The notes under the pieces are model-generated. The model was not told where the DNA came from. It saw only the letters and a program-made list of their open reading frames with translations, and searched no databases. DNA of 64,000 nucleotides from Calditrichota bacterium (lineage in GTDB: Bacteria; Zhuqueibacterota; Zhuqueibacteria; Zhuqueibacterales; Geothermadaptataceae). A program made the translations under genes and the position numbers. This document shows positions 1-64,000 of the stretch, one piece after another (position 1 is the first letter of the stretch; each line of letters begins with the position of its first letter). The stretch lies in NCBI GenBank assembly GCA_008501765.1, contig QQUE01000007.1:310001-374000 (forward strand). Reading direction: 5' to 3'.

Positions 1-559
1 TCCCCTCATACAAAAGTTGTACATGACGAATAAGTTGCGGAATATAAAGTGTACACAAAAGTTTCTCGACTTCGGATATGAGCTCAGCGGAATTAGGCTT
101 ACCTGATTTAGCATGACTCAGTTGTTTTGCAACTTCGCGGTAACTCGTGAAAACATCTTGATAAGCTAACGCGGTGGCCGAATTGATGCAGTCGATTACT
201 ACGTGCGGCCTATAGCGCATCAAAATTTGATATAAATAGCTTGATTTCAGGACTTTATCACTTAATTCGCCAAGAACATCATCCATCATCAATAATCGGT
301 TTTCTGAGTTTTCAATTAATTCGTTTCGTGGCAAGTTTTGCAAACTATCCCGGACGAAAATATTTCCCCATTCTGCTGTTACAATCGTTTTCCCCTGTAA
401 TTCCCGCTTAAGCGCTTCGCACGCTTCATTCGATTCGTCTTCAGTCAGGCTGGCCACGATAATCTCATCCGGCGACTCTTTCAGCATCCTGCGGCAAATA
501 GCCATTCCAACCAAACCGGCACCACCAAGAACCAAAACACGTTTATTTGTTATCTCCAT
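1..559 (-). CDS. NAD(P)-binding epimerase/SDR-like protein, partial (3' end off window)
   Basis: Reading the minus strand from an ATG at 559 gives an open frame of about 186 codons that runs off the left edge. The N-terminus has a hydrophobic beta strand followed by GGAGLVG, the glycine-rich nucleotide-binding loop of extended short-chain dehydrogenases/epimerases. After it come an acidic strand-end, a DVVIDC-like segment and helical stretches. The substrate cannot be told from this part. It overlaps the 3' end of the rluB gene by 17 bases on the same strand, so the two are probably co-transcribed, with rluB upstream. The C-terminal half, including any YxxxK catalytic motif, is outside the window. 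The assignment to the Rossmann-fold superfamily is firm; the exact family is not. Confidence 0.7.
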   Translation of the reverse strand, partial: MEITNKRVLVLGGAGLVGMAICRRMLKESPDEIIVASLTEDESNEACEALKRELQGKTIVTAEWGNIFVRDSLQNLPRNELIENSENRLLMMDDVLGELSDKVLKSSYLYQILMRYRPHVVIDCINSATALAYQDVFTSYREVAKQLSHAKSGKPNSAELISEVEKLLCTLYIPQLIRHVQLLYEG

Positions 560-1304
560 GGTCCAACTCCACAGCTTTTTTAAGAGATAATAACTCTCTT
601 TTCGTTAAATAACGCCATGCCCCAGGGGCAAGCGAGCCAAGTTTAAGTGTATCTATTTGAAAACGCTGCAAGTATTTCACTCGGGCCCCAACCACGGCAA
701 ACATTTTACGAATTTGCCGATTTCGACCCTCTGTGATAGTTACAACGCATACTTTGCGATTTTTTGTATTTGGAAAGTGGATGTGTGCTTTAGCGCGCAC
801 TGATCGGTCAATCATCACCCCTCTTGTAAACATTTCCCGAATTTGCGGTGGTGCCGGCTTCTTTAAAATTACGTTGTATTTTTTTTCTACTTTATATTTT
901 GGGTGGATCAGGCTATTGGCAAATTCACCATGGTTGGTAAACAAAAGTAATCCTTCAGATTCTTTATCCAATCGACCGATTGAGAAAATTCTCTGCGGTG
1001 TTCGCACCAAATTATAAACAGTTTTTCTATTTTTCTCATCGCTTTTGGAGCAGATATAACCGACAGGTTTATTATGAATGATATAGGTAGGTTCAACATC
1101 TTGTTTGATTATGTTGCCATCGTAAACAACAGTATCCGATTCGGGATCGATTTGGTGGCCGGGAGAGGTGATTGTTTCGCCGTTAACTTTTATCCACCCG
1201 GATAAAATCAGTTTTTCAACAGACCGGCGTGAGCCCAATTCTGCCTGGGCAAGAAACTTATTCAGCCTGATTTTTGTTTGTTGCATCATCTCCTGCTTGT
1301 TCAT
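543..1304 (-). CDS. rluB: Pseudouridine synthase, RsuA/RluB family
   Basis: This 253-residue protein has an N-terminal S4 RNA-binding domain (about residues 12-60, with LNKFLAQAELGSRRSVE) and a catalytic domain carrying GRLDKESEGLLLFTN, where the Asp is the conserved catalytic residue of RluB/RluE/RsuA enzymes. The late EGRNRQIRKM motif is also typical. Such enzymes isomerise a specific uridine in 23S or 16S rRNA; RluB rather than RsuA or RluF is inferred from length and from the scpA-scpB-rluB gene order, which is common in bacteria. The frame start is at 1304, but Met6 or Met7 (1289/1286) directly after an AGGAG sequence are plausible too. It overlaps scpB by up to 47 bases, which suggests translational coupling. 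Confidence 0.9.
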   Translation of the reverse strand: MNKQEMMQQTKIRLNKFLAQAELGSRRSVEKLILSGWIKVNGETITSPGHQIDPESDTVVYDGNIIKQDVEPTYIIHNKPVGYICSKSDEKNRKTVYNLVRTPQRIFSIGRLDKESEGLLLFTNHGEFANSLIHPKYKVEKKYNVILKKPAPPQIREMFTRGVMIDRSVRAKAHIHFPNTKNRKVCVVTITEGRNRQIRKMFAVVGARVKYLQRFQIDTLKLGSLAPGAWRYLTKRELLSLKKAVELDHGDNK

Positions 1305-1935
1305 TTTCTTCTAAAACATCACCCGAATCGTCGGACTCTTCCAAACCAGCAAGCGTTTCAACAATTTGATCAGAGTAATTACCTTCCTTGAAGAGTTCCT
1401 CTATTTCACGTGGTTTGGGCAATTCGTTGATATTATTAATACCAAAATATTCCAGAAATTCAGGGGTTGTCGAGTATAGAAGCGGACGTCCAATTCCTTC
1501 CCCGCGTCCCGAAATTGTAACAAGGCGTCTCTCGAGCAAGTTTTTAACGACGCCATCGGAATTTGCACCGCGTACAGCGGAAATATCGGCTTTGCTGATA
1601 GGTTGTTTAAACGAAACCACGGCCAGGACTTCCAGGGCTGCCTGCGATAATTTATTTCGAATACGCCCTGTGTACATTTTTTTGATATACCCGGCATATT
1701 CTGGTAATGTTATCATCTGATATCCGCCGGCTACCGTTACAATATTAAAAGCGCGACCAGATTCTATATATTCGCCGTTTAAAATATCCACAGTTTCCTG
1801 AATTGAGTAGCCATTTATTTCATCACTTAAATAGGATTTCAGGTTTTTTTCGCTCACAGGTGTGTCTGCGGCAAAAATTATAGCCTCAAGCATTTTCATA
1901 AACTGCCTGAATTCTACTTTTTCATTTTTATCCAT
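1258..1935 (-). CDS. scpB: Segregation and condensation protein B
   Basis: The 225-residue protein has the two winged-helix layout of ScpB, with the conserved stretch LSQAALEVLAVVSFKQPISKADI near residues 93-115 and GRGEGIGRPLLY-like sequence near residues 143-155. ScpB dimers bind ScpA and regulate the SMC ATPase in the chromosome-condensing SMC-ScpAB complex. It follows scpA with a 22-base overlap if Met1 is used; Met13 or Met15, just before the first conserved helix (LEAIIFAADTPVS), are alternative starts. The acidic C-terminal tail (about 25 residues rich in E and D) is low-complexity and probably disordered. The scpA neighbour makes the identification secure. Confidence 0.93.
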   Translation of the reverse strand: MDKNEKVEFRQFMKMLEAIIFAADTPVSEKNLKSYLSDEINGYSIQETVDILNGEYIESGRAFNIVTVAGGYQMITLPEYAGYIKKMYTGRIRNKLSQAALEVLAVVSFKQPISKADISAVRGANSDGVVKNLLERRLVTISGRGEGIGRPLLYSTTPEFLEYFGINNINELPKPREIEELFKEGNYSDQIVETLAGLEESDDSGDVLEENEQAGDDATNKNQAE

Positions 1936-2636
1936 ATTTCACCGAAAGTCGACGATTGTGTGATCACTATTTTTCCATCTCTTATAAGTTCCAACATAGC
2001 TATAAATGTGACGATAACCACGATTCGCGTTGTTAATTTTTCCGCCAATTCATAAAAAAGTAGCACGCCGTTGTTATTTGCCAACTCGGTTAACAGGAAG
2101 GCCATTTGTTCCTCAGCGGTCACTGAATGTTGCTCGATATGATGATGTGTTATGCGCGGCTTGCGTTTCAGCACCTCTTTAAAAATGCTCATGAGCTCAA
2201 ATAGTGAATAATTGCCATTTGGCTCCCAGATGATCTCCTCATCCTCCGTGTTATAATCGAAAAAACGCCGGCTGTAAACGAGACGCCGCTGTTGTTCCAA
2301 CTCGGACATATCTCCGGTTATCTCTTTAAAGCGTTGATATTCAAGCAATTGTCGTATGAGCTCATCACGGGGATCTTCTTCAACCTCTTCGTCGTCCTCA
2401 ATCGGACTTTTGGGCAGTAACATCTGGGCTTTAATTCGAATCAAGGTTGCCGCTAAAAGGATAAAATCACTTGCATATTCAAGATCCAGCATCTTGATAA
2501 TTTCAACATATTCCAAATATTGCCGGGTTATTTCCGCAATGGGAATATTAAACAAATCAACTTCATTTTTTTTGATTAAAAAAAGAAGCAGGTCCAATGG
2601 ACCATCGAAATTTTCAAGTTGAACATGATAGCTCAT
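1914..2636 (-). CDS. scpA: Segregation and condensation protein A
   Basis: This is the kleisin subunit of the SMC-ScpAB condensin. The N-terminus contains the family signature FDGPLDLLLFLIKKNEVDLFNIPIAEI (residues about 9-35), which binds the SMC neck. A charged linker follows (DDEEVEEDPRDELIRQLLEYQ), and a C-terminal winged-helix segment should contact the SMC head. At 240 residues it is of normal length. Its start overlaps the trpS stop by 4 bases (ATGA), so trpS, scpA, scpB and rluB look like one translationally coupled run. trpS lies upstream of the condensin genes, an arrangement seen in several FCB-type bacteria. Confidence 0.94.
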   Translation of the reverse strand: MSYHVQLENFDGPLDLLLFLIKKNEVDLFNIPIAEITRQYLEYVEIIKMLDLEYASDFILLAATLIRIKAQMLLPKSPIEDDEEVEEDPRDELIRQLLEYQRFKEITGDMSELEQQRRLVYSRRFFDYNTEDEEIIWEPNGNYSLFELMSIFKEVLKRKPRITHHHIEQHSVTAEEQMAFLLTELANNNGVLLFYELAEKLTTRIVVIVTFIAMLELIRDGKIVITQSSTFGEIWIKMKK

Positions 2637-3658
2637 TTTTTTAATAGCAATTTTTCTTCGAACATTTTTTGTAATACAATTTCCGGTCGAATGATACCAA
2701 CCGCTTGGCGCACCCTCTCCATCACTTCCGATGATCGTTTGCGTGCCTTTTTCGCACCTTCTTGAAGGACTTCTTCAATGTAATCTAAATTATTTTGAAG
2801 CTCATTTCTCTTATTTCGGGCATCCTCAAAATAGGAAAACATTTTATCTAACAATTCTTTTTTTGCATGGCCATATCCGTACTCGCCTGAAAGAAAATTC
2901 TTTTTCATGTCATTCAGCTCAACAGGCGTTGCAAAAAGTTTGTATAAATCGATAATAGTCGATGCCTCCGGATCTTTGGATTCCTCGAGTGATTTTGAAT
3001 CAGTGACAATACGCATCACTTTCTTTTTTAATGGTTTATATTCGAGAAATATTTCCAGGGTATTATCATAACTTTTACTCATTTTCTGCCCATCAATTCC
3101 CGGAACCACAGCCACATCAGATAAAATCATTGGCTCCGGAACAGTCAGTATTTCACCATAAATATTATTAAAACGGATGGCAATATCGCGTGTCATTTCG
3201 AGATGTTGTTTTTGATCTTTGCCGACGGGAACAAGGTCGCTGTCATAAATCAGGATATCGGCAGCCATTAAAACCGGATATGCGAACAGTCCGTGCGATG
3301 GTAAAATGCCACGGGCTGTTTTATCTTTATAAGAATGCGCTCTTTCCAATAAGCCCATCGAAGTTACCGTTGAGAGAATCCAGGCCAGTTCGGTCACTTC
3401 CGGCACATCGGATTGCATAAAAAGTGCTGCTTTTTCCGGGTTGAGGCCAAGCGCGAGGTAATCAAGCGCGACCTGGCGGCTGTTTTCTGCCAGAATTTTC
3501 GGATCGCTAATCGTCGTTAAAGCATGATAATTCGCAATAAAATAATAACATTCATTTTCAACCTGCAGATTTAAAAACTGCCGTATCGCACCAAAATAAT
3601 TCCCGATATGCAAAGTTCCAGATGGCTGAATTCCACTCAAAATTCGTTTATTTTTCAT
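2633..3658 (-). CDS. trpS: Tryptophan--tRNA ligase
   Basis: The enzyme charges tRNA(Trp) with tryptophan. As a class I synthetase it shows the HIGH-equivalent sequence HIGNYFGA at residues about 17-24, after the usual SGIQPSGTLHIGN opening, and the KMSKS loop (DGQKMSKSYDNT) near residues 192-203. DLVPVGKDQKQHLEMTRDIA is the conserved dimer/active-site segment. The length, 341 residues, is typical of the bacterial enzyme. No T-box or trp leader was seen in the 30 bases separating it from the upstream HNH gene. It heads the scpA-scpB-rluB group with an ATGA overlap. Confidence 0.95.
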   Translation of the reverse strand: MKNKRILSGIQPSGTLHIGNYFGAIRQFLNLQVENECYYFIANYHALTTISDPKILAENSRQVALDYLALGLNPEKAALFMQSDVPEVTELAWILSTVTSMGLLERAHSYKDKTARGILPSHGLFAYPVLMAADILIYDSDLVPVGKDQKQHLEMTRDIAIRFNNIYGEILTVPEPMILSDVAVVPGIDGQKMSKSYDNTLEIFLEYKPLKKKVMRIVTDSKSLEESKDPEASTIIDLYKLFATPVELNDMKKNFLSGEYGYGHAKKELLDKMFSYFEDARNKRNELQNNLDYIEEVLQEGAKKARKRSSEVMERVRQAVGIIRPEIVLQKMFEEKLLLKK

Positions 3659-3688
3659 ACTTAACTTTCATTGCCGTAATCATCTTAA

Positions 3689-4207
3689 TCAACTCATAAA
3701 TAAATAAGGTTTCCAGTTATCATCCGTAAACTTTATTTCCTGCTGGATAAAGAAAAGATAATTGGGTTTCTTTGGTTTTGATAACAAATGCATATTTGCC
3801 ATTTCTGGCGTCCTGTCGCCCTTTTTATTATTACATTTAAAACAGGCACATACCAGATTTTCCCACGAATCGGGGCCTGACATCTTTTTTGGGATCACGT
3901 GGTCGACAGTCAACGGATGGGACTTTCCTCCGCAATACTGGCAGCGGAATCCATCCCGGCGTAAAACATTTTTCCGAGAAAGAATGACGCGTTTTCGCGG
4001 GATGCAAACATAATTACACAGCCGGATAATACTCGGATATGGATAACTTAGCATAATTGATCGAATCACCAGAGCCGGGTATTTTTCAATTATTTCGGCT
4101 TTTCCAAGATACACCAATACGATGGCTTTTTGAGCGGTTACAACACTCAAAGGCTCATAACTTTGATTCAAAATTAAGACTTTACGTTTTAATGAGACGG
4201 AAGCCAT
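3689..4207 (-). CDS. HNH endonuclease family protein
   Basis: This 172-residue protein begins with a short beta-rich domain (KVLILNQSYEPLSVV) and ends with an HNH nuclease domain. The metal-binding parts are CQYCG, LTVDHVIPKKMSGPDSWENLV and CFKCNNKKGDRT, giving two CxxC knuckles and a DHV catalytic core. Proteins of this architecture are widespread, chromosomal and single-copy in FCB bacteria and Cyanobacteria. They are not obviously tied to mobile elements, and their physiological role is not settled. It sits in the housekeeping run between the thioesterase and trpS genes, which argues against it being an intron-borne homing enzyme. The nuclease fold is secure; the function is unknown. Confidence 0.85.
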   Translation of the reverse strand: MASVSLKRKVLILNQSYEPLSVVTAQKAIVLVYLGKAEIIEKYPALVIRSIMLSYPYPSIIRLCNYVCIPRKRVILSRKNVLRRDGFRCQYCGGKSHPLTVDHVIPKKMSGPDSWENLVCACFKCNNKKGDRTPEMANMHLLSKPKKPNYLFFIQQEIKFTDDNWKPYLFMS

Positions 4208-4350
4208 ATCAAATGCCTGTCTTATTGAACAAGTTGCTGACCTGATTTATTGATTTTCAGGAATGCAAAATATATGAAAATACGAAAATAGAAAACAACA
4301 GAAATTTGGTTCTATGTAAAAACTGGATTTTAGCAATTATATCTCTTAAA

Positions 4351-4761
4351 TCATGAATCCGGGAAGTAAGGAGCCATAATATTTTTAAATTCCCTTGGCG
4401 GACGGACGGGCCTGCCATCACGCCGAATAAAACTGTGAATTGTGAAGCCTTCTGCCAGCTTTTCCTGTTTCTCGTTGGTAATCGTGTACTCGAGATGAAT
4501 TCGAGCCCGGGGTTTTTCATTAATTTTTGTATGAATCGTCAGCATATCATCATAGCGGGCGGATTTAAAGAAATTGCAATTTGCTGTTATTACCGGTAGT
4601 AAAATACCATTTTCTTCCAATTTTTTGTATGGGAGCCCGGCATCTCGCAGCAGACTTGTCCGCCCTATTTCAAACCAAATAAAATAATTGGAATGATAAA
4701 CAACGCCCATCTGATCTGTTTCCGCAAATCGCACACGAACCTGGGTTTTATGTTCTACCAT
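4351..4761 (-). CDS. Acyl-CoA thioesterase, YbgC/4HBT hot-dog family
   Basis: This single hot-dog domain of 136 residues starts with VRVRFAETDQMGVVYHSNYFIWFEIGRT. The Asp-Gln-Met-Gly-Val-Val-Tyr stretch is the catalytic loop of 4-hydroxybenzoyl-CoA-thioesterase-like enzymes (YbgC type). It probably hydrolyses short-chain or aromatic acyl-CoA; the substrate is not evident. It lies 11 bases downstream of accA on the same strand, so co-transcription with a fatty-acid synthesis gene is likely. The usual Tol-Pal neighbours of ybgC are absent here, so I do not use the name. About 140 bases without a gene separate its end from the HNH gene. Confidence 0.86.
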   Translation of the reverse strand: MVEHKTQVRVRFAETDQMGVVYHSNYFIWFEIGRTSLLRDAGLPYKKLEENGILLPVITANCNFFKSARYDDMLTIHTKINEKPRARIHLEYTITNEKQEKLAEGFTIHSFIRRDGRPVRPPREFKNIMAPYFPDS

Positions 4762-4772
4762 TTTTGTAAAGA

Positions 4773-5747
4773 TTAACCTTCGCGAAAGGGATGCTGTGAG
4801 TAAAAACCCATGTTCTCATATTTTTCAATTCGTTTGGCAACGAGCGCATCCGGTTTCATTTTTTTTAGCTTCTTCAGGACGTCGAGTATTTCTTTTTTAA
4901 GTATCTGCGCTGCTTCGTCATGGTCACGATGGGCGCCGCCCGGCGGCTCCTTAACAACGATATCGATAACATTCTGTTCTAATAAATCCGGCGCGGTAAG
5001 TTTGAGCGCTTCGGCAGCTTCTCCAGCTTTGCCGGCATCTTTATGCAGAATAGACGAACACCCCTCGGGAGAGATAACGGAGAACCATGTATTTTCCATC
5101 ATCAATATTTTATCGCCGACGCCAATGCCCAGAGCACCACCCGATGCTCCTTCGCCAATAATGACAATAACGATTGGCACAGGCATAACAGCCATTTCAA
5201 ATAAATTTCGTGCAATCGCTTCGGCCTGACCCCGTTCCTCGGCCCCAATCCCCGGATATGCACCCGGTGTGTCAACCAGTAAAATAATTGGACGGTTAAA
5301 TTTTACAGCCAGTTTCATCACACGGAGGGCTTTGCGATAGCCTTCCGGATGGGCCATGCCAAAATTCCGGTGCAATTTTTGTTTCGTGTCCCTCCCTTTC
5401 TGATGGCCCATAATTATGACTTTTTCGCTACCAAGTTTGCCCAATCCGGCAATAATAGCCGGATCATCGCTGAAAGCGCGGTCACCGTGTAGTTCAACAA
5501 AATCCTCAATTATTCGTTCGATATAATCACGGGTGAACGGGCGCTGTGGATGTCGCGCCAATTTCACTCTTTGTTCGCGTGTTAATTTCGCAAAAATCTC
5601 GCTCTGCATTTTCCGCGCTTTCGATTGCAAGCGATCGATTTCATCGTCCAGAGAAATACCCTCAGAGCGGGCATAGTCTTGCATTTCTTTTATTTGTTGT
5701 TCCAATTTTATAATTGGCTTTTCAAAATCAAGAACAAAATTTTGCAT
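4773..5747 (-). CDS. accA: Acetyl-CoA carboxylase carboxyltransferase subunit alpha
   Basis: AccA pairs with AccD to transfer the carboxyl group from carboxybiotin to acetyl-CoA, giving malonyl-CoA for fatty-acid synthesis. The 324-residue protein has an N-terminal coiled helix (LEQQIKEMQDYARSEGISL), the family sequence RPFTRDYIERII, the crotonase-fold segment HGDRAFSDDPAIIAG, GHQKGRDTK and the oxyanion-forming GEGASGGALGIGVGD near residue 200. Length and motif order match bacterial AccA. accD is not adjacent. The thioesterase gene follows after 11 bases. Confidence 0.95.
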   Translation of the reverse strand: MQNFVLDFEKPIIKLEQQIKEMQDYARSEGISLDDEIDRLQSKARKMQSEIFAKLTREQRVKLARHPQRPFTRDYIERIIEDFVELHGDRAFSDDPAIIAGLGKLGSEKVIIMGHQKGRDTKQKLHRNFGMAHPEGYRKALRVMKLAVKFNRPIILLVDTPGAYPGIGAEERGQAEAIARNLFEMAVMPVPIVIVIIGEGASGGALGIGVGDKILMMENTWFSVISPEGCSSILHKDAGKAGEAAEALKLTAPDLLEQNVIDIVVKEPPGGAHRDHDEAAQILKKEILDVLKKLKKMKPDALVAKRIEKYENMGFYSQHPFREG

Positions 5748-5765
5748 CGTGCTTTGTTACTCCAG

Positions 5766-7898
5766 CTAAATTTTAAAAATCGTTTTGAAAATTATCTCAA
5801 TATCAAGCAAAATTGAATAATTCATAATATAAAACAAGCGGTATTTTTCTTTCTCGTCAGCGCTTAATTTCCTGTTCCGGCCCACTTGCGTCAGTCCTGT
5901 CAAGCCTGGCTTCACCAAAATGAGGGGTGAATCACCCTGAATGCCATAGTCGAATAATTCTCTTCCGACGATGCTTAAATCGCCTTTCAACACATACCAC
6001 ATAAGGGGTAGTTTTGCTAAAAACCGGCCCTTTTTAAGATAGCCTACTTTTAATACTTTGTGACGCTTCCCGGCTGTCAACGGTAGATTAATTTTTTGCC
6101 ACCTGGATTTATTAAAAATGAAATATACGAAAAAAACAGGCATTGCGAAAGTTAAACATAATAATGAGACGATAAAATCGAACATTCGCTTTTTTATTTT
6201 ATTGGCATTTGAAGCTAATTTGTATTCGATGTCAAGAAGTGGAGCATCGCTCAATTGATCGATGCTCGCTTTGCCAATGACCACATCAAGATTGCTCGGA
6301 ATAATTTTAAAATGGGCCGAATGCGAACGTGATTTTGTTAAGGCTGCTAATATATGATCATATGAAATTCGTTGCGTGCTGAAAATAACTTCGGTTATTT
6401 TTCTTCTGTGTACTGTCTCATCAAGGCTTTCCAGTGTCGTTAAAACGGAAACGCCATTATATTCTTTGCCGATATCTTCGGGGTTTATGCTCACCAATCC
6501 GATAATATCATATCCTGCACCGATGCGTGTCCGTAATTTCTCAAGCACTTTTTCGCCTTTGGAAAAATCGCCAACAAGAAGCGTTGGTCTTGCCAGGAGC
6601 GTGTGTCCAAGCGTGCCGTGAAAAGGCGCAAGATCAAATCGGTGCAAAAATTTTAGAAAAAATCGCCAGCCACTAATCAGGAAAAAATTCATGCCACCCG
6701 CAAAGAGCATCACAGCCCGGGAGTAGGCATAATCTTTAAAAAAGTATGTAATTGCGCTATTTATAAGAAAGCCGCTTAAAATTGCAAATCCAGCCTTGGA
6801 TGAGGAAAATTTCCATTTGCCGTACGATCCTGTTATAATCAAACAGGATAGCCATACAGCCGAATAAACAATATTTACAGGCAAATAGTCAATCCAGAAA
6901 GATAAATGGCCAAATTTGAAATACAACGATGCAAGCAGCGAAATTTGCAGCAAAAGTAAATCAAATGCCGGAACAGCGGCGGTACGCATTGAATTTTGCA
7001 GAAAGCTCAATCCAGCGCGTGTCCAGATTGCGAAAAGTAAAATTTGGTAAGTTATAAAAAAGTATCTTTTCCGGAAGTGTTTTTTTACGAACAGAGCCAT
7101 CGCTTTGTAAAATATCAACAACCCGTCAAGATGACTTTGCTTGCTGCTCTCCCCTTTAAAATGGATTAATTGTGTAATTGGTGCGTAGTAAATTTTCCAT
7201 CCTGCTTCGATCGTCCGGTAGCACCAGTCCAAATCCTCCCCATAGAGAAAAAATTCTTCATCCAGCAAACCAATCTGCTCCAGCGCGTGCCGGCGTACCA
7301 TCATGAACGAGCCTGAAATGGCTTCGACTTCTGTGGTTTCATTTTCGGGGAGATAAGTTAAATTGTAACGGCCAAACAGTTTAGAATTTGGAAAAAAATA
7401 GCTCAGACCAATCAACCGGGTGAAGGCAACCCAGGGTGTCGGATAACTGCGGCGGCAAGCCAATTGCAAACTGCCATCGGGATTTAATACTTTGCATGTG
7501 GCCATGCCCGCGTCTTTGTGCATGTCCATAAATTCCAGCATTTTAGAGAAGGTATCTTCCTGGGTAATCGTATCTGGATTGAGCAGAACAATATACGCAC
7601 CCCTTGACTTTTTGATTGCCTGATTGTTCGCTCTGGAAAAACCAATATTCTGCGTATTCGCGATTAAATGGATCTGCGGAAATTGCTCCTGAATCATTTT
7701 CTGGCTGCCATCGTCGGAGGCGTTATCCACGACAAATATCTCCGAAGGAATTTGCTTCAACGATTTTTCCAGGGAATGCAAAACTTGTTGAACAAATGGT
7801 TTTACATTATAATTGACGATTACAATGGAGATACGAATCGGGTCTTCCGGGGAATTACGCTCGGATTGTGCGGTCACAGAAGGGTGTTTTTGTTCCAT
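5766..7898 (-). CDS. GT2 glycosyltransferase fused to membrane domain and degenerate polyprenyl-P sugar transferase
   Basis: This 710-residue multi-domain protein starts with a family 2 glycosyltransferase of the rhamnosyltransferase (WbbL-like) type: SIVIVNYN at 25-32, the nucleotide-sugar site NPDT at 107-110, SGSFMMVRR at 195-203 and GEDLDWCYR at 220-228. About five hydrophobic segments follow (280-410), then a Rossmann-like CoA-binding-type domain (438-545). The C-terminal region (568-710) resembles PglC/WbaP-type phosphoglycosyl transferases: KRMFDFIVSLL, YVLKGDLSIVGRE, KPGLTGLTQVG and MNYSILLDIEIIFKT. The segment that normally carries KFRSM and the catalytic SLDELPQL is shortened to GRFLAKLPLMW, so the Asp-Glu dyad is missing. 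The GT2 part is probably active and the PGT part probably not. It likely acts in O-antigen or other surface glycan assembly at the inner membrane. Confidence 0.82.
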   Translation of the reverse strand: MEQKHPSVTAQSERNSPEDPIRISIVIVNYNVKPFVQQVLHSLEKSLKQIPSEIFVVDNASDDGSQKMIQEQFPQIHLIANTQNIGFSRANNQAIKKSRGAYIVLLNPDTITQEDTFSKMLEFMDMHKDAGMATCKVLNPDGSLQLACRRSYPTPWVAFTRLIGLSYFFPNSKLFGRYNLTYLPENETTEVEAISGSFMMVRRHALEQIGLLDEEFFLYGEDLDWCYRTIEAGWKIYYAPITQLIHFKGESSKQSHLDGLLIFYKAMALFVKKHFRKRYFFITYQILLFAIWTRAGLSFLQNSMRTAAVPAFDLLLLQISLLASLYFKFGHLSFWIDYLPVNIVYSAVWLSCLIITGSYGKWKFSSSKAGFAILSGFLINSAITYFFKDYAYSRAVMLFAGGMNFFLISGWRFFLKFLHRFDLAPFHGTLGHTLLARPTLLVGDFSKGEKVLEKLRTRIGAGYDIIGLVSINPEDIGKEYNGVSVLTTLESLDETVHRRKITEVIFSTQRISYDHILAALTKSRSHSAHFKIIPSNLDVVIGKASIDQLSDAPLLDIEYKLASNANKIKKRMFDFIVSLLCLTFAMPVFFVYFIFNKSRWQKINLPLTAGKRHKVLKVGYLKKGRFLAKLPLMWYVLKGDLSIVGRELFDYGIQGDSPLILVKPGLTGLTQVGRNRKLSADEKEKYRLFYIMNYSILLDIEIIFKTIFKI

Positions 7899-7931
7899 AA
7901 AACTTTAAAATCTGTCCTTTTGTTAGGCGGC

Positions 7932-8654
7932 CTAATATTTATGTTTTGCAAACAATTCATTAAATTTAAGACGCCAAACCATGAAAGCAGCCTCAATCAT
8001 TACTTTTCTCGACATTTTACTGCTGCCACTCTCGCGATCGGTAAAAATAATCGGCAGCTCTTTAATGCGGTACTTTTTTTTCCATGCAAACCAGTGCAAT
8101 TCAATTTGAAATGAATATCCATCACTGCGAATATTGTCGAGATCGATGTTTTCCAGCACTTCACGGCGAAAACATTTAAATCCAGCTGTGCAATCCTGAA
8201 GCGGCAAACCGGTAATCGTCCGGGTGTACCAATTGGCCCACAGACTAAGAATGAGGCGGGATAAAGGCCAATTTATTACGTTCACACCAGTTAAATACCG
8301 GGATCCAATCACGAGATCAAAATTATCCATTGCTTTTAAAATGCGTGGTACATCAGCAGGATTGTGGGATAAATCAGCATCCATTTCAAAGATAAAATCA
8401 TATTTTTTATTGATTGCATACTTGAAACCTGCAACGTAAGCTGTGCCTAATCCCATTTTTCGGGATCGCTCCAGGATGTGTACACGCTCATTGGTCGCCA
8501 TCACTTTTTTTATCTCCTCTGCTGTCCCGTCTGGCGAATTATCGTCGACAAAGAGCAAATCGACATTATCGCTTGTCACCTGGAAAATGTTGGCGATCAG
8601 ATTCTCGATATTCGTTACTTCGTTATATGTGGGAATGACAATTAACGTCTTCAT
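7932..8654 (-). CDS. Polyprenol monophosphomannose synthase-type glycosyltransferase 2
   Basis: The 240-residue single GT2 domain has VIPTYNEVTNIENLI, VDDNSPDGTAEEI and the DXD-bearing MDADLSHNPADV, followed by GSRYLTG. These are the hallmarks of dolichol/polyprenol-phosphate mannosyltransferases (DPM1, Ppm1). The family transfers mannose or another hexose from a nucleotide sugar to polyprenyl phosphate on the cytoplasmic face, making a lipid-linked donor for membrane GT-C enzymes. There is no C-terminal membrane domain, so it is the soluble, DPM1-like form. The DUF2723 protein nearby is a plausible user of such a donor (inference). Confidence 0.88.
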   Translation of the reverse strand: MKTLIVIPTYNEVTNIENLIANIFQVTSDNVDLLFVDDNSPDGTAEEIKKVMATNERVHILERSRKMGLGTAYVAGFKYAINKKYDFIFEMDADLSHNPADVPRILKAMDNFDLVIGSRYLTGVNVINWPLSRLILSLWANWYTRTITGLPLQDCTAGFKCFRREVLENIDLDNIRSDGYSFQIELHWFAWKKKYRIKELPIIFTDRESGSSKMSRKVMIEAAFMVWRLKFNELFAKHKY

Positions 8655-8679
8655 TCAGGTCCTCTCAGCGATGATTCTC

Positions 8680-9594
8680 TTATTCATGTTTATTTTCTAT
8701 TTCAGATTTTAACTGCTCAATTCCACTACGAGCGTCAAGCATTTGTATCCCAAGTTCCTTTTTTGCTTTTTTTAATAAAAATCCTGAGTTCAGTGGTCGA
8801 TTGGCAGCCTGGCCGAGATCGGCAGTTTTAATACGTTCGATCAGATTGGGATCAAGTTGATAAACATCTGCAACCATTTTGGCAAAATGGTAGCGGTCAA
8901 TAATTTCGCTGCCGGATAAATGGAATACATCGTTAATGCTGGATACGGCTAATTTTATCAGCGCGGAAGCCAGATCGCTGGCCAGGGTTGGATTGCCGAT
9001 TTGATCGTCAACGATGCGAATCTTGTTTTTATTACGCAACTGTTCAACTATCCATGTTACGAAGTTCAAGCGTGCACCGGGCGCAAATCCATACAAAACC
9101 ATCGTTCTCCCGATTGCCCAATTGGCCCCGGAAGTTGTCAATTCATTTTCTCCGGCCAATTTGGATTTGCCGTAATATCCCAAGGGATCTGGTTTGATAT
9201 CTTCACTATACGGTCCACTATTGCCATCAAAAATATAATCCGTAGAAACATGAATTAACCGGCTGCCGCTAAGACGTGCTGCATGCGCAAGCCGCGCCAC
9301 CCCTTCGACATTAATTTTCCAGCACAACTCTTTTTCTGTTTCAGCGCCATCAACATTTGTATAAGCTGCCGCGTTAAATATATATCTTGGATGATGGCTT
9401 TTTATCAGCGCTGTCATCTCTTTTTGATTTGTGATATCCGCTTTGATATATTTAACACCTTGAAGGCACAATTCTTTCTTTATAAATAAATCGAGGGCAA
9501 ATACATCAAATTTGTTTTTCAATTGCTTTATCAAATTATACCCAAGCAATCCATGGGCACCGGTAACGAGAACATTGGCTTTAACTTTATGCAT
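8680..9594 (-). CDS. dTDP-4-dehydrorhamnose reductase-like NAD(P)-dependent oxidoreductase
   Basis: This 304-residue extended SDR has VTGAHGLLGYNLI at the N-terminus, FNAAAYTNVDGAETE, the HVSTDYIFDG strand with catalytic Ser/Thr, and YGKSKLAGE with the Tyr-Lys pair. These match RmlD/RfbD, which makes dTDP-L-rhamnose from the 4-keto intermediate. The other rml genes are not in this window, so related sugar-nucleotide reductases remain possible. It overlaps the PfkB kinase gene by 8 bases and precedes the polyprenol-P mannose synthase gene, fitting the surface-glycan block. Confidence 0.83.
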   Translation of the reverse strand: MHKVKANVLVTGAHGLLGYNLIKQLKNKFDVFALDLFIKKELCLQGVKYIKADITNQKEMTALIKSHHPRYIFNAAAYTNVDGAETEKELCWKINVEGVARLAHAARLSGSRLIHVSTDYIFDGNSGPYSEDIKPDPLGYYGKSKLAGENELTTSGANWAIGRTMVLYGFAPGARLNFVTWIVEQLRNKNKIRIVDDQIGNPTLASDLASALIKLAVSSINDVFHLSGSEIIDRYHFAKMVADVYQLDPNLIERIKTADLGQAANRPLNSGFLLKKAKKELGIQMLDARSGIEQLKSEIENKHE

Positions 9595-10519
9595 AGGGTT
9601 GAATTTTCTCCTCGAAATTTTTCCTGGTGACTGAGCCTAAAAATGTTGTATTTAGCGAGGCAATATGCACAGCTTTTTTTACGGATTCCCAAAAATTGGT
9701 TGATCGCAGAAACTGCAAAAGAAAAACAGAACCAAATGTATCGCCACAGCCAATAATATCGATAACTTGCCCTGGAAGGTTTGCGGGGCTGATTAATTGC
9801 AGATTTATTGAATCATCTTCACTTTTCACCCCGGCCAGAACGCCTTTACTCCCCAGTGTTATAAAAATTCCACGCGGCCCAAACTGAAAAAGACGGTGTA
9901 TGAATTCATTCATTTTACGCAGATTGTTTTGAATTTCAGAACCAAACAGGATAGCTGCTTCATTTTCGTTCATCTGAACATAATCGACATATTTAAACCA
10001 CTCCTGCCAATTGGAAGGTCGCCGCGGAAATCGTTTCCCGGATTCATCCCGCGCCAGTGCAAGCGTATGAAAATCAAAATAAATGAGTGATTCTGAGTTT
10101 TGGCGAAATTGTTTTAAAGTATTCAGCGTGATATCTTCACCGGAGACCATGTTAAAAAGAACAGCTGAGAATAGTTTAAGTTGTTCAATTATTTCTGGAT
10201 CAACCGGAGGCATCAAAGCAGTGGATGTCTCTTCCCGTTCGGTTTCGCTCACATAATTTAAGGTCACGGCTGTATTGATATTTGGGAGTACAGTAAGAAA
10301 ACGCACATCGACCCGTGGAAGATTTTTCAACGCTGCTTTCAGAACAGGTTCAAAATCGCGACCAATGTTTGCAACAGGGAATAGCTTGAATTCATCCTGT
10401 GCCAGAAATGCAGCTGCGGCTAATCCATGAAAAAGGCCACCAATACTCTGTTTGTTTTTTCCCTGCAGCGGAACGATTTCATCGCGGATAAAAGTGCCAA
10501 CGAATGCTATTTTTTTCAT
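9587..10519 (-). CDS. PfkB-family carbohydrate/nucleoside kinase
   Basis: The 310-residue ribokinase-like protein has an N-terminal SIGGLFHGLAAAAFLAQ segment (the sugar-binding GG region) and the C-terminal anion-hole/catalytic-base motif DIIGCGDTFGSVFL, in which the usual GAGD reads GCGD. ITLGSKGVLAG is the conserved strand before the ATP site. The substrate could be ribose, fructose, adenosine or a heptose; nothing in the sequence decides it. It is translated ahead of the RmlD-like gene with an 8-base overlap, so a role in activated-sugar supply is possible but unproven. Confidence 0.82.
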   Translation of the reverse strand: MKKIAFVGTFIRDEIVPLQGKNKQSIGGLFHGLAAAAFLAQDEFKLFPVANIGRDFEPVLKAALKNLPRVDVRFLTVLPNINTAVTLNYVSETEREETSTALMPPVDPEIIEQLKLFSAVLFNMVSGEDITLNTLKQFRQNSESLIYFDFHTLALARDESGKRFPRRPSNWQEWFKYVDYVQMNENEAAILFGSEIQNNLRKMNEFIHRLFQFGPRGIFITLGSKGVLAGVKSEDDSINLQLISPANLPGQVIDIIGCGDTFGSVFLLQFLRSTNFWESVKKAVHIASLNTTFLGSVTRKNFEEKIQPYA

Positions 10520-10572
10520 AGGCCGGATGTTCTGTCGAATGCAATCTGAAACAGATAAACTGAAGCAGTCAA

Positions 10573-11031
10573 TTATAATCTTGCACCGTTTTTTCTGAAT
10601 TCGGTGAGTTTTTTTTCTAATTTTTCCGAGCCGAGAGAAAGCATCTCTGCGATAAAAATCGCCGCGTTTGCTGCGCCCGCGGAACCAATCGCCATTGTTG
10701 CGACGGGGACTCCTGTCGGCATTTGCACTGTTGAATAAAGTGCATCAACACCCTGAAGTGCCGATCCCGGCATCGGCACGCCAATGACAGGCAGTGTAGT
10801 ATGAGCTGCTACAACACCTGCCAAATGAGCTGCCATTCCAGCAGCTGCCACGATGGCCACATAACCTTCCCCCCTGGCCTTGGTGCTGAATTCAGCCACT
10901 TGTGCAGGGTTCCGGTGTGCTGATAGTATCAGGAGTTCATTTTCGATACCAAAATAATCCAAATACTTCTGACAATTTTTAATATTATCTTTATCACTTT
11001 TACTGCCAATCAAAATGGCGACTTTTGACAT
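10573..11031 (-). CDS. purE: N5-carboxyaminoimidazole ribonucleotide mutase
   Basis: PurE interconverts N5-CAIR and CAIR in purine biosynthesis. The protein shows VAILIGSKSDKDNIKN, LSAHRNPAQV with the catalytic His, and AAAGMAAHLAGVVAA-HTTLPVIGVPMP, all canonical for class I PurE. I choose ATG 11031, which has AAGGA 8 bases upstream and gives 152 residues; a TTG further upstream at 11046 is in frame but less likely. It lies between the DUF4837 lipoprotein gene and the PfkB kinase gene, with purK not nearby. Confidence 0.95.
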   Translation of the reverse strand: MSKVAILIGSKSDKDNIKNCQKYLDYFGIENELLILSAHRNPAQVAEFSTKARGEGYVAIVAAAGMAAHLAGVVAAHTTLPVIGVPMPGSALQGVDALYSTVQMPTGVPVATMAIGSAGAANAAIFIAEMLSLGSEKLEKKLTEFRKNGARL

Positions 11032-11061
11032 AATTCTATCCTTCAAGTCTATCGGGTTTGT

Positions 11062-12111
11062 TTAATTGCTTTTTACCTTTAATTTTTCTTGTTGTAAATC
11101 TTCCCGGGTTCGAAAAGTGCGGGCAATGGCTTCCAGTTGATTGAGATAGGCAAGTTTATTATTTCGCGACGGGGCATATATCGCTATATCAATGATGTAG
11201 GCTCTTTGGGTATTTTCATCATAAAAAACAAATGCTTTCATGGCACCACCAGCTACCTTTTCCTTATTCTCCCACAATCCCTCAAATTGCAGCGCCCAAC
11301 GCCCGTTAATTTCTGTTTCACTGAATTTATACAGCGTGTCGACAACCACATCATTTTCATAATGCAAGCGGCCAATTTCAGCACGTTTTTTTAAAAACCA
11401 CTTTTTATCAAGGATGATTGTCGGGTCTTCGGTTTTTACCCAGTGGACATAGATCCAGCGTTCGGGATTAATTCTCCGGAAATGAACGAAGTTGTTTTGT
11501 GGTATATCCTGAAAAAAGTGATAATCGTGGGGAATTCGCACCCGCCAGCCATAGTTTTTCATGAGTGAATCTGCGAATTCTTTCTGCTCATAGCGTGAGT
11601 AAATTATCTCCGAGGTCCGGGCGATTAAATTGTTGTGCATTAAAGAGTACAAATAGTTCTTGTTTCCTGTGATATTATCAATTAATTGTTCTGCCGATTC
11701 TCCGGCAAAAACAAGTAAGAGTTGTTTTTCAGCCCAGGGATTTTGTTTTCGAAAAACATAGCCTTCACCCTGCCGAACCTTGTCGAGCAATTCCGGATTT
11801 AGCATTTGTTTAACTTGATTTGAAGTTATATCGGTACCGGCGAGAAGCCCGATCATAATAACATTATGTTGGATGCTGGCGCGGGATAATTCTTTGCCAG
11901 GCATGTAAGTAAGCTGGAAACGTTTTTCAGGCCAGGGCGTTCGTACTTCCCTTTCATAAACATTGGCGAGATGTGGTTGTAAAACATTATAAAGCGCACT
12001 GTCAGCGACGACTATAATTCTGTTTTCCTGGCCTTTGGCGGTTTTCTTTGTTGCGCATCCAGAGCTGAATCCAAAACCAATCAGGGCCAATAGGATTAAA
12101 AATTTTTCCAT
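11062..12111 (-). CDS. DUF4837 family lipoprotein
   Basis: This 349-residue protein starts with a lipoprotein signal peptide (EKFLILLALIGFGFSSGC, Cys at residue 19), so it should be lipid-anchored in the envelope. The mature part resembles DUF4837 proteins, which are characteristic of Bacteroidetes and relatives: NRIIVVADSALYNVLQP, TPWPEKRFQLTYM, and a C-terminal GRWALQFEGLWENKEKVAGGA region with INPERWIYVHW. The function of the family is unknown. It is upstream of purE by 30 bases. Recognition is from memory of the family's general features, so a profile search would be needed to confirm the number. Confidence 0.75.
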   Translation of the reverse strand: MEKFLILLALIGFGFSSGCATKKTAKGQENRIIVVADSALYNVLQPHLANVYEREVRTPWPEKRFQLTYMPGKELSRASIQHNVIMIGLLAGTDITSNQVKQMLNPELLDKVRQGEGYVFRKQNPWAEKQLLLVFAGESAEQLIDNITGNKNYLYSLMHNNLIARTSEIIYSRYEQKEFADSLMKNYGWRVRIPHDYHFFQDIPQNNFVHFRRINPERWIYVHWVKTEDPTIILDKKWFLKKRAEIGRLHYENDVVVDTLYKFSETEINGRWALQFEGLWENKEKVAGGAMKAFVFYDENTQRAYIIDIAIYAPSRNNKLAYLNQLEAIARTFRTREDLQQEKLKVKSN

Positions 12112-12217
12112 TTATTTGCCTTTCCTCGTTGTTCTTTCTAAAAACTTACCGTCAGTTCTTAGTTCAATACACCCTAACAAACAAGGTTTCACTTTCAATT
12201 TTAAATCAGAGGAATAT

Positions 12218-13177
12218 CTAAGTTTTACGCCAAATAGTGAGCAATGTCGCACCGCGGCTTTGTTCCAACAAAGGTGAAAATAAGCCTGCCATTATCGAAA
12301 CAAAGCCAATTATCGCAGCGCGTAAAAAATGGAACAATCTCCCAACCACGGATGTTCCATAGCGTGTTTCGATAAGCTGTTCACTCATCACAACGTTAAA
12401 TAATGAATCGAGGAACAAGTTTGACTTTTTCACCAGTTGAAAATTATGCAATTCAAGAAACTTCTGCAAGCTTTTAAGGTGAAAATGATTTACATGCCGC
12501 GGCGTATCGTACGCGATCCAGTTTTGTTTATAAAATTTGGCATCGAAACTTGCGCAGTTGGGCACAGCCAAAACAAGCAATCCATCTGCAGAAAGCACCC
12601 TGGAAATCTTTTTTATTTCATCCTGTGGGCTATAAATATGCTCCATTACATGCCACATTGTAATTACATTCACCGTTTCGAAATCCGTCGGTAAATCGTC
12701 CAAAGTGCCTGTTGTTATCGACAGGTTATTTTGGTCGCGCCCGAAAGCGGCTGCATCCGGGTCTCTTTCAACACCATGTACCTGCCAGTCAGCCGATTGC
12801 ATTTCCCGTAAAAACTCCCCGGTGCCGCACCCAATATCTAAAATTCTGTTCCGTTCAGTTGCAAATTTCTCAATCATCGTCCGTTTATTACGATTGTTGA
12901 AAATACGCAGTTTAACATAAATTTTATCTGTGATCGATAGTTTGGCTTGTGTAGAAATATGGGGTGAATACGCAGCATTTTCATAGTATTTTCCGCTTTG
13001 CGATTCCACAGGCCGCGGATTGAGATAAATATGTTTACAGTCGCTGCATTGAACAAGATTGTAGAAATCGCCAATTCCCAAATCAAATCTGTCCGGTGTT
13101 TTTAAATATAATCCACTTTGTTCGCAATCACAGAGCGGACAATTGGTAAATTCAAAATTCTTCATATTTTTAGTCAC
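12218..13177 (-). CDS. Class I SAM-dependent methyltransferase with N-terminal zinc-binding motif
   Basis: The protein begins with a zinc-knuckle-like region (CPLCDCEQS, then QCSDCKHIYLNPRP, Cys pairs near residues 14-17 and 44-47). A methyltransferase core follows, with the SAM motif RILDIGCGTGEFL and the HVMEHIYSPQDEI segment typical of the Methyltransf_11/23 group. Such proteins often modify sugars or lipids in polysaccharide clusters. The 5' end is uncertain: a GTG at 13177 overlaps the upstream GT2 gene by 8 bases, and an ATG at 13165 is also possible. A hydrophobic C-terminal stretch (about 275-300) could associate with the membrane. It is in the same run as glycosyltransferases. Confidence 0.82.
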   Translation of the reverse strand: MTKNMKNFEFTNCPLCDCEQSGLYLKTPDRFDLGIGDFYNLVQCSDCKHIYLNPRPVESQSGKYYENAAYSPHISTQAKLSITDKIYVKLRIFNNRNKRTMIEKFATERNRILDIGCGTGEFLREMQSADWQVHGVERDPDAAAFGRDQNNLSITTGTLDDLPTDFETVNVITMWHVMEHIYSPQDEIKKISRVLSADGLLVLAVPNCASFDAKFYKQNWIAYDTPRHVNHFHLKSLQKFLELHNFQLVKKSNLFLDSLFNVVMSEQLIETRYGTSVVGRLFHFLRAAIIGFVSIMAGLFSPLLEQSRGATLLTIWRKT

Positions 13178-14210
13178 AATTTAAACTCGAATAGGTCTTT
13201 TTACCTCTTCCAAAATAATGCCAGACAACGCTACTTTTAAACATCTTTTGTCTGATTGTTTTATCGCTGACCTGCCGAATCTTTTGCACGGATTTTCGTT
13301 TCTGAATTATTTTTCGTAGCTTGAAAGTCACAGCAATTAGCGCTTTCAATATAGCCATAGCTTGTTTGATATCCAATTTTGCGAGAGCAAATAAAATCGC
13401 TAAAAATTCAAAGACAATTCTTGGTGGGAAATACAAAACCAAACTCAAAGTACCGTAGTTTTTCAGCAGCATTTCGAGATTATTGCGGTGATTGAGAAAT
13501 ACTTTTCGCGGTGATTCTTGTGCCAAAGTCGAACCGGCGCTATGTTTTACGACCGAACCTGGAACAGAACCAATCTTAAAACCGGCCAAATGAAACCGCC
13601 AATCGAGATCAATTTCCTCCATGTGAGCAAAAAAATCAGAATCAAACATGCCTGTTATTTCGACAGCATCGCGCTTTACTAATGTACAGGTTCCACTGGC
13701 CCAAAAAAGTTCGCTGGTTGTGTCGTATTGATTTTCGTCTTTTTCAATCGTAAAAAAAATTCGGCCACGACTGAATGGGAATCCAAAAACATCCATTTTA
13801 CCGCCCGCAGCCCCGGCATAATCAAACCAGCCATCCCGGTCAATAGAAACAATTTTGGGTTGCAATGCAGCGTAATTCGGGTGTGTTAGAGCAAATTTCA
13901 TGAGCTCGGAGAGCCAACCGGCCGTCACCATCGCATCGTTGTTCAACAGCAACAACCAGGAACCTTCTGCCGCTTCCATGCCTAAATTACACCCCCCCGC
14001 ATAACCCAAATTTTCTTCAGATCGAATTACTTTAATTTGCGGGAACGCTTCTTTTGCGATCTGAACACTCTCATCAAAGGAAGCATTATCAACCAGCAAA
14101 ATTTCATGGGGATAATCCGTATGATCGGCGAGGGATTTCAGACAGCGCATGAGAATCGCCTCGCCGTTATAGTGGGGAATAATTATACTTACGAGTAAGT
14201 TTTCTGGCAT
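13170..14210 (-). CDS. Glycosyltransferase family 2
   Basis: This 346-residue protein has an N-terminal GT2 domain with VSIIIPHYNGEAILMRCL, VDNASFDESV and the DXD-like NNDA in LLLLNNDAMVTAGW. It also has the rhamnosyltransferase-type SGTCTLVKRDA and HMEEIDLDWRFHLAG, which correspond to the acceptor/base region. It resembles the N-terminal part of the large GT2 fusion at 5.8-7.9 kb but lacks the extra membrane and transferase domains. A basic C-terminal tail with a hydrophobic segment near 250-275 may bind the membrane. The donor sugar is unknown. It ends 8 bases inside the methyltransferase gene. Confidence 0.86.
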   Translation of the reverse strand: MPENLLVSIIIPHYNGEAILMRCLKSLADHTDYPHEILLVDNASFDESVQIAKEAFPQIKVIRSEENLGYAGGCNLGMEAAEGSWLLLLNNDAMVTAGWLSELMKFALTHPNYAALQPKIVSIDRDGWFDYAGAAGGKMDVFGFPFSRGRIFFTIEKDENQYDTTSELFWASGTCTLVKRDAVEITGMFDSDFFAHMEEIDLDWRFHLAGFKIGSVPGSVVKHSAGSTLAQESPRKVFLNHRNNLEMLLKNYGTLSLVLYFPPRIVFEFLAILFALAKLDIKQAMAILKALIAVTFKLRKIIQKRKSVQKIRQVSDKTIRQKMFKSSVVWHYFGRGKKTYSSLNCD

Positions 14211-14225
14211 GCACTTTATTCCGGG

Positions 14226-16955
14226 TTACTGCTCTCTCGTTGCATTTGATGTCGTGTCATTCGGGCTGCTTTGTTGCAATTGACTTTGCAGCATGAGCGC
14301 CGATCTGTTTGTGGCATCAAATTGCAGCCATTCCTGGACGAGTTCATTTCCGTAGTTTATTTGATTGGCCTGGCGGAGCAGATCGATCAAATAGCTGTAA
14401 TAGGCCTGGCGCATTTCCGGGTTCGTTTTGGCGATATCCTTCGCCAGTTTAACCGCGCCGGCATAATCCTGCAATTGCTGGGCATAGAGAAAAATAAAGC
14501 GGGCACGCTCGTTCGGCGGTGTACTGCTATTCCAGGCAATTTTATCAAGGCGCCATTTCAGTTCTTCCGGGCGACCTGCCGCCTGAAACATTTGCCCGAT
14601 CATCAGACTATAGCGGAAATCGTTGGCAGGAATAACTTCCTCAGGAATTACATTTTCCATGTAATCCAGTGTTTTCAATGCATTATCTTTATTTTTCTCG
14701 GTCTCCAACTGGTACTGGGCTAATCGCAAAAATGCCGAGCGGTAATTTCCAAGCAACGCTGTAATATTGTCGTTGTAGAAAACATCGGGATTATCGAGGT
14801 TTCTGTAGGCAAATTTATTGAAAATTCTGTCCGATAGCACTTCCGGATCAATACCGTCTTTTGGTTTGGTGACTGGCAATACCCGGAATGCCAGACCATC
14901 CATGCGTAAATAATTACCAAGCCCTACTTTATTATCCGGCGAAACGGTCACGGCAAAATATACCGGGCGTTCGAATTTATTCTGCGATAAAATATGCAAA
15001 ATCATGATATCCTGCACCCGAATTCCCTGGCCCATCAGCGTCGGCCCGACTTCGAAACGAAGTTCGCGATGGTCATCGGTAATTTCATCGGCATTCATCC
15101 ACTTGGCCAAGGATTCATCCGGTACCTTAATGGCAACAGTCTTCGGCTCAACCCAGGGCATTGGTGCAATGCGTTCCAGCGCTTCATCGCCCAGAGATAT
15201 TGGAACCTTCGGCTCAAAATCCCGCAACTGTTTAATATACCAACCTGTATTCAACAGGCTCAAATTGACGACACGAATATCGCGGCGAATACCCTCGACT
15301 GTCTGCAAATACCACAACGGGAATGTGTCGTTGTCCCCATTGGTGAAAACAATCGCATCCTTTTCACAGCTTTCGAGAATATTTTTTGAATAATCCCAGG
15401 CGACATAATTCCCATCGCGGGAGTGTTCAAAATAATTAAACGCCAGCATATTTACTGGAATTAAAAACAGTAAAATCAGAGAAGTTAAGGCTATAATATT
15501 TTGTCGCTTGGCAGCTTCCATTTTTAATAGATCGCGCACATTTTCCAGCAGTGCCGACGCCCCTATCCCAATCCACAATGCAAATGCAAAAAAAGCGCCT
15601 GTGTAGGCGTAGTCCCTTTCCCTTGGTTGCGGATCAATCTGGTTCAAATAAATGACGATAGCAATTCCAGTCATTATAAAAAGAACCATGACTGCCGACG
15701 CTCGTTTCCAATCCCGCCAAAAATGATGCAACAGGCCAATTAAACCGAGCAGAAACGGCAGCCCGAACAAACCGCGAAACGAAACTGTGTCGGCAATTAA
15801 ACCATCAGCTCCTTTTACCTCTCCTTTGCCGATGTATTGCCAGCCAAAATAACGGACAAACATTTTTTTAATCTGATAGTCCCATAAAAATTTATTGACT
15901 TCAGCGGATGTCGCCGTTCTGGGATTCGCTGTGTACAAATTGGCATTTGGGGATCGTTCCAGACTTGATTTACGATCGAAAATTGACCAGTCTCCATACT
16001 GCTCCCGATTGAGATATTTAACAAATTTTTCCGTGGTGTCGGGTGCATTTTCATCAATTTCCGGGTTCAAGCCAGAGCGAATAAATATCGCACTGTAGGT
16101 TGAATAACCGATCAAAACCAGCAAAAAGGACATCAAGGCGAGAGAAATAATACGTTGCTTGCTCTGAATTGTGTAGCGGATTGCAATAATTAAAATTACC
16201 GGTGCAGCAAAAACAGGCAGAAAACCGACTTCGTTCAATAAAAATGGAATTCCTTTGACAACACCCGGATAAATAGCCACAAAACTTAGCGCAGCGCCGG
16301 CGCCATACAAGAGCACTGATTCAAGGGATATTTGCTTGCTACGTTGAAAATACATAATCATAAAAACGGGTATCAACGCCAGTACATTCAGTAAATGCAC
16401 CCCGATTGCGAGGCCAATTGTGTAAAATATTAACAAGATCCACCGATCGGAGGCCGGCTCTTCGCTGCGCTCCGTCCAGACCAAAATCATCCAAACGACG
16501 ATAGCTGTGAAGAATAATGACGCCGCATAAACTTCTGCTTCAACAGAGTTAAACCATTGGCTGTCGGAAAATGCGAAAGCAAGCGAGCCGATTACGCCAC
16601 TTGCATAATGAATTATTTTTTGTTCAACTGTCTGGGCTTTTCCCTGCCACATTTCGATCAATCGCACGATGATAAGAAATGTAAACATGGCAGCAAATGC
16701 GCTGAGAATCGGAGAAATCATATTGACCCGCAGCCCGATATCGGTTACGAATGGCACCATGGAGAAAATACGGCCGACAAGAATAAAGAGCGGCGAACCT
16801 GGAGGGTGCGGCACCCCAAGCGTATAAGACGTCGCGATAAACTCGCCACAATCCCAAAAAGAAGTTGTTGGAGCCAGTGTTTTGATATATGTAATCAATG
16901 AAACCAAAAATACCAAAGCACCGACTATCGATTTTGGATTTTTAAAACGACTCAA
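14226..16955 (-). CDS. DUF2723 multi-spanning membrane protein (putative GT-C glycosyltransferase)
   Basis: The 909-residue protein opens with a membrane segment and then LAPTTSFWDCGEFIATSYTLGVPHPPGSPL, the diagnostic N-terminal region of DUF2723 proteins. About twelve hydrophobic segments follow to residue 515. The C-terminal 390 residues are soluble, with helical repeats that look TPR-like near 735-880. DUF2723 proteins are related to GT-C protein O-mannosyltransferases, and the conserved acidic residue of the first loop (here in WDCGE) is a candidate catalytic site. The family is common in Bacteroidetes and other FCB lineages. The nearby polyprenol-P mannose synthase gene could supply its donor (inference). 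Confidence 0.85.
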   Translation of the reverse strand: MSRFKNPKSIVGALVFLVSLITYIKTLAPTTSFWDCGEFIATSYTLGVPHPPGSPLFILVGRIFSMVPFVTDIGLRVNMISPILSAFAAMFTFLIIVRLIEMWQGKAQTVEQKIIHYASGVIGSLAFAFSDSQWFNSVEAEVYAASLFFTAIVVWMILVWTERSEEPASDRWILLIFYTIGLAIGVHLLNVLALIPVFMIMYFQRSKQISLESVLLYGAGAALSFVAIYPGVVKGIPFLLNEVGFLPVFAAPVILIIAIRYTIQSKQRIISLALMSFLLVLIGYSTYSAIFIRSGLNPEIDENAPDTTEKFVKYLNREQYGDWSIFDRKSSLERSPNANLYTANPRTATSAEVNKFLWDYQIKKMFVRYFGWQYIGKGEVKGADGLIADTVSFRGLFGLPFLLGLIGLLHHFWRDWKRASAVMVLFIMTGIAIVIYLNQIDPQPRERDYAYTGAFFAFALWIGIGASALLENVRDLLKMEAAKRQNIIALTSLILLFLIPVNMLAFNYFEHSRDGNYVAWDYSKNILESCEKDAIVFTNGDNDTFPLWYLQTVEGIRRDIRVVNLSLLNTGWYIKQLRDFEPKVPISLGDEALERIAPMPWVEPKTVAIKVPDESLAKWMNADEITDDHRELRFEVGPTLMGQGIRVQDIMILHILSQNKFERPVYFAVTVSPDNKVGLGNYLRMDGLAFRVLPVTKPKDGIDPEVLSDRIFNKFAYRNLDNPDVFYNDNITALLGNYRSAFLRLAQYQLETEKNKDNALKTLDYMENVIPEEVIPANDFRYSLMIGQMFQAAGRPEELKWRLDKIAWNSSTPPNERARFIFLYAQQLQDYAGAVKLAKDIAKTNPEMRQAYYSYLIDLLRQANQINYGNELVQEWLQFDATNRSALMLQSQLQQSSPNDTTSNATREQ

Positions 16956-17083
16956 TTTTAGTTTTCCTCCAGGTACATTTTATGGCCCACTTTCCAGATA
17001 CAAAGGAACCCTTTATCATTCAATATTTTGTTTTTACTTGGGTGAGTTAATTCTCAAAATAGAAATAATTCAATTTCATCAAT

Positions 17084-19174
17084 TCAACTAATTTTTGCAA
17101 ACTCCAGCTTTTTCAAATAACGATGAAAAAACTCCCAACGATCTGCTTTTGCCATCGCTTGTTGCAGCAACACTTCATCTTCCACAGTTAGAAACGCTTC
17201 ATCGCGTGCTTGCTCGAGAATGTCCGCGTCAGTGATGATATCGCCAATTTTAAAATCCGGCAATCCCGACTGTTTTGTTCCCAGAAATTCACCCGGGCCT
17301 CGAATTTCAAGATCAACTTCGGCTATTTTAAACCCATCGTTTGTTTCACACATGGTGTTGATGCGCCGCCGGGCTTCGGAATTCATCGGTGTTTCCGCGA
17401 TCAAAATACAAATGCTCTCTTTATCACCACGCCCTACCCTGCCGCGCAATTGGTGCAGTTGCGTCAGGCCAAATCGCTCGGCGTGTTCGATGGCCATTAT
17501 CGTTGCATTTGGCACGTCAACGCCGACTTCAATTACCGTTGTAGCGACCAGCAATTGCGTTTTTCCTGATTTAAATTTTGCCATGACCGCATCTTTTTCA
17601 GCAGATTTCAATCGGCCATGCAACAGTCCAATTTCAAATTGATCAAAGAAACTTTTTTTAACTTTATCATAGAACTCGGTCGCAGCACGCAGGTCAATTT
17701 TTTCTGATTCTTCCACCAGCGGAAAAACAATATAAGCTTGAGCGCCTTGCACCAATTCATCACGAATATAGTGATAAATTTCTTTTCGTGCTTTAGAAGG
17801 ACGCCAAACAGTGCGAATTGGTTTTCTTCCTTTTGGCAATTCATCAATTATGGAAACATCCAAATCGCCGTAAACCGTCATCGACAGCGTTCTGGGAATC
17901 GGGGTTGCGGTCATTACCAAAACATCCGGTTTTTTGCCTTTTTTTTGCAACTCACCGCGCTGCACTACCCCGAACCGATGTTGCTCGTCAATGATGCCGA
18001 TACCCAATTTTTTAAATTGCACCTTTTCCTGAATTATGGCGTGGGTTCCGACAATCACTTGTGCAACACCAGTTTGAATCTCACCGAGATACTGGTCTCT
18101 AACTTTTTTGGGTTGCCCGCCCAGTAAAATAACAGTTCGTATCCCTAACTCTTCAAGCAAGCCATTAATATTATGAAAATGCTGCTCAGCCAAAATCTCC
18201 GTGGGCGCCATCATTGCAGCCTGATAACCATTTTCAATAGCCATAAGCATTGCGATAACGGCGACGATTGTTTTTCCCGACCCGACATCGCCTTGAATAA
18301 GCCGGTTCATCGGCATTGGGCTGCGCATATCTTCCCAGATTTCCCGGCACACACGTTTTTGGGCATTGGTCATTTCAAACGGCAAATTCTCAATTAATTT
18401 CCGGGTTTTATCGCCAATTTCGGCAAAAGCAATGCCTTCAGCCAATGTGTGCATCTTTTGCCGTCGCAATGCCAGGATCAATTCCAGGTAGAAAAACTCA
18501 TCAAACTTCAACCGCTTTTGGGCCTGTTGCAATTCATCTGTAGATTCCGGTGAATGAATAAATCTTAACGCATCCGGTAGTGAAATGAGCTTATTATTAT
18601 TAATTACCGAATCGGGTAGAGATTCCTTGATCAGCTCACCATAAACTGCGATGGAATTCTGAATAAAACGCCGCATCGTTCGACTTTGCAATCCGCCCAG
18701 CCGTAATTTCTCACTGGAAGGATAAATCGGCACAATCGTGCCTGTATTTAAAGAATTCCAATTTCCGTCAGAATCGATACGGTCGAACTCCGGATGCACC
18801 ATTTGCAGGCCGCGGAAGTAGCCTATTTTTCCAAAGAACGCAAAACTATCACCGGTTTTGAATGCCCGCCGCCAAATATGCAGACTTTTGAACCAAATGC
18901 ATTGAATTAATCCACTGCCATCGCTCACGGTCGCAATAAACCGCGATCGTTTTCCGCGTATTTCTTCAACCTTGGTGATTTTACCAAGAATAGTTGTTTC
19001 TTCTCCCTCGTGTACTTCACGCAAGGGTTTTACGGTCGTACGATCAAGATAGCGGCGTGGAAAAAGATAAATCAAATCTTCCAAAGTGAGAACGCCGTGT
19101 TCTTTTAAAAGCGCCGCCCTCTTTTCTCCCACACCTTTAACAAAACGAATATCGATTGATTTTAAAGTTGGCAT
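17084..19174 (-). CDS. recG: ATP-dependent DNA helicase RecG
   Basis: RecG remodels stalled replication forks and Holliday junctions. The N-terminal wedge/OB domain covers about residues 1-260. The superfamily 2 helicase core follows, with RLIQGDVGSGKTIVA (Walker A), GIIDEQHRFGV (a DEQH-type Walker B), MTATPIPRTL, and the late QLHQLRGRVGRGDKE motif VI. I choose the ATG at 19174 (696 residues, starting MPTLKSIDIRF, which fits family starts). The longer frame beginning at 19231 uses TTG and runs into the neighbouring DUF4139 gene. The gene is followed by a 128-base spacer before the DUF2723 gene. Confidence 0.95.
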   Translation of the reverse strand: MPTLKSIDIRFVKGVGEKRAALLKEHGVLTLEDLIYLFPRRYLDRTTVKPLREVHEGEETTILGKITKVEEIRGKRSRFIATVSDGSGLIQCIWFKSLHIWRRAFKTGDSFAFFGKIGYFRGLQMVHPEFDRIDSDGNWNSLNTGTIVPIYPSSEKLRLGGLQSRTMRRFIQNSIAVYGELIKESLPDSVINNNKLISLPDALRFIHSPESTDELQQAQKRLKFDEFFYLELILALRRQKMHTLAEGIAFAEIGDKTRKLIENLPFEMTNAQKRVCREIWEDMRSPMPMNRLIQGDVGSGKTIVAVIAMLMAIENGYQAAMMAPTEILAEQHFHNINGLLEELGIRTVILLGGQPKKVRDQYLGEIQTGVAQVIVGTHAIIQEKVQFKKLGIGIIDEQHRFGVVQRGELQKKGKKPDVLVMTATPIPRTLSMTVYGDLDVSIIDELPKGRKPIRTVWRPSKARKEIYHYIRDELVQGAQAYIVFPLVEESEKIDLRAATEFYDKVKKSFFDQFEIGLLHGRLKSAEKDAVMAKFKSGKTQLLVATTVIEVGVDVPNATIMAIEHAERFGLTQLHQLRGRVGRGDKESICILIAETPMNSEARRRINTMCETNDGFKIAEVDLEIRGPGEFLGTKQSGLPDFKIGDIITDADILEQARDEAFLTVEDEVLLQQAMAKADRWEFFHRYLKKLEFAKIS

Positions 19175-19208
19175 TTTAAAGAAATTTTGGGGATTAAAGA
19201 AAGCGGAA

Positions 19209-20558
19209 TTACCATTGCGACCGAATGACAAATGTTAATTTTGATTCTTTATTTGCCGGAACTTTGACCAACCACTCTGCTTTATCAGCAGTTTTTTCTT
19301 TAACTGGCAAAGATGATTCTGTTATCCGCCAGTCGCCATGAAATCGCTCGATCACCCGGACTTCAATAGCTTGCTTTTTATGATTGCGCAGTGAGATTTC
19401 AAATGCCCGTTCGTTGCTTCGCTTCGAAAGTTTGTTGTTGTACAACTCCTTTCGCTCTCCGATGATATCAAACGCATTGCCAATTTTCAGGCGAATATCT
19501 TCATCTTTGGGAGTGTGCTTTATGTTATCCTCACCGAGAAAAATTTTACTGCCATCGTCGTCGGCTTTGTAAATCCGGGTCACTCCTGCTGGCAATGGCA
19601 TGCCCAGACCATCTTCTTCGCTGTTCCTGAATTTTATTTGCACAGCCACCGCGCGCGCATCGATGCTTCCGTTGTAAACATATTCTTTCAAAACTTTGGC
19701 AGTCGTGGGTTCGATGAACATGATCTGTTTTTGCTGCCTGTCTTTAACGAGAGCCGGACGTTTCAAGGAATATAGATGATATTCAAAAAACGATTTTTCT
19801 TCGAAAGCTGGTTGATCCGCCGACATGAGCGTTTCGACCATTCGTGCTTCTTTTCTTAGATACTTTTTCTGATTTATGTCTCCGGCAATCAATTTCAGTT
19901 TGGCATTTTTATAAGTTTTACCACTCCTGTTATCAATTGAAACCCAGCCAGCCAAAGAGATTTTATCATCATTTTCATTTAATTCGCCAACATATTCTGC
20001 CTGCCAGGAAATATTGTTGGTCAGGTAACTCACATCCAATACCCGGGAAGCAGTGCCGCTATTATTAATTTTCCAGAGCAAGGTTGGCCTTGTTCGTAAA
20101 CCTTCGGGTAACTTGCTGAACCGGGTCGAGAGAATTTCTTTCATTGCCATAACCAAAAGCTCCCCATCGGGCATTTGAAGAACCAGGTCATTGTGGGTAC
20201 GGTTAAGCAACGTGCCGGTAACTTCTCCACTATGCTCAGTCTGCAGAAAAATCTCTTTGTCCAAATATTTGTCAAAAATCTTATTACCATCGACTAAGTC
20301 GTATTCATAATTTTGCTCAATAATCTGCAAAGATGACGGCGAATTTTTGACATTTATTAATACACTCGCCGGGATAATATGCGACGCCACGTCGGGAAAC
20401 TCCATAATACTTTCGCCGGCTACAATTTTCACATCGCGGGTTTCGTTTACCAGAGCTAAATTATTGTTATAAATCGTCAGGTGCACTTTATCCTGACCTT
20501 GTACCTGAATTTGCACTAAAAAGAAAAGACCAATCAGATAAAACATCCTGAATTTCAT
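19209..20558 (-). CDS. DUF4139 domain-containing exported protein
   Basis: This 449-residue protein has an N-terminal signal peptide (FRMFYLIGLFFLVQIQVQGQ). A largely beta-structured mature region carries VHLTIYNNNLALVNETRDV near the start, VSYLTNNISWQAEYV in the middle (DUF4139-type) and LPAGVTRIYKADDDGSKIFLGED later. DUF4139 proteins are exported proteins of unknown function, often in aspartate-rich, surface or polysaccharide contexts. It lies 15 bases downstream of valS and ends just upstream of recG, so it may ride on the valS transcript. No catalytic motif is evident. Confidence 0.8.
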   Translation of the reverse strand: MKFRMFYLIGLFFLVQIQVQGQDKVHLTIYNNNLALVNETRDVKIVAGESIMEFPDVASHIIPASVLINVKNSPSSLQIIEQNYEYDLVDGNKIFDKYLDKEIFLQTEHSGEVTGTLLNRTHNDLVLQMPDGELLVMAMKEILSTRFSKLPEGLRTRPTLLWKINNSGTASRVLDVSYLTNNISWQAEYVGELNENDDKISLAGWVSIDNRSGKTYKNAKLKLIAGDINQKKYLRKEARMVETLMSADQPAFEEKSFFEYHLYSLKRPALVKDRQQKQIMFIEPTTAKVLKEYVYNGSIDARAVAVQIKFRNSEEDGLGMPLPAGVTRIYKADDDGSKIFLGEDNIKHTPKDEDIRLKIGNAFDIIGERKELYNNKLSKRSNERAFEISLRNHKKQAIEVRVIERFHGDWRITESSLPVKEKTADKAEWLVKVPANKESKLTFVIRSQW

Positions 20559-20572
20559 CGTCCTGTCTCCAT

Positions 20573-23281
20573 TTAATTCGACAATTGTTCAAGATTTTCG
20601 GTGATTTTATCCAACGTCAATCGCCAATCCTGAAGTTTTTGTTTCTCACGTTCAATAACTTGCTCAGGAGCACGGTCAAGAAAATCGTTATTTTCCAATT
20701 TCCTGGACAAGCCAATCAATTGTTTGTCCAGGCGTGTTCTTTCTTTTTCCAAACGCTGCTTTTCTTTATCAATATCGATGAGTCCGGAAAGTGGCACAAA
20801 TACTTCCATTTTATTAACTACAGCCATTGCTGAAAGTTCGGGGCGTTTCAATTCATGATTCGCCTGAATATTATCAACATTGGCCAATTGATTAAAATAT
20901 GGTAAATATGTTTTAACAAGCTCCGCCACATGGTCATCAGCACCGGAGATCAAAAGGCTGGCCGGATTTTTCGGGGGCACATTCATCTCCCCGCGTATGT
21001 TGCGCACAGCGTTAATCAATGACTGTAAAAAATCGGCATCCGCCTCAATATTTTTGTTCTCAAATTGTGCATCAATTGTTGGCCATTCTACTTGCATTAT
21101 GCAATCTTTTTCAGATAAACCAATATGCTGCCAAATTTCTTCGGTGATGAAAGGAATGAGCGGGTGCAACAATTTGAGGATACCTTTTAGTGTAAACAAG
21201 GCAACTGTGATAGAAGCCCTCCGCAGTTCTTCATCCTGACCATAAAGCCTCGGTTTTGAGAGCTCAAGATACCAATCACAATATTCCCGCCAGAAAAAAG
21301 CATGCAAAGCGTTGACAGCGTCATGAAACTTGAATTCCTCAAATCCTTTCGTTACTCTCCGAATTGTCGTTGTATAGCGACTTAAAATCCATTCATCTGC
21401 CAAATCGAGTTTGCCGGCTTTTTTATAAGATACAACATCATCAAGATTTGAATTAGCAATAATTTCTTCATTCAAATGCATGCCAAGAAAACGGAATGAA
21501 TTCCATAATTTATTGGTGAAATTTCGTCCGATTTCAAAATCTTTTTTGCCGAGAAAAATATCCTGGCCTTCGGATGAAAGACTGAGCAAGGTGTAGCGGA
21601 CGGCATCCGCACTGTATTTCTCGATCATCTCCAATGGATCGATGCCGTTTCCGAGACTTTTGCTCATTTTGTGGCCGTTTTCATCACGGACGATGCCATT
21701 GAAATAAACATTGTCAAATGGTATTTCTTCACGAAATTCGAGGCCAGCCATAATCATGCGGGCCACCCAGAAAAAGATGATATCCGCGCCGGTGACCAGG
21801 GTATTTGTTGGATAAAAATATTTTAGAGATTCTGTTTCTTCCGGCCAGCCCAGGGTAGAAAAAGGCCAGAGCTGGGAAGAAAACCACGTGTCGAGAACAT
21901 CTGGATCCTGCGTCCATTTTTCATCGGCTGTTGATGGATCAGTTGCACTCACTTTTATCTCACCTGCCGCATTGTACCAGGCCGGAATTCGATGTCCCCA
22001 CCACAATTGGCGTGAAATACACCAATCGCGAATATTGTTCATCCAGTGCTCGTAAGTTTTATCGTAACGGCCTTCAGGATACAATTTGACCTTGCCACTG
22101 TGAACAGCTTCCAGAGCTTTTTCCGCAAGCGGTTTCATTTTTACAAACCATTGCTCGGAAAGATACGGCTCGATGGGAACTTTGGAGCGGTAGCTGTGCC
22201 CGATTGAGTGCACATGCTCTTCAATTTTAACAATATCACCTTGTTTTCGCAATTCTGCCACGATGCGTTTTCGTGCCTCAAATCTTTCGACACCTGCCAG
22301 AAAATCCGGAATTGGGAGTTCTTCTGTATGTTCGCTGCCATTGACGAGAACACAATATTTTAAAATGCAGCCGTCTTTGTCCATGACAACCAATTGATCG
22401 AGGTTATGCCGTTCCCCCATTTCAAAATCGTTTGGGTCATGCGCGGGTGTTGCTTTAACAAAACCGGAGCCAAATTCTTTGTCAACGTGTTCGTCTGCAA
22501 AAATTGCGACTTCCCTGTTTACAAAGGGGATAATTACTTTTTTACCGATAAGGTGCTGTTTTTCCGCATCGTCGGGTGCAATCGCAATCCCCGAATCGCC
22601 AAGCAAAGTTTCCGGACGTGTTGTCGCTACCACCAGGAATTCGTCAGAGTCCGTGAAATAATATTTAATATGATATAATTTTCCCTGCACCTCTTTATGT
22701 TCGACTTCGTCATCTGCAAGGGCTGTCGCCGAGGCAGGATCCCAGTTCACAATACGTTGGCCTTTGTAAATTAAACCGCGTTCGTAAAGCTTGATAAACA
22801 CATCCTGCACCGCTTCCGAAAGGCCTTCGTCCATGGTAAATCGTTCTCTCTCCCAATCGCAGGCACACCCCAGTTTTTTTAACTGGTCGATTATAATCGC
22901 ACCGTGTTTTTCTTTCCATTCCCAAACGCGTTCAACAAACTTTTCCCGGCCAAAATCATGGCGTGTTTTATTTTCGTTTTGTTTTAAATCGCGTTCGACA
23001 ACTGTTTGGGTAGCAATTCCTGCGTGGTCGGTTCCCGGCATCCACATGGTTTCAAAACCGAGCATTTTTTTAAATCGAATGAGAATATCCTGCAATGTAT
23101 TGTTGTAGGCATGGCCCATGTGCAAGCGGTCGGTTACATTTGGTGGTGGGATAACGATTGAATATGGTTTTTTATCGGGATTCGGTTTCCCATGAAAAAC
23201 ATTGGCATCCAGCCAAAACTGGTAGATGCGTTCTTCAATTTTTTCCGGATCATAAATTTTGTCGATTTCAGTAAAACTCAT
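20573..23281 (-). CDS. valS: Valine--tRNA ligase
   Basis: This 902-residue class I aminoacyl-tRNA synthetase joins valine to tRNA(Val). The HIGH-like signature is PPPNVTDRLHMGHAYNN near residues 46-62. The editing domain includes TTRPETLLGDSGIAI and ATPAHDPNDF, the catalytic loop is KMSKSLGNGIDP near 525-536, and the C-terminus has the ValRS-specific coiled coil (EKQRLEKERTRLDKQL). All domains are present and the length is normal. The 413-base upstream spacer shows no T-box-like structure that I can recognise. Confidence 0.96.
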   Translation of the reverse strand: MSFTEIDKIYDPEKIEERIYQFWLDANVFHGKPNPDKKPYSIVIPPPNVTDRLHMGHAYNNTLQDILIRFKKMLGFETMWMPGTDHAGIATQTVVERDLKQNENKTRHDFGREKFVERVWEWKEKHGAIIIDQLKKLGCACDWERERFTMDEGLSEAVQDVFIKLYERGLIYKGQRIVNWDPASATALADDEVEHKEVQGKLYHIKYYFTDSDEFLVVATTRPETLLGDSGIAIAPDDAEKQHLIGKKVIIPFVNREVAIFADEHVDKEFGSGFVKATPAHDPNDFEMGERHNLDQLVVMDKDGCILKYCVLVNGSEHTEELPIPDFLAGVERFEARKRIVAELRKQGDIVKIEEHVHSIGHSYRSKVPIEPYLSEQWFVKMKPLAEKALEAVHSGKVKLYPEGRYDKTYEHWMNNIRDWCISRQLWWGHRIPAWYNAAGEIKVSATDPSTADEKWTQDPDVLDTWFSSQLWPFSTLGWPEETESLKYFYPTNTLVTGADIIFFWVARMIMAGLEFREEIPFDNVYFNGIVRDENGHKMSKSLGNGIDPLEMIEKYSADAVRYTLLSLSSEGQDIFLGKKDFEIGRNFTNKLWNSFRFLGMHLNEEIIANSNLDDVVSYKKAGKLDLADEWILSRYTTTIRRVTKGFEEFKFHDAVNALHAFFWREYCDWYLELSKPRLYGQDEELRRASITVALFTLKGILKLLHPLIPFITEEIWQHIGLSEKDCIMQVEWPTIDAQFENKNIEADADFLQSLINAVRNIRGEMNVPPKNPASLLISGADDHVAELVKTYLPYFNQLANVDNIQANHELKRPELSAMAVVNKMEVFVPLSGLIDIDKEKQRLEKERTRLDKQLIGLSRKLENNDFLDRAPEQVIEREKQKLQDWRLTLDKITENLEQLSN

Positions 23282-23694
23282 GCACTACTCCAACGAAGAT
23301 TCTGTCTAACTTCCAAAAAAATATATAGAACGCGAATATAATTAATCACTACTAAAATGTCAACAAATTGCTCGATTGATAAATTCTCAAAATGAATCCA
23401 ACAGATATTGTCATTTGAACCGTCTTTCAAACACCGTAAAAACAAAAGAATCATAGGAGAATTATTAAGGCTGCCATGTTGTGAATTTATTTCTTCGTTC
23501 GCCGTCAAACCACCACACTGTCTGTAGAAATTTGAGAACTTTGAGATATTCAACAATAAAAAAACAGGTATTATCAATCTGATGCAATTATTGCTATTAA
23601 GAGATTATTTTGCCAAGTCGATAATAAAATCAAGCGAAGAATGCACACATGACTGAATGCAAACGCACATCATAGAATTGGAGACGAAGCCATA
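23282..23694. other. Intergenic region between divergent valS and the HD-GYP gene
   Basis: This 413-base spacer separates divergently transcribed genes and should hold both promoters. It is AT-rich. A 99-codon minus-strand frame spans part of it but has no recognisable domain or ribosome site and overlaps the valS start, so I do not call it. No clear operator, riboswitch or repeat is seen. Confidence 0.4.
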
Positions 23695-24939
23695 ATGCAA
23701 TCCGGTAATAACGCTGCTACTGTGAATGGTGTTCAGGACAAACCAGCGGTGAAAATAGAGGCCACAAAATTCAAAGAAAATACTTACAGAAAAAGAGATT
23801 CGCTCACCGGTTTATTGAATCATGCCAGTTTTCATACGGAGCTCGTGCAATCGTTCAAATTTGCGAAAACAAGAAAGATTCCCATTGCACTGCTTTTAAT
23901 TGATATTGACTTTTTTCATGCGGTTAATCACCGCTACAGCTACGAGTTTGGCGATTACATTCTCGCATCGGTTGCCAAGGTTATCCAGCGCACTATACAC
24001 AGCAGTGCGGCCATTGCCCGATTTAGTGGCGAACAATTTTCCATAGTATGGTTTCCGGAATCCCAGGATGAGGCCATAAGCAAAGCTGAAGAATTGCGTC
24101 AAAAAATTGCCAATAATCAAGTGGTCTCCAAGCAATTTTCCACTTATGTGACTGTGAGCGCCGGATTAACGGTCAACGATGGTCATTTAAAAAACTCCAA
24201 CGAACTCCTTTCGGCAAGTCAACTCGTTCTAAAAACGGCGAAGAGTGAAGGAAGAAACCGGATTTGCTATTGGTCCCCTCCTGAAAAAAAGAAACATCAA
24301 GAATTAGCTACCGAGAATGATATTCTTGTCGAATTACAGCAGAAGTTTGCTGAGATGGAACATGAAATCAAATCGTTCGGCACCTCAGAAATACGCACTA
24401 TTCTCGACGACTTGAGCATCCCGGATGGTTTAAGTGACGAACACGCAGAAAATGTCGCTTTCATCTCCGCATCTATCGCCGATGAACTGGGATTGAGTGA
24501 GCACCAAATCGATACGATAATTTCTGCTGCACTCTTGCATGATATTGGAAAATTGGGAATCGATAGAAATATTCTTTCCAAACCCGGACCTCTGACTGAA
24601 GATGAGTTTGAAGAAATTAAAAAACACCCGCTTTTAGGGGTTGAGTTTTTAAATGAGTCGCAATTTCTCGACAAAGAGTTGCCGCTGATCTTGCACCATC
24701 ACGAGCGTTTTGATGGCAAAGGATATCCGAACGGACTGAAGGGTGAAGCGATTCCGGTCGGCGCCCGGATTATCGGGATTGCGGAGACAATTGATGGATT
24801 GTTATCAGGCTCCACTTATAGGGAAGCATTGTCATTGCGCGCAACACTGACTGAACTGCGGCGTTGTGCGGGAACACAGTTTGACCCAAAAATTGTTGAG
24901 ATAGCCATAAAATTATTGGAAACAGGACGTATTGGCTGA
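23695..24939 (+). CDS. Degenerate GGDEF domain / HD-GYP phosphodiesterase protein
   Basis: This 414-residue protein combines a diguanylate-cyclase-like domain (about 35-190) with a C-terminal HD-GYP domain (about 240-410). The first keeps RDSLTGLLNHASF and the DID metal site, but the signature loop reads SGEQF instead of GG(D/E)EF: the fourth-position Glu is Gln, so cyclase activity is doubtful. The HD-GYP part has LLHDIGKLGI, HHERFDGKGYPNGL and GARIIGIAETIDGL, so it should hydrolyse cyclic di-GMP. No sensory domain or membrane segment is seen at the N-terminus. A response regulator gene follows 49 bases downstream, probably in the same transcript. Regulation of c-di-GMP in the cytoplasm is the likely role. 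Confidence 0.87.
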   Translation: MQSGNNAATVNGVQDKPAVKIEATKFKENTYRKRDSLTGLLNHASFHTELVQSFKFAKTRKIPIALLLIDIDFFHAVNHRYSYEFGDYILASVAKVIQRTIHSSAAIARFSGEQFSIVWFPESQDEAISKAEELRQKIANNQVVSKQFSTYVTVSAGLTVNDGHLKNSNELLSASQLVLKTAKSEGRNRICYWSPPEKKKHQELATENDILVELQQKFAEMEHEIKSFGTSEIRTILDDLSIPDGLSDEHAENVAFISASIADELGLSEHQIDTIISAALLHDIGKLGIDRNILSKPGPLTEDEFEEIKKHPLLGVEFLNESQFLDKELPLILHHHERFDGKGYPNGLKGEAIPVGARIIGIAETIDGLLSGSTYREALSLRATLTELRRCAGTQFDPKIVEIAIKLLETGRIG

Positions 24940-24988
24940 TATAAAATTAACCAGGAAAAAATATTACCTTTTTCTTTAGGATTCTTAA

Positions 24989-25456
24989 ATGGAAAATATT
25001 CTCATAGTTGATGATGAGAAAGCCATATTGGATATGATGGCTGAAACTATTTCCCGTTGGGGATACAATCCGATTACCGCCGACAATGGCGACACGGCAA
25101 TCGAAAAAATCCATAACACACCGATTGATTTGCTGCTCACAGATTTTCGGTTACCAAAACGGAATGGAATCGAGTTGGTTAAAGAAATCAAAGAAGTGGA
25201 TCCAACCACCAAGGCGATCCTGTTTACGGGTTACTCCGGTATTGATAATGCGATTGATGCATTTAATGCGGGCGTTTCCGATTATTTGGTAAAACCGGTT
25301 GATTTAACGGAATTGCACGAGAAAATCGACAGTCAGTTAAACAACAGAAAGGTCGGCAAGAAATTTAAGACTATCAAAAGCCTAAATTGGGGGATGTTAA
25401 TTTCCATTCCAATTTGGCTGATTTTAGGGATCATATTTATTAAATTGTTGGGGTGA
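24989..25456 (+). CDS. Response regulator receiver domain with C-terminal membrane anchor
   Basis: The first 120 residues are a CheY-like receiver: ILIVDDEKAIL holds the acidic pocket, LLLTDFRLP carries the phosphorylatable Asp, FTGYSG has the switch Thr, and DYLVKPVDL has the conserved Lys. Instead of an output domain the protein ends in a basic linker (NNRKVGKKFKTIKS) and one hydrophobic helix (about 135-154, GMLISIPIWLILGIIFIKLL) at the extreme C-terminus, so it looks tail-anchored. Total length is 155 residues. Placed directly after an HD-GYP protein, it may control that enzyme or a membrane partner. No histidine kinase is nearby. Confidence 0.87.
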   Translation: MENILIVDDEKAILDMMAETISRWGYNPITADNGDTAIEKIHNTPIDLLLTDFRLPKRNGIELVKEIKEVDPTTKAILFTGYSGIDNAIDAFNAGVSDYLVKPVDLTELHEKIDSQLNNRKVGKKFKTIKSLNWGMLISIPIWLILGIIFIKLLG

Positions 25457-25547
25457 TATCTGATTTCTTGAGGAAGACTGGATCAATTTTGAAGGCGATT
25501 ATTATTTATGGTTTGTTCGATGTAGGCTCAAAATGAATATGAAACAG

Positions 25548-25663
25548 GTCATCCCGGCTCGAGTGCCAACGAGATGCCGGGATCTCCCGGGCAAAGTATT
25601 TAAACCATTGTTCGAGTAACTCGTTTGGGATCCCGCATTTTGCACAGCAAAAACCGGAATGAC
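25548..25663. repeat. REP-like imperfect palindrome, copy 1
   Basis: The element is bounded by GTCATCCCGG on the left and CCGGAATGAC on the right, with internal CCGGGAT-type half sites. The same terminal pair encloses related sequences at 26535-26633, 42155-42241, 43044-43120 and 43806-43901. Its ends are inverted repeats and it sits wholly in a spacer, as expected of a REP/MITE-type family. Confidence 0.7.
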
Positions 25664-25811
25664 AAAACATATTAGTGCAATTTCCTTATGCCGACCTCAC
25701 GCTAATTAACCTGCTTTATTCATATAAATTTATTAAAATATACTTAACCTATTGACAATTCGATATTTGAGATAAAACGTTCAGAAAAACTAAATTTCTA
25801 TTAAAATTATC

Positions 25812-25899
25812 TCTCACAAAGCCCACAAAAGTAAGTTTTGTAAGTATTTAAATATTTTCTTTGCGGACTTAGTGCCTTTGCGTGAGAATTATTCAGTTT
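25812..25899. repeat. Short dispersed repeat with TCTCAC / GTGAGA ends
   Basis: The element starts CTCTCACAAAGCCCACAAAA and ends near CTTTGCGTGAGAATTATTCA, so its ends are roughly inverted. The right part (25855-25899) is clearly related to 35307-35351 in the spacer after hypF, sharing TTTCTTTG, GGRCTT, GTG and TTATTCAG in the same order. Confidence 0.55.
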
Positions 25900-25993
25900 A
25901 AATGATAATCGCTTTTTTTTAAAACAATAACCTGTTCCTTGGTGAAAGAAATGACTACTGGGGCAGAATGAATGGTGTGCAAGTGATTCAAAA

Positions 25994-26464
25994 TTAATTT
26001 ATAAACATTTGTGAAATTTCATCAATCAGAAGATTCATCGATTTTTCGACGGGCGCAGACAGCTTATTTCCATAAGTGTAGTCCGCTCCTTCTATCCCAA
26101 AAAATGAAAGCTTTCGAGGCAACTGATCCAGTTTTCGAGCGAGTGCCAAAATTTCTGCTATGCCAAAAGAATGGCTGGAAAAATTGAATAAATCAGAATC
26201 AGAGCTATTTTCCAGTAAATCAAGGCGAAAAATTGTCCCCGGTGTTTTTTTAGATGAAACGGCGTCACAAAGTATCACGTGGTCTCGCCCCTGCCACAAA
26301 TCCAGAAGAGAAAAAAGTTCGCTCGATAAAGTTACAATTTCAATTCCGGAAATATTTTTTTGTTCAAGTCGTTTAGCTATCAAGAGGCCGAGGCTGTCAT
26401 CGCCCCGAAATTCATTGCCAATTCCAACAAAAAGTTTGGAGGGATTTAGGATATTAACTGTCAT
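25994..26464 (-). CDS. Hydrogenase maturation endopeptidase (HyaD/HycI/HoxW family)
   Basis: This 156-residue protein has the family features LFVGIGNEFRGDDSLGLLIA (the GxGNxxxxDD metal-binding N-terminus), HVILCDAVSS with the conserved second Asp, and SSHSFGIAEIL with the Ni-sensing His. Such proteases remove the C-terminal peptide of the NiFe-hydrogenase large subunit after nickel insertion. It lies about 300 bases downstream of the large-subunit gene on the same strand, so it is the obvious partner. A hairpin and a REP element lie between the two genes, so it may be transcribed partly independently. Confidence 0.88.
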   Translation of the reverse strand: MTVNILNPSKLFVGIGNEFRGDDSLGLLIAKRLEQKNISGIEIVTLSSELFSLLDLWQGRDHVILCDAVSSKKTPGTIFRLDLLENSSDSDLFNFSSHSFGIAEILALARKLDQLPRKLSFFGIEGADYTYGNKLSAPVEKSMNLLIDEISQMFIN

Positions 26465-26534
26465 AAAATTATAAAATTAACCTGTTGTGCAAAATGAAAA
26501 TTTTTCACAAATCATCTTTTGTTCAGCTTCCTTT

Positions 26535-26633
26535 GTCACCCCCGCTTGTGTTTTTCGCAATACCGGTGTCTCGCTGATTCTGGCCTAAATGTCAGAAGAT
26601 TCCGGTATTTCCCGCTGTTAAAACCGGAATGAC
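26535..26633. repeat. REP-like imperfect palindrome, copy 2
   Basis: It begins GTCACCCCCGCTTGTGTTTT and ends AAAACCGGAATGAC. It is the closest relative of the copy at 43806-43901: both contain GTGTTTT, GCAATACCGG, GTCTC and CCGGTATTTC in the same order. Confidence 0.7.
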
Positions 26634-26723
26634 GCGCACAGGAATATCTTAATATTTTTCGTGCGTATTCTATTTTGAACACCAGGTTAAAATAAGTATA
26701 AATATCTTTCTATTTTACAATTT

Positions 26724-26755
26724 AACCGCACAAAGAACCCATCCTTTATGCGGTT
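26724..26755 (-). terminator. Hairpin downstream of hydrogenase large subunit gene
   Basis: AACCGCACAAAG and CTTTATGCGGTT form a 12-base stem with one mismatch around an 8-base loop. On the minus strand it lies 6 bases after the large-subunit stop codon and is followed by AAATTGT rather than a strong U-run. It may end or attenuate the operon transcript or protect its 3' end. Confidence 0.5.
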
Positions 26756-26761
26756 ATAAAT

Positions 26762-28054
26762 TTAGTCATTTATGAGATCGAGTTTCAAAAAATGACACGA
26801 ACAAGAAATACACGGATCGTAATTACGAATTGCTTGTTCGCATTCCCATGTTAATTCCTTGGTCGATTTATCAAGTCGAGGAGGAACGAATTCATGCAGG
26901 TCTAACTCCATCGTGCGGAGATTTTGTGATGTTGGCGGCACAATCTTCGTCGTTCGGATATATCCCCGCGAATCAAGACGGTAGCGGTGATAAAGCGATC
27001 CGCGTGGCGCTTCAGTGATTGCATGCCCGATACCACCACAAATATCGTAATCGAGACATGGTTTTTCGGGCATTTCGAACATCTCCAAAATACGGATGGC
27101 CTCGTCGCAAGCCCATAAGGTTTCAACGGCACGTATTATTATACTTTTAAATGGATTATAGCACTCTTTTCCCAACCCGGCATCGCGTGCGGCCTGCTTG
27201 GCAATCGGTGAGAGTTTATCATAATTAAGCGTAAATCGCGCCAGAGGTCCAACGTGATAGGCGCCATTCCCCTTGCGCTTGGAGTGCAACGAAGTGGAGT
27301 GGGACATATGAATTTCTTCAAAATGGTCTTCATATTCATCCACGGCTATATCCAGGCCTTTATTTGAAATCAAACGTCCTTCATTCAACGCATATTCATC
27401 AGGATGGCTTAATGCAACAAACTCATAATCGCGTTCAAAATCAGGAAAGTTGAGGGTACTGGTAAATTTCACCACATCGACAGCTGTGTCGCGAGCCCAT
27501 TTTAGATCATCGAGAAGATCCATGAACTTTTTCTTTGCCGGAATTTTGTACCAGCCGCCGATTCGTGCATTTATCGGATGAATTTCCCGGCCTCCAAGCA
27601 AATTGACAATGTTGTTGCCTATTTTCTTGAGTCTCAATCCAGCTTTGACAATTTCGGGATGATCGCCCGCCATTTGAATAGCATCCTGGTACCCGAGAAA
27701 ATCCGGGGCGTGTAACATGTAGGCATGCAAAACATGGCTTTCAATCCATTCTCCGCAATAGAGAAGGCGCCGTAATTCACGCATATAGCCAGTTACTTTC
27801 AAACCGAAAACAGCTTCCATGGCATGAATCGAACTCATTTGATAGGCCACGGGACAAATACCACAAATTCGAGCCGTGATATCCGGCGCTTCTGAATATT
27901 TTCGGCCGCGCAAAAAACCTTCAAAATAGCGCGGTGGTTCAAAAATATTCAATTTTAGATCAGCAATTTTTCCGTTTTTAATCCGTATTTTGAGTCCACC
28001 TTCGCCTTCCACTCTGGCCAGGTAGTCTACTTTGATTGTTTTGTCAGTCTTCAT
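26762..28054 (-). CDS. hydA: NiFe hydrogenase large (alpha) subunit, group 3b-type
   Basis: This 430-residue catalytic subunit has the proximal nickel motif RICGIC (Cys64 and Cys67) and the distal motif DPCISCSCH (Cys415, Cys418, His421). [14 protein letters not shown]-like sequence opens it as in other large subunits. Only nine residues (FLKLDLIND) follow His421 and would be cut off by the endopeptidase. I start at ATG 28054, which overlaps the small-subunit gene by 11 bases; the longer upstream frame is only the small-subunit gene read in another frame. The subunit set (large, small, FAD reductase, Fe-S beta) is that of cytosolic NADP-linked group 3b hydrogenases, also called sulfhydrogenases, which couple H2 and NADP(H) and may reduce sulfur. 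The symbol follows the Pyrococcus naming. Confidence 0.92.
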
Positions 28055-28823
28055 GAGCTTCACTCTCTTTCCGGAAGGGTTCGGCGTAGGCGTAGAATCC
28101 ACGGAATGCCCGGACGACATCGTCGTTTTTAGCACCCAGCTCTTTCCATTTTTTAGCCAAGGATGTTGTTTGCGGTGTTTCTTTGGGGCCAAAACATCCA
28201 AAGCACCCTCGATTATAAGATGGACACAATGCATCACAACCCGCATGGGTTACCGGGCCCAGGCACAGCGTATTATGGGCAACCATCACACACACATTTC
28301 CTTTGCGCTTGCATTCCATGCAAACACTATAGGACGGTGTGACCGGTTTGCGGCCATGCAACAGAGCGCTGCACACTTCGACTAACTGATATTTATTTAT
28401 CGGGCAGCCATGTAGCTCAAAATCGACATAAACATGATCGCGGATAGGTGTTGATTTATTGAGAGTTGAAATGTAATTAGGATGGGCGTAAACCATCGAG
28501 GTAAATCGTGATACATCGGTAAAATTTCGCAATGCCTGAATTCCACCGCTCGTTGCACAGGCGCCAATTGTCATCAGAAATTTTGATTGTCGGCGAATTT
28601 TGTGTATTCTTTCAGCATCGTGGGATGTTGTAATCGAACCTTCCACCAAAGAAATATCATATTTCCCCTTAATTACAGCACGGGATGCCTCAGGGAAATT
28701 CGCTATTTGAATAACATTGGCAAACGCCAGTAATTCATCTTCACAATCCAGCAGGCTCAATTGACAGCCATCACACGAGGCAAATTTCCATACGGCCAGT
28801 TTTGGTTTTATATTCCGGCTCAT
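28044..28823 (-). CDS. hydD: NiFe hydrogenase small (delta) subunit, group 3b-type
   Basis: The 259-residue electron-transfer subunit begins [23 protein letters not shown], with the first two cysteines of the proximal 4Fe-4S cluster. [15 protein letters not shown] and a Cys-rich tail follow ([39 protein letters not shown]), enough ligands for three clusters. No twin-arginine signal is present, which agrees with a cytosolic enzyme. It follows the FAD subunit gene after 2 bases and overlaps the large-subunit start. Length and motif order match the delta subunit of Pyrococcus-type sulfhydrogenases. Confidence 0.92.
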
Positions 28824-28825
28824 AA

Positions 28826-29665
28826 TTAAACCTCCCAGACTTCAAATAATTTTGCAATTTTGTCGTAACGAAAAACAGGCCCATCTTTGCATACAAACTC
28901 AGCTCCGAACTGGCAATGGCCGCACATCCCGATTCCACATTTCATGTTTCGCTCTGTGGAGACAAAAATACTTTCGTCTGGAATGCCACGCTTTTGCATT
29001 TCTAGAATAGTGAAACGCATCATAACCTCTGGTCCACAAGCCATTGCAACGGCGTTATGCGGATCAAAAGGAGCACGTGCAACTAATTTAGTTACGACAC
29101 CAACGTTGCCATCCCATTCGCCTACAGCACGATCTACGGTTACAAATGATAAAATATTATGGACTTCAGACCATTTTGCGATTTCTTTCGGATAAAGAAT
29201 ATCTTGCGGTGTCCTCGTTCCATAAAGCAGGACGACATTGTTGTAATCACCTCTATTCGCAATAATATGATTGATCACAGGCCGGATTGGAGCCAATCCA
29301 ATTCCACCAGCTACAAGGATGACATCCTTGCCTTTGGCAAGTTCAACGGGCCATGGATTGCCGTAAGGTCCACGGACGCCAACCTGGTCGCCAATGCGCA
29401 ATTTTCGCATGGCTTTTGTAACTGTTCCAACGACGCGTGTTGTGTGAACAAGTTTGTCTTTAGAGCACGGATCTCCCGAAATTGAAATAGGAATTTCACC
29501 AACGCCGAAAACGTAGAGCATATTAAACTGGCCGGGTTCAAAATCCAGATTCAAAATACCTTTGGAAGGTTGTAATTCAAGAGTAAAAGTATCGTCAGTT
29601 TCTGTTTTTATTCGTGATATGCTGAAATTGTCAGGCAGCATTGGATTCACATTTTGGTCGCTCAT
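28826..29665 (-). CDS. hydG: Hydrogenase FAD/NAD(P)H-binding reductase (gamma) subunit
   Basis: The 279-residue protein is a ferredoxin-NADP-reductase-type flavoprotein. An FAD domain (about 10-105, with [13 protein letters not shown] and RGPYGNPWP) is followed by an NAD(P) domain opening [17 protein letters not shown]. The C-terminal 2Fe-2S site is [12 protein letters not shown] with a fourth Cys in EFVCKDGP, as in PyrK-like proteins. It carries electrons between the hydrogenase clusters and NADP(H). It sits between the cyclic-nucleotide-binding-fold gene (14 bases upstream) and the small subunit gene (2 bases downstream). Confidence 0.92.
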
Positions 29666-29678
29666 AAATTATGTCCTT

Positions 29679-30140
29679 TCAACCATTTGCGCTATAAACG
29701 TCCATTAATTGTAAACGGGTTGACTGGAGACGATCTGCTAAAATCTGCGAAAATCGTTTTAATATTTCATAGCCAAACAAACGGTCGTTGATACATTTGG
29801 CACGCAAACAAGAACCATCGACCGCAATTGCGGCGACATCTGTTTTCGCCTGGGCATTAAATTGCCAGCGATATGGAGGAAATAGCCATGACCAGCCAAG
29901 AACCTGATCGCTATTCAACGTCATAATGGTAACCGGGCCGCGTTGCGGCATGTGGATGTCCAGAGCCACCTTTCCTTCGCGGATAAAATAGAACTTGTCT
30001 GCGTCACGACCTTCGCGGCAAATAAAATCACCGGCAGAAAAATGAACATTTGACGCACACCCAACGATTTGCTTGACAAATTCGGGCTCTAAATTAACTA
30101 AAAAATTGTGTTCGGTTAAAAATCTTTCCAACGTTTCCAT
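29679..30140 (-). CDS. Stand-alone cyclic-nucleotide-binding-fold protein in hydrogenase operon
   Basis: The 153-residue protein is a Crp-type beta-roll domain (about 15-130, with FSAGDFICREGRDADKFYFIREGKVAL) without a DNA-binding helix-turn-helix. The usual phosphate-binding cassette (FGE...RxA) is replaced by VLGWSWLFPPYRWQF, so cAMP or cGMP binding is doubtful. It is inside the hydrogenase operon, 21 bases after hydB and 13 before hydG, so it is surely co-expressed. A regulatory or structural accessory role, perhaps sensing a ligand or docking on the enzyme, is inference. Similar small proteins occur in some other group 3b operons as far as I recall. Confidence 0.85.
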   Translation of the reverse strand: METLERFLTEHNFLVNLEPEFVKQIVGCASNVHFSAGDFICREGRDADKFYFIREGKVALDIHMPQRGPVTIMTLNSDQVLGWSWLFPPYRWQFNAQAKTDVAAIAVDGSCLRAKCINDRLFGYEILKRFSQILADRLQSTRLQLMDVYSANG

Positions 30141-30161
30141 AATACATACTCCTTTTAATTT

Positions 30162-31304
30162 TTAAACTGGAGTCTTTGATTTACGTAAATTCTGAATCTC
30201 CTGGGTAATATCGATTCCAACAGGGCACCATGTAATACAACGACCGCAACCAACACAACCCGACTCATCGAACTGGTCATGCCAGGCCGCAAATTTATGA
30301 GTGATCCAATGACGATACCTGTTTGCTGCTGAAGGTCGCACACTTCCACCATGGATGTATGAAAAATCCATCGTGAAACAGGAATCCCACCGCCGCCATC
30401 TTTCAGCTTCGGCGCCGGTTAAATCGGTGACGTCTTCAACATTTGTACAGAAACATGTAGGGCAAACCATTGTGCAATTGGCACAATTCATACATCGTTC
30501 TGCTATTTTAGTCCAAATAGAATTATCGTAATTATCATAAAACAAGGATTTAATGTCTGTGGTGTCGACATTTTTTTTCATCATTTTGCTGACTTCACGC
30601 ATTTTATCGCGAACAAATGAATCATCATCGACGCTGGCTTCTTCGAGTGCAGGCATACCAGCAAGAACAGAAGCGCCTTCATCGCTACCGATTTCCAGAT
30701 AGAAAAAATACCGGCCATTCTTCTTGATTTCTGTTAAGCTTAAATCATACCCGGATTTCGCATAAGGCCCTGTTTCCATCGAAGTACAGAAGCAGTTCCC
30801 ACCGGCTTTGGAGCAATTAACAGTTATGATGAGTGTTTGATCCCGGCGACTTTTGTAGGCTGTATCGATATAATCGCCTTGCAGAAATATTTTATCTTGT
30901 TTTTCGATGGCAGCAGCATCACATGAGCGGACGCCTAAAAAGGCTTGTTTGGGGATATTTCCATTAGATTCAGCAATACTAAAACCACTACCGTTCGTTT
31001 TAGCTTGCCACAACAACAAATTTGCCAGGTGCAATCGTTTTTTCCAAGAATGCGGGCTAACATTAAAATCAAAAAATAGGTTTTCTTCCGTTTTGTGAAG
31101 ACGATAAGAACCGGCATTTTGCTCATCAGTCCAGCCGGTTGGCAATTCGGAAGAAGAAGTTATCGTATCGAAAACAATTGCCTGGTCTTCAACGGTTGGA
31201 CCGATGATTTCATAGCCGGCTTTGTTTAAAGCCTGCAGGAATACATCGAATTCACCTGCCGGGAGAATCAATTGTTTTTCATATTTCTTTTTCTTCTTTT
31301 CCAT
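30162..31304 (-). CDS. hydB: Hydrogenase iron-sulfur (beta) subunit with two 4Fe-4S motifs
   Basis: This 380-residue protein resembles the beta subunit of sulfhydrogenases and anaerobic sulfite reductase subunit A. A long N-terminal domain includes GVRSCDAAAIEKQD and NCFCTSMETGP. Two ferredoxin-type clusters follow: CMNCANCTMVCPTCFC near 275-290 and CVGCGRCITWCPVGID near 347-362. It probably passes electrons within the complex or to sulfur/polysulfide. It is the first gene of the operon, preceded by a 900-base spacer that carries an FNR-like box 118 bases upstream of its ATG. Confidence 0.91.
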   Translation of the reverse strand: MEKKKKKYEKQLILPAGEFDVFLQALNKAGYEIIGPTVEDQAIVFDTITSSSELPTGWTDEQNAGSYRLHKTEENLFFDFNVSPHSWKKRLHLANLLLWQAKTNGSGFSIAESNGNIPKQAFLGVRSCDAAAIEKQDKIFLQGDYIDTAYKSRRDQTLIITVNCSKAGGNCFCTSMETGPYAKSGYDLSLTEIKKNGRYFFYLEIGSDEGASVLAGMPALEEASVDDDSFVRDKMREVSKMMKKNVDTTDIKSLFYDNYDNSIWTKIAERCMNCANCTMVCPTCFCTNVEDVTDLTGAEAERWRRWDSCFTMDFSYIHGGSVRPSAANRYRHWITHKFAAWHDQFDESGCVGCGRCITWCPVGIDITQEIQNLRKSKTPV

Positions 31305-31421
31305 AGTTTTCTTTTATATCCTTAATTAATTGAATATATTTGAGTAGATTCTGAACACAACCATCCGCATAATTCAATTTTTCTATAAACTCTTCTCTTT
31401 ATGTTTTGGGAGAACCTCCTT

Positions 31422-31435
31422 TTGATCTGGATCAC
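31422..31435. promoter_or_regulatory. FNR/CRP-type operator candidate
   Basis: TTGATCTGGATCAC matches the FNR box TTGAT-N4-ATCAA at nine of ten defined bases. It lies 118 bases upstream of the first hydrogenase gene and about 770 bases from hypB. This placement suits oxygen- or redox-dependent control of the hydrogenase; the regulator is not encoded in the window. Confidence 0.5.
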
Positions 31436-31499
31436 GATGAAATCAAACAAACAGATAAAATCTCATACCTATCCTGAAATATTCATAAAGCGCAGTGGA

Positions 31500-31587
31500 T
31501 GTGCCTGGCACTTAGTTGATTTTTATAAATTTAACAAAACAAAGTAGCTTTTAAAGGCTTTCATAACTTGTGGAAGTGCCAGGCACA
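31500..31587. repeat. Inverted repeat with TGTGCCTGGCACTT arms
   Basis: A 14-base arm at 31500-31513 is perfectly repeated in inverse at 31574-31587, with 60 bases between. Each arm is itself nearly palindromic (GTGCC-TGGCAC). Sequences of this type are common REP elements linked to Y1-type (RAYT) transposases in many environmental bacteria; no such transposase is in the window. Confidence 0.65.
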
Positions 31588-31987
31588 TTTTTATCAGTTT
31601 ATGAATAGACCAAGCTATAAAATGCAAAACGATAAAAAAAACAAGGCAGTTATTCGTGAAATATCCTCAAACACTGGCCTATTTTTTGGTTATCGGTTGG
31701 CAAAGCATATACCAAAATTAAATTGAGAATAGTTAACTGTTTATTTAAAGTTTAGGGAAGAACCGGCTTCAACCATATCTTAAAAACGGGAAAGTGTTCT
31801 CAATTATAAGAAATACTTAAGAAGTTACTGTATTCTTAAATACAGATTTAGCCATATTATGGCCTTAATGATAAATCGACTTAATTAAAAAAAGACAATA
31901 GTTTGCTTTAAATATTTTACGTTTATTAAACAACTAAACTTATAAATTTTATTAATTCAGACACGTGATTAATTATTGCACAATTTT

Positions 31988-32002
31988 TGATAAAAATTAT
32001 CA
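31988..32002. promoter_or_regulatory. Small palindrome upstream of hypB
   Basis: TGATAA and TTATCA form a perfect 6-base inverted repeat around AAA. It lies about 205 bases upstream of hypB. It could be an operator, but in such AT-rich sequence chance is a fair alternative. Confidence 0.25.
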
Positions 32003-32206
32003 TAATTACTTTCACCGTCACCATGAAATTATTGGCATATTTTAATGAGATGAGCACCGGACCAGAAACACCATATATCAGCATTTTTTTAATTTTTTTC
32101 ATAAAATTGTTTGTAAAACAAATGTTATTTTTTTATTAAGGATTGTGGAGAATTAATCAGGAAATCACTAAACAACAGGCACCACGAAAGTGAATTCGAG
32201 GAAATA

Positions 32207-32875
32207 ATGGAAAAAATTATTGTCGAAAAAAAAGTATTATCTGAAAACGATAAGCTCGCTGCAGAAATCCGTACTGAATTAACGTCACAGGGAATTCTAG
32301 CGTTAAATTTTGTCAGTTCCCCAGGCTCGGGTAAAACTTCACTTTTAGAAAATACGCTGAAAAGTATTGGTGATAAGCTGAAAATTGCTTTAATTGCCGG
32401 TGATGTACAGACTGAAAATGATGCCAATCGCCTGATTGCAGCGGGTGGTAAAAATGTATTTCCACTGGTAACAGGCGGTTCCTGTCATCTCGATGCAAAA
32501 ATGATCGACAAGATTTTGCCAAAAATCAATCTTGATGAACTTGATCTGCTTATTATCGAAAATGTAGGTAATTTAGTATGTCCCTCAAGTTATGATTTAG
32601 GTGAAGATATGAAAGTGGCGCTTATCAGCACGACAGAAGGCCACGACAAACCATTGAAATACCCGGGCATGTTTCGCCGTTCATCTATTATGATAATCAA
32701 TAAAATCGATTTACTTGGCACATCCGACTTTTCAGTCGATGAAGTGAAAAAAAATGCCCGGCAAATCAACGCCAATCTAAAGTTTTTTGAAACATCCTGC
32801 CGAACCGGAACGGGGCTTGAAATGTGGTTCCACTGGCTATTGAATGAAATAAAAACCAAAAAGAACCGTGTTTAA
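32207..32875 (+). CDS. hypB: Hydrogenase nickel incorporation protein HypB
   Basis: HypB is the GTPase and nickel chaperone for NiFe-hydrogenase maturation. The 222-residue protein has the P-loop NFVSSPGSGKTSLLE near 40-54, ALIAGDVQTENDANRL, GGSCHLDAKM with Cys and His of the metal site at the dimer interface, ENVGNLVCPSSYDLGED, and NKIDLLG for guanine binding. It lacks the histidine-rich N-terminal stretch and the CxxCGC motif of some HypB proteins, so it probably relies on a partner (HypA) for nickel storage. It starts the plus-strand hypB-hypF-hypE run, divergent from the hydrogenase genes. Confidence 0.95.
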   Translation: MEKIIVEKKVLSENDKLAAEIRTELTSQGILALNFVSSPGSGKTSLLENTLKSIGDKLKIALIAGDVQTENDANRLIAAGGKNVFPLVTGGSCHLDAKMIDKILPKINLDELDLLIIENVGNLVCPSSYDLGEDMKVALISTTEGHDKPLKYPGMFRRSSIMIINKIDLLGTSDFSVDEVKKNARQINANLKFFETSCRTGTGLEMWFHWLLNEIKTKKNRV

Positions 32876-32925
32876 ATTGGCATCATCCAACCGCCAGTTC
32901 TAACACGATTTAATAATAAAAAAGG

Positions 32926-35208
32926 ATGGCAACCGTGCAAAAACGGCAACAAATTCGAATTGATGGCATCGTCCAGGGTGTAGGATTTCGTCCGTTTGTG
33001 TTTCGACTGGCAAAATCACTTCAACTAACAGGATCGGTGCTCAATAGCAACACCGGTGTGCTCATCGAAGTGGAAGGATCAATTGACGATTTATCCAAGT
33101 TCCAAAGTCGTTTGCGCCAGGAAATGCCGCCGCTGGCACAAATTATCGATTTCCACAGCAGTGAAATCGCGGTGAAAAATGATGATCGCTTTATCATAAT
33201 GCAAAGTGAACACAAAGGTGAGTCATCCGTTCTAATTTCACCGGATATGAGCTTATGTGAAGATTGTTTAAATGAACTTCTCTCCCCTGCCGATCGCCGG
33301 TTTCAGTATCCGTTTCTAAATTGCACGAACTGCGGACCGCGTTTTACGATTATTGCAGGCATTCCCTACGATCGTCCCAAAACTTCGATGCATGTTTTTC
33401 CGATGTGTGAAAAATGTACATCCGAGTATCATGATCCTGCAGATCGACGGTTTCATGCGCAGCCCAACGCCTGCCCCGATTGTGGGCCACATTTGAAGAT
33501 TTATGACCGTGAGAAAAGGCAGGTAAATACTGAAAATCCGGTCAAACATGCGATAACATTACTGCGCTCCGGTCGCATTCTGGCAATTCGTGGTTTGGGT
33601 GGCTTTCATCTGGTTGTTGATGCGAAAAACGAAAAAGCTGTTGAAGAGCTGCGGCTTCGAAAAAATCGTGCAGAAAAGCCGTTCGCTCTTATGGCCGCGA
33701 ACACCGATGTAGTCGATAAATATTGTAAAATCACCCACCGGGAACGTGAAGCATTGCAACAGCAGACACGACCAATTCTCCTTCTACCGGCGAGACCAAG
33801 TTCAAATCTGCCAAAATCTATTGCGCCAAAAAGCAAATATTATGGATTTATGCTTCCTTATTTACCGATTCAGCATCTACTCTTGCAGGAAGATTTTGAA
33901 TTATTAGTGATGACCAGTGCAAATTTTAGCGACGAACCAATCGTCATTGGCAATGAACAGGCTTTCGAACAATTGCGGACACTGGCTGACTATTTTGTGA
34001 TCCACGATCGCGAAATATTGCAGCGCTGCGATGATTCGATCGCAATAATTTCAGCAGGCCAGCAGCGCCTTCTGCGTCGTGCCCGGGGCTATGTACCCGC
34101 ACCAATTATTATAAAAAACGAAACCAGTACGCCAATTCTTGCTGTGGGCGGAGAGTTAAAAAATACCGTCGCACTCAGCAAAGGCAAAAAAATAATGTTG
34201 AGCCAGCACATCGGCGATCTTGATAATCCGGAGGCCATGAATTTCTTTAAAAGTAGTATCAAACATTTACAGACTCTCCTCGAAATCGAACCGCAATATA
34301 TCGCCTGCGATATGCACCCGGAATATCTATCGACAAAATGGGCTTACGAGCAATTTCTTATCCCCAAAATTGAAGTGCAGCACCACCATGCCCACATGGC
34401 GTCGGTGATGGCAGAAAATGACAATACGCGTAAAACCATTGGAATTATTCTCGATGGAACAGGATACGGTATGGATCATACGATTTGGGGTGGAGAAATA
34501 ATTATCGGTGATCTGAAGGAAGTTTCCAGATTTGCGTGGTTTGAACCAGTTCCGTTGCCGGGCGGCAATGCCGCTATAAAAGAACCCTGGCGCATGGCCA
34601 TCAGTTACCTTCGTCACTCATTTGGTGATGCCATGCACAAATTAACCCTTCCGATACTGCGAGATACGAAACCAAATGATTTACAATTGCTCCTGCAAAT
34701 GCTCGAGAAAAAAGTGAATTCGCCCTTGACTTCAAGTTGTGGCCGTCTCTTCGATGCCGTCTCTGCAATTCTTGATATTTGCCCGAAAATAACTTATGAA
34801 GCACAGGCTGCTATCGAACTTGAGATGAGCGTAAAAACCGCGCTGCAACGCAATTTGGCTTATCCGGTTAAAATAGATAATTATTCCGGTGCTGTGAGTT
34901 TCGTGCCACTCATTCGCGAAGTGGTGAATGATAAAATTCAAAATGTGCCCAACGAGCAAATTGCAGCCCGTTTTCACGTTACCTTGGCCGAGATTCTTGT
35001 GTCGCTGGCTATTAATGCGCGCAAAGAAGCAGGCATATCACAGGTCGGTTTGAGCGGCGGCGTGTTCCAAAACTTCACCCTTTTTAATTATTTGAATGAG
35101 CGCTTACGCGGCGAGGGATTTCATGTTTTAACGCATTCAAAAGTCCCACCCAACGACGGTGGAATTAGCCTTGGGCAGATAGCGGTGGCGAACGCTAAAC
35201 TCTCTTAA
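32926..35208 (+). CDS. hypF: Carbamoyltransferase HypF
   Basis: HypF activates carbamoyl phosphate and transfers the carbamoyl group to the C-terminal Cys of HypE on the way to the cyanide ligands of the active site. The 760-residue protein has all expected domains: acylphosphatase-like (about 5-95, with GIVQGVGFRPFVFRLA), zinc-finger region (CEDCLNELLSPADRRF, CTNCGPRFTI, CEKC, CPDCG), YrdC-like (about 200-390) and Kae1-like (about 400-755, with VQHHHAHMASVMAE and VGLSGGVFQNFTLFN). It starts 50 bases after hypB. Confidence 0.96.
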   Translation: MATVQKRQQIRIDGIVQGVGFRPFVFRLAKSLQLTGSVLNSNTGVLIEVEGSIDDLSKFQSRLRQEMPPLAQIIDFHSSEIAVKNDDRFIIMQSEHKGESSVLISPDMSLCEDCLNELLSPADRRFQYPFLNCTNCGPRFTIIAGIPYDRPKTSMHVFPMCEKCTSEYHDPADRRFHAQPNACPDCGPHLKIYDREKRQVNTENPVKHAITLLRSGRILAIRGLGGFHLVVDAKNEKAVEELRLRKNRAEKPFALMAANTDVVDKYCKITHREREALQQQTRPILLLPARPSSNLPKSIAPKSKYYGFMLPYLPIQHLLLQEDFELLVMTSANFSDEPIVIGNEQAFEQLRTLADYFVIHDREILQRCDDSIAIISAGQQRLLRRARGYVPAPIIIKNETSTPILAVGGELKNTVALSKGKKIMLSQHIGDLDNPEAMNFFKSSIKHLQTLLEIEPQYIACDMHPEYLSTKWAYEQFLIPKIEVQHHHAHMASVMAENDNTRKTIGIILDGTGYGMDHTIWGGEIIIGDLKEVSRFAWFEPVPLPGGNAAIKEPWRMAISYLRHSFGDAMHKLTLPILRDTKPNDLQLLLQMLEKKVNSPLTSSCGRLFDAVSAILDICPKITYEAQAAIELEMSVKTALQRNLAYPVKIDNYSGAVSFVPLIREVVNDKIQNVPNEQIAARFHVTLAEILVSLAINARKEAGISQVGLSGGVFQNFTLFNYLNERLRGEGFHVLTHSKVPPNDGGISLGQIAVANAKLS

Positions 35209-35434
35209 CCTGTTTTATTTATAAATTTTTACGCTTTAATATAAATTGCTTAAAAAAAAGTTTTTTTAAAAGAGTCCCAGAGTTTTGTTTTTTATATCTT
35301 TAATCGCTTTCTTTGTGGGCTTTGTGACGCTGCGAGAGCTTTATTCAGGTTAAAAAGCAGGCAAATTTTATCGATTTTTCATCCTCAAAAAAATTGCTGA
35401 ATTTCAGTCCAAACTGGATCCAACAGGAGATTTT
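35209..35434. other. Spacer between hypF and hypE
   Basis: This 226-base AT-rich spacer has no open frame that could be hypC. It contains the repeat segment 35307-35351 shared with the spacer downstream of the response regulator gene. Confidence 0.45.
35307..35351. repeat. Short dispersed repeat, second copy
   Basis: CTTTCTTTGTGGGCTTTGTG followed by GCGAGAGCTTTATTCAGGTT parallels 25855-25899 (TTTCTTTGCGGACTTAGTG, GTGAGAATTATTCAG). Both copies lie downstream of a plus-strand gene. Confidence 0.5.
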
Positions 35435-36499
35435 ATGTCAGATGTTTTTACCGGTGGGAGCATGGGATCCTGCCCGATGCCAATAACGGAACACAGTACA
35501 ATTCAGCTCAGCCATGGCAGCGGCGGCAAAATGATGAACGATCTCATTTCCAACTTGTTCGTTTGGGCTTTTGACAACCCCACGCTCAAAGAAATGAACG
35601 ACCAGGCCATCATTGAACTCAACGGATCGCGTCTGGCATTCAGCACCGATTCGTTTGTCGTCGATCCCCTGTTTTTTCCCGGCGGCGATATCGGCGACCT
35701 CGCGGTAAACGGCACGGTGAATGACGTGGCGATGAGTGGCGCAAAACCACTTTTTCTCAGTGCAGGATTTATAATCGAAGAAGGGTTCTCGCTTACAGAA
35801 TTAAAAAAAATTGTTGAAAGCATGCAATTAGCCGCCCGGAAAGCGGGAATTGCCATCGTCACTGGCGATACAAAAGTTGTCAACAAAGGCAAAGGGGATA
35901 AAGTATTCATCAACACAGCCGGCATCGGACTCATCGAACATGATTATAAAATCGGGGCCAGTCAAATTCAACCTGGCGACGCTGTACTTTTGAGCGGATC
36001 AATTGCCGACCACGGCATTACAATTCTCTCCCAACGCGAAGGATTATCATTCGATACCCCCGTTGAAAGTGACACAGCAGCCTTGCACGAGCTAATCCAG
36101 GAAATTCTGCGAGCGGGTGGCCGGGCAGTGCGTGCCATGCGCGATCCGACCCGCGGCGGATTGGCCTCGGCGCTGAATGAATATGCTGAAAGTGCAAAAG
36201 TGGGAATCCGTATTTCGGAAGATCGAATTCCAGTTAATAAATCTGTCGCCGGGGCCTGTGAAATGCTGGGCATCGATCCTTTGCATGTGGCAAATGAAGG
36301 AAAACTTATTGCCATTGTCGCCCGGGAAAAAGCCGAATCTGTGCTCCGGGCAATGCGCGCCCACCCCCTGGGAATAGAAAGTTCCATCATCGGCGACACC
36401 ACCAATGAAGATCCCGGCATGGTAAGTATGAAAACCAAATTCGGAGCCTGGCGCATTGTCGATATGCTGGTTGGCGAGCAATTGCCGAGGATTTGCTAA
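35435..36499 (+). CDS. hypE: Carbamoyl dehydratase HypE
   Basis: HypE dehydrates the carbamoyl group delivered by HypF to a thiocyanate on its C-terminal cysteine, which is the source of the CN ligands. The 354-residue protein ends in PRIC, the conserved terminal Cys. Further family motifs are LSHGSGGKMMNDLI, FSTDSFVVDPLFFPGGDIGDLAVNGTVNDVAMSG (the PurM-like ATP site) and MRDPTRGGLASALNE. A good AGGAG site precedes the ATG. hypC and hypD, which act with HypE in building the Fe(CN)2CO unit, are not adjacent. Confidence 0.96.
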   Translation: MSDVFTGGSMGSCPMPITEHSTIQLSHGSGGKMMNDLISNLFVWAFDNPTLKEMNDQAIIELNGSRLAFSTDSFVVDPLFFPGGDIGDLAVNGTVNDVAMSGAKPLFLSAGFIIEEGFSLTELKKIVESMQLAARKAGIAIVTGDTKVVNKGKGDKVFINTAGIGLIEHDYKIGASQIQPGDAVLLSGSIADHGITILSQREGLSFDTPVESDTAALHELIQEILRAGGRAVRAMRDPTRGGLASALNEYAESAKVGIRISEDRIPVNKSVAGACEMLGIDPLHVANEGKLIAIVAREKAESVLRAMRAHPLGIESSIIGDTTNEDPGMVSMKTKFGAWRIVDMLVGEQLPRIC

Positions 36500-36946
36500 A
36501 TCCAGATTTTAAGATTCAATAGCGAAATCATGGTCTTTTTTTTTGTGTCAATACGTCAAGCATTTAGACGGAATCCATCAACTGTAACTTCGAACATGTT
36601 GTAGATTCCCTCTAAAAGCATACGCATACACGCCAATTTAAGGATTTAGTCATATGGATAACTCAAAGATTGTGGCAGACATCCCTCTGATTTATGCTCT
36701 TGACGAGCATAAATCTTTCTCCCTTCAAAGGGAGAATAGTGGCTCCCCCTTCGAAGGATGATTTAGGGGGATGTCTGCGATTAAAGTCAAAATAAAGTTA
36801 ATCACAACCTGGTAATCCTTTGCTTGATACACATGGGATAGAAGCATTCGGGTATGTCGTGATTTATTGATTATCATGGTAAAAATTCTATTTTACACAA
36901 CAAGTTAAAACTATATTCCTGGTACCTATCCTGCGAGAATTGATTC
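36500..36946. other. Intergenic region with MITE-like hairpin element
   Basis: This 447-base spacer after hypE contains one structured element (36676-36778, listed separately). Otherwise it is AT-rich and has no open frame I would call. Confidence 0.5.
36676..36778. repeat. MITE-like element with nested hairpins
   Basis: Outer arms GCAGACATCCC (36676-36686) and GGGATGTCTGC (36768-36778) are perfect inverse copies. Inside are a 10-base hairpin ATTTATGCTC/GAGCATAAAT (36690-36714) and TCTCCCTT/AAGGGAGA (36716-36733). The right half contains GCTCCCCCTTCGAAGG and ATTTAGGGGGATG, resembling widespread non-coding repeats of the CCCCCTTCGAAGGGGG type. No transposase is nearby. Confidence 0.65.
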
Positions 36947-37558
36947 TTGAAAATCTACGAAAAATACCTCCTTCCGCGGCTTACGCATCGAATTTGCAGC
37001 CTGAGTCCGGCGACGAAACAACGGCAAAAGATTGTGCCTTTTGCCAGCGGCCGCGTTCTGGAAATCGGCATTGGTTCCGGGCTCAACTTGCCCTTTTATG
37101 ATCGCGATAAAGTGAAGCATATCTGGGGACTCGATCCATCGCAAGAAATGCTGGCGCAGGCCAATGGCAGCATTTCGCACTTGCCTTTTTCTGTGGAAAT
37201 TATTAGTGCTTCAGCAGAAGCTATTCCTTTGGACCAAAACACAGTCGACTCCATTGTTGTGACTTACACTTTGTGCAGTATTCCTGATATTATGGCTGCG
37301 CTGCAGGACATGCGCCGGGTATTAAAACCCGGTGGGAAATTGTATTTCTCTGAACACGGCACCGCACCGGACGAAAAAATACGGCGCTGGCAAAATCGGT
37401 TAAATCCTGTCTGGAGTAAACTCAGCGGCGGCTGCCAATTGAACCGCAACATTCCTGTGATTTTACGAGAAAGCGAATTTACCTTCGAACAGCTCGACGC
37501 GATGTACATTCCGGGTTGGAAATTTGCCAGCTATAATTATTGGGGTGTGGCGAAGTAG
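36947..37558 (+). CDS. Class I SAM-dependent methyltransferase (Methyltransf_11 type)
   Basis: The 203-residue protein has IYEKYLLPRLTHRIC at the N-terminus, VLEIGIGSGLNLPFY as SAM motif I, WGLDPSQEML for the acidic SAM-ribose contact, and YTLCSIPDIMAALQDMRRVLKPGGKLYFSEHG. This pattern is close to UbiE/METTL7-like proteins that methylate small molecules or lipids. The start is a TTG at 36947: an in-frame stop lies two codons upstream and the conserved sequence begins directly after, so no other start fits. It is the last gene before the cassette array. Confidence 0.84.
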   Translation: MKIYEKYLLPRLTHRICSLSPATKQRQKIVPFASGRVLEIGIGSGLNLPFYDRDKVKHIWGLDPSQEMLAQANGSISHLPFSVEIISASAEAIPLDQNTVDSIVVTYTLCSIPDIMAALQDMRRVLKPGGKLYFSEHGTAPDEKIRRWQNRLNPVWSKLSGGCQLNRNIPVILRESEFTFEQLDAMYIPGWKFASYNYWGVAK

Positions 37559-37841
37559 AACGTCTTGTTTTCGTTTGATTTCTGTTGCATTTTGCACAAT
37601 ATTGGTTTTATTGAATAATAGAGGTACTATTCAGGGATAATTTTCCACCATCCTGATTTTAATATCACAATAGGTAGATTATTTTGCAGACTATAATTGC
37701 AATAGCGTGGAAATTTTTCTATCTATTTTAACTGTTAGGCGGCGCTCCGTGCCTGTGACACTGCTAAATGGCGGTGGCGCCTTTATTTACTCTCTCGCAA
37801 GCTAGGGTACCCATGCAGACTTTCAGGAGGCGTAGAAGACT

Positions 37842-38300
37842 ATGAAGGTTGAGAAGCTATCCGCATTTGCGGAAATTATAAGTTCAGTGGCGATCGTATT
37901 AACCCTTATCTATCTCGCCATTCAAACGCAGCAAAACACTGCTGCAATTCAGGCAACCACCAGACAAGCCATGCTGGCGGAAGATCGTGAGTCACTCTAT
38001 AAACTTATCGAATTCCCAGATCTTGCGTTGCGGTGCAATTTGACCTCAACTCAAGAAACGCAAGTGCGCGCTTATATGGTTGCTTTTCTGAAAATGAGGG
38101 AGAGCCAGTGGATTCAGTTTCAGAATGGCGCCCTTGACGAGGCCATATGGACGTCATATCGGCAACCCCTGGCTGGGCTTGTTTTAAACTCAGAGTTGGG
38201 GCGCGCGGTGTGGCAAGAGGCTAGGGACAGATTCGATCCCGGTTTTGCCAAGACGGTAGACGAGATGATGCGAGATACGGAGGTGGTTCCTTGCGAGTAG
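37842..38300 (+). CDS. Cassette 1 hypothetical protein with one N-terminal membrane segment
   Basis: The 152-residue protein has a short basic start, then one hydrophobic helix (about 7-27, AEIISSVAIVLTLIYLAIQT), followed by a soluble helical part rich in charged residues (ATTRQAMLAEDRESLYKLI, WIQFQNGALDEAIW). It resembles small hypothetical proteins often seen in marine bacteria and in integron cassettes; I know no function. AGGAGG precedes the ATG by about 12 bases. The coding sequence is more GC-rich than the genes outside the array. It starts about 107 bases inside cassette 1. Confidence 0.75.
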   Translation: MKVEKLSAFAEIISSVAIVLTLIYLAIQTQQNTAAIQATTRQAMLAEDRESLYKLIEFPDLALRCNLTSTQETQVRAYMVAFLKMRESQWIQFQNGALDEAIWTSYRQPLAGLVLNSELGRAVWQEARDRFDPGFAKTVDEMMRDTEVVPCE

Positions 38301-38534
38301 AGCCTACTTCTATCCGAACGAATCAATATAAAGTCGAGTGATCCACTGGGGACTTGCTATGCTCCATTCTTCGCTGCTCTTGAGAGGGCGGGCAACACAG
38401 ACGCTCTCGTCTGTTCGCTTTTTCGATCCGAAGAATATGGTGAGGCAGCTCCCTGGGAAAAACAGAATCCAGGAAAGCTGGAAGCGTTCCTGGATTGGCT
38501 CGACAAAGACTCGCTGTCGCAAGCAAATGATTAG
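38301..38534 (+). pseudogene. Remnant of a second gene in cassette 1
   Basis: Directly after the TAG at 38298-38300 the same frame stays open to a TAG at 38532. From about 38344 it reads like real protein (CYAPFFAALERAGNTDALV, EAFLDWLDKDSLSQAND), with a protein-like residue mix, unlike the two other frames. There is no ATG, GTG or TTG start upstream of this part. It may be the 3' end of a truncated gene, or a separate short gene with a non-standard start. I do not recognise the family. Confidence 0.35.
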
Positions 38535-38657
38535 TGGAACGGACTGCTCTGCTGTTGCCTCCTAAGACGCACGCGCAGGATTTGTCGCCGACTTGCTTGG
38601 CCCGTCAAGTAATCATGTGCGGAACAAATGAATTTGGGATTGTATCCCGTTGATATT

Positions 38658-38785
38658 GCCTAACATGTGCATTCGGTCGGATTGAAACCGCCCTGCTTTT
38701 TTCGGAGTTTTGTAGAGAATTAGAAGAATTGTTCATTTTTCATAGTTTGTGCTAGTGGTTTCAACCGCTGATGCCGTTGTTATGT
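38658..38785 (+). other. attC site 1 (cassette 1 / cassette 2 junction)
   Basis: The R'' core is GCCTAAC (38658-38664) and the R' core is GTTATGT (38779-38785). The arms CGGATTGAAACC and GGTTTCAACCG are almost perfect inverse copies near the middle, and ATTCGGTCGG faces CTGATGCCG nearer the ends. Length 128 bases. The recombination point is between G38779 and T38780. Confidence 0.8.
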
Positions 38786-38799
38786 TTCAAGGAGAGATT

Positions 38800-39300
38800 G
38801 TGCGTAAGCCTCTAATTTTTGTGCTTTGCTTTTTGCCAGCGGTCGCTTATGCAAACGTAGTGTGGCCAGCTCTATATTTGGAAACTCGCCTTTTTTCTTG
38901 GTGGGCAATCGGTATTGGCCTTTTAATTGAGTTTTTCTTTATTAAGTGGCTGTTTTCACTTTCGCAAAAAAAAGCTGCCTTAGCCGCTGTATCTGCAAAT
39001 GCTGTTTCCTCTATCGCTGGCATAATCCTAATTCCGTTAGCAGGCATTGCGTGGGAGCTGTTTCCAGGCTCAGTAATAAATTGGGCCTTTAGCTGGGGTA
39101 CGTTTAATCCCATTACATGGGCTGCAACTTTCTTTCTAGGGTGCCTAGTAAATGGCATCTTAGAAGGCGCTGTTTATAAAAAGTGGTTTGCACCTGAGTT
39201 TAAGTTTAAGAGCAAGGCATTTCTCTGGTTGCTGGCTGCAAACTCACTTAGTGTAGGTGCCGCATTTATTAGCCTGTGGTACAAACCAGTGCAACTATGA
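38800..39300 (+). CDS. Cassette 2 hypothetical membrane protein (about four TM)
   Basis: I start at GTG 38800, which has AAGGAGA five bases upstream; a longer frame from 38749 would begin inside the attC site and is not credible. The 166-residue product has a signal-like first helix (PLIFVLCFLPAVAYA) followed by ANVVWPALYLETRLFSWWAI, a sequence I recall from small membrane proteins of unknown function in diverse prokaryotes. Three more hydrophobic helices follow. It begins 20 bases inside cassette 2 and its stop codon touches the next attC, so the cassette holds little else. Confidence 0.75.
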   Translation: MRKPLIFVLCFLPAVAYANVVWPALYLETRLFSWWAIGIGLLIEFFFIKWLFSLSQKKAALAAVSANAVSSIAGIILIPLAGIAWELFPGSVINWAFSWGTFNPITWAATFFLGCLVNGILEGAVYKKWFAPEFKFKSKAFLWLLAANSLSVGAAFISLWYKPVQL

Positions 39301-39301
39301 A

Positions 39302-39388
39302 ACATAACAAGACAATCAAGTTCGCCCATAAAAGGCATGGGCTTGGACGCGGCAAAATACGCAGCGCCACTTATTTATAACGTTAGCT
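39302..39388 (+). other. attC site 2 (cassette 2 / cassette 3 junction)
   Basis: R'' is ACATAAC (39302-39308), the exact inverse of cassette 2's own 5' core. R' is GTTAGCT (39382-39388). The body has AATCAAGTTCGCCC, GGGCTTGGACGC and GCGCCACTTATTTATAAC, a pattern familiar from attC sites of marine gammaproteobacterial integrons. Length 87 bases. Confidence 0.82.
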
Positions 39389-39409
39389 CGATGTCGCACG
39401 TGGGAATTG

Positions 39410-39420
39410 GTTAGAATACT
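39410..39420 (+). repeat. 11-base direct repeat, copy 1
   Basis: GTTAGAATACT here recurs exactly at 40166-40176. The two copies flank the cassette 3 gene and the second is the start of cassette 4. The first may be an older cassette edge. Confidence 0.4.
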
Positions 39421-39532
39421 TTATGTAAACAATAAATAAATATCATTTTTCAAACAATGGCACAATCAACAGTAAATTCTATGTTTTTATCATATATTAA
39501 CATCACAAAAGGAAACTTACTGGAGGGTGTAC

Positions 39533-40039
39533 GTGTCTGAATCATTTTGGGCATCAATCATTGCCGCAATAATTGGTGTGATCGGAACTATTATCGCATC
39601 CAGATTTAAAGAAATAAAATATGGATTTCGTGGTATGCTTGGCTCAAGTAAATATAGGAATCTACGCGGTACTTGGGATATTAAATCATTCAGGGTTATT
39701 TCAGAGAATGGAGAGCTTAAGAAAGGTGATTGGGTAGGTGATTATTCTATTGAAATTAAACAACGAGGAGAGATTATATCAGGAACTATGAGTGCTGTAA
39801 AGGTTCTTGATCATATGGATCTTTACAATTATAAATGGGATGGAAACATACATGGTGAATACTTGACCTATGGTTGTACTAGTACTGATCCAGCGTACTT
39901 TATGCTATCTGTAGGACAGTTGTATATCCATTCTATTGGTCAGAAAATGTCAGGCTATTTTGTTGCGAATAGTGGCCATAATAGAATAGACAGGAACTGG
40001 GTTGGGTATACTGAACTCAAAAGAAGAAAAGATGAATAA
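39533..40039 (+). CDS. Cassette 3 membrane-anchored, probably beta-barrel protein
   Basis: The 168-residue protein starts at GTG 39533, six bases after GGAGG; a GTG at 39527 overlaps that site and is less likely. One N-terminal membrane helix (about 5-22, WASIIAAIIGVIGTIIAS) is followed by a beta-rich domain with alternating hydrophobic pattern: LRGTWDIKSF, DYSIEIKQRGEIISGTM, YKWDGNIHGEYLTY, GQKMSGYFVA. The GTW start and regular strands suggest a small lipocalin/streptavidin-like barrel. This layout recalls CBASS effector Cap15 (membrane helices plus beta barrel), but that is structural analogy only. The next cassette encodes a Cap12-type TIR protein. Confidence 0.65.
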   Translation: MSESFWASIIAAIIGVIGTIIASRFKEIKYGFRGMLGSSKYRNLRGTWDIKSFRVISENGELKKGDWVGDYSIEIKQRGEIISGTMSAVKVLDHMDLYNYKWDGNIHGEYLTYGCTSTDPAYFMLSVGQLYIHSIGQKMSGYFVANSGHNRIDRNWVGYTELKRRKDE

Positions 40040-40095
40040 ACTATTTCCAAAAAAAATTCGTAATATGCAATAGTTGAATTCTAAGCTTTGTAAGG

Positions 40096-40172
40096 ATACA
40101 ACGAAAGAACAGTTTTAGTCTTCGTTTTGGCTTTTCGTGGTTAGTTGGATTTTTGCTAACTGTTTGTTAGAA
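40096..40172 (+). other. Degenerate attC site candidate (cassette 3 / cassette 4 junction)
   Basis: R' is GTTAGAA (40166-40172). The arm GCTAACTGTTT just before it is roughly the inverse of GAACAGTTTTAG at 40107-40118, and an AAC triplet (40100-40102) sits where R'' should end. R'' (ATACAAC) pairs poorly with cassette 3's 5' core GTTAGCT, so the site is degraded or cassettes 3 and 4 now move as one. Confidence 0.4.
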
Positions 40173-40237
40173 TACTGAATTATGAAGACTGTCTGCTACA
40201 CATAATCTATCAATTTAATATTAAATCAGGATAATAA

Positions 40238-41101
40238 ATGGCACGAAAAAAAACGTACACCCCGCCGCCAATAAAAATTCGTCAATTTACTGTTGAAGAA
40301 ATCGATTTTGCGATAAAAAAACTGAACAAAAGAAAGCATGAAGTTGAAGAGTTAAAATCTGATAAAATCCAATTCACTGATGCACGTGTTGATAATATTG
40401 AATCCAATATTAGAAATTCTATCCGTGAAATATTTGGAGAAAACTCACCAGAGTTCAACGAACATGGCTATCATGAAATTTGGGCTGGTGGGCATATCAT
40501 ACGTGAGCCTGAACACATTCGACAAAACAAATTTGCAGAAGGTATTCCAAGAAGCATAATCATGCTCGATGGACTTATATCTCGATTGCAAGAAAAAAAA
40601 GAAGACCTATTAGTAACTGCACCAATCTCAAACAATATGCAAAAGGCCAACTTTAATAATAATAAAGTATTTATCGTTCATGGTCACGACGATGAATCAA
40701 AAGAAAAACTAGCACGATTTCTTGGAGCTTTAAATTTAGATCCAATAATTTTACATGAACAAGCAAATGAGGGTAAAACGATTATAGAAAAATTTGAGAC
40801 TTATACTGAAGTTGCATTTGCAGTAGTTCTGCTAACTCCAGATGACATTGGGGGGAAAGTGAAGAAGCCTGACAAAGTTTTACCCCGTGCCCGTCAAAAT
40901 GTAATCTTTGAACTTGGATTTTTTATTGGCAAAATTGGTAGAAATAGAGTTTGTGCTTTACACAAGGGTAATGTTGAATTACCTTCAGACTATCATGGTA
41001 TTTTATATCTACCTATGGATGAGTCAGGTGGATGGAAACTGCTTTTGGCAAGAGAACTTAAGCAAATAGGCTTAAATATTGATCTGAATGCTGCAATATA
41101 A
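40238..41101 (+). CDS. TIR-like nucleotide-binding protein of Cap12/Pycsar-effector type (PF10137)
   Basis: The 287-residue protein ends in a TIR-like domain (about 145-285). KVFIVHGHDDESKEKLARFL is the first strand and loop, ILHEQANEGKTIIEKFE contains a conserved Glu that is the likely NADase residue, and FAVVLLTPDDIGG, ARQNVIFELGFFIGKIGR and VCALHKGNVELPSDYHGI complete the family pattern. The N-terminal 140 residues are charged and partly helical and may be the sensing part. Members of this family act as NAD+-depleting effectors in CBASS and Pycsar phage defence; others occur alone. No cyclase gene is adjacent, so a stand-alone or two-gene system with cassette 3 is inference. It occupies its own cassette, with about 70 bases of leader. 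Confidence 0.85.
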   Translation: MARKKTYTPPPIKIRQFTVEEIDFAIKKLNKRKHEVEELKSDKIQFTDARVDNIESNIRNSIREIFGENSPEFNEHGYHEIWAGGHIIREPEHIRQNKFAEGIPRSIIMLDGLISRLQEKKEDLLVTAPISNNMQKANFNNNKVFIVHGHDDESKEKLARFLGALNLDPIILHEQANEGKTIIEKFETYTEVAFAVVLLTPDDIGGKVKKPDKVLPRARQNVIFELGFFIGKIGRNRVCALHKGNVELPSDYHGILYLPMDESGGWKLLLARELKQIGLNIDLNAAI

Positions 41102-41189
41102 TAGGCTAATAATTGAATACAAAGTCTTCGGTGGAATAAGCAAATAATGCTTTTATCTTCGGCTTGCTTTCACTCAGTTTCAGGCTGTT

Positions 41190-41317
41190 TCCTAACATCT
41201 CAGTGGTAGGGACGGCAAACAGTCTGCGGTGATTTAGAGTTTTTCGTTCGCGTCAACTAATTGAAAATTTAAATCTTACGCCCCGTGTGTTTGCCGCCCC
41301 ACACCTCGGCGTTATAT
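41190..41317 (+). other. attC site 4 (3' end of the cassette array)
   Basis: R'' is TCCTAAC (41190-41196) and R' is GTTATAT (41311-41317). The arms GGTAGGGACGGCAAACA and TGTTTGCCGCCCC pair almost perfectly (41206-41221 with 41287-41300). Length 128 bases. R' overlaps the stop codon of the convergent outer-membrane protein gene. Confidence 0.82.
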
Positions 41318-42055
41318 TCCCAACACAAAAACAAAACTCAGCATAATTTTCAGACCATCGATTTCATTAGTTAGGGCTTCGTAGGATTCGCCAGCGGTGT
41401 ATTGCACAAAATCACTGGGAAAGCTGTTGAAATCTCCCCCACCCTTTTTCACCAGTTTATCCGAATCTGCCGCCGAATAAACAGGATAAGTTATTTTCCC
41501 GATGAGCATAAACGGCTCTTTGTGCAACCCAATTGAAATTCCTGCATCCAAAGCAAAATTCACATCCCCTTTAAATGTCCCGGAAATTGGCCGATCGATC
41601 TCGTCTTCCGGCCCGGTATATTCACTTATCAGCTTCAAATCGCGCGCGAAATAGGCTGTGAGCAATCCATTAAAGAAATAATTTCGGAATGTGTGCCCAA
41701 ACTCGGAATCGAGAAAAAATTGTTTGATTTTCAGATCAAGATTTCTCCCCTGACCATTGTTAAACGCAGCCCCGTCAAAACCGCTATAATACTGAAAACC
41801 GGCATTTACAGCGGCACTCCACTTCTTTAAATACCGGTAACCGGCTTCAATCCGGACCCCATCCCCCGTTCGAATTCCGGTCATAAACCGGCTCAAGTTC
41901 GGGCTGTTAACGTAATTATAGGTAATTTCCAGTTGATCAAGCTCATCTGAGTTAAAGATTATACTGGAATACCCGGCGCCAAAAGTAAGATAATGTTGCG
42001 CTGAAAGCTGCTGCAATTGCAACAGCGCAAAACCAAGAAATATTAAAATCCGCAT
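41312..42055 (-). CDS. Outer-membrane beta-barrel-like exported protein
   Basis: I start at ATG 42055 (AAAGGA upstream), giving 247 residues with a clean signal peptide (RILIFLGFALLQLQQLSAQ). The mature part has the alternating hydrophobic pattern and aromatic girdles of a small barrel (HYLTFGAGYSSIIF, GVRIEAGYRYLKKWSAAVN, NYFFNGLLTAYFA) and ends LKIMLSFVFVLGI. No function is evident. Its TAA stop lies at the recombination point of the last attC, so the array abuts this gene without breaking it, though the C-terminus may once have continued differently. Confidence 0.7.
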   Translation of the reverse strand: MRILIFLGFALLQLQQLSAQHYLTFGAGYSSIIFNSDELDQLEITYNYVNSPNLSRFMTGIRTGDGVRIEAGYRYLKKWSAAVNAGFQYYSGFDGAAFNNGQGRNLDLKIKQFFLDSEFGHTFRNYFFNGLLTAYFARDLKLISEYTGPEDEIDRPISGTFKGDVNFALDAGISIGLHKEPFMLIGKITYPVYSAADSDKLVKKGGGDFNSFPSDFVQYTAGESYEALTNEIDGLKIMLSFVFVLGI

Positions 42056-42154
42056 AGCCCACCATCCTTTCATACAATGCTGATTTAAGTACAAATTCCC
42101 CTCAAAATAAAATTAGAATAGCCACACTAATTCAACAACAGTTTTTCGCGCGAA

Positions 42155-42241
42155 TCATCCCGGTTTTCATGAAATAAAATACCGGGATCGCCAAATTTGT
42201 GCGTAGATATCAGTATCTCACGCGGTGAATACCGGGATGAC
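42155..42241. repeat. REP-like imperfect palindrome, copy 3
   Basis: TCATCCCGGTTTTCATGAAA at the left faces CGGTGAATACCGGGATGAC at the right, with a further CCGGGATCG inside. It belongs with the copies near 25.5, 26.5, 43.0 and 43.8 kb. Confidence 0.65.
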
Positions 42242-42274
42242 AACCACAAATAAAATTTGTGCCCCATAGTTCAT

Positions 42275-42961
42275 TTATTTTGTTGCGACAACACAATGGC
42301 CGGTAATTTCTGCATCTTTAAAGGAAAAAATCCTGGTCTGCACTTCAGTCTTTGCAAAGCCGGTTTTTTTGATCACAGCGGCAAATTCTTCCCCATCGTA
42401 TTTGGTAAAAAGTGCGTCTCCGGTAAATGGCAGTTGTTTCAGCGACTCTTTGTCGGTTAAATACATCACAGCACGGCCGCCCGGCTTCAAAACACGGTTT
42501 ATCTCAAGCAATTCCTTTTCGGGATTGGGCCAAAAATAAATCACGTTGACAGCTAAGATACTATCAAAAAAATCATCTGCAAATGGCATTGGATTTAGCT
42601 CATTCTGAAAAAGGGCCACCCGTCCCGCTGAAATCATTTTCTGGTTTAGCAGTGATGCCTGTCGCACCATGTCGGCAGAAATATCAACACCAGCGACAAA
42701 TCCATCTGCTACTTTTTCTGCGATTTTTTTAACGTAAACGCCGTGGCCAAAACCTATTTCCAAAACATGGTCTGTATTTTTGAGCTCTAAAAAATTAACA
42801 GCCCAATTGTAGACAGGTTTATTAGCAACTGCCATAAAATCAATGGCAACTCGGCCTAATAATCCTTCCGGTTTGTAAAACTGTTTCGCAAGAATGGGTT
42901 GCAATTTAAATGTTTTTTGGATACGAAATAAAAATTTTAATAAAGGAATCGAAAATCGCAT
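42275..42961 (-). CDS. Class I SAM-dependent methyltransferase
   Basis: The 228-residue protein has HVLEIGFGHGVYVKKI as SAM motif I near 76-91, FVAGVDISADMVRQA for the ribose contact and YFWPNPEKELLEINRVLKPGGRAVMYLTD as motifs II-III of the UbiE/Methyltransf_11 group. The N-terminal 70 residues (RFSIPLLKFLFRIQKTF) are basic and helical and could bind membranes. The substrate is unknown. It stands alone between two repeat-bearing spacers. Confidence 0.84.
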   Translation of the reverse strand: MRFSIPLLKFLFRIQKTFKLQPILAKQFYKPEGLLGRVAIDFMAVANKPVYNWAVNFLELKNTDHVLEIGFGHGVYVKKIAEKVADGFVAGVDISADMVRQASLLNQKMISAGRVALFQNELNPMPFADDFFDSILAVNVIYFWPNPEKELLEINRVLKPGGRAVMYLTDKESLKQLPFTGDALFTKYDGEEFAAVIKKTGFAKTEVQTRIFSFKDAEITGHCVVATK

Positions 42962-43043
42962 TTAACCTCAAATTCAAACACAAATTCTATCATTAATCCG
43001 TTGCGTAAAATAAGCCTATTCAATAGATTCGTCACTGACAAAT

Positions 43044-43120
43044 GTCATTCCCGCATGTTTCAAGCGGCAATCCATGTGAACACAAAGAGTAGATTCCCGA
43101 TAAAAGCGCTCGGGAATGTC
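43044..43120. repeat. REP-like imperfect palindrome, copy 4
   Basis: GTCATTCCCGCATG on the left faces GCTCGGGAATGTC on the right. This copy is shorter and more diverged than the others. Confidence 0.5.
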
Positions 43121-43179
43121 GGTTTATTGGCCGTTTCAATGAATTATCATAGCTGTACAGTAAATAAATAATAACCGTT

Positions 43180-43749
43180 CTATTTACGTTTTATGGATAA
43201 TATCGCAACCTTCTCCGTTAGCATTTGCTGTTCATTTGGTAATTGATGGATTTTTTTCACCACATCCATTCCGGCTGTCACCCGTCCAAAAGCGGCGAAT
43301 CCCAAACCATCAGGATTGCGCATGCCGCCGAAATCGAGATCAGGCTGATCCCCGACACAGATAAAAAACTCGGCGTCCGCTGTCCCGGGTTCTCCTCGTG
43401 CCATAGAAATTACACCATCTAAATGCAAGACTCCAGTCTCCTGCGTCGATTCGTGAACGATCGCGGGCTGGCGCTGCGGATTTTCATCCCAGCCCAATCC
43501 ACCCTGAATTACTGCAATTCGAATGCTGTCATCGGGTTGGTTTTCCGAATTGACAATGCGATAAAAGTGTGCTCCATTGAACAGCTGGCCATCGACATAT
43601 TCCAAAAAGTTTGTCGTGGTGATCTGAGCCTTTTTCGCATAAAGCTCGATTGAAATTTTCCCCAAAGCAGTTGTTAATTCAATTTCAGGATTTTTCTGGC
43701 TGCATGAGAGGACAATCAGCACACTAATTATTGCAATCAAGATTTTCAT
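43180..43749 (-). CDS. Peptidyl-prolyl isomerase, cyclophilin type, lipoprotein
   Basis: The protein starts with a lipoprotein signal (KILIAIISVLIVLSC, Cys at residue 16), so it should be lipid-anchored in the envelope. The cyclophilin domain has IELTTALGKISIELYAKKAQITTTNFLEYV, FYRIV, QGG, GVISMARGEPGTADAEFFICV and FAAFGRVTAGMDVV, so catalysis of X-Pro cis/trans change is likely. The active-site Arg is in FYRIV and the Gln in IQGG. At 189 residues it is a normal single-domain enzyme. It probably helps fold exported proteins. Confidence 0.92.
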   Translation of the reverse strand: MKILIAIISVLIVLSCSQKNPEIELTTALGKISIELYAKKAQITTTNFLEYVDGQLFNGAHFYRIVNSENQPDDSIRIAVIQGGLGWDENPQRQPAIVHESTQETGVLHLDGVISMARGEPGTADAEFFICVGDQPDLDFGGMRNPDGLGFAAFGRVTAGMDVVKKIHQLPNEQQMLTEKVAILSIKRK

Positions 43750-44197
43750 ATCGCTGTGAGCTTTCCAGTTTAAGTTATTATTTTACAAATTTTTCAGCTT
43801 CGTTCGTCACTCCGGTTTGTGTTTTATGCAATACCGGAGTCTCCGCATTTTGGGTTGAATTCAGGAGATCCCGGTATTTCACTCCGTGAAAACCGGGATG
43901 ACTTGTACGGTAAATTTAGGCGAATTTAGATTAAACAATCAAATATGCGCAACGGTTTAATAAGCTAAGAAAATCACAATCGAAAAACAGATTTTTCTAT
44001 TTCTGCTGGAAATTTATTTCGTACCATGGTTCGAATGTGCTTTTTGGAAAATTTTAATACACTAATAAGTCTGCCAATTTTAAAGAAAATCCCGATTTAT
44101 GATTCAGGGGTGACGAATATTAATTTCTTAATTTTCAGGGTATTGCGATATAACAATAAGAATAACTCAGCATCGATCAAAAGGATTCTTAAAAAAT
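43750..44197. other. Intergenic region with REP element
   Basis: This 448-base divergent spacer contains a REP-like copy (43806-43901). An 80-codon plus-strand frame (44026-44268) overlaps the next gene and has no domain, so it is not called. Nothing else structured is seen. Confidence 0.5.
43806..43901. repeat. REP-like imperfect palindrome, copy 5
   Basis: It begins GTCACTCCGGTTTGTGTTTT and ends GTGAAAACCGGGATGAC. It aligns along its whole length with the copy at 26535-26633, the best-conserved pair of the family. Confidence 0.7.
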
Positions 44198-45364
44198 ATG
44201 CTAAATTTAATCATGCCAATTGGCGCTTCTTTTGGCTGGGGAATTTGCGGCAAAATGATCGCGCTTGAATTATTAAAACGCCTGCCAATTAATTATATCA
44301 CCAGCCAATTTACGAAGGAAGCCATCAACGATCAAATGGCTTATCATTCACTTCAACAACATGTTTTTTCGGACGATATTTCGAAATTTTTGCAAATTCC
44401 GGAGAACACGAATCAACCTATTCTGCAAGCCATTGCCGGCAATGATTTGAATCCATGGGGGCCTGAGATTGCTACACCCTTCCGGCTCGGTTACACATTT
44501 TTCGAGAACAATTGTTTGCCGCAAAGTGCACTTGAAAATGCCAGAAAATATGATTTCATTGCAACCGGTTCCTCGTGGTGCCGGGAGGTTTTGCAATCTC
44601 ATGGGATTGAAAATACAACAGCGGTTTTGCAGGGCATTGACACACAAATTTTTAATCCGTGTAATAATCAAAAAGAATTTTTTCAGGATAAATTTGTGGT
44701 ATTTTCTGGTGGAAAATTCGAATTTCGTAAATCCCAGGATATCGTAATCGCGGTGATGAAACGATTGATGGCCAAATACGATGATGTGATTCTGGTGAAT
44801 TCCTGGTACAACCTGTGGCCGGAAACGATGCAGTCAATCCTGCAATCGCCACATATTGCAGCAACACCCAAACGAGGCAATTTTTCTGAAATAATTTCTG
44901 GGATTCTTGCAGAAAACAACATCGATACGCGTCGGGTTGTGACTCTGCCGCTTCTTTCAAACGCACAAATGGCACAGATCTACAAAAACTCCGATATCGC
45001 GCTTTTTCCGAATCGCTGTGAGGGTGGAACAAATCTCGTACTGATGGAATACATGGTGTGCGGGAAACCTGCCATCGTATCAAATAGCAGCGGCCACAAA
45101 GATATAATTTCGAATGACAATGCGATTCTCATTAATAAATCACGTGAAATTCATTTGCAAAATAACGGTGTGCCAACAGCACGGTGGCAGGAACCGGATT
45201 TAGATGAAACATATGCGCTGTTAGAAAATGCCTATTTAAATAGGTCGACCTTAGATAAAATTGGTGTGCGGGCTGGCCTGGATTTGGAACAATTGACCTG
45301 GGGAAATACGGCCGCTGGATTTTTAAATATTTTTGAAAAGTGTGGTGTTTCATTTCATCAGTAA
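44198..45364 (+). CDS. Glycosyltransferase family 4 (GT-B) protein
   Basis: The 388-residue GT-B protein starts with LIMPIGASFGWGICGKMIA, a glycine-rich acceptor-side loop. Its C-terminal donor half has FVVFSGGKFEFRKSQDIVI, VVTLPLLSNAQMAQIYKNSDIALFPNRCEGGTNLVLMEYMVCGKPAIVSN, containing the E-x7-E motif of GT4 enzymes. The donor and acceptor are unknown. It stands between a cyclophilin gene on the other strand and glgA, with 292 bases before glgA, so a link with glycogen synthesis is only positional. Confidence 0.83.
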   Translation: MLNLIMPIGASFGWGICGKMIALELLKRLPINYITSQFTKEAINDQMAYHSLQQHVFSDDISKFLQIPENTNQPILQAIAGNDLNPWGPEIATPFRLGYTFFENNCLPQSALENARKYDFIATGSSWCREVLQSHGIENTTAVLQGIDTQIFNPCNNQKEFFQDKFVVFSGGKFEFRKSQDIVIAVMKRLMAKYDDVILVNSWYNLWPETMQSILQSPHIAATPKRGNFSEIISGILAENNIDTRRVVTLPLLSNAQMAQIYKNSDIALFPNRCEGGTNLVLMEYMVCGKPAIVSNSSGHKDIISNDNAILINKSREIHLQNNGVPTARWQEPDLDETYALLENAYLNRSTLDKIGVRAGLDLEQLTWGNTAAGFLNIFEKCGVSFHQ

Positions 45365-45656
45365 TCTACATTTACAATCGACAATATTGATTTTAATTAA
45401 CTTTATGAAAAAAACAGATTAAGTTGTTGTAGAGAAGTATTTTATCTGTTATCTTTTATAGTTTCAATCAATTACGGGCGCATTCTTGAAAATTAACGGG
45501 GCCTCGCACTGTTTCCATAACAAAAAGTTATCTGCAGAGCGTGAATTTTCACCAACAAATATATCGGGATATTCTTTGATAAATTAGTTTTAGGCATCAT
45601 TCCCTTTTTATGAAAGAAATCCAAATCTTAAAAACAGCTCTTAAATAGGAAGTTTT
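45365..45656. other. Spacer upstream of glgA
   Basis: This 292-base AT-rich spacer probably holds the glgA promoter. I see no strong terminator, operator or repeat in it. Confidence 0.35.
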
Positions 45657-47144
45657 ATGAAAATTTGTTTTGTTTCAAGCGAGTGCGTCCCCTATGCGAA
45701 AACCGGCGGACTTGCCGATGTCTCCGGCGCCCTTCCCAAAGCTTTGGCCGAATCTGGAATGGAAGTGAAAACATTCCTGCCTCTCTACAGTTCAATTCAA
45801 ACAGAAGATTACGATCTCAAACCTGATATATCAAATCAGGGTATTCGTATTCACATGGGACGTTTGTCGCATGATTTTAATGCGTGGAAAGGCCATTTAC
45901 CCAATTCCAAAGCAGAAGTATATTTCATTGATTGTCCCACATTTTATCACCGCGGCGAATTGTACACAAACCAGCTGGATGAAGCGGAGCGATTTATTTT
46001 TTTCCAGCAAGCTGTTTTGAGAATTTTGCAAAATGAGCACTGGGCTCCGGATATAATCCACTGCAATGATTGGCAAACGGCGCTCATTCCTGCTTTACTC
46101 AAAATGAGTTATAAGTGGGATGCCTTGTTCAAAAACACGAAATCGCTCCTGTCAATTCACAACATTGGCTATCAGGGACGATTTTCCCGCGATTCTATTT
46201 ATGGCGCCGGTCTTCCCTATAAATATTATTACCCTGGTGGACCATTTGAATTCTACGACTCATTCTGCTTCCTGAAAACAGGAATTATGTTTGCCGACAA
46301 AATTTCGACGGTGAGCCAAACTTACGCAAAAGAAATTCAAACACCTGAATTTGGAGCGGCGCTGGAAGGCGTGCTCCACGATAGAAAAAAGGATTTGCTG
46401 GGCATTTTAAACGGAATTGATTCAAGTGTTTGGAATCCACTATCGGATAAACACATCCCACAAAATTATTCATTCGATTCTTTTTTAAAAAAGAAGAAAA
46501 ATAAACAGGCATTATTGGATGCATTTGCTCTCCCCTTTGATACCAAAACACCGACCATAGGCATCGTTTCACGTCTTGCCATTCAAAAAGGTTTTGATAT
46601 TTTTAAGCCAGTTTTGGAAAAAATTCTGCGCAATGATGTGCAATTTGTCATCCTTGGAACGGGGGAACCTGAATACGAAGAATTCCTGCAAAACATGGCT
46701 TTAAAATACCCCGGGAAAATAGCGGTAACAATTGGATTCAACGAAGGTTTGGCACACCAAATTACTGCCGGCGCCGACATGTTTTTAATGCCATCGCAGT
46801 ATGAACCCTGCGGTTTAAATCAAATGTATTCATTGAATTACGGCACAGTTCCAATCGTTCGACAAACCGGTGGGCTGGCTGATACCGTCACTGATTTTAC
46901 TCAATTTCCAACAAAAGGGAACGGTATCACTTTTTCAGAGTATACCAGTGATGAATTATTTCAAGCCGTAGAGCGAGCGTTAAAACTATTCAAAAACAAA
47001 CAAAACTGGAAAAAAATGGTGTCCCGAGGAATGGGGGAAGATTTTTCCTGGAAAGCTTCCGCTGCCAAGTATATAAAACTTTATCAACAATCAAAGCTAA
47101 TCAAGCAGGAATCAGAATCTATCAAGGATAAAATTTATGACTGA
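45657..47144 (+). CDS. glgA: Glycogen synthase (ADP-glucose type, GT5)
   Basis: GlgA extends alpha-1,4-glucan chains from ADP-glucose. The 495-residue protein has the N-terminal ADP-glucose loop AKTGGLADVSGALPKAL (Lys15), VIHCNDWQTALIPALL-like sequence (DIIHCNDWQTA), LLSIHNIGYQGRFS, SQTYAKEIQTPEFGAAL and LLGILNGIDSSVWNP. The catalytic C-terminal loop is MPSQYEPCGLNQMYSLNYGTVPIVRQTGGLADTV. All match family GT5. Its end overlaps the LOG-family gene by 8 bases. malQ, 14 kb away, belongs to the same area of metabolism. Confidence 0.95.
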   Translation: MKICFVSSECVPYAKTGGLADVSGALPKALAESGMEVKTFLPLYSSIQTEDYDLKPDISNQGIRIHMGRLSHDFNAWKGHLPNSKAEVYFIDCPTFYHRGELYTNQLDEAERFIFFQQAVLRILQNEHWAPDIIHCNDWQTALIPALLKMSYKWDALFKNTKSLLSIHNIGYQGRFSRDSIYGAGLPYKYYYPGGPFEFYDSFCFLKTGIMFADKISTVSQTYAKEIQTPEFGAALEGVLHDRKKDLLGILNGIDSSVWNPLSDKHIPQNYSFDSFLKKKKNKQALLDAFALPFDTKTPTIGIVSRLAIQKGFDIFKPVLEKILRNDVQFVILGTGEPEYEEFLQNMALKYPGKIAVTIGFNEGLAHQITAGADMFLMPSQYEPCGLNQMYSLNYGTVPIVRQTGGLADTVTDFTQFPTKGNGITFSEYTSDELFQAVERALKLFKNKQNWKKMVSRGMGEDFSWKASAAKYIKLYQQSKLIKQESESIKDKIYD

Positions 47145-47964
47145 CTACAATTTAAAGAATGATTCAAATCAATTCGCAGATAAAGCGTATGACAATGCGG
47201 AATTTCTCAATGGCAAAGGTGCCCGTTCCATCCGCGTTCTTTGTGAACTGGAGGAACCCAAAGTCCGGTTTGAATCTCAAAATGTAACCGATACAGTCGT
47301 ATTTTTCGGCTCTGCCCGCATACTCTCCCCCAAAGATGCTCAGAATCAATTGGAGAAAATCCAGAAGCAAAAGGGTGCGATTCCGGATCCCCATGCCTTG
47401 TCACAGGCTGCCCACATGGTGAAACTTTCCCATTATTATGAAGATGCCGCATCCATCGCTGAAGCCATGTCCCTGTGGACAAAATCCCTTGGAAAAAGTG
47501 ATCGTTTTGTGATTTGTTCGGGTGGTGGACCGGGAATTATGGAAGCTGCCAATTTGGGCGCAAAAAGGGCCGGCTGCCGGTCCATAGGGCTGAATATCAG
47601 TATCCCGTTTGAACAACAACCGAATCCGCATATTTCTCCGGAACTGAGTTTTAATTTTCATTACTTTTTTGTTCGAAAATTTTGGTTCCTTCATATGGCA
47701 AAAGGCTTGTTCGTTTTTCCTGGTGGCTTTGGCACCTTGGATGAATTTTTTGAATTACTCACTCTGCTGCAAACACAAAAATCCAATCGAAAAATGTCAA
47801 TCGTGCTCTATGGAAAAGAATACTGGAATGATGTGATTAACTTTGATGCATTTGTAAAATGGGGAACGATTAACCGCGAAGATTTGGATCTGTTCAAAAT
47901 ATGTGATGATGTCGATACTGCGGTGGAATATGCGAAAGAAATTTTAATCGAAAATCATCTCTGA
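47137..47964 (+). CDS. LOG family (TIGR00730-type) nucleotide phosphoribohydrolase-like protein
   Basis: The 275-residue protein has VVFFGSARI, the SGGGPGIMEAANLGAKRAG loop and PGGFGTLDEFFELLTLLQ, the two signatures of LOG proteins. Some of these cleave cytokinin- or AMP-type nucleotide monophosphates to base and ribose 5-phosphate; older annotation called them lysine decarboxylases, which they are not. The N-terminal 60 residues are longer than in the smallest LOG proteins, as in the pyrimidine/purine nucleosidase (PpnN-like) side of the family. It is translationally coupled to glgA by an 8-base overlap. Confidence 0.87.
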   Translation: MTDYNLKNDSNQFADKAYDNAEFLNGKGARSIRVLCELEEPKVRFESQNVTDTVVFFGSARILSPKDAQNQLEKIQKQKGAIPDPHALSQAAHMVKLSHYYEDAASIAEAMSLWTKSLGKSDRFVICSGGGPGIMEAANLGAKRAGCRSIGLNISIPFEQQPNPHISPELSFNFHYFFVRKFWFLHMAKGLFVFPGGFGTLDEFFELLTLLQTQKSNRKMSIVLYGKEYWNDVINFDAFVKWGTINREDLDLFKICDDVDTAVEYAKEILIENHL

Positions 47965-47992
47965 TTTCCATTTGTTTTAAACGAGTGTGAAG

Positions 47993-48343
47993 TCAACTCT
48001 CGCCTGTCTTCGAAAAATCCATTGTATCTTTTCCTTCGATAGCCGCAATATGCGCCTGCAATACTTCAGGTGGGCTCGATTTAAATAAATACCGTGCAGA
48101 TATTATGATCAACAAAACATCATCGGTAAATCCTAATACAGGATACAAAATTTCAGGCAAGAAATCGAGAGGGGACAACCCATAAACACAGGCAGCTAAA
48201 AACAGGGATTTTGCAAAGAACGGAACCCGCCTATCTTTCAATAAGCGATTTATAAGGCGAATAAATTTTGGCAGTAACAAAAGCGCCTTAAAAAAACCCG
48301 CCGGATTACGAACTCCATGGATAAAAATCGATCGAAAATTCAT
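47993..48343 (-). CDS. DUF1232 (YkvA-like) small membrane protein
   Basis: I start at ATG 48343, giving 116 residues; the longer frame begins with TTG. The core RLLKDRRVPFFAKSLFLAACVYGLSPLDFLPEILYPVLGFTDDVLLII is typical of DUF1232: a hydrophobic segment with a PxDxxP-like turn and a GxxDD motif. The family is widespread and its function unknown. It is convergent with the LOG gene (28 bases apart), with rnz upstream on the same strand. Confidence 0.82.
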   Translation of the reverse strand: MNFRSIFIHGVRNPAGFFKALLLLPKFIRLINRLLKDRRVPFFAKSLFLAACVYGLSPLDFLPEILYPVLGFTDDVLLIIISARYLFKSSPPEVLQAHIAAIEGKDTMDFSKTGES

Positions 48344-48410
48344 CTCTGATTTCCACAATTTTCATTATTCTTGCACTAAAAACAGTTTGCACTGCACTGG
48401 CAATGAGTAC

Positions 48411-49343
48411 TCATTCATCAATATAATCAATAGAATAGCGGCCTAAATCACGGGCAATTTCGACGTTTGGAAAATGAAGCTGCGCTTCTGCGAGCATTTG
48501 TTCTTCGTCTTCAGGAACGGTGCGAGCACTAAAATGGGTCAAAATTAATTTTCGCACATCGGCCCTGGCTGCAATTTCCGCAGCTTCGGCAACAGTGCTG
48601 TGGCCGGATATGGCAGCCATTTTATCATTTTTTGAAAAAAATGTCGCGTCGTGAATTAAAATATCTGCGTTGCGTGCCAACTCAATACTGGCATCGCAGG
48701 GGGCAGTATCGAGACAATAAGCGACATGATGGCCTTTTCTCTTGGGTCCGACCACTTCTTTTGAGAAGATTTTTGTTCCATCATCCAAAATGATATCATC
48801 GCCGTTTTGTAATTTACTAAAGAGAGGCCCACTCGGAATATTCAACTCCTTAGCCCGCACAGCATTAAATTTCCCGGGTCTGTCATCTTCGATAATAGCC
48901 CAGCCCAGATTTCGCATTCGATGTTTTAAAGGTAAACATTTGATCGTCAGCCCTTTTTCTTTAAACTCGCCAGCAGAACTCGAATTTTCAACTTCAACAA
49001 TTTCGAGGGGATAATTTAGTGTAAATCCGCTGAATGATTTATGAAATTCAACAAAAGAGCGCAAACCTTCGGGACCGTAAAGTGTTATTTGTTGCGAACA
49101 TTCAGCCATTTGCAGGCTGGTGAGCAATCCCGGCAATCCAAAAATATGATCCCCATGAAAATGAGAAATAAATATTTTTTTAAGTCGCCCCGGACGTAAT
49201 CCAGCCCGCCGCAACTGAATCTGAGTCCCTTCACCACAGTCAAACAAGTAAATGTCGCCATTGCGGAACATCGCTGTTGCTGATAAATTTCGGAATCGGG
49301 TTGGCACAGCTGAACCAGTGCCTAATGTAATAATTTCAATCAT
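48411..49343 (-). CDS. rnz: Ribonuclease Z
   Basis: RNase Z removes 3' trailers from tRNA precursors. I start at ATG 49343 (310 residues, MIEIITLGTGSAVPT), because the 19 extra upstream residues are not family-like. The metallo-beta-lactamase core has FDCGEGTQIQLRRAGLRPGRLKKIFISHFHGDHIFGLPGLL, with the HxHxDH zinc motif, and HDATFFSKND and KLILTHFSARTV supply further ligands. The exosite segment near 165-190 (RPGKFNAVRAKELNIPSGPLF) is present as in bacterial enzymes. Confidence 0.93.
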   Translation of the reverse strand: MIEIITLGTGSAVPTRFRNLSATAMFRNGDIYLFDCGEGTQIQLRRAGLRPGRLKKIFISHFHGDHIFGLPGLLTSLQMAECSQQITLYGPEGLRSFVEFHKSFSGFTLNYPLEIVEVENSSSAGEFKEKGLTIKCLPLKHRMRNLGWAIIEDDRPGKFNAVRAKELNIPSGPLFSKLQNGDDIILDDGTKIFSKEVVGPKRKGHHVAYCLDTAPCDASIELARNADILIHDATFFSKNDKMAAISGHSTVAEAAEIAARADVRKLILTHFSARTVPEDEEQMLAEAQLHFPNVEIARDLGRYSIDYIDE

Positions 49344-49400
49344 GTGGCATTCAATAATATTTAATAGGTTAAGTACATTTTTTGCGCGTGTACAGCACAC

Positions 49401-50285
49401 TCATTTTTCAGACCAAATCGCTCCGGCAACTCCGACTACAACAAGGATGCCGCCAATAATTTGGGCAAATCCCGGAGATTCGTGCAGAACAAAAAAAGCC
49501 AAAATGGAAGCAAAAACCGGTTCACCTAACAGCAAAGTTGAAACGAGCGGTGCAGACAAATATTTCAATGCCCAATTAAAAGTAGAGTGGCCAATTAATT
49601 GTGGTATCAGTGCAATGAGCAGAAGCAATGCATAGGTTTCATTGGAAAATCCACGAAATTGTTCATCAAGAAAAATTACAACCGATAGAAGTAAGATGCC
49701 ACAGAACGAATAAACGAAGGTAATATAACTCAGAGTTTCAACTCGTTTGCGTACAAACCGGCCACAAATAATATAGCCGCCGGCACCCCAGGCACCCACC
49801 AGCGCAAGAAAATCGCCGAAACTGGAGTTCGGTGCGGACGATTCTGCGGAATTTATAAAAGTCATACATAAAATGCCAACAAACGCAATTAAAAAGGCGA
49901 AAATCAGCATGTTTTTGATTTCTTTTTTAAAAATAAAACGTGAAGCAAGCGCCACCCAGAACGGGGAAGTCGCTACCAGCACGGTTGAATTTGTTACAGA
50001 TGTCATTTTTAAAGAGGTTATCCATGCCCCGAAATGGATGGCAAGAAAGACACCGGAAAGCATTGATATTAATAAATCTTTCGCAGCTACCCCTTTCCAA
50101 AATTTGTTCCCGGTTATTAAATTCCAAAAAACGAGAACCATTGAAGCGATTAATATTCGATAGGCAGCAATGGTTAACGGCGGGGCATCACACCATTTTA
50201 TCATCACGGCCGCGGAGGAGACAGCAAGCAAAGCCAAAATTATTGGGGAATATAACTTGAGCATTATTAACCTGTTCCTGCTCAT
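49401..50285 (-). CDS. EamA/DMT-family transporter
   Basis: The 294-residue protein has about ten hydrophobic helices in two EamA repeats, with MIKWCDAPPLTIAAYRILIASMVL in the first and STFNWALKYLSAPLVSTLLLGEPVFASILAFFVLHE in the second. DMT transporters export or import small metabolites; the substrate is not readable. Its ATG overlaps the stop of the upstream hydrolase gene (ATGA), which fixes the start at 50285 and indicates translational coupling. Confidence 0.88.
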   Translation of the reverse strand: MSRNRLIMLKLYSPIILALLAVSSAAVMIKWCDAPPLTIAAYRILIASMVLVFWNLITGNKFWKGVAAKDLLISMLSGVFLAIHFGAWITSLKMTSVTNSTVLVATSPFWVALASRFIFKKEIKNMLIFAFLIAFVGILCMTFINSAESSAPNSSFGDFLALVGAWGAGGYIICGRFVRKRVETLSYITFVYSFCGILLLSVVIFLDEQFRGFSNETYALLLLIALIPQLIGHSTFNWALKYLSAPLVSTLLLGEPVFASILAFFVLHESPGFAQIIGGILVVVGVAGAIWSEK

Positions 50286-51115
50286 TTAGTTTGAGTTGAA
50301 ATATGTGCGATGAATGCCCGGATTGCCTGCCAATATTTATCACCACCCACAATGTAGGTATCGTTGTGATTAGCTCCCGGAAGGGTTATGAACTGTTTTG
50401 GCTCAGGAGAAATAGTGAATAATTTTCGGCCGAGATCGAACGGAACCACGGAATCGGCATCTCCGTGGATAAAAAGTTTTGGAGAATCGATGTTTATTAT
50501 TTTATCTGTGGAATTGAATTTAATACTGGTTGCCAGCCCAACCGGGATGATGCCGAACATCTGTTTTATCATATCTTTCCCACTTGAAAATGTCGCTTCA
50601 AGAATAAGGGCTTTCGCATTTCGCTCCGTGGCCAAATTTACCGCAATTGCGCCGCCGAGGCTTCTTCCCCAAATAATTATATTTTCGGAGGATACGCCTA
50701 AGGATTTATTGAGATAATCATAGGCAGCTTTTGCGTCACGGTATACATTTTTTTCGCTTGGTGATCCTGTACTTTTACCATAGCCACTGTAATCAATAGC
50801 GAAAATATTGACATCCAAATATCTGTCAAGGTGCTGAAAAAAGTGCAACCGGCCAGCTAAATTTCCAGCATTGCCATGAAAAAACAAAATTGTTTTTCGC
50901 GCTGTTTTGAATCCAAAATTCCAGGCATGGATTGTATTGCCATCAACAGGTATGAAATAGTCTTCTGGGGGTGAATTTAATAATGAGACAGCTTCAAAGC
51001 CGGAGGGATATTGTTGTGGAAAGAATACAAGTTTGTTTTCAAAGAAACGAATCAGAACCCAGCATGTCCCCAAAAAAACGAAAACAAAAATTAACAAGCG
51101 AATAAAATTAGCCAT
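50282..51115 (-). CDS. Alpha/beta hydrolase (BAAT/serine aminopeptidase-like), membrane-anchored
   Basis: I start at ATG 51115 (MANFIRLLIFVF), giving 277 residues; a longer frame upstream is a shadow of the SDR gene region. One N-terminal membrane helix (about 4-22) precedes an alpha/beta hydrolase: ILFFHGNAGNLAGRL for the oxyanion hole, IIWGRSLGGAIA for the nucleophile Ser, HGDADSVVPFDLG for the Asp and GANHNDTYI for the His. It resembles ABHD13/YfhR-type proteins of unknown substrate. It is coupled to the transporter gene by an ATGA overlap. Confidence 0.86.
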   Translation of the reverse strand: MANFIRLLIFVFVFLGTCWVLIRFFENKLVFFPQQYPSGFEAVSLLNSPPEDYFIPVDGNTIHAWNFGFKTARKTILFFHGNAGNLAGRLHFFQHLDRYLDVNIFAIDYSGYGKSTGSPSEKNVYRDAKAAYDYLNKSLGVSSENIIIWGRSLGGAIAVNLATERNAKALILEATFSSGKDMIKQMFGIIPVGLATSIKFNSTDKIINIDSPKLFIHGDADSVVPFDLGRKLFTISPEPKQFITLPGANHNDTYIVGGDKYWQAIRAFIAHISTQTK

Positions 51116-51155
51116 TATTCCCTTTTTTATTTGACGAATGATGCCTTCTCCTGAT

Positions 51156-51974
51156 TCAGCGAATGACTTTACCGCCATCCACGATAAGCGTTTGCCCATT
51201 AATAAAGCCAGCCAAATCTGAAACAAGAAAAGCGACAACACCGGCAACTTCACGCATTTTACCCCATCGTTGAGCAGGGGATTCCAGCGCCAGCTCTTTT
51301 TTCTTATTGTCATTGAGGTAATTATACCAGCCGCTACGGATATTGCCCAAGGCAAGGGCATTAGCACGAATTTGAGATGGGGCATATTCACAGGCAATAT
51401 CACGCATGAGGCCGAGGATCGCCGCTTTTGCCTCGGTGTACGGCGTGCCCTGATAACCAGTGATTGCCGGAGTTGAACTTATAAAAACGATGCAGCCTGA
51501 ATTTTGTTCGACCATAGTGCGCAGTGCTTCACGTGAGCAAAATCTCGCACCGTCAAGGTCAACTTCACGGACTTTATCGAATCCTTTTTTGATTTGTTGG
51601 TCAGTAAATTTATGTAGTGGCGTGTTCCACAATGCCTCGTCAAGCCGGTAGCCTGCATTGCAAACCAAAAAATCGATTTTACCGCCACTCCAGTCTCGTG
51701 ATTTTCGAAATAATTGCTGAACCTGCTCGAGATTGGCTGTATTTGCCTCGCAGGGTAAAGTGGCATTTTTATATACCGCGTTGATATCTTCTGAAACCTT
51801 GGCAACCGTCCGGCTATCCCGCCCGTTAATGACAACCCGCGCGCCACATTCCACCAAAAGTTTGGCCATAACCAGGCCCATGCCTTTGGATGCACCGGTG
51901 ACAATGCCATATTTTCCGGCCAGGCCGGGCAAGGCGGTTTTTTCATTGAAAATATAATTGGGAGTTGTGCTCAT
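51156..51974 (-). CDS. Short-chain dehydrogenase/reductase
   Basis: The 272-residue classical SDR has GIVTGASKGMGLVMAKLL at the cofactor site, FLVCNAGYRLDE (the NAG motif), IVFISSTPAITGY with the catalytic Ser, and YTEAKAAILGL with Tyr and Lys. A C-terminal VAFLVSDLAGFINGQTLIVDGG is the normal SDR ending. Cofactor preference (Arg in NGRDSRT after strand 2) suggests NADP(H). The substrate is unknown; FabG-like ketoacyl reduction and others are possible. Confidence 0.87.
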   Translation of the reverse strand: MSTTPNYIFNEKTALPGLAGKYGIVTGASKGMGLVMAKLLVECGARVVINGRDSRTVAKVSEDINAVYKNATLPCEANTANLEQVQQLFRKSRDWSGGKIDFLVCNAGYRLDEALWNTPLHKFTDQQIKKGFDKVREVDLDGARFCSREALRTMVEQNSGCIVFISSTPAITGYQGTPYTEAKAAILGLMRDIACEYAPSQIRANALALGNIRSGWYNYLNDNKKKELALESPAQRWGKMREVAGVVAFLVSDLAGFINGQTLIVDGGKVIR

Positions 51975-52013
51975 AATAATCTGTAATTGAGAGAACGATT
52001 GGCAGAATTTCTG

Positions 52014-52493
52014 TCAGCGTGAGCGCACCGGCATTGTTCGCCCGGCGCGATACCGCATTCTAAAATCGACCCAGACATTGGCACTGGGACGCAATTTATA
52101 TCCTTTAAAAAGTGAGATGAGGACCAGAGTTGCGATGATTTTGTCAATGCCAGCGTAAATAAAATAAAAGCTGGAAATTGCGGCAACAACGATTAGCAAA
52201 AACAACGTTAATCCCAATTTGACTCGATAAGCGAACATACGGCCATTGTCATTGTGATAATCGAAAGGCGCTATTTCAATAAAAAACGCCGGAAGGTATT
52301 GAGCTGCAATTAAACCAATTCCAATGGAAACTATGATTGTGAATTGCGAGATGTTTTGCAGCTCCAGGCTGTTATTTTGCCAAATCCCGATGGCTATTAG
52401 AAGTGTCTGCAGCACCATGAAAACAGCCCAAAATTTAAAATTTCGCACCATCTGCACACGAATATGTTTATATTTATCCTCAATTGCCGGCAT
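52014..52493 (-). CDS. Hypothetical membrane protein (about four TM)
   Basis: The 159-residue protein has hydrophobic helices near 20-38, 50-70, 90-110 and 112-130, with a basic C-terminus (RMRYRAGRTMPVRSR). I do not recognise a family. A motif-like stretch is EIAPFDYHNDNGRMFAYRVK between the second and third helices. It is between the SDR gene and the 2Fe-2S protein gene on the same strand, 39 and 47 bases away, so it may be in one transcript with them. Codon use looks normal for the region, which supports it being real. Confidence 0.7.
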   Translation of the reverse strand: MPAIEDKYKHIRVQMVRNFKFWAVFMVLQTLLIAIGIWQNNSLELQNISQFTIIVSIGIGLIAAQYLPAFFIEIAPFDYHNDNGRMFAYRVKLGLTLFLLIVVAAISSFYFIYAGIDKIIATLVLISLFKGYKLRPSANVWVDFRMRYRAGRTMPVRSR

Positions 52494-52540
52494 GATGTTT
52501 TCCCTGTTGTAAATACTCGTTTTATTGTTTTTCCGATGAA

Positions 52541-52861
52541 TCAGGTTGGAAAATGGCGCAATCTTTCAACCGGCCTGTCACCAAGAATATGTTCCTCCAA
52601 AATCTCAGCGACATCATTTTCACTGACATTTTTGTACCAAACCCCCTCCGGATAGACAACAACCGTCGGGCCGTCTGAACACGAAGCCAAACAACCCGAC
52701 TTTGAGGCACAGACGGTTTTTTTTAGATCTCTGGTGGTGATTTCTTTACGAAACTTTTGAAATACGTTTAGCGAATTCTTGTTAAAGCAAGATCCTTTGG
52801 GATTGTCTTCAGTGCGCTCATTGACACACACAAAAATATGTTTTTCATATTTTTCCATCAA
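52541..52861 (-). CDS. Thioredoxin-like 2Fe-2S ferredoxin
   Basis: The 106-residue protein has HIFVCVNERTEDNPKGSCF, with two cysteines about twelve residues apart, and SGCLASCSDGPTVVVYPEGVWY with a C-x3-C pair. This is the layout of shethna-type or NuoE-like [2Fe-2S] proteins with a thioredoxin fold. Such proteins carry one electron between redox enzymes; the partner here is unknown. It stands alone, not beside hydrogenase or NADH dehydrogenase genes. Met2 is an equally likely start. Confidence 0.88.
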   Translation of the reverse strand: MMEKYEKHIFVCVNERTEDNPKGSCFNKNSLNVFQKFRKEITTRDLKKTVCASKSGCLASCSDGPTVVVYPEGVWYKNVSENDVAEILEEHILGDRPVERLRHFPT

Positions 52862-52880
52862 ATGTATTCCAGCACCTTGG

Positions 52881-53678
52881 TTAATTGCCCTTTAAAAAAT
52901 CAATCGCTTTTTGTGCACTCTCAGCCATTTTGCCACCTTTATCGAGTTCAACCACTCTTTCCCATTGCGACTTCGCTTTCAATTTATTGCCCATCAGGCT
53001 CAGTAGAAGGCCGTGGTTATAGAGAGCCATCAAATCATCGGGAGTCCGTTTCAAGATTTTTTCCATTTCCTGATTCGCTGCGATATAATTTTTTTCTGAG
53101 TAGTAAGTATTTGCAACGCGCATCCTGATATCGGTGTTATTTGGGGTGATTTGCAGATGCTTCAAATAAAACTCACGTGACTGAGAAAAATTTCCCGCCA
53201 CATCATAATACATGCCAAGTTTTTCCAGTGCGGTCGTATCGGCGGGGTTTTTCTCGAGAAGTGTTTTCAGGCTGTCGATTTCAGCAAATGTATTTCGCAT
53301 TTGAGCCTGGGACATTTCCTGGGTTGGTTCCTCATGATTATGCTGTGGCTCGTTGTTATTTTGCGTGAAAATAAAAATGAAAGCTACCAAAGCCGGAATC
53401 ATAAGAATCGGGTATATCGTACCGGCGCTGCGTTTGCCTTTCTTTTTTGATACTTTATAATCATCCCATGATGCTTCGAGTACTTTTTTTGATTCTTCTT
53501 CTGAGACGATTGAAGCACCACAAACGTGACAAAACTTTGCGTCATCTCGCTGTAATGCATCACATTTAACACAGCGATTTTCTGTGCTGTCATTGGTACT
53601 TTCGAATTTCGTCCCACAATCACTGCAAAATTTTGCGGAATCATCAGCCTCTTGTCCGCAATTAAAACATTTTTTCAT
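52881..53678 (-). CDS. Zinc-ribbon and TPR membrane protein
   Basis: The 265-residue protein starts with two zinc ribbons (CFNCGQEADDSAKFCSDCG and CVKCDALQRDDAKFCHVCG), then a basic linker, one membrane helix (about 87-104, YPILMIPALVAFIFIF), and a C-terminal half of TPR-like helical repeats (LEKLGMYYDVAGNFSQSREFYLKHLQITP, MALYNHGLLLSLMGNKLKA). The ribbons would face the cytoplasm and the repeats the periplasm, or the reverse, depending on topology. Positively charged residues before the helix favour a cytoplasmic N-terminus. The function is unknown; similar proteins are common in FCB and delta-type bacteria. Confidence 0.8.
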   Translation of the reverse strand: MKKCFNCGQEADDSAKFCSDCGTKFESTNDSTENRCVKCDALQRDDAKFCHVCGASIVSEEESKKVLEASWDDYKVSKKKGKRSAGTIYPILMIPALVAFIFIFTQNNNEPQHNHEEPTQEMSQAQMRNTFAEIDSLKTLLEKNPADTTALEKLGMYYDVAGNFSQSREFYLKHLQITPNNTDIRMRVANTYYSEKNYIAANQEMEKILKRTPDDLMALYNHGLLLSLMGNKLKAKSQWERVVELDKGGKMAESAQKAIDFLKGN

Positions 53679-53734
53679 TGCTCATTCCTTTAAATATATT
53701 CGATCTAAAAATAGAGTCTTGATTTGATATAAAC

Positions 53735-54382
53735 TTATGACTTTTCTGATTTTTTAGAGCCCATTCTATTTTCTGTTCCACTCGCCAGTCGTTGAATATT
53801 ACTTCGGTGAGTAAAAACGATCAACAAAGCTATAAATGCGGCCAAACCCATCAATACGGGTTCAACCGGTTTGTTATAAATTTCTTGTGATATGAAAAGG
53901 ATCACTGGCAGCGAAACTGCCGCCAAGATCGAACCCAAAGATACGTATTTTGTCGTGAACACAATCAGCAAAAAAATAACGAAACAAATTAAAATAGCGA
54001 CCGGAAACAGAACGATAAGCATGCCGGCCGCGGTACCAACACCTTTGCCGCCTTTAAACCCGGCAAAAATAGTCCAAATGTGTCCGATGATGGCTGAAAG
54101 GCCAGCAATAATTTGCAGGTAGACGTGAGAAATTCCAACTTCCGTGAAGGCAATTTGAGAAACGAAATAGGTAGCAACAGCTCCTTTAAGGATGTCAAAT
54201 GCCATAACAAAAATTCCCGGCCCCTTCCCCAGAATCCGAAAAACATTTGTTCCACCCGCATTTCCACTTCCATGTTGGCGAATGTCGATTCCCTTGAGCA
54301 GTTTTCCCGTTATTATGGCTGTCGGAAATGAGCCAATGAGATAGCTCACAAAAATTATTACAAGATAATTTAATATAAGCAC
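53735..54382 (-). CDS. plsY: Acyl-phosphate glycerol-3-phosphate acyltransferase
   Basis: PlsY puts the first acyl chain, from acyl phosphate, on glycerol 3-phosphate. The protein has SYLIGSFPTAIITGKLL, IDIRQHGSGNAGGTNVFRILGK, and FKGGKGVGTAAGML, the three conserved loops of this membrane enzyme, with about six helices. The frame opens with GTG at 54397, but a second GTG at 54382, six bases after AGAGGA, fits better and gives 215 residues. plsC, for the second acylation, is also in the window at 59.9 kb. Confidence 0.93.
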   Translation of the reverse strand: MLILNYLVIIFVSYLIGSFPTAIITGKLLKGIDIRQHGSGNAGGTNVFRILGKGPGIFVMAFDILKGAVATYFVSQIAFTEVGISHVYLQIIAGLSAIIGHIWTIFAGFKGGKGVGTAAGMLIVLFPVAILICFVIFLLIVFTTKYVSLGSILAAVSLPVILFISQEIYNKPVEPVLMGLAAFIALLIVFTHRSNIQRLASGTENRMGSKKSEKS

Positions 54383-54397
54383 GATACTTCCTCTCAC

Positions 54398-54745
54398 CTA
54401 TCCCTGAACAATTTGAATTAAATCAAAGAGTTTATCAACACAGTTAATCATCTTTTCTGAACAAATCTTCTGATAAACCATTCAACAGTGTTTTTGCGAT
54501 CGTGAAGATAATTAAAAGTAACATTGGATACAAATGATTTTAGTTCAATTAAATCAATTTTTTAAGAAAAGTTCGTATTTTATATTAAAACTTTTTTCTG
54601 GAAATGAGGGAAGGAATTAAAAGAAGGCGTATTTCTGTGGATTTGTTGTAAGTTCCAGCATTTATTTAAAATTATCCACCGGACTATCTGATTCGACTAT
54701 AATTAAAAATCGGATAGTCCGGCATGGACAAGAAAATATTGATAA
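54398..54745. other. Intergenic region between thioredoxin and plsY genes
   Basis: This 348-base AT-rich spacer lies between two minus-strand genes. It holds one hairpin near the thioredoxin end (54679-54722) and otherwise nothing I can identify. Confidence 0.45.
54679..54722 (-). terminator. Large hairpin downstream of the thioredoxin gene
   Basis: CCGGACTATCTGATT and AATCGGATAGTCCGG form a 15-base stem with one mismatch around a 14-base loop. It lies 24 bases after the thioredoxin stop codon on the minus strand and is followed by an A/T-rich run (GGATAATTTTAAAT), so it may act as a terminator; a repeat element is the alternative. Confidence 0.45.
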
Positions 54746-55141
54746 TTACATGTGTTTCTCGAAAAGTGCTTTAAACTCGGATTTTGATCGGGCTCCAACA
54801 ACGGTCTCTACCACTTTCCCATCTTTAAAGAAAAAAACAGCCGGGATACTGCGAATTTCATAGTGCCGGGCTATTTTTGTATTGTGGTCAACATCCATGG
54901 CTGTTACTTTAACTTTGCCATCGTACTCATTGGCTAATTCGTGAATATAGGGTTTGATAACTCTGCAAGGGCCGCACCATTCTGCCCAAAAGTCGACAAC
55001 AATGAGTCCTTCCGCAGCGATTACTTCAGATTTAAAGCTTGCGTCTGTTAAAGACACTACCTTATCTATTTGTTTTACTTTTTGCTCGTTTGAACAGGCT
55101 GAGAGCACAATTAAAAGTGCAAGAATTAAAAACTTTTTCAT
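54746..55141 (-). CDS. Thioredoxin-like lipoprotein
   Basis: I start at ATG 55141 (131 residues); the longer frame begins with TTG. A lipoprotein signal (KKFLILALLIVLSAC) is followed by a full thioredoxin domain with VDFWAEWCGPCRVIKPYI, AMDVDHNTKIARHYEIRSIPAVFFF (cis-Pro) and DGKVVETVVGA. The active site is the standard WCGPC. A lipid-anchored, envelope-facing thioredoxin suggests thiol reduction or disulfide handling outside the cytoplasm, fed by a DsbD/CcdA-type donor not seen here. The mature domain is close to cytoplasmic TrxA in sequence, which is unusual for an exported thioredoxin. Confidence 0.88.
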   Translation of the reverse strand: MKKFLILALLIVLSACSNEQKVKQIDKVVSLTDASFKSEVIAAEGLIVVDFWAEWCGPCRVIKPYIHELANEYDGKVKVTAMDVDHNTKIARHYEIRSIPAVFFFKDGKVVETVVGARSKSEFKALFEKHM

Positions 55142-55251
55142 GTTAAAAATCAACTCCAGTTTTAAAATATTGATGAATATTAGATTGCTTGATAGTATGT
55201 GAGTACTATTTATTTTATTATTATGGTTCGTTTAACAAAATCTGTGGTACA

Positions 55252-57645
55252 TTATTCCTTCTTTTTGACTCTTTTTTTCACAGATTTGGTCAACAAAACA
55301 TGTTTTATTACTTCATCAGTTTCATTAATAAAAATAAATTCCATAGCATCCCTGATTTCACTCGGAACATCATCGATATCATTTTTATTTTTTTTCGGCA
55401 AAACTACTTTGCTAATTCCGGCTCGTTTCGCCGCCAATACTTTTTCTTTTATTCCACCGACAGGTAACACCAGGCCGCGTAATGTCACTTCACCCGTCAT
55501 AGCAACATCATTAGCTACCAGTTTTTCGGTGAGGAGTGAAAGCAGAGCCGAATATATTGCGACCCCTGCGCTTGGACCGTCTTTTGGAATGGCGCCCGCT
55601 GGGACATGAATGTGAATGTCAAATTTTTCAAACACTTCAGTCTTTATTTTAAAATTTTCTGCCTTCGAACGGATATAAGATAGCGCAGCTCGAGCGGATT
55701 CCTTCATCACGTCGCCAAGTTGGCCTGTGAGAATGAGCTGGCCTTTGCCGGGCATTTTTGTTGCCTCGACAAAAAGGATATCCCCCCCGGATGGAGTCCA
55801 GGCCAAACCTGTTGAAACGCCGGACCGGGAAACACGATCTTTAACATCAAAAAAATATTTTTCCGGCCCTAAATATTTTTTGATATCCGCCGGCCTTAAT
55901 TTTTTCTGGTCTTTATCGCCCTCAACATATTCCTTGGCAATTCCCCGAAAAATATTGGCGATTTCCCGCTCCAAATTTCGGACACCAGCCTCCCGTGTGT
56001 ACCCGGATAATACCGTACGGACAGCCTCATCAGGCAACTCGACATTTTCTTTCGTTAAGCCGTGGTTCTCCAATTGCTTTGGAATAATATATTGTCCGGC
56101 AATCTTAACCTTGTCTTCCGAGGTATAGCCTGGAATTTCAATAATTTCCATTCGGTCATGCAACGCATGTTGAATTGTATCTGCGACATTTGCCGTTGCA
56201 ATAAAAAGAACTTTTGAGAGGTCAAACGGAACATCGAGATAGTGATCGGAGAAAGAGTTGTTTTGCTCGGGATCGAGAACTTCAAGTAATGCGGAGCTCG
56301 GATCGCCACGAAAATCCTGCCCGACTTTATCTATCTCATCGAGCATAATAACGGGATTATTGCTTTCCGTCTTTTTTAAGCCTTGAATAAACCGGCCCGG
56401 TAAAGCTCCGATATAAGTTCTGCGGTGGCCACGAATTTCAGCTTCGTCGCGTACGCCGCCGAGTGACATACGATAAAATTTTCTTCCCAGCGCGCGGGCG
56501 ATTGATTTTCCCAAAGACGTTTTACCAACTCCGGGAGGGCCAACAAAACACAGGATCGGGCCTTTCATATCGCTCTTCAATTGCCGCACTGCCAAATATT
56601 CAAGAATGCGCTTTTTGACCTTTTCCAGACCATAGTGGTCTTCATCAAGGACATGTTTTGCACTTAAAATATCCAGATTATCTGGGGTCGATTTGCTCCA
56701 GGGCAAGTCGAGAAGCCAGTCAACATATGTCCGAGATACAGTGTATTCAGCGGCAGCGGGTGGAATTTGTTTTAATCGATCGATTTCTTTTTTCGTCACC
56801 TTATATGCTTCCTCAGGCAAATTCGCAGCATCAAGGCGCTTTTGCAGTTCTTCAATTTCAATTCCTCGCTCGTCCTGGTCTTCGCCTAATTCCTGCTGAA
56901 TCGCCTTCAGTTGTTCGCGTAAATAATACTCTCTCTGGGTCTTCGATATTTCCCCTTGCACCTGGTCCTGGATTTTACTCCCCAACTCGAGTATTTGTAA
57001 TTCCTTCGTTATCAGTAGCGTTGTAAATTCAAGGCGCTTGCGAACATCCACTTTTTCCAAAATTTTCTGTTTGTCATCAATCGAAACATTTAAATTCCAT
57101 CCAATAACATCGGATAAACGGCCGGGAGAATCGGTGTTCATCACTAACATTGTATGTTCAGGGGATAAATACGGGGCCAGTTCGGCTGTTTTCTGAAACA
57201 AGTTTCTTAAATTTGAAATCATAGCATCAACATCCATCCCTGTAATATCTTCGTCTGTTACGGGCTGGATAGCAGCTTTCAAATAAGTATCGTGTTCGAT
57301 ATAATCAAGAATCTTCGCACGCCGCAGTCCCTGCACCATGACACTTTGGGTACCATCCGGCATTTTAAACACTTTCATGACCTGCACAATCGTACCCCAG
57401 CGAAAAAGGTCATCTGGCGATGGTTCATCGACCTGGGCATTTTTTTGGGCAACAACAAGGATTTCGGTATTTTCCCGCTCAGCGTCCTCAATCAATTTTA
57501 AAGATTTTTCTCTTCCGATCTGCAGGGGTAAAATTTGGTGGGGGAAAATTATTGTATTTCTCAAAGGCAGGATCGATAAAACCTGCGGAATATTGGTTTC
57601 CAACTTTTCCTCTTCTTCGATTGAATCGAAAATTATATCACTCAT
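55252..57645 (-). CDS. lon: ATP-dependent protease Lon
   Basis: The 797-residue protein has the N-terminal substrate-binding domain (about 18-215, LPLRNTIIFPHQILPLQIGR), a long helical linker (QREYYLREQLKAIQQELGE), the AAA+ module with CFVGPPGVGKTSLGKSIA (Walker A) and MLDEIDKVGQDFRGDP (Walker B), and the C-terminal serine protease domain with PKDGPSAGVAI (catalytic Ser) and GGIKEKVLAAKRAGI (catalytic Lys). It degrades misfolded and regulatory proteins in the cytoplasm. The divergent 574-base spacer upstream should hold its promoter. Confidence 0.97.
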   Translation of the reverse strand: MSDIIFDSIEEEEKLETNIPQVLSILPLRNTIIFPHQILPLQIGREKSLKLIEDAERENTEILVVAQKNAQVDEPSPDDLFRWGTIVQVMKVFKMPDGTQSVMVQGLRRAKILDYIEHDTYLKAAIQPVTDEDITGMDVDAMISNLRNLFQKTAELAPYLSPEHTMLVMNTDSPGRLSDVIGWNLNVSIDDKQKILEKVDVRKRLEFTTLLITKELQILELGSKIQDQVQGEISKTQREYYLREQLKAIQQELGEDQDERGIEIEELQKRLDAANLPEEAYKVTKKEIDRLKQIPPAAAEYTVSRTYVDWLLDLPWSKSTPDNLDILSAKHVLDEDHYGLEKVKKRILEYLAVRQLKSDMKGPILCFVGPPGVGKTSLGKSIARALGRKFYRMSLGGVRDEAEIRGHRRTYIGALPGRFIQGLKKTESNNPVIMLDEIDKVGQDFRGDPSSALLEVLDPEQNNSFSDHYLDVPFDLSKVLFIATANVADTIQHALHDRMEIIEIPGYTSEDKVKIAGQYIIPKQLENHGLTKENVELPDEAVRTVLSGYTREAGVRNLEREIANIFRGIAKEYVEGDKDQKKLRPADIKKYLGPEKYFFDVKDRVSRSGVSTGLAWTPSGGDILFVEATKMPGKGQLILTGQLGDVMKESARAALSYIRSKAENFKIKTEVFEKFDIHIHVPAGAIPKDGPSAGVAIYSALLSLLTEKLVANDVAMTGEVTLRGLVLPVGGIKEKVLAAKRAGISKVVLPKKNKNDIDDVPSEIRDAMEFIFINETDEVIKHVLLTKSVKKRVKKKE

Positions 57646-58219
57646 ACATTGATTCCTTAAGAATTTATAGCTCAGATAGATTGACTAAGCTTTTCATTTT
57701 TTATTGAATTCGTTAATCGGCATTTTCATTTTGCAATTGATATGCCATTGATACTTATATTCTATCGTAAGCTCAAACAATACTGTATCCTTAAAAATTT
57801 CAACATCTGAGATTACTATTTTCATGAAAACATGGCACCGAATTCTTAAAAAATGACGGATATGGGATTAAATGGCAACCTATCAAGATAAAATGGGGGG
57901 GGATTTTTATTCAATCAATATCCCTTGTAAATATATCTCACCTAATAGAAATAATCATTTAACAGATTATATTTAGAAATTAAAATTACTAAAATAGTAT
58001 CGAAAAATTATATTTTTTAATATCAAACAAAAACAATATTAATTATGAACTTAGACTTATTTTTATTTTAGCAAAAGGCAACTAAAATAAATGAAAAAAT
58101 AGTAAAAGAAACAAAAAATAATTCTTGAAAGTTGATAATACAATTACTAAATTTTTTGTCGCTATAAGAATAATTAAAACTCTCGCGAAATAGAACCAGT
58201 TTTTAAAGGATGGCTCCTG
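57646..58219. other. Divergent promoter region between lon and the S1-domain gene
   Basis: This 574-base spacer is very AT-rich and contains no open frame worth calling. It has a run of eight G (about 57893-57900) and long A-rich stretches near 58040-58130. It must hold the promoters of both genes; I cannot place a -10/-35 pair or a heat-shock operator (CIRCE) with confidence. Confidence 0.4.
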
Positions 58220-59830
58220 ATGGCTACTGACGAAAAAATGACCGAAACTGAAAATTTACAAGAAACCAAACCAGAACTATCACCCGTGCAGGAAGAAAAA
58301 CGGGAAAAAGAAAAAGAGGCTAAGGAGCCGGAGAAAAAACCTGTATCTGAAGAATCGTTAAAATTGCAGGAAGACTCAGGCGAGGAGTCAAAGCCTGATC
58401 TCGAATTTGAAAAAGCTATATCTGAAAGTTTGGATTTAGTTCTTCCCGAAAAAGGGGCAAAACTCAAGGGAACGATTTTACTGATCAATGAAGAAAATGC
58501 CCTTGTTGATTGCGGCGCAAAATCGGAAGCTGTCATTGCCGCAAACGAGCTTAATGGGCACAAAGTCGGGGATGAAATCGAAGGTTTGGTTCTCACTACA
58601 GATCCACTGGTTATCTCGATAAAACTTGATGGAAAAGAGACCTCAAACGAAGAACACAAGTCTGCTTTTGAAAATGAAATTCCGGTTACAGGAAAAATAG
58701 TACGGGAAATTAAAGGTGGATTTGATGTCGATATTGCAGGAACTCGCGCTTTTTTACCCATTAGCCATCTCGATATTTCATTTATAAAAGAAACAGCGCC
58801 TTTCGTTGGACAAACGTTTGATTTTAAAATTATTGAATATTCAGATAACGGGCGTCAATTTGTCGTTTCCCGCGCGGAAATTTTGAAAAAAGATCAGGGC
58901 AAAAATACTGAAAAAATTTGGGAGACACTTAAGGCCGGGGAAATTGTAGAAGGCACGGTCCGGTCAATCCAGAATTTTGGTGCTTTTATTGATTTGGGCG
59001 GAATCGAAGGATTATTGCATATTTCTGAACTAAGCAACGATTACACCACACACCCATCCGATATGCTCAGCATCGGCAGCACAGTTAAAGTTTCGATTCT
59101 TTCCGCAGACAAGGAAAAAAACAGAATATCCCTTTCAATGAAAGACCTCGCTCCTGATCCGTGGGCGAACTATGGCAGCGAAGTTGTAATCGGCGATAAC
59201 TTCACCGGTACGATTGTCAGGAAAGCAGAATTTGGACTCTTTATTCAGCTCGCACCGGGAATTGATGGATTATTGCACGTATCGCAACTCGATCCAAGCA
59301 CTGAACTTGCTGATGAAAAATATGCAATTGGGAACAAGTTGAATGGATGGATTCGTTCAGTGGATCTCGAAAATAAGCGCGTTGGCCTGACGTTGCACGA
59401 AATGCCCAGCAATGATCCCTGGGCCAGCATCAACGAAAATTACAAAACTGATGATGTTTTTGAAGGTACCGTTGAAGAATCTACCCAATTTGGTGTGTTC
59501 ATTGAACTTCAACCCGGACTAACAGGTTTGATGCCATTATCTGAACTCAAGAAACTTGGATTCAAAAGTATCGACTCCGAGTTTAAACCACAGGAAAAGT
59601 TAAAAGTTAAAATTACTGCAATTGACGAAGGTCGGCAGCGAATATCACTTTTACCAGTAGAAATCCCGGAGCACATTGTTCCAGAAACGAAAAAACCAGG
59701 GAAGAAAAAAGCACGCCCCAAAAAGAAAGAGAAATCTGTTGAAGCACCAAATGGATCGGCGCCAAACGGTGGAGTGACAGCCTTCGGTGAAGTTCTTGCG
59801 GCTGCGTTAAATAAAACTGACGAAAATTAG
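58220..59830 (+). CDS. S1 RNA-binding domain protein (ribosomal protein S1-like)
   Basis: The 536-residue protein has an acidic, low-complexity N-terminus (about 1-75), then five S1 repeats: about 78-135 (LKGTILLINEENALVDCGAK), 150-215, 237-305 (VEGTVRSIQNFGAFIDLGG), 322-392 (FTGTIVRKAEFGLFIQLAPG) and 410-478 (FEGTVEESTQFGVFIELQPG). A lysine-rich tail ends it (KKPGKKKARPKKKEK). S1 proteins bind mRNA, usually on the 30S subunit, to aid initiation. Standard S1 has six repeats, so this may be rpsA or a paralogue; I leave the symbol blank. A strong terminator follows. Confidence 0.85.
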   Translation: MATDEKMTETENLQETKPELSPVQEEKREKEKEAKEPEKKPVSEESLKLQEDSGEESKPDLEFEKAISESLDLVLPEKGAKLKGTILLINEENALVDCGAKSEAVIAANELNGHKVGDEIEGLVLTTDPLVISIKLDGKETSNEEHKSAFENEIPVTGKIVREIKGGFDVDIAGTRAFLPISHLDISFIKETAPFVGQTFDFKIIEYSDNGRQFVVSRAEILKKDQGKNTEKIWETLKAGEIVEGTVRSIQNFGAFIDLGGIEGLLHISELSNDYTTHPSDMLSIGSTVKVSILSADKEKNRISLSMKDLAPDPWANYGSEVVIGDNFTGTIVRKAEFGLFIQLAPGIDGLLHVSQLDPSTELADEKYAIGNKLNGWIRSVDLENKRVGLTLHEMPSNDPWASINENYKTDDVFEGTVEESTQFGVFIELQPGLTGLMPLSELKKLGFKSIDSEFKPQEKLKVKITAIDEGRQRISLLPVEIPEHIVPETKKPGKKKARPKKKEKSVEAPNGSAPNGGVTAFGEVLAAALNKTDEN

Positions 59831-59851
59831 AATTTACATCTTACAAAATCG

Positions 59852-59885
59852 AAGAGCTCCTTAAACACCGGAGCTCTTTTTTTTT
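59852..59885 (+). terminator. Rho-independent terminator after the S1-domain gene
   Basis: AAGAGCTCC and GGAGCTCTT form a perfect 9-base stem around TTAAACACC, followed directly by an uninterrupted T run. It starts 21 bases after the stop codon and is the clearest terminator in the window. Confidence 0.9.
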
Positions 59886-59904
59886 AAATAGACTAAATAC
59901 AAAT

Positions 59905-60651
59905 ATGTCGAACAAAACCCGAAGCACGTTTATTTATTTACAAGCGGCTCTGCAAATTATTATTACATTTTTACTTTTTGCTATTTTTACTCTCTTTGTT
60001 CTCCTGTTGACAATCGTTTCATTCGGCCTGTTAAAAAATAAAATTATTGAACATTTTGGAAGACTTTTAGGTAGATTAGTTTTACTTTTGTATCGGGTGC
60101 CGATGCAAATAATACAGACCGATAAATTGAGTAACTCACCAGCAATTTACATATCCAACCATTCATCAACCCTCGATATGTTTATTATTCTTGGTCTTGG
60201 TTTAAAAAATATTAGATTTGTAGCAAAACATGAGTTACGTTATAACCCATTTTTCTTTTTAATGGGCACTGCCACTGGCCAAGTTTTTGTAAAGCGAAAC
60301 AAGTCGAAAGAAACCATCGATTCAATGCAAAAAGCCTTGAATAAAATAAAGCAGAAAAAACTCTCTATCTTTATTGCTCCGGAAGGGACGCGTAAACATA
60401 GTGACAGGATAGGGCGATTTAAAAAAGGCGCATTTCACATGGCGCTCGATTTAAATTATCCGATTATTCCGATATTTATTCAAGGTGCTCGAGAAGCATG
60501 CCCAAACGATTCACTTGTAGTTAAACCTGGTAAAATAACAGTTTATTTCCACGAACCAATTGATGTCAGGTTTTGGAAAACAGAAACACTCGATCAGCAT
60601 ATTTCGGAAGTCAGACAAAAATATTGTGCATGGGATAAAAAGTATTCTTAA
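59905..60651 (+). CDS. plsC: 1-acyl-sn-glycerol-3-phosphate acyltransferase
   Basis: PlsC adds the second acyl chain to form phosphatidic acid. The 248-residue protein has an N-terminal membrane region (about 8-50), the catalytic block ISNHSSTLDMF with the H-x4-D motif, and APEGTRKHSDRIGRFKKGAFHMAL, the phosphate-binding EGTR motif. The IPIFIQGAREA segment is the conserved third block. It follows the S1-gene terminator and has its own transcript; plsY, for the first acylation, is 5.5 kb away. Confidence 0.91.
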   Translation: MSNKTRSTFIYLQAALQIIITFLLFAIFTLFVLLLTIVSFGLLKNKIIEHFGRLLGRLVLLLYRVPMQIIQTDKLSNSPAIYISNHSSTLDMFIILGLGLKNIRFVAKHELRYNPFFFLMGTATGQVFVKRNKSKETIDSMQKALNKIKQKKLSIFIAPEGTRKHSDRIGRFKKGAFHMALDLNYPIIPIFIQGAREACPNDSLVVKPGKITVYFHEPIDVRFWKTETLDQHISEVRQKYCAWDKKYS

Positions 60652-60781
60652 AAACATCCACGATGTTTCGACGAATTAAATTGGTGAACTATAAACAACC
60701 TACCAAGCTGAAACCCGACTTCATTAACATTCCTTCCGATCTCTGAGAAATAAATTATAAAACACAGAATGGATATACTCT

Positions 60782-62332
60782 ATGGAATTCACGCGTGCAG
60801 GTGGCATTTTACTACATCCAACATCCTTGCCCGGACCTTATGGCATTGGAGACCTTGGGCAATCCGCCAGGTCCTTTGTCGACTTTCTTGATCAGTCAAA
60901 ATTACGCCTTTGGCAAGTGCTACCAGTCAACCCCACGGGTTATGGTAACTCCCCATATCAAACACTTTCAGCGTTTGCCGGTAACCCAATGCTGATTAGT
61001 CTGGATGAGTTAATCACTGAAGGATTATTAACGGAAAAGGACCTGTCAACCGACTTTCAGTTCACCGATCGACGAATCAAATTCCAGGATGTGATTCCAT
61101 TTCATAATGAGAAACTGCGTTTGGCCTACAAAAATTTCAGGAATGGAAGTGGCCGGCATCTCATCCCTGCATTTGAAGATTTCTGCCGTGACAATGAATA
61201 TTGGCTGCAAGATTATGCACTTTTTATCGCTCTAAAAGAAAAGCATGACCTGCAATTATGGACTTTTTGGCAACCCGATCTGGTAAAACGGGATCCAGTT
61301 GCTCTGGAGAAATACAGGCATCAATTAACAGAAAAAATTGATGCGGTACGATTTAATCAATTTATTTTTTACAAACAGTGGCACGCACTGAAAGACTATG
61401 CCAATTCGATGGATATCAAACTCATCGGTGATATTCCTATTTTTCTCGCCCATGACAGCTCAGATGTGTGGTCGAATCCACATCTTTTTCATTTGGATGA
61501 AAACGGTTGGCCGACAGTTGTTGCGGGAGTGCCACCGGACTATTTCAGTGAAACTGGTCAACTTTGGGGGAATCCACTCTATCGTTGGGATGTGATTGCT
61601 GAACAAAATTACGAATGGTGGGGAAGACGGTTTAAAGCGGCTTTTGAACTTGTGGATATTATTCGAATCGACCATTTTAGAGGATTTGAATCCTATTGGG
61701 AAGTGCCCGCAAACGCTGAAACAGCGATAAACGGGCGTTGGGTAAAAGGTCCGGGCGCAGATATCTTTAAAAGCATAGAAGCACAACTCGGAAAACTCCC
61801 CATCCTGGCAGAGGATCTCGGTATCATCACCGATGAGGTGAGAGCGCTGCGTGATGAGTTTGGATTTCCGGGATTTAGAATTCTGCAATTCGCATTTGAT
61901 GATAATGACGAAGCCAAATTTTTTCTCCCGCATAATCATCCTAAAAATTGCGTGGTTTACACTGGCACACATGACAATGACACCTCGGTGGGCTGGTTCA
62001 AAAACGAAAACGGAGGATATTCCACCCGCTCGGATGCAGAAGTAGAGCAAGCTCGTCACCGTGCGTGCAATTATTTTAATTCTGCTGGAAATGAGATAAA
62101 TTGGGATTTTATTCGATTCGCCTTTTCTTCCGTTGCGAATACGGCGATTGTTCCGCTGCAAGACATACTTGGATTGGGTAGTCAGGGGCGCATGAACTGG
62201 CCAGGGAAACCCGATGAAAACTGGGAATGGCGATATTGTGCGGACGATATAACTCCCGCAATCATTGAAAAACTAAGAAATTTGAGCACGACTTTCGATC
62301 GTGATGGGAAGGCTGAACTCTGCGACGAGTAA
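60782..62332 (+). CDS. malQ: 4-alpha-glucanotransferase
   Basis: MalQ (amylomaltase, GH77) moves alpha-1,4-glucan segments between chains in maltodextrin and glycogen turnover. The 516-residue protein has GGILLHPTSLPGPYGIGDLG, LWQVLPVNPTGYGNSPYQTLSAFAGNP, IGDIPIFLAHDSSDVW, IRIDHFRGFESYWEVP (nucleophile Asp), ILAEDLGIITDEVRAL (acid/base Glu) and YTGTHDNDT (the stabilising Asp). All blocks of the family are present and the length is normal. With glgA it suggests storage-glucan metabolism in this organism. Confidence 0.96.
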   Translation: MEFTRAGGILLHPTSLPGPYGIGDLGQSARSFVDFLDQSKLRLWQVLPVNPTGYGNSPYQTLSAFAGNPMLISLDELITEGLLTEKDLSTDFQFTDRRIKFQDVIPFHNEKLRLAYKNFRNGSGRHLIPAFEDFCRDNEYWLQDYALFIALKEKHDLQLWTFWQPDLVKRDPVALEKYRHQLTEKIDAVRFNQFIFYKQWHALKDYANSMDIKLIGDIPIFLAHDSSDVWSNPHLFHLDENGWPTVVAGVPPDYFSETGQLWGNPLYRWDVIAEQNYEWWGRRFKAAFELVDIIRIDHFRGFESYWEVPANAETAINGRWVKGPGADIFKSIEAQLGKLPILAEDLGIITDEVRALRDEFGFPGFRILQFAFDDNDEAKFFLPHNHPKNCVVYTGTHDNDTSVGWFKNENGGYSTRSDAEVEQARHRACNYFNSAGNEINWDFIRFAFSSVANTAIVPLQDILGLGSQGRMNWPGKPDENWEWRYCADDITPAIIEKLRNLSTTFDRDGKAELCDE

Positions 62333-62456
62333 GAATATTATTCGGTGCATATTAGAGTTTTGTTTCTCAGCAATACTTTAAATAGTTCATTTCGAAATTT
62401 TAAAAAACCGCACATATGAAATATTAAAAAACTATTTTGCTTTCTCTGGAGGAATA

Positions 62457-63404
62457 GTGATAAAGCAAATTTTAGGAAAAACAGGACCGGAAGTAACGGT
62501 GCTTGGTTACAGCATGTGGTTCATGCTCATGAAAGAAACCTGGCGTATTCATGACGATATAGCCATGCTGAAAGCAATCCAGACTGCTACCGAATCTGGA
62601 ATAAACTGGTTTGACACCGCCCCCGTTTATGGTTTTGGTCATGCAGAATCATTGCTGGCCCGTGGGATATCACACATGCCAAGGGAAAGTTTAATTCTCT
62701 CAACCAAATTTGGGATTGATTGGCAGAACAACAACCATTTCCGGTTTGCCCTTAGGCCAAGTGACATTCGCACAGAACTTGAAAATTCCTTGCAGCGACT
62801 GGAAACGGATTATATTGATATTTATCAACCCTATATTATCCCGCCAAACATAGCACTGGACGAAATATGGGGCGAACTTGACCGGCTCAAACAAGAAGGT
62901 AAAATTCGCCATATAGGGGCTGCTAACTTTGATATTTTGCAAGCAAGAACCAGCAGAACATTGAGTTCACTGCAATCAATCCAGCTTCCATATAGCTTAT
63001 CATTTCGAGATATCCAGGAAGAGCTTCTCCCCTACTGTGCTGAGCATAAAATTGGCGTTATAGCCTATAGTCCGGTGCTGCTTTATTATTTATTAATTAA
63101 ACTTGGGCTGGAAAAATCAAAAACCAATCACAATCTTATTCGATCTATGTTCACCCATAATGAAGACCCATCGACATCGATCAGCCTGAATAAACGCATC
63201 GAACCAATTGCCAAAAAGCGAGGGATTTCAATATCACAATTGACCATAGCCTGGATTTTATGTTTTAAAGAAATAAGCTCCGTGCTGGTAACGGCTAAAA
63301 ACGTGAAACAACTCAACAGCCTGATTGATGCAATCGATATATCACTCGATCGTGATGAAATGGCGGTAATCGGGGAACATATAGCAGAGACTGTTGGCAT
63401 ATAA
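62457..63404 (+). CDS. Aldo/keto reductase-like protein with substituted catalytic His
   Basis: The protein starts at GTG 62457 after GGAGGA and has 315 residues. It keeps AKR features: GINWFDTAPVYGFGHAESLL with the catalytic Asp and Tyr, LSTKFGID with the Lys, DIRTELENSLQRLETDYIDIYQ, and HIGAANFD. The usual His after YIDLYQ (QxHW) is replaced: here the sequence reads YQPYIIPP. The first loop (YSMWFMLMKETW) is also unlike the common GTWAIGG form. Weak or altered reductase activity is therefore possible. It is followed 37 bases later by a second, more canonical AKR gene. Confidence 0.85.
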   Translation: MIKQILGKTGPEVTVLGYSMWFMLMKETWRIHDDIAMLKAIQTATESGINWFDTAPVYGFGHAESLLARGISHMPRESLILSTKFGIDWQNNNHFRFALRPSDIRTELENSLQRLETDYIDIYQPYIIPPNIALDEIWGELDRLKQEGKIRHIGAANFDILQARTSRTLSSLQSIQLPYSLSFRDIQEELLPYCAEHKIGVIAYSPVLLYYLLIKLGLEKSKTNHNLIRSMFTHNEDPSTSISLNKRIEPIAKKRGISISQLTIAWILCFKEISSVLVTAKNVKQLNSLIDAIDISLDRDEMAVIGEHIAETVGI

Positions 63405-63441
63405 AATCGAATAAAATCAATTAAAATTGAAAGACGAACGG

Positions 63442-64000
63442 ATGCAGCTTCTAAAATTTACGGCAAATGGGCCTGATTTATCGGTAATTGGATTGGGAAC
63501 GTGGGCAATTGGCGGGCCGTGGCAATGGGGCTGGGGGCCGCAGGATGACAATGACTCAATCAGGGCCATAAAATCATCCATTGATGCCGGGATTAACTGG
63601 ATCGATACAGCGCCTGTTTACGGATTCGGCCACTCGGAGGAAATTGTCGGGAAATCAATTTCAGGGCATAGAAATGAAGTATTTGTTGCCACAAAATGTG
63701 GCCTGGTTTGGAATGAACAAAAGAAAGTTGTAAAAACTCTAAAGGCAGGTAGTATCCGCAGTGAAATAGAGGCCAGTTTACGACGCTTAAATACCGATTA
63801 TATCGATCTTTATCAACATCACTGGATGGATGATAATACGTCGATTAACGAGTCATGGGGCGAGCTTGTAAAACTGCGGGATGAAGGCCTGGTGCGATAT
63901 ATCGGTGTTTGCAATTATGATGTCCGGAATCTGGAAAAATGTGCCAAGCTTGCAGGAATCGACAGCCTGCAGCCGCCATACAGTTTAATCGACCGATCGA
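63442..64000 (+). CDS. Aldo/keto reductase, partial (3' end off window)
   Basis: From ATG 63442 the frame is open to the window end (186 codons). The sequence has LGTWAIGGPWQWGWGPQDD, GINWIDTAPVYGFGHSEEIVG (Asp and Tyr), VATKCGLVW (Lys), and DLYQHHWMDD, where the catalytic His is kept, so all four residues are present. It resembles the AKR11/AKR12-type sugar or aldehyde reductases. It follows its paralogue on the same strand by 37 bases, presumably in one operon. The C-terminal half is missing only because the window ends. Confidence 0.85.
   Translation, partial: MQLLKFTANGPDLSVIGLGTWAIGGPWQWGWGPQDDNDSIRAIKSSIDAGINWIDTAPVYGFGHSEEIVGKSISGHRNEVFVATKCGLVWNEQKKVVKTLKAGSIRSEIEASLRRLNTDYIDLYQHHWMDDNTSINESWGELVKLRDEGLVRYIGVCNYDVRNLEKCAKLAGIDSLQPPYSLIDRS

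Follow-up and report, generated by a model that had tools for sequence, protein, structure and literature searches.

We report a protein family in which a GT2 glycosyltransferase is fused to a large monotopic phosphoglycosyl transferase (Lg-PGT) that has lost its catalytic site, represented by a 710-residue protein encoded in the window, a 64,000-nucleotide stretch of a Calditrichota bacterium genome (contig QQUE01000007.1). The dead domain is a pseudoenzyme fixed in the family, and to judge by what aligned orthologues have lost and kept it probably serves to dock the GT2 to the membrane. The Asp-Glu dyad has been taken as a feature of all members of the monoPGT superfamily (PMC10519829), and we found no description of an inactive or pseudo-PGT family in the largely open-access literature searched. 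PF02397 matches are annotated as sugar-phosphate transferases, and a dyad-less family that is under selection warns against such annotation. That it lacks the site phylum-wide and is nonetheless selected implies a non-catalytic use of the PGT fold; the family is also a natural separation of membrane-anchoring from catalytic residues, and a handle on the membrane organisation of successive glycan enzymes.

Domain organisation of the fusion protein

The features discussed here are as follows, all on the minus strand.

4773..5747, minus strand: accA, immediately downstream, a neighbour conserved across the phylum (synteny table)
5766..7898, minus strand: 710-residue GT2/pseudo-Lg-PGT fusion protein (reading frame open; full-length orthologues in the phylum)
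7059..7835, minus strand: GT2 domain, residues 22-280 (Pfam PF00535/PF13641)
6609..7052, minus strand: Lg-PGT-type membrane helix bundle, residues 283-430 (overlaps the NCBIfam EPS_sugtrans match; aligns with the WbaP membrane region)
6231..6608, minus strand: CoA_binding_3-like Rossmann domain (the Lg-PGT 'DUF'), residues 431-556 (PF13727)
5769..6230, minus strand: pseudo-phosphoglycosyl transferase domain, residues 557-710 (PF02397; profile-profile match to active PGTs)
6114..6191, minus strand: re-entrant membrane helix, with K570-R571 (PglC K7-R8), D574 and helix-break P587 (PglC P24)
6030..6035, minus strand: deletion junction at codons 622/623, where about 30 residues (PglC about 62-87) are absent
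6012..6017, minus strand: dyad position, PglC Asp93-Glu94 replaced by Ala628-Lys629 (PDB alignments, 74-sequence alignment, hhalign)
7932..8654, minus strand: DPM1-like GT2 (resembling polyprenyl-phosphate mannose synthase), the adjacent upstream gene in many classes

An initial annotation of this DNA had placed a GT2-PGT fusion with a CoA-binding-like fold at 5766-7898, and the reading frame, the coordinates and the fusion are confirmed. Pfam matches GT2 at residues 24-208, CoA_binding_3 (PF13727) at 376-534 and, over residues 611-709, Bac_transf (PF02397), of whose profile only positions 72-176 are covered, at a score of 68 bits against a cut-off of 27. Among 45 orthologues, PF02397 is matched in all and PF13727 in 44. 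The NCBIfam Lg-PGT family EPS_sugtrans matches residues 312-593, and a C-terminal profile of 428 columns matches WbaP (8t53, E 9.8e-25) and also PglC. Lg-PGTs have been defined by a helix bundle, a PF13727 domain and a monotopic core (PMC10942596); here a bundle of four membrane helices and PF13727 precede the PGT core, and to judge by these predicted domains everything that follows the GT2 amounts to a full Lg-PGT by that definition.

The GT2 domain carries the GT-A motifs VVDN (D58), NPDT (107-110) and GEDLDW (220-225), together with H-F/Y-KG-x-S (246-251), and its catalytic residues are invariant at every aligned position among orthologues. Its nearest subfamily is the rhamnosyltransferase TIGR01556, to which it does not belong, the score of 67.3 bits being far under the curated cut-off of 200.55. 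AlphaFold models of the fusion protein, computed from a two-sequence alignment or from the single sequence only, were poor (pLDDT 37.7 and 47.6, respectively).

Loss of the catalytic site

We aligned 74 C-termini of the family (the window's own, L040 and 72 others) with PglC and with 13 other PGT domains from the phylum, of which 12 are intact and one is a dead tandem copy from genome G008. The initial annotation had held that the Asp-Glu dyad is lost, naming alignment to PglC as a check, and the loss is borne out: Ala628-Lys629 occupies the dyad position, and an Asp-Glu pair is present in 0/74 sequences. A lone Asp stands at the first dyad position in six of the 74, four from sister family f2 plus L016 and L026. 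PDB alignments (WbaP), the 74-sequence alignment with PglC and a profile-profile comparison (hhalign, probability 99.75, E 3.3e-27) agree on the register, in which FLAKLP aligns with the (S/R)LDELP of active enzymes (SLDELP or RLDEIP), Asp93 becoming Ala628 and Glu94 becoming Lys629. The further claim that a segment containing both KFRSM and SLDEL had been deleted thus needs amending: what is missing is the last part of KFRSM together with the mobile loop, whereas SLDEL has been substituted in register (SLDELP to FLAKLP).

The missing segment of about 30 residues lies between the KFRSM position and the equivalent of PglC Arg88, and includes the mobile loop that in PglC closes over the sugar nucleotide (PMC10519829). 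The positions of PglC T62, M63, K82 and K85 are gapped in 72-74 of the 74 orthologues (none of the 74 has M63, K82 or K85), the mobile loop is retained in 0/74, and the spacing from the Lys-Arg pair to the dyad position has a median of 58 residues, compared with 86-89 in active enzymes. The PRP motif (PglC 111-113), present in 13/13 comparison domains, is replaced in nearly all orthologues and reads R646 E647 L648 in the window's protein. One orthologue (L053, genome G055) has VGPRPE at this position, though it lacks the dyad and the loop. No alternative conserved Asp-Glu pair or displaced dyad is visible among the 74 aligned sequences; the only invariant acids of the domain, D574 and D699, are the equivalents of PglC D11 and D169, and no site for Mg and sugar nucleotide can be made out in the alignment. 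Chance, sequencing error, assembly artefact and lineage-specific decay are ruled out as causes, the same state being fixed in 74/74 sequences from many genera. The earlier view that an active GT2 carries a dead transferase domain is therefore well supported at the level of predicted function, with the catalytic residues invariant in the former and the dyad, PRP and loop gone from the latter.

Retained residues and selection

Residues equivalent to PglC K7, R8, D11, G110, Y160 and D169 are kept in 74/74 sequences and the helix-breaking P24 in 64/74, such that a re-entrant helix with its Lys-Arg pair (K570, R571) and proline break (P587) is predicted. In PglC, K7, R8, S23-P24 and D169 hold the re-entrant helix and its packing in place: K7 forms a salt bridge with D169, R8 contacts the head groups of lipids, and the helix is broken at S23-P24 (eLife 2018, PMC6133551). 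The Ser23 position is usually not Ser in the orthologues, and likewise in local active enzymes. The motifs KRMFDFIVSLL, VLKGDLSIVG and PGLTGLTQVG, previously noted as flanking remnants of PglC/WbaP enzymes, are all present. Newly appeared residues conserved specifically in the family are Y694 (72/74), E701 (61/74) and K/R705 (70/74), and E682 is likewise counted with E701 and K705. PglC R88 and R145, which hold undecaprenyl phosphate (PMC10519829), are not conserved in the orthologues; position 179 is Lys or Arg in 45/74.

The dead domain is under purifying selection, with dN/dS of 0.09-0.20 across 12 close pairs. Its mean pairwise identity of 0.35 is the lowest of all parts of the protein, that of the GT2 (0.65) being the highest. 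The pseudo-PGT domain is further eroded, with the GT2 intact, in L125 and L126 (genomes G075 and G076) and in L040.

The family belongs to the monotopic PGT superfamily by descent (PF02397 fold); of the features of the catalytic definition, it lacks the Asp-Glu dyad, the mobile loop with KFRSM and PRP, and has the re-entrant helix as predicted from sequence. With Lg-PGTs of the WbaP/WcaJ type (TIGR03025; PDB 8t53) it shares the four-helix bundle, PF13727, the PF02397 fold with its KR..D re-entrant helix, and the motifs VLKGD.S.VG, KPG.TG and YY..NYS..D, but it is without the dyad, KFRSM/mobile loop and PRP, and has an additional N-terminal GT2. Relative to the small monoPGT of C. concisus, PglC (PDB 8g1n/8e37), the topology residues K7, R8, D11, P24 and D169 are conserved whereas all catalytic and nucleotide-side motifs are missing. 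Bifunctional monoPGTs (Bi-PGTs) likewise combine a monoPGT body with a fused functional domain; here, in contrast, the PGT half is a pseudoenzyme and only the partner domain can be active.

Distribution, gene order and origin

Searches of 60 relatives, and then of 82 genomes of the phylum, found orthologues in 76 of the 82; five of the six genomes without one (G002, G025, G035, G040, G041 and G080) are less than 90% complete. Outside the 82-genome set, a scan of genome contigs gave L040 as the only full-length relative, with an unsupported placement in the tree; another candidate, L041, turned out to be an ordinary active PGT. A scan of viral contigs matched only a distant GT2.

Wherever the flanking sequence reaches far enough, accA is the next gene downstream of the fusion gene, and in many families, including those of other classes, the fusion gene is preceded by genes for the DPM1-like GT2, RmlD, a PfkB kinase, PurE and DUF4837. 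The gene thus sits in a housekeeping block that is conserved, in contrast to the variable clusters of polysaccharide genes. In the window, the block at 543-16955 reads DUF2723 - GT2 - methyltransferase - DUF4837 - PurE - PfkB - RmlD - DPM1-like - GT2/pseudo-PGT - accA - ybgC - HNH - trpS - scpA - scpB - rluB, and much of this order is preserved in other classes of the phylum. Intact PF02397 proteins are encoded in 82/82 genomes, so initiating PGT activity is supplied elsewhere; in the window's own genome, L076 and L078 are active Lg-PGTs.

In a maximum-likelihood tree of Lg-PGT halves, the 30 orthologues sampled form one clade (100/100), apart from both active single Lg-PGTs and active GT2-Lg-PGT fusions; the family, of single origin, is best read as a vertically inherited core glycosyltransferase. 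The initial annotation had asked whether homologues with an intact dyad exist. There are none among the orthologues, but active GT2-Lg-PGT fusions of the same domain order do occur in the same taxonomic order, including the window's own genome (L067; G000:C11:47589-49790, 753 aa). This protein shares only 27% identity with the window's, has LDEIP and KFRSM intact, and is encoded at a different locus. Because the active fusions fall in a separate clade, they are no recent parent but stem from a fusion event of their own or from a deep split. Descent from the local active fusion was rejected on this ground and because the GT2 half is nearer to single-domain GT2s (36-40% identity, versus 27%). 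In several genomes (L150-L155) the closest single-domain GT2 and its Lg-PGT counterpart, the closest single Lg-PGT, share one cluster, which is consistent with, but does not prove, a fusion of neighbouring genes.

Function of the dead domain

In this protein a GT2 is attached to an entire Lg-PGT body, comprising the membrane bundle, PF13727 and the re-entrant-helix PGT fold, in which the transferase site has been dismantled. We propose that the former PGT no longer makes polyprenyl-PP-sugar and is kept as a dock. It would keep the GT2 on the cytoplasmic side of the membrane, where the acceptor offered to the GT2 would probably be a lipid-linked product of one of the cell's active PGTs. The initial annotation had suggested either a membrane dock or a lipid-substrate binder. 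Of these a dock fits best, because the residues retained are those that fix the PglC re-entrant helix in the membrane: the topology residues persist throughout the alignment from which dyad and loop have vanished, in a single clade with an invariant GT2 site and a PGT domain under constraint. Counting against a dock, the protein should already be anchored by its four-helix bundle, with no obvious need for a further one; conservation is lowest in the dead domain, Ser23 is usually replaced, and both structural models are poor.

The binding role, in which the C-terminal domain would hold polyprenyl phosphate or polyprenyl-PP-sugar and deliver it to the GT2 as acceptor, draws on the retention of those parts that make up the PglC lipid cavity, namely the re-entrant helix together with the coplanar helices of the C-terminus, and on the basic residue frequent at position 179; it is weakened by the loss of the other two basic undecaprenyl-phosphate residues, R88 and R145, and we think it improbable. 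That the domain is a functionless, decaying relic might be read from its fast evolution, the fastest in the protein, and from the further eroded copies, but this falls with the purifying selection, the positions that are invariant or nearly so across 74 sequences, and a frame that stays open in nearly all orthologues phylum-wide, and is very unlikely. Catalysis by another route, through a migrated acid pair or a different reaction, is scarcely credible: other families do include pseudoenzymes that have acquired new chemistry (PMC10211241) and E682, E701 and K705 could be candidates, but there is no conserved adjacent acid pair, the mobile loop and PRP are gone, and the Mg/sugar-nucleotide site is unrecognisable.

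A reasonable rival, though we regard it as unlikely, arises from Salmonella enterica WbaP, which dimerises through its membrane bundle and PF13727 domain (PMC10942596), so that a dead subunit might pair with a live one. The dead Lg-PGT body would then be a regulatory or heterodimeric partner of an active Lg-PGT, bringing PGT and GT2 into one complex with direct hand-over of product. The fusion protein retains both dimer regions, active PGTs occur in every genome (82/82), and two independent dead PGTs of the same taxonomic order each adjoin an active one; however, the gene in the window has accA as its neighbour, in a housekeeping block, and no active PGT of a polysaccharide cluster adjoins it. 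Docking and partnership with an active Lg-PGT are compatible and can both hold.

Other dead PGTs in the same taxonomic order

The two further dead PGTs were chance finds, in genomes G008 and G009. As read from their sequences, their dyad losses are independent of the accA-linked family and more recent, and both lie beside active sisters. It is conceivable, if rather doubtful, that pseudo-PGTs are a recurrent class, in which the Lg-PGT body has repeatedly been made a non-catalytic partner that assembles initiating PGTs and the following glycosyltransferases into membrane complexes, once anciently and phylum-wide (the GT2 fusion) and, next to copies that are still active, at least twice in more recent times. 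In G008 (contig C7, L069), tandem GT2-Lg-PGT fusions are found, of which that at 2692-5025 has an intact dyad (LDEFP) and that at 5093-7369 has LEKIP, with KFRTM changed to RFRVK. In G009, a stand-alone Lg-PGT (L131:2852-4297; G009:C6:272851-274296) has LEGVP, with KFRSM changed to LLRTA and PRP to PRA; an active GT2-like/Lg-PGT fusion with LDEVP (L131:5840-8344) lies about 1.5 kb away.
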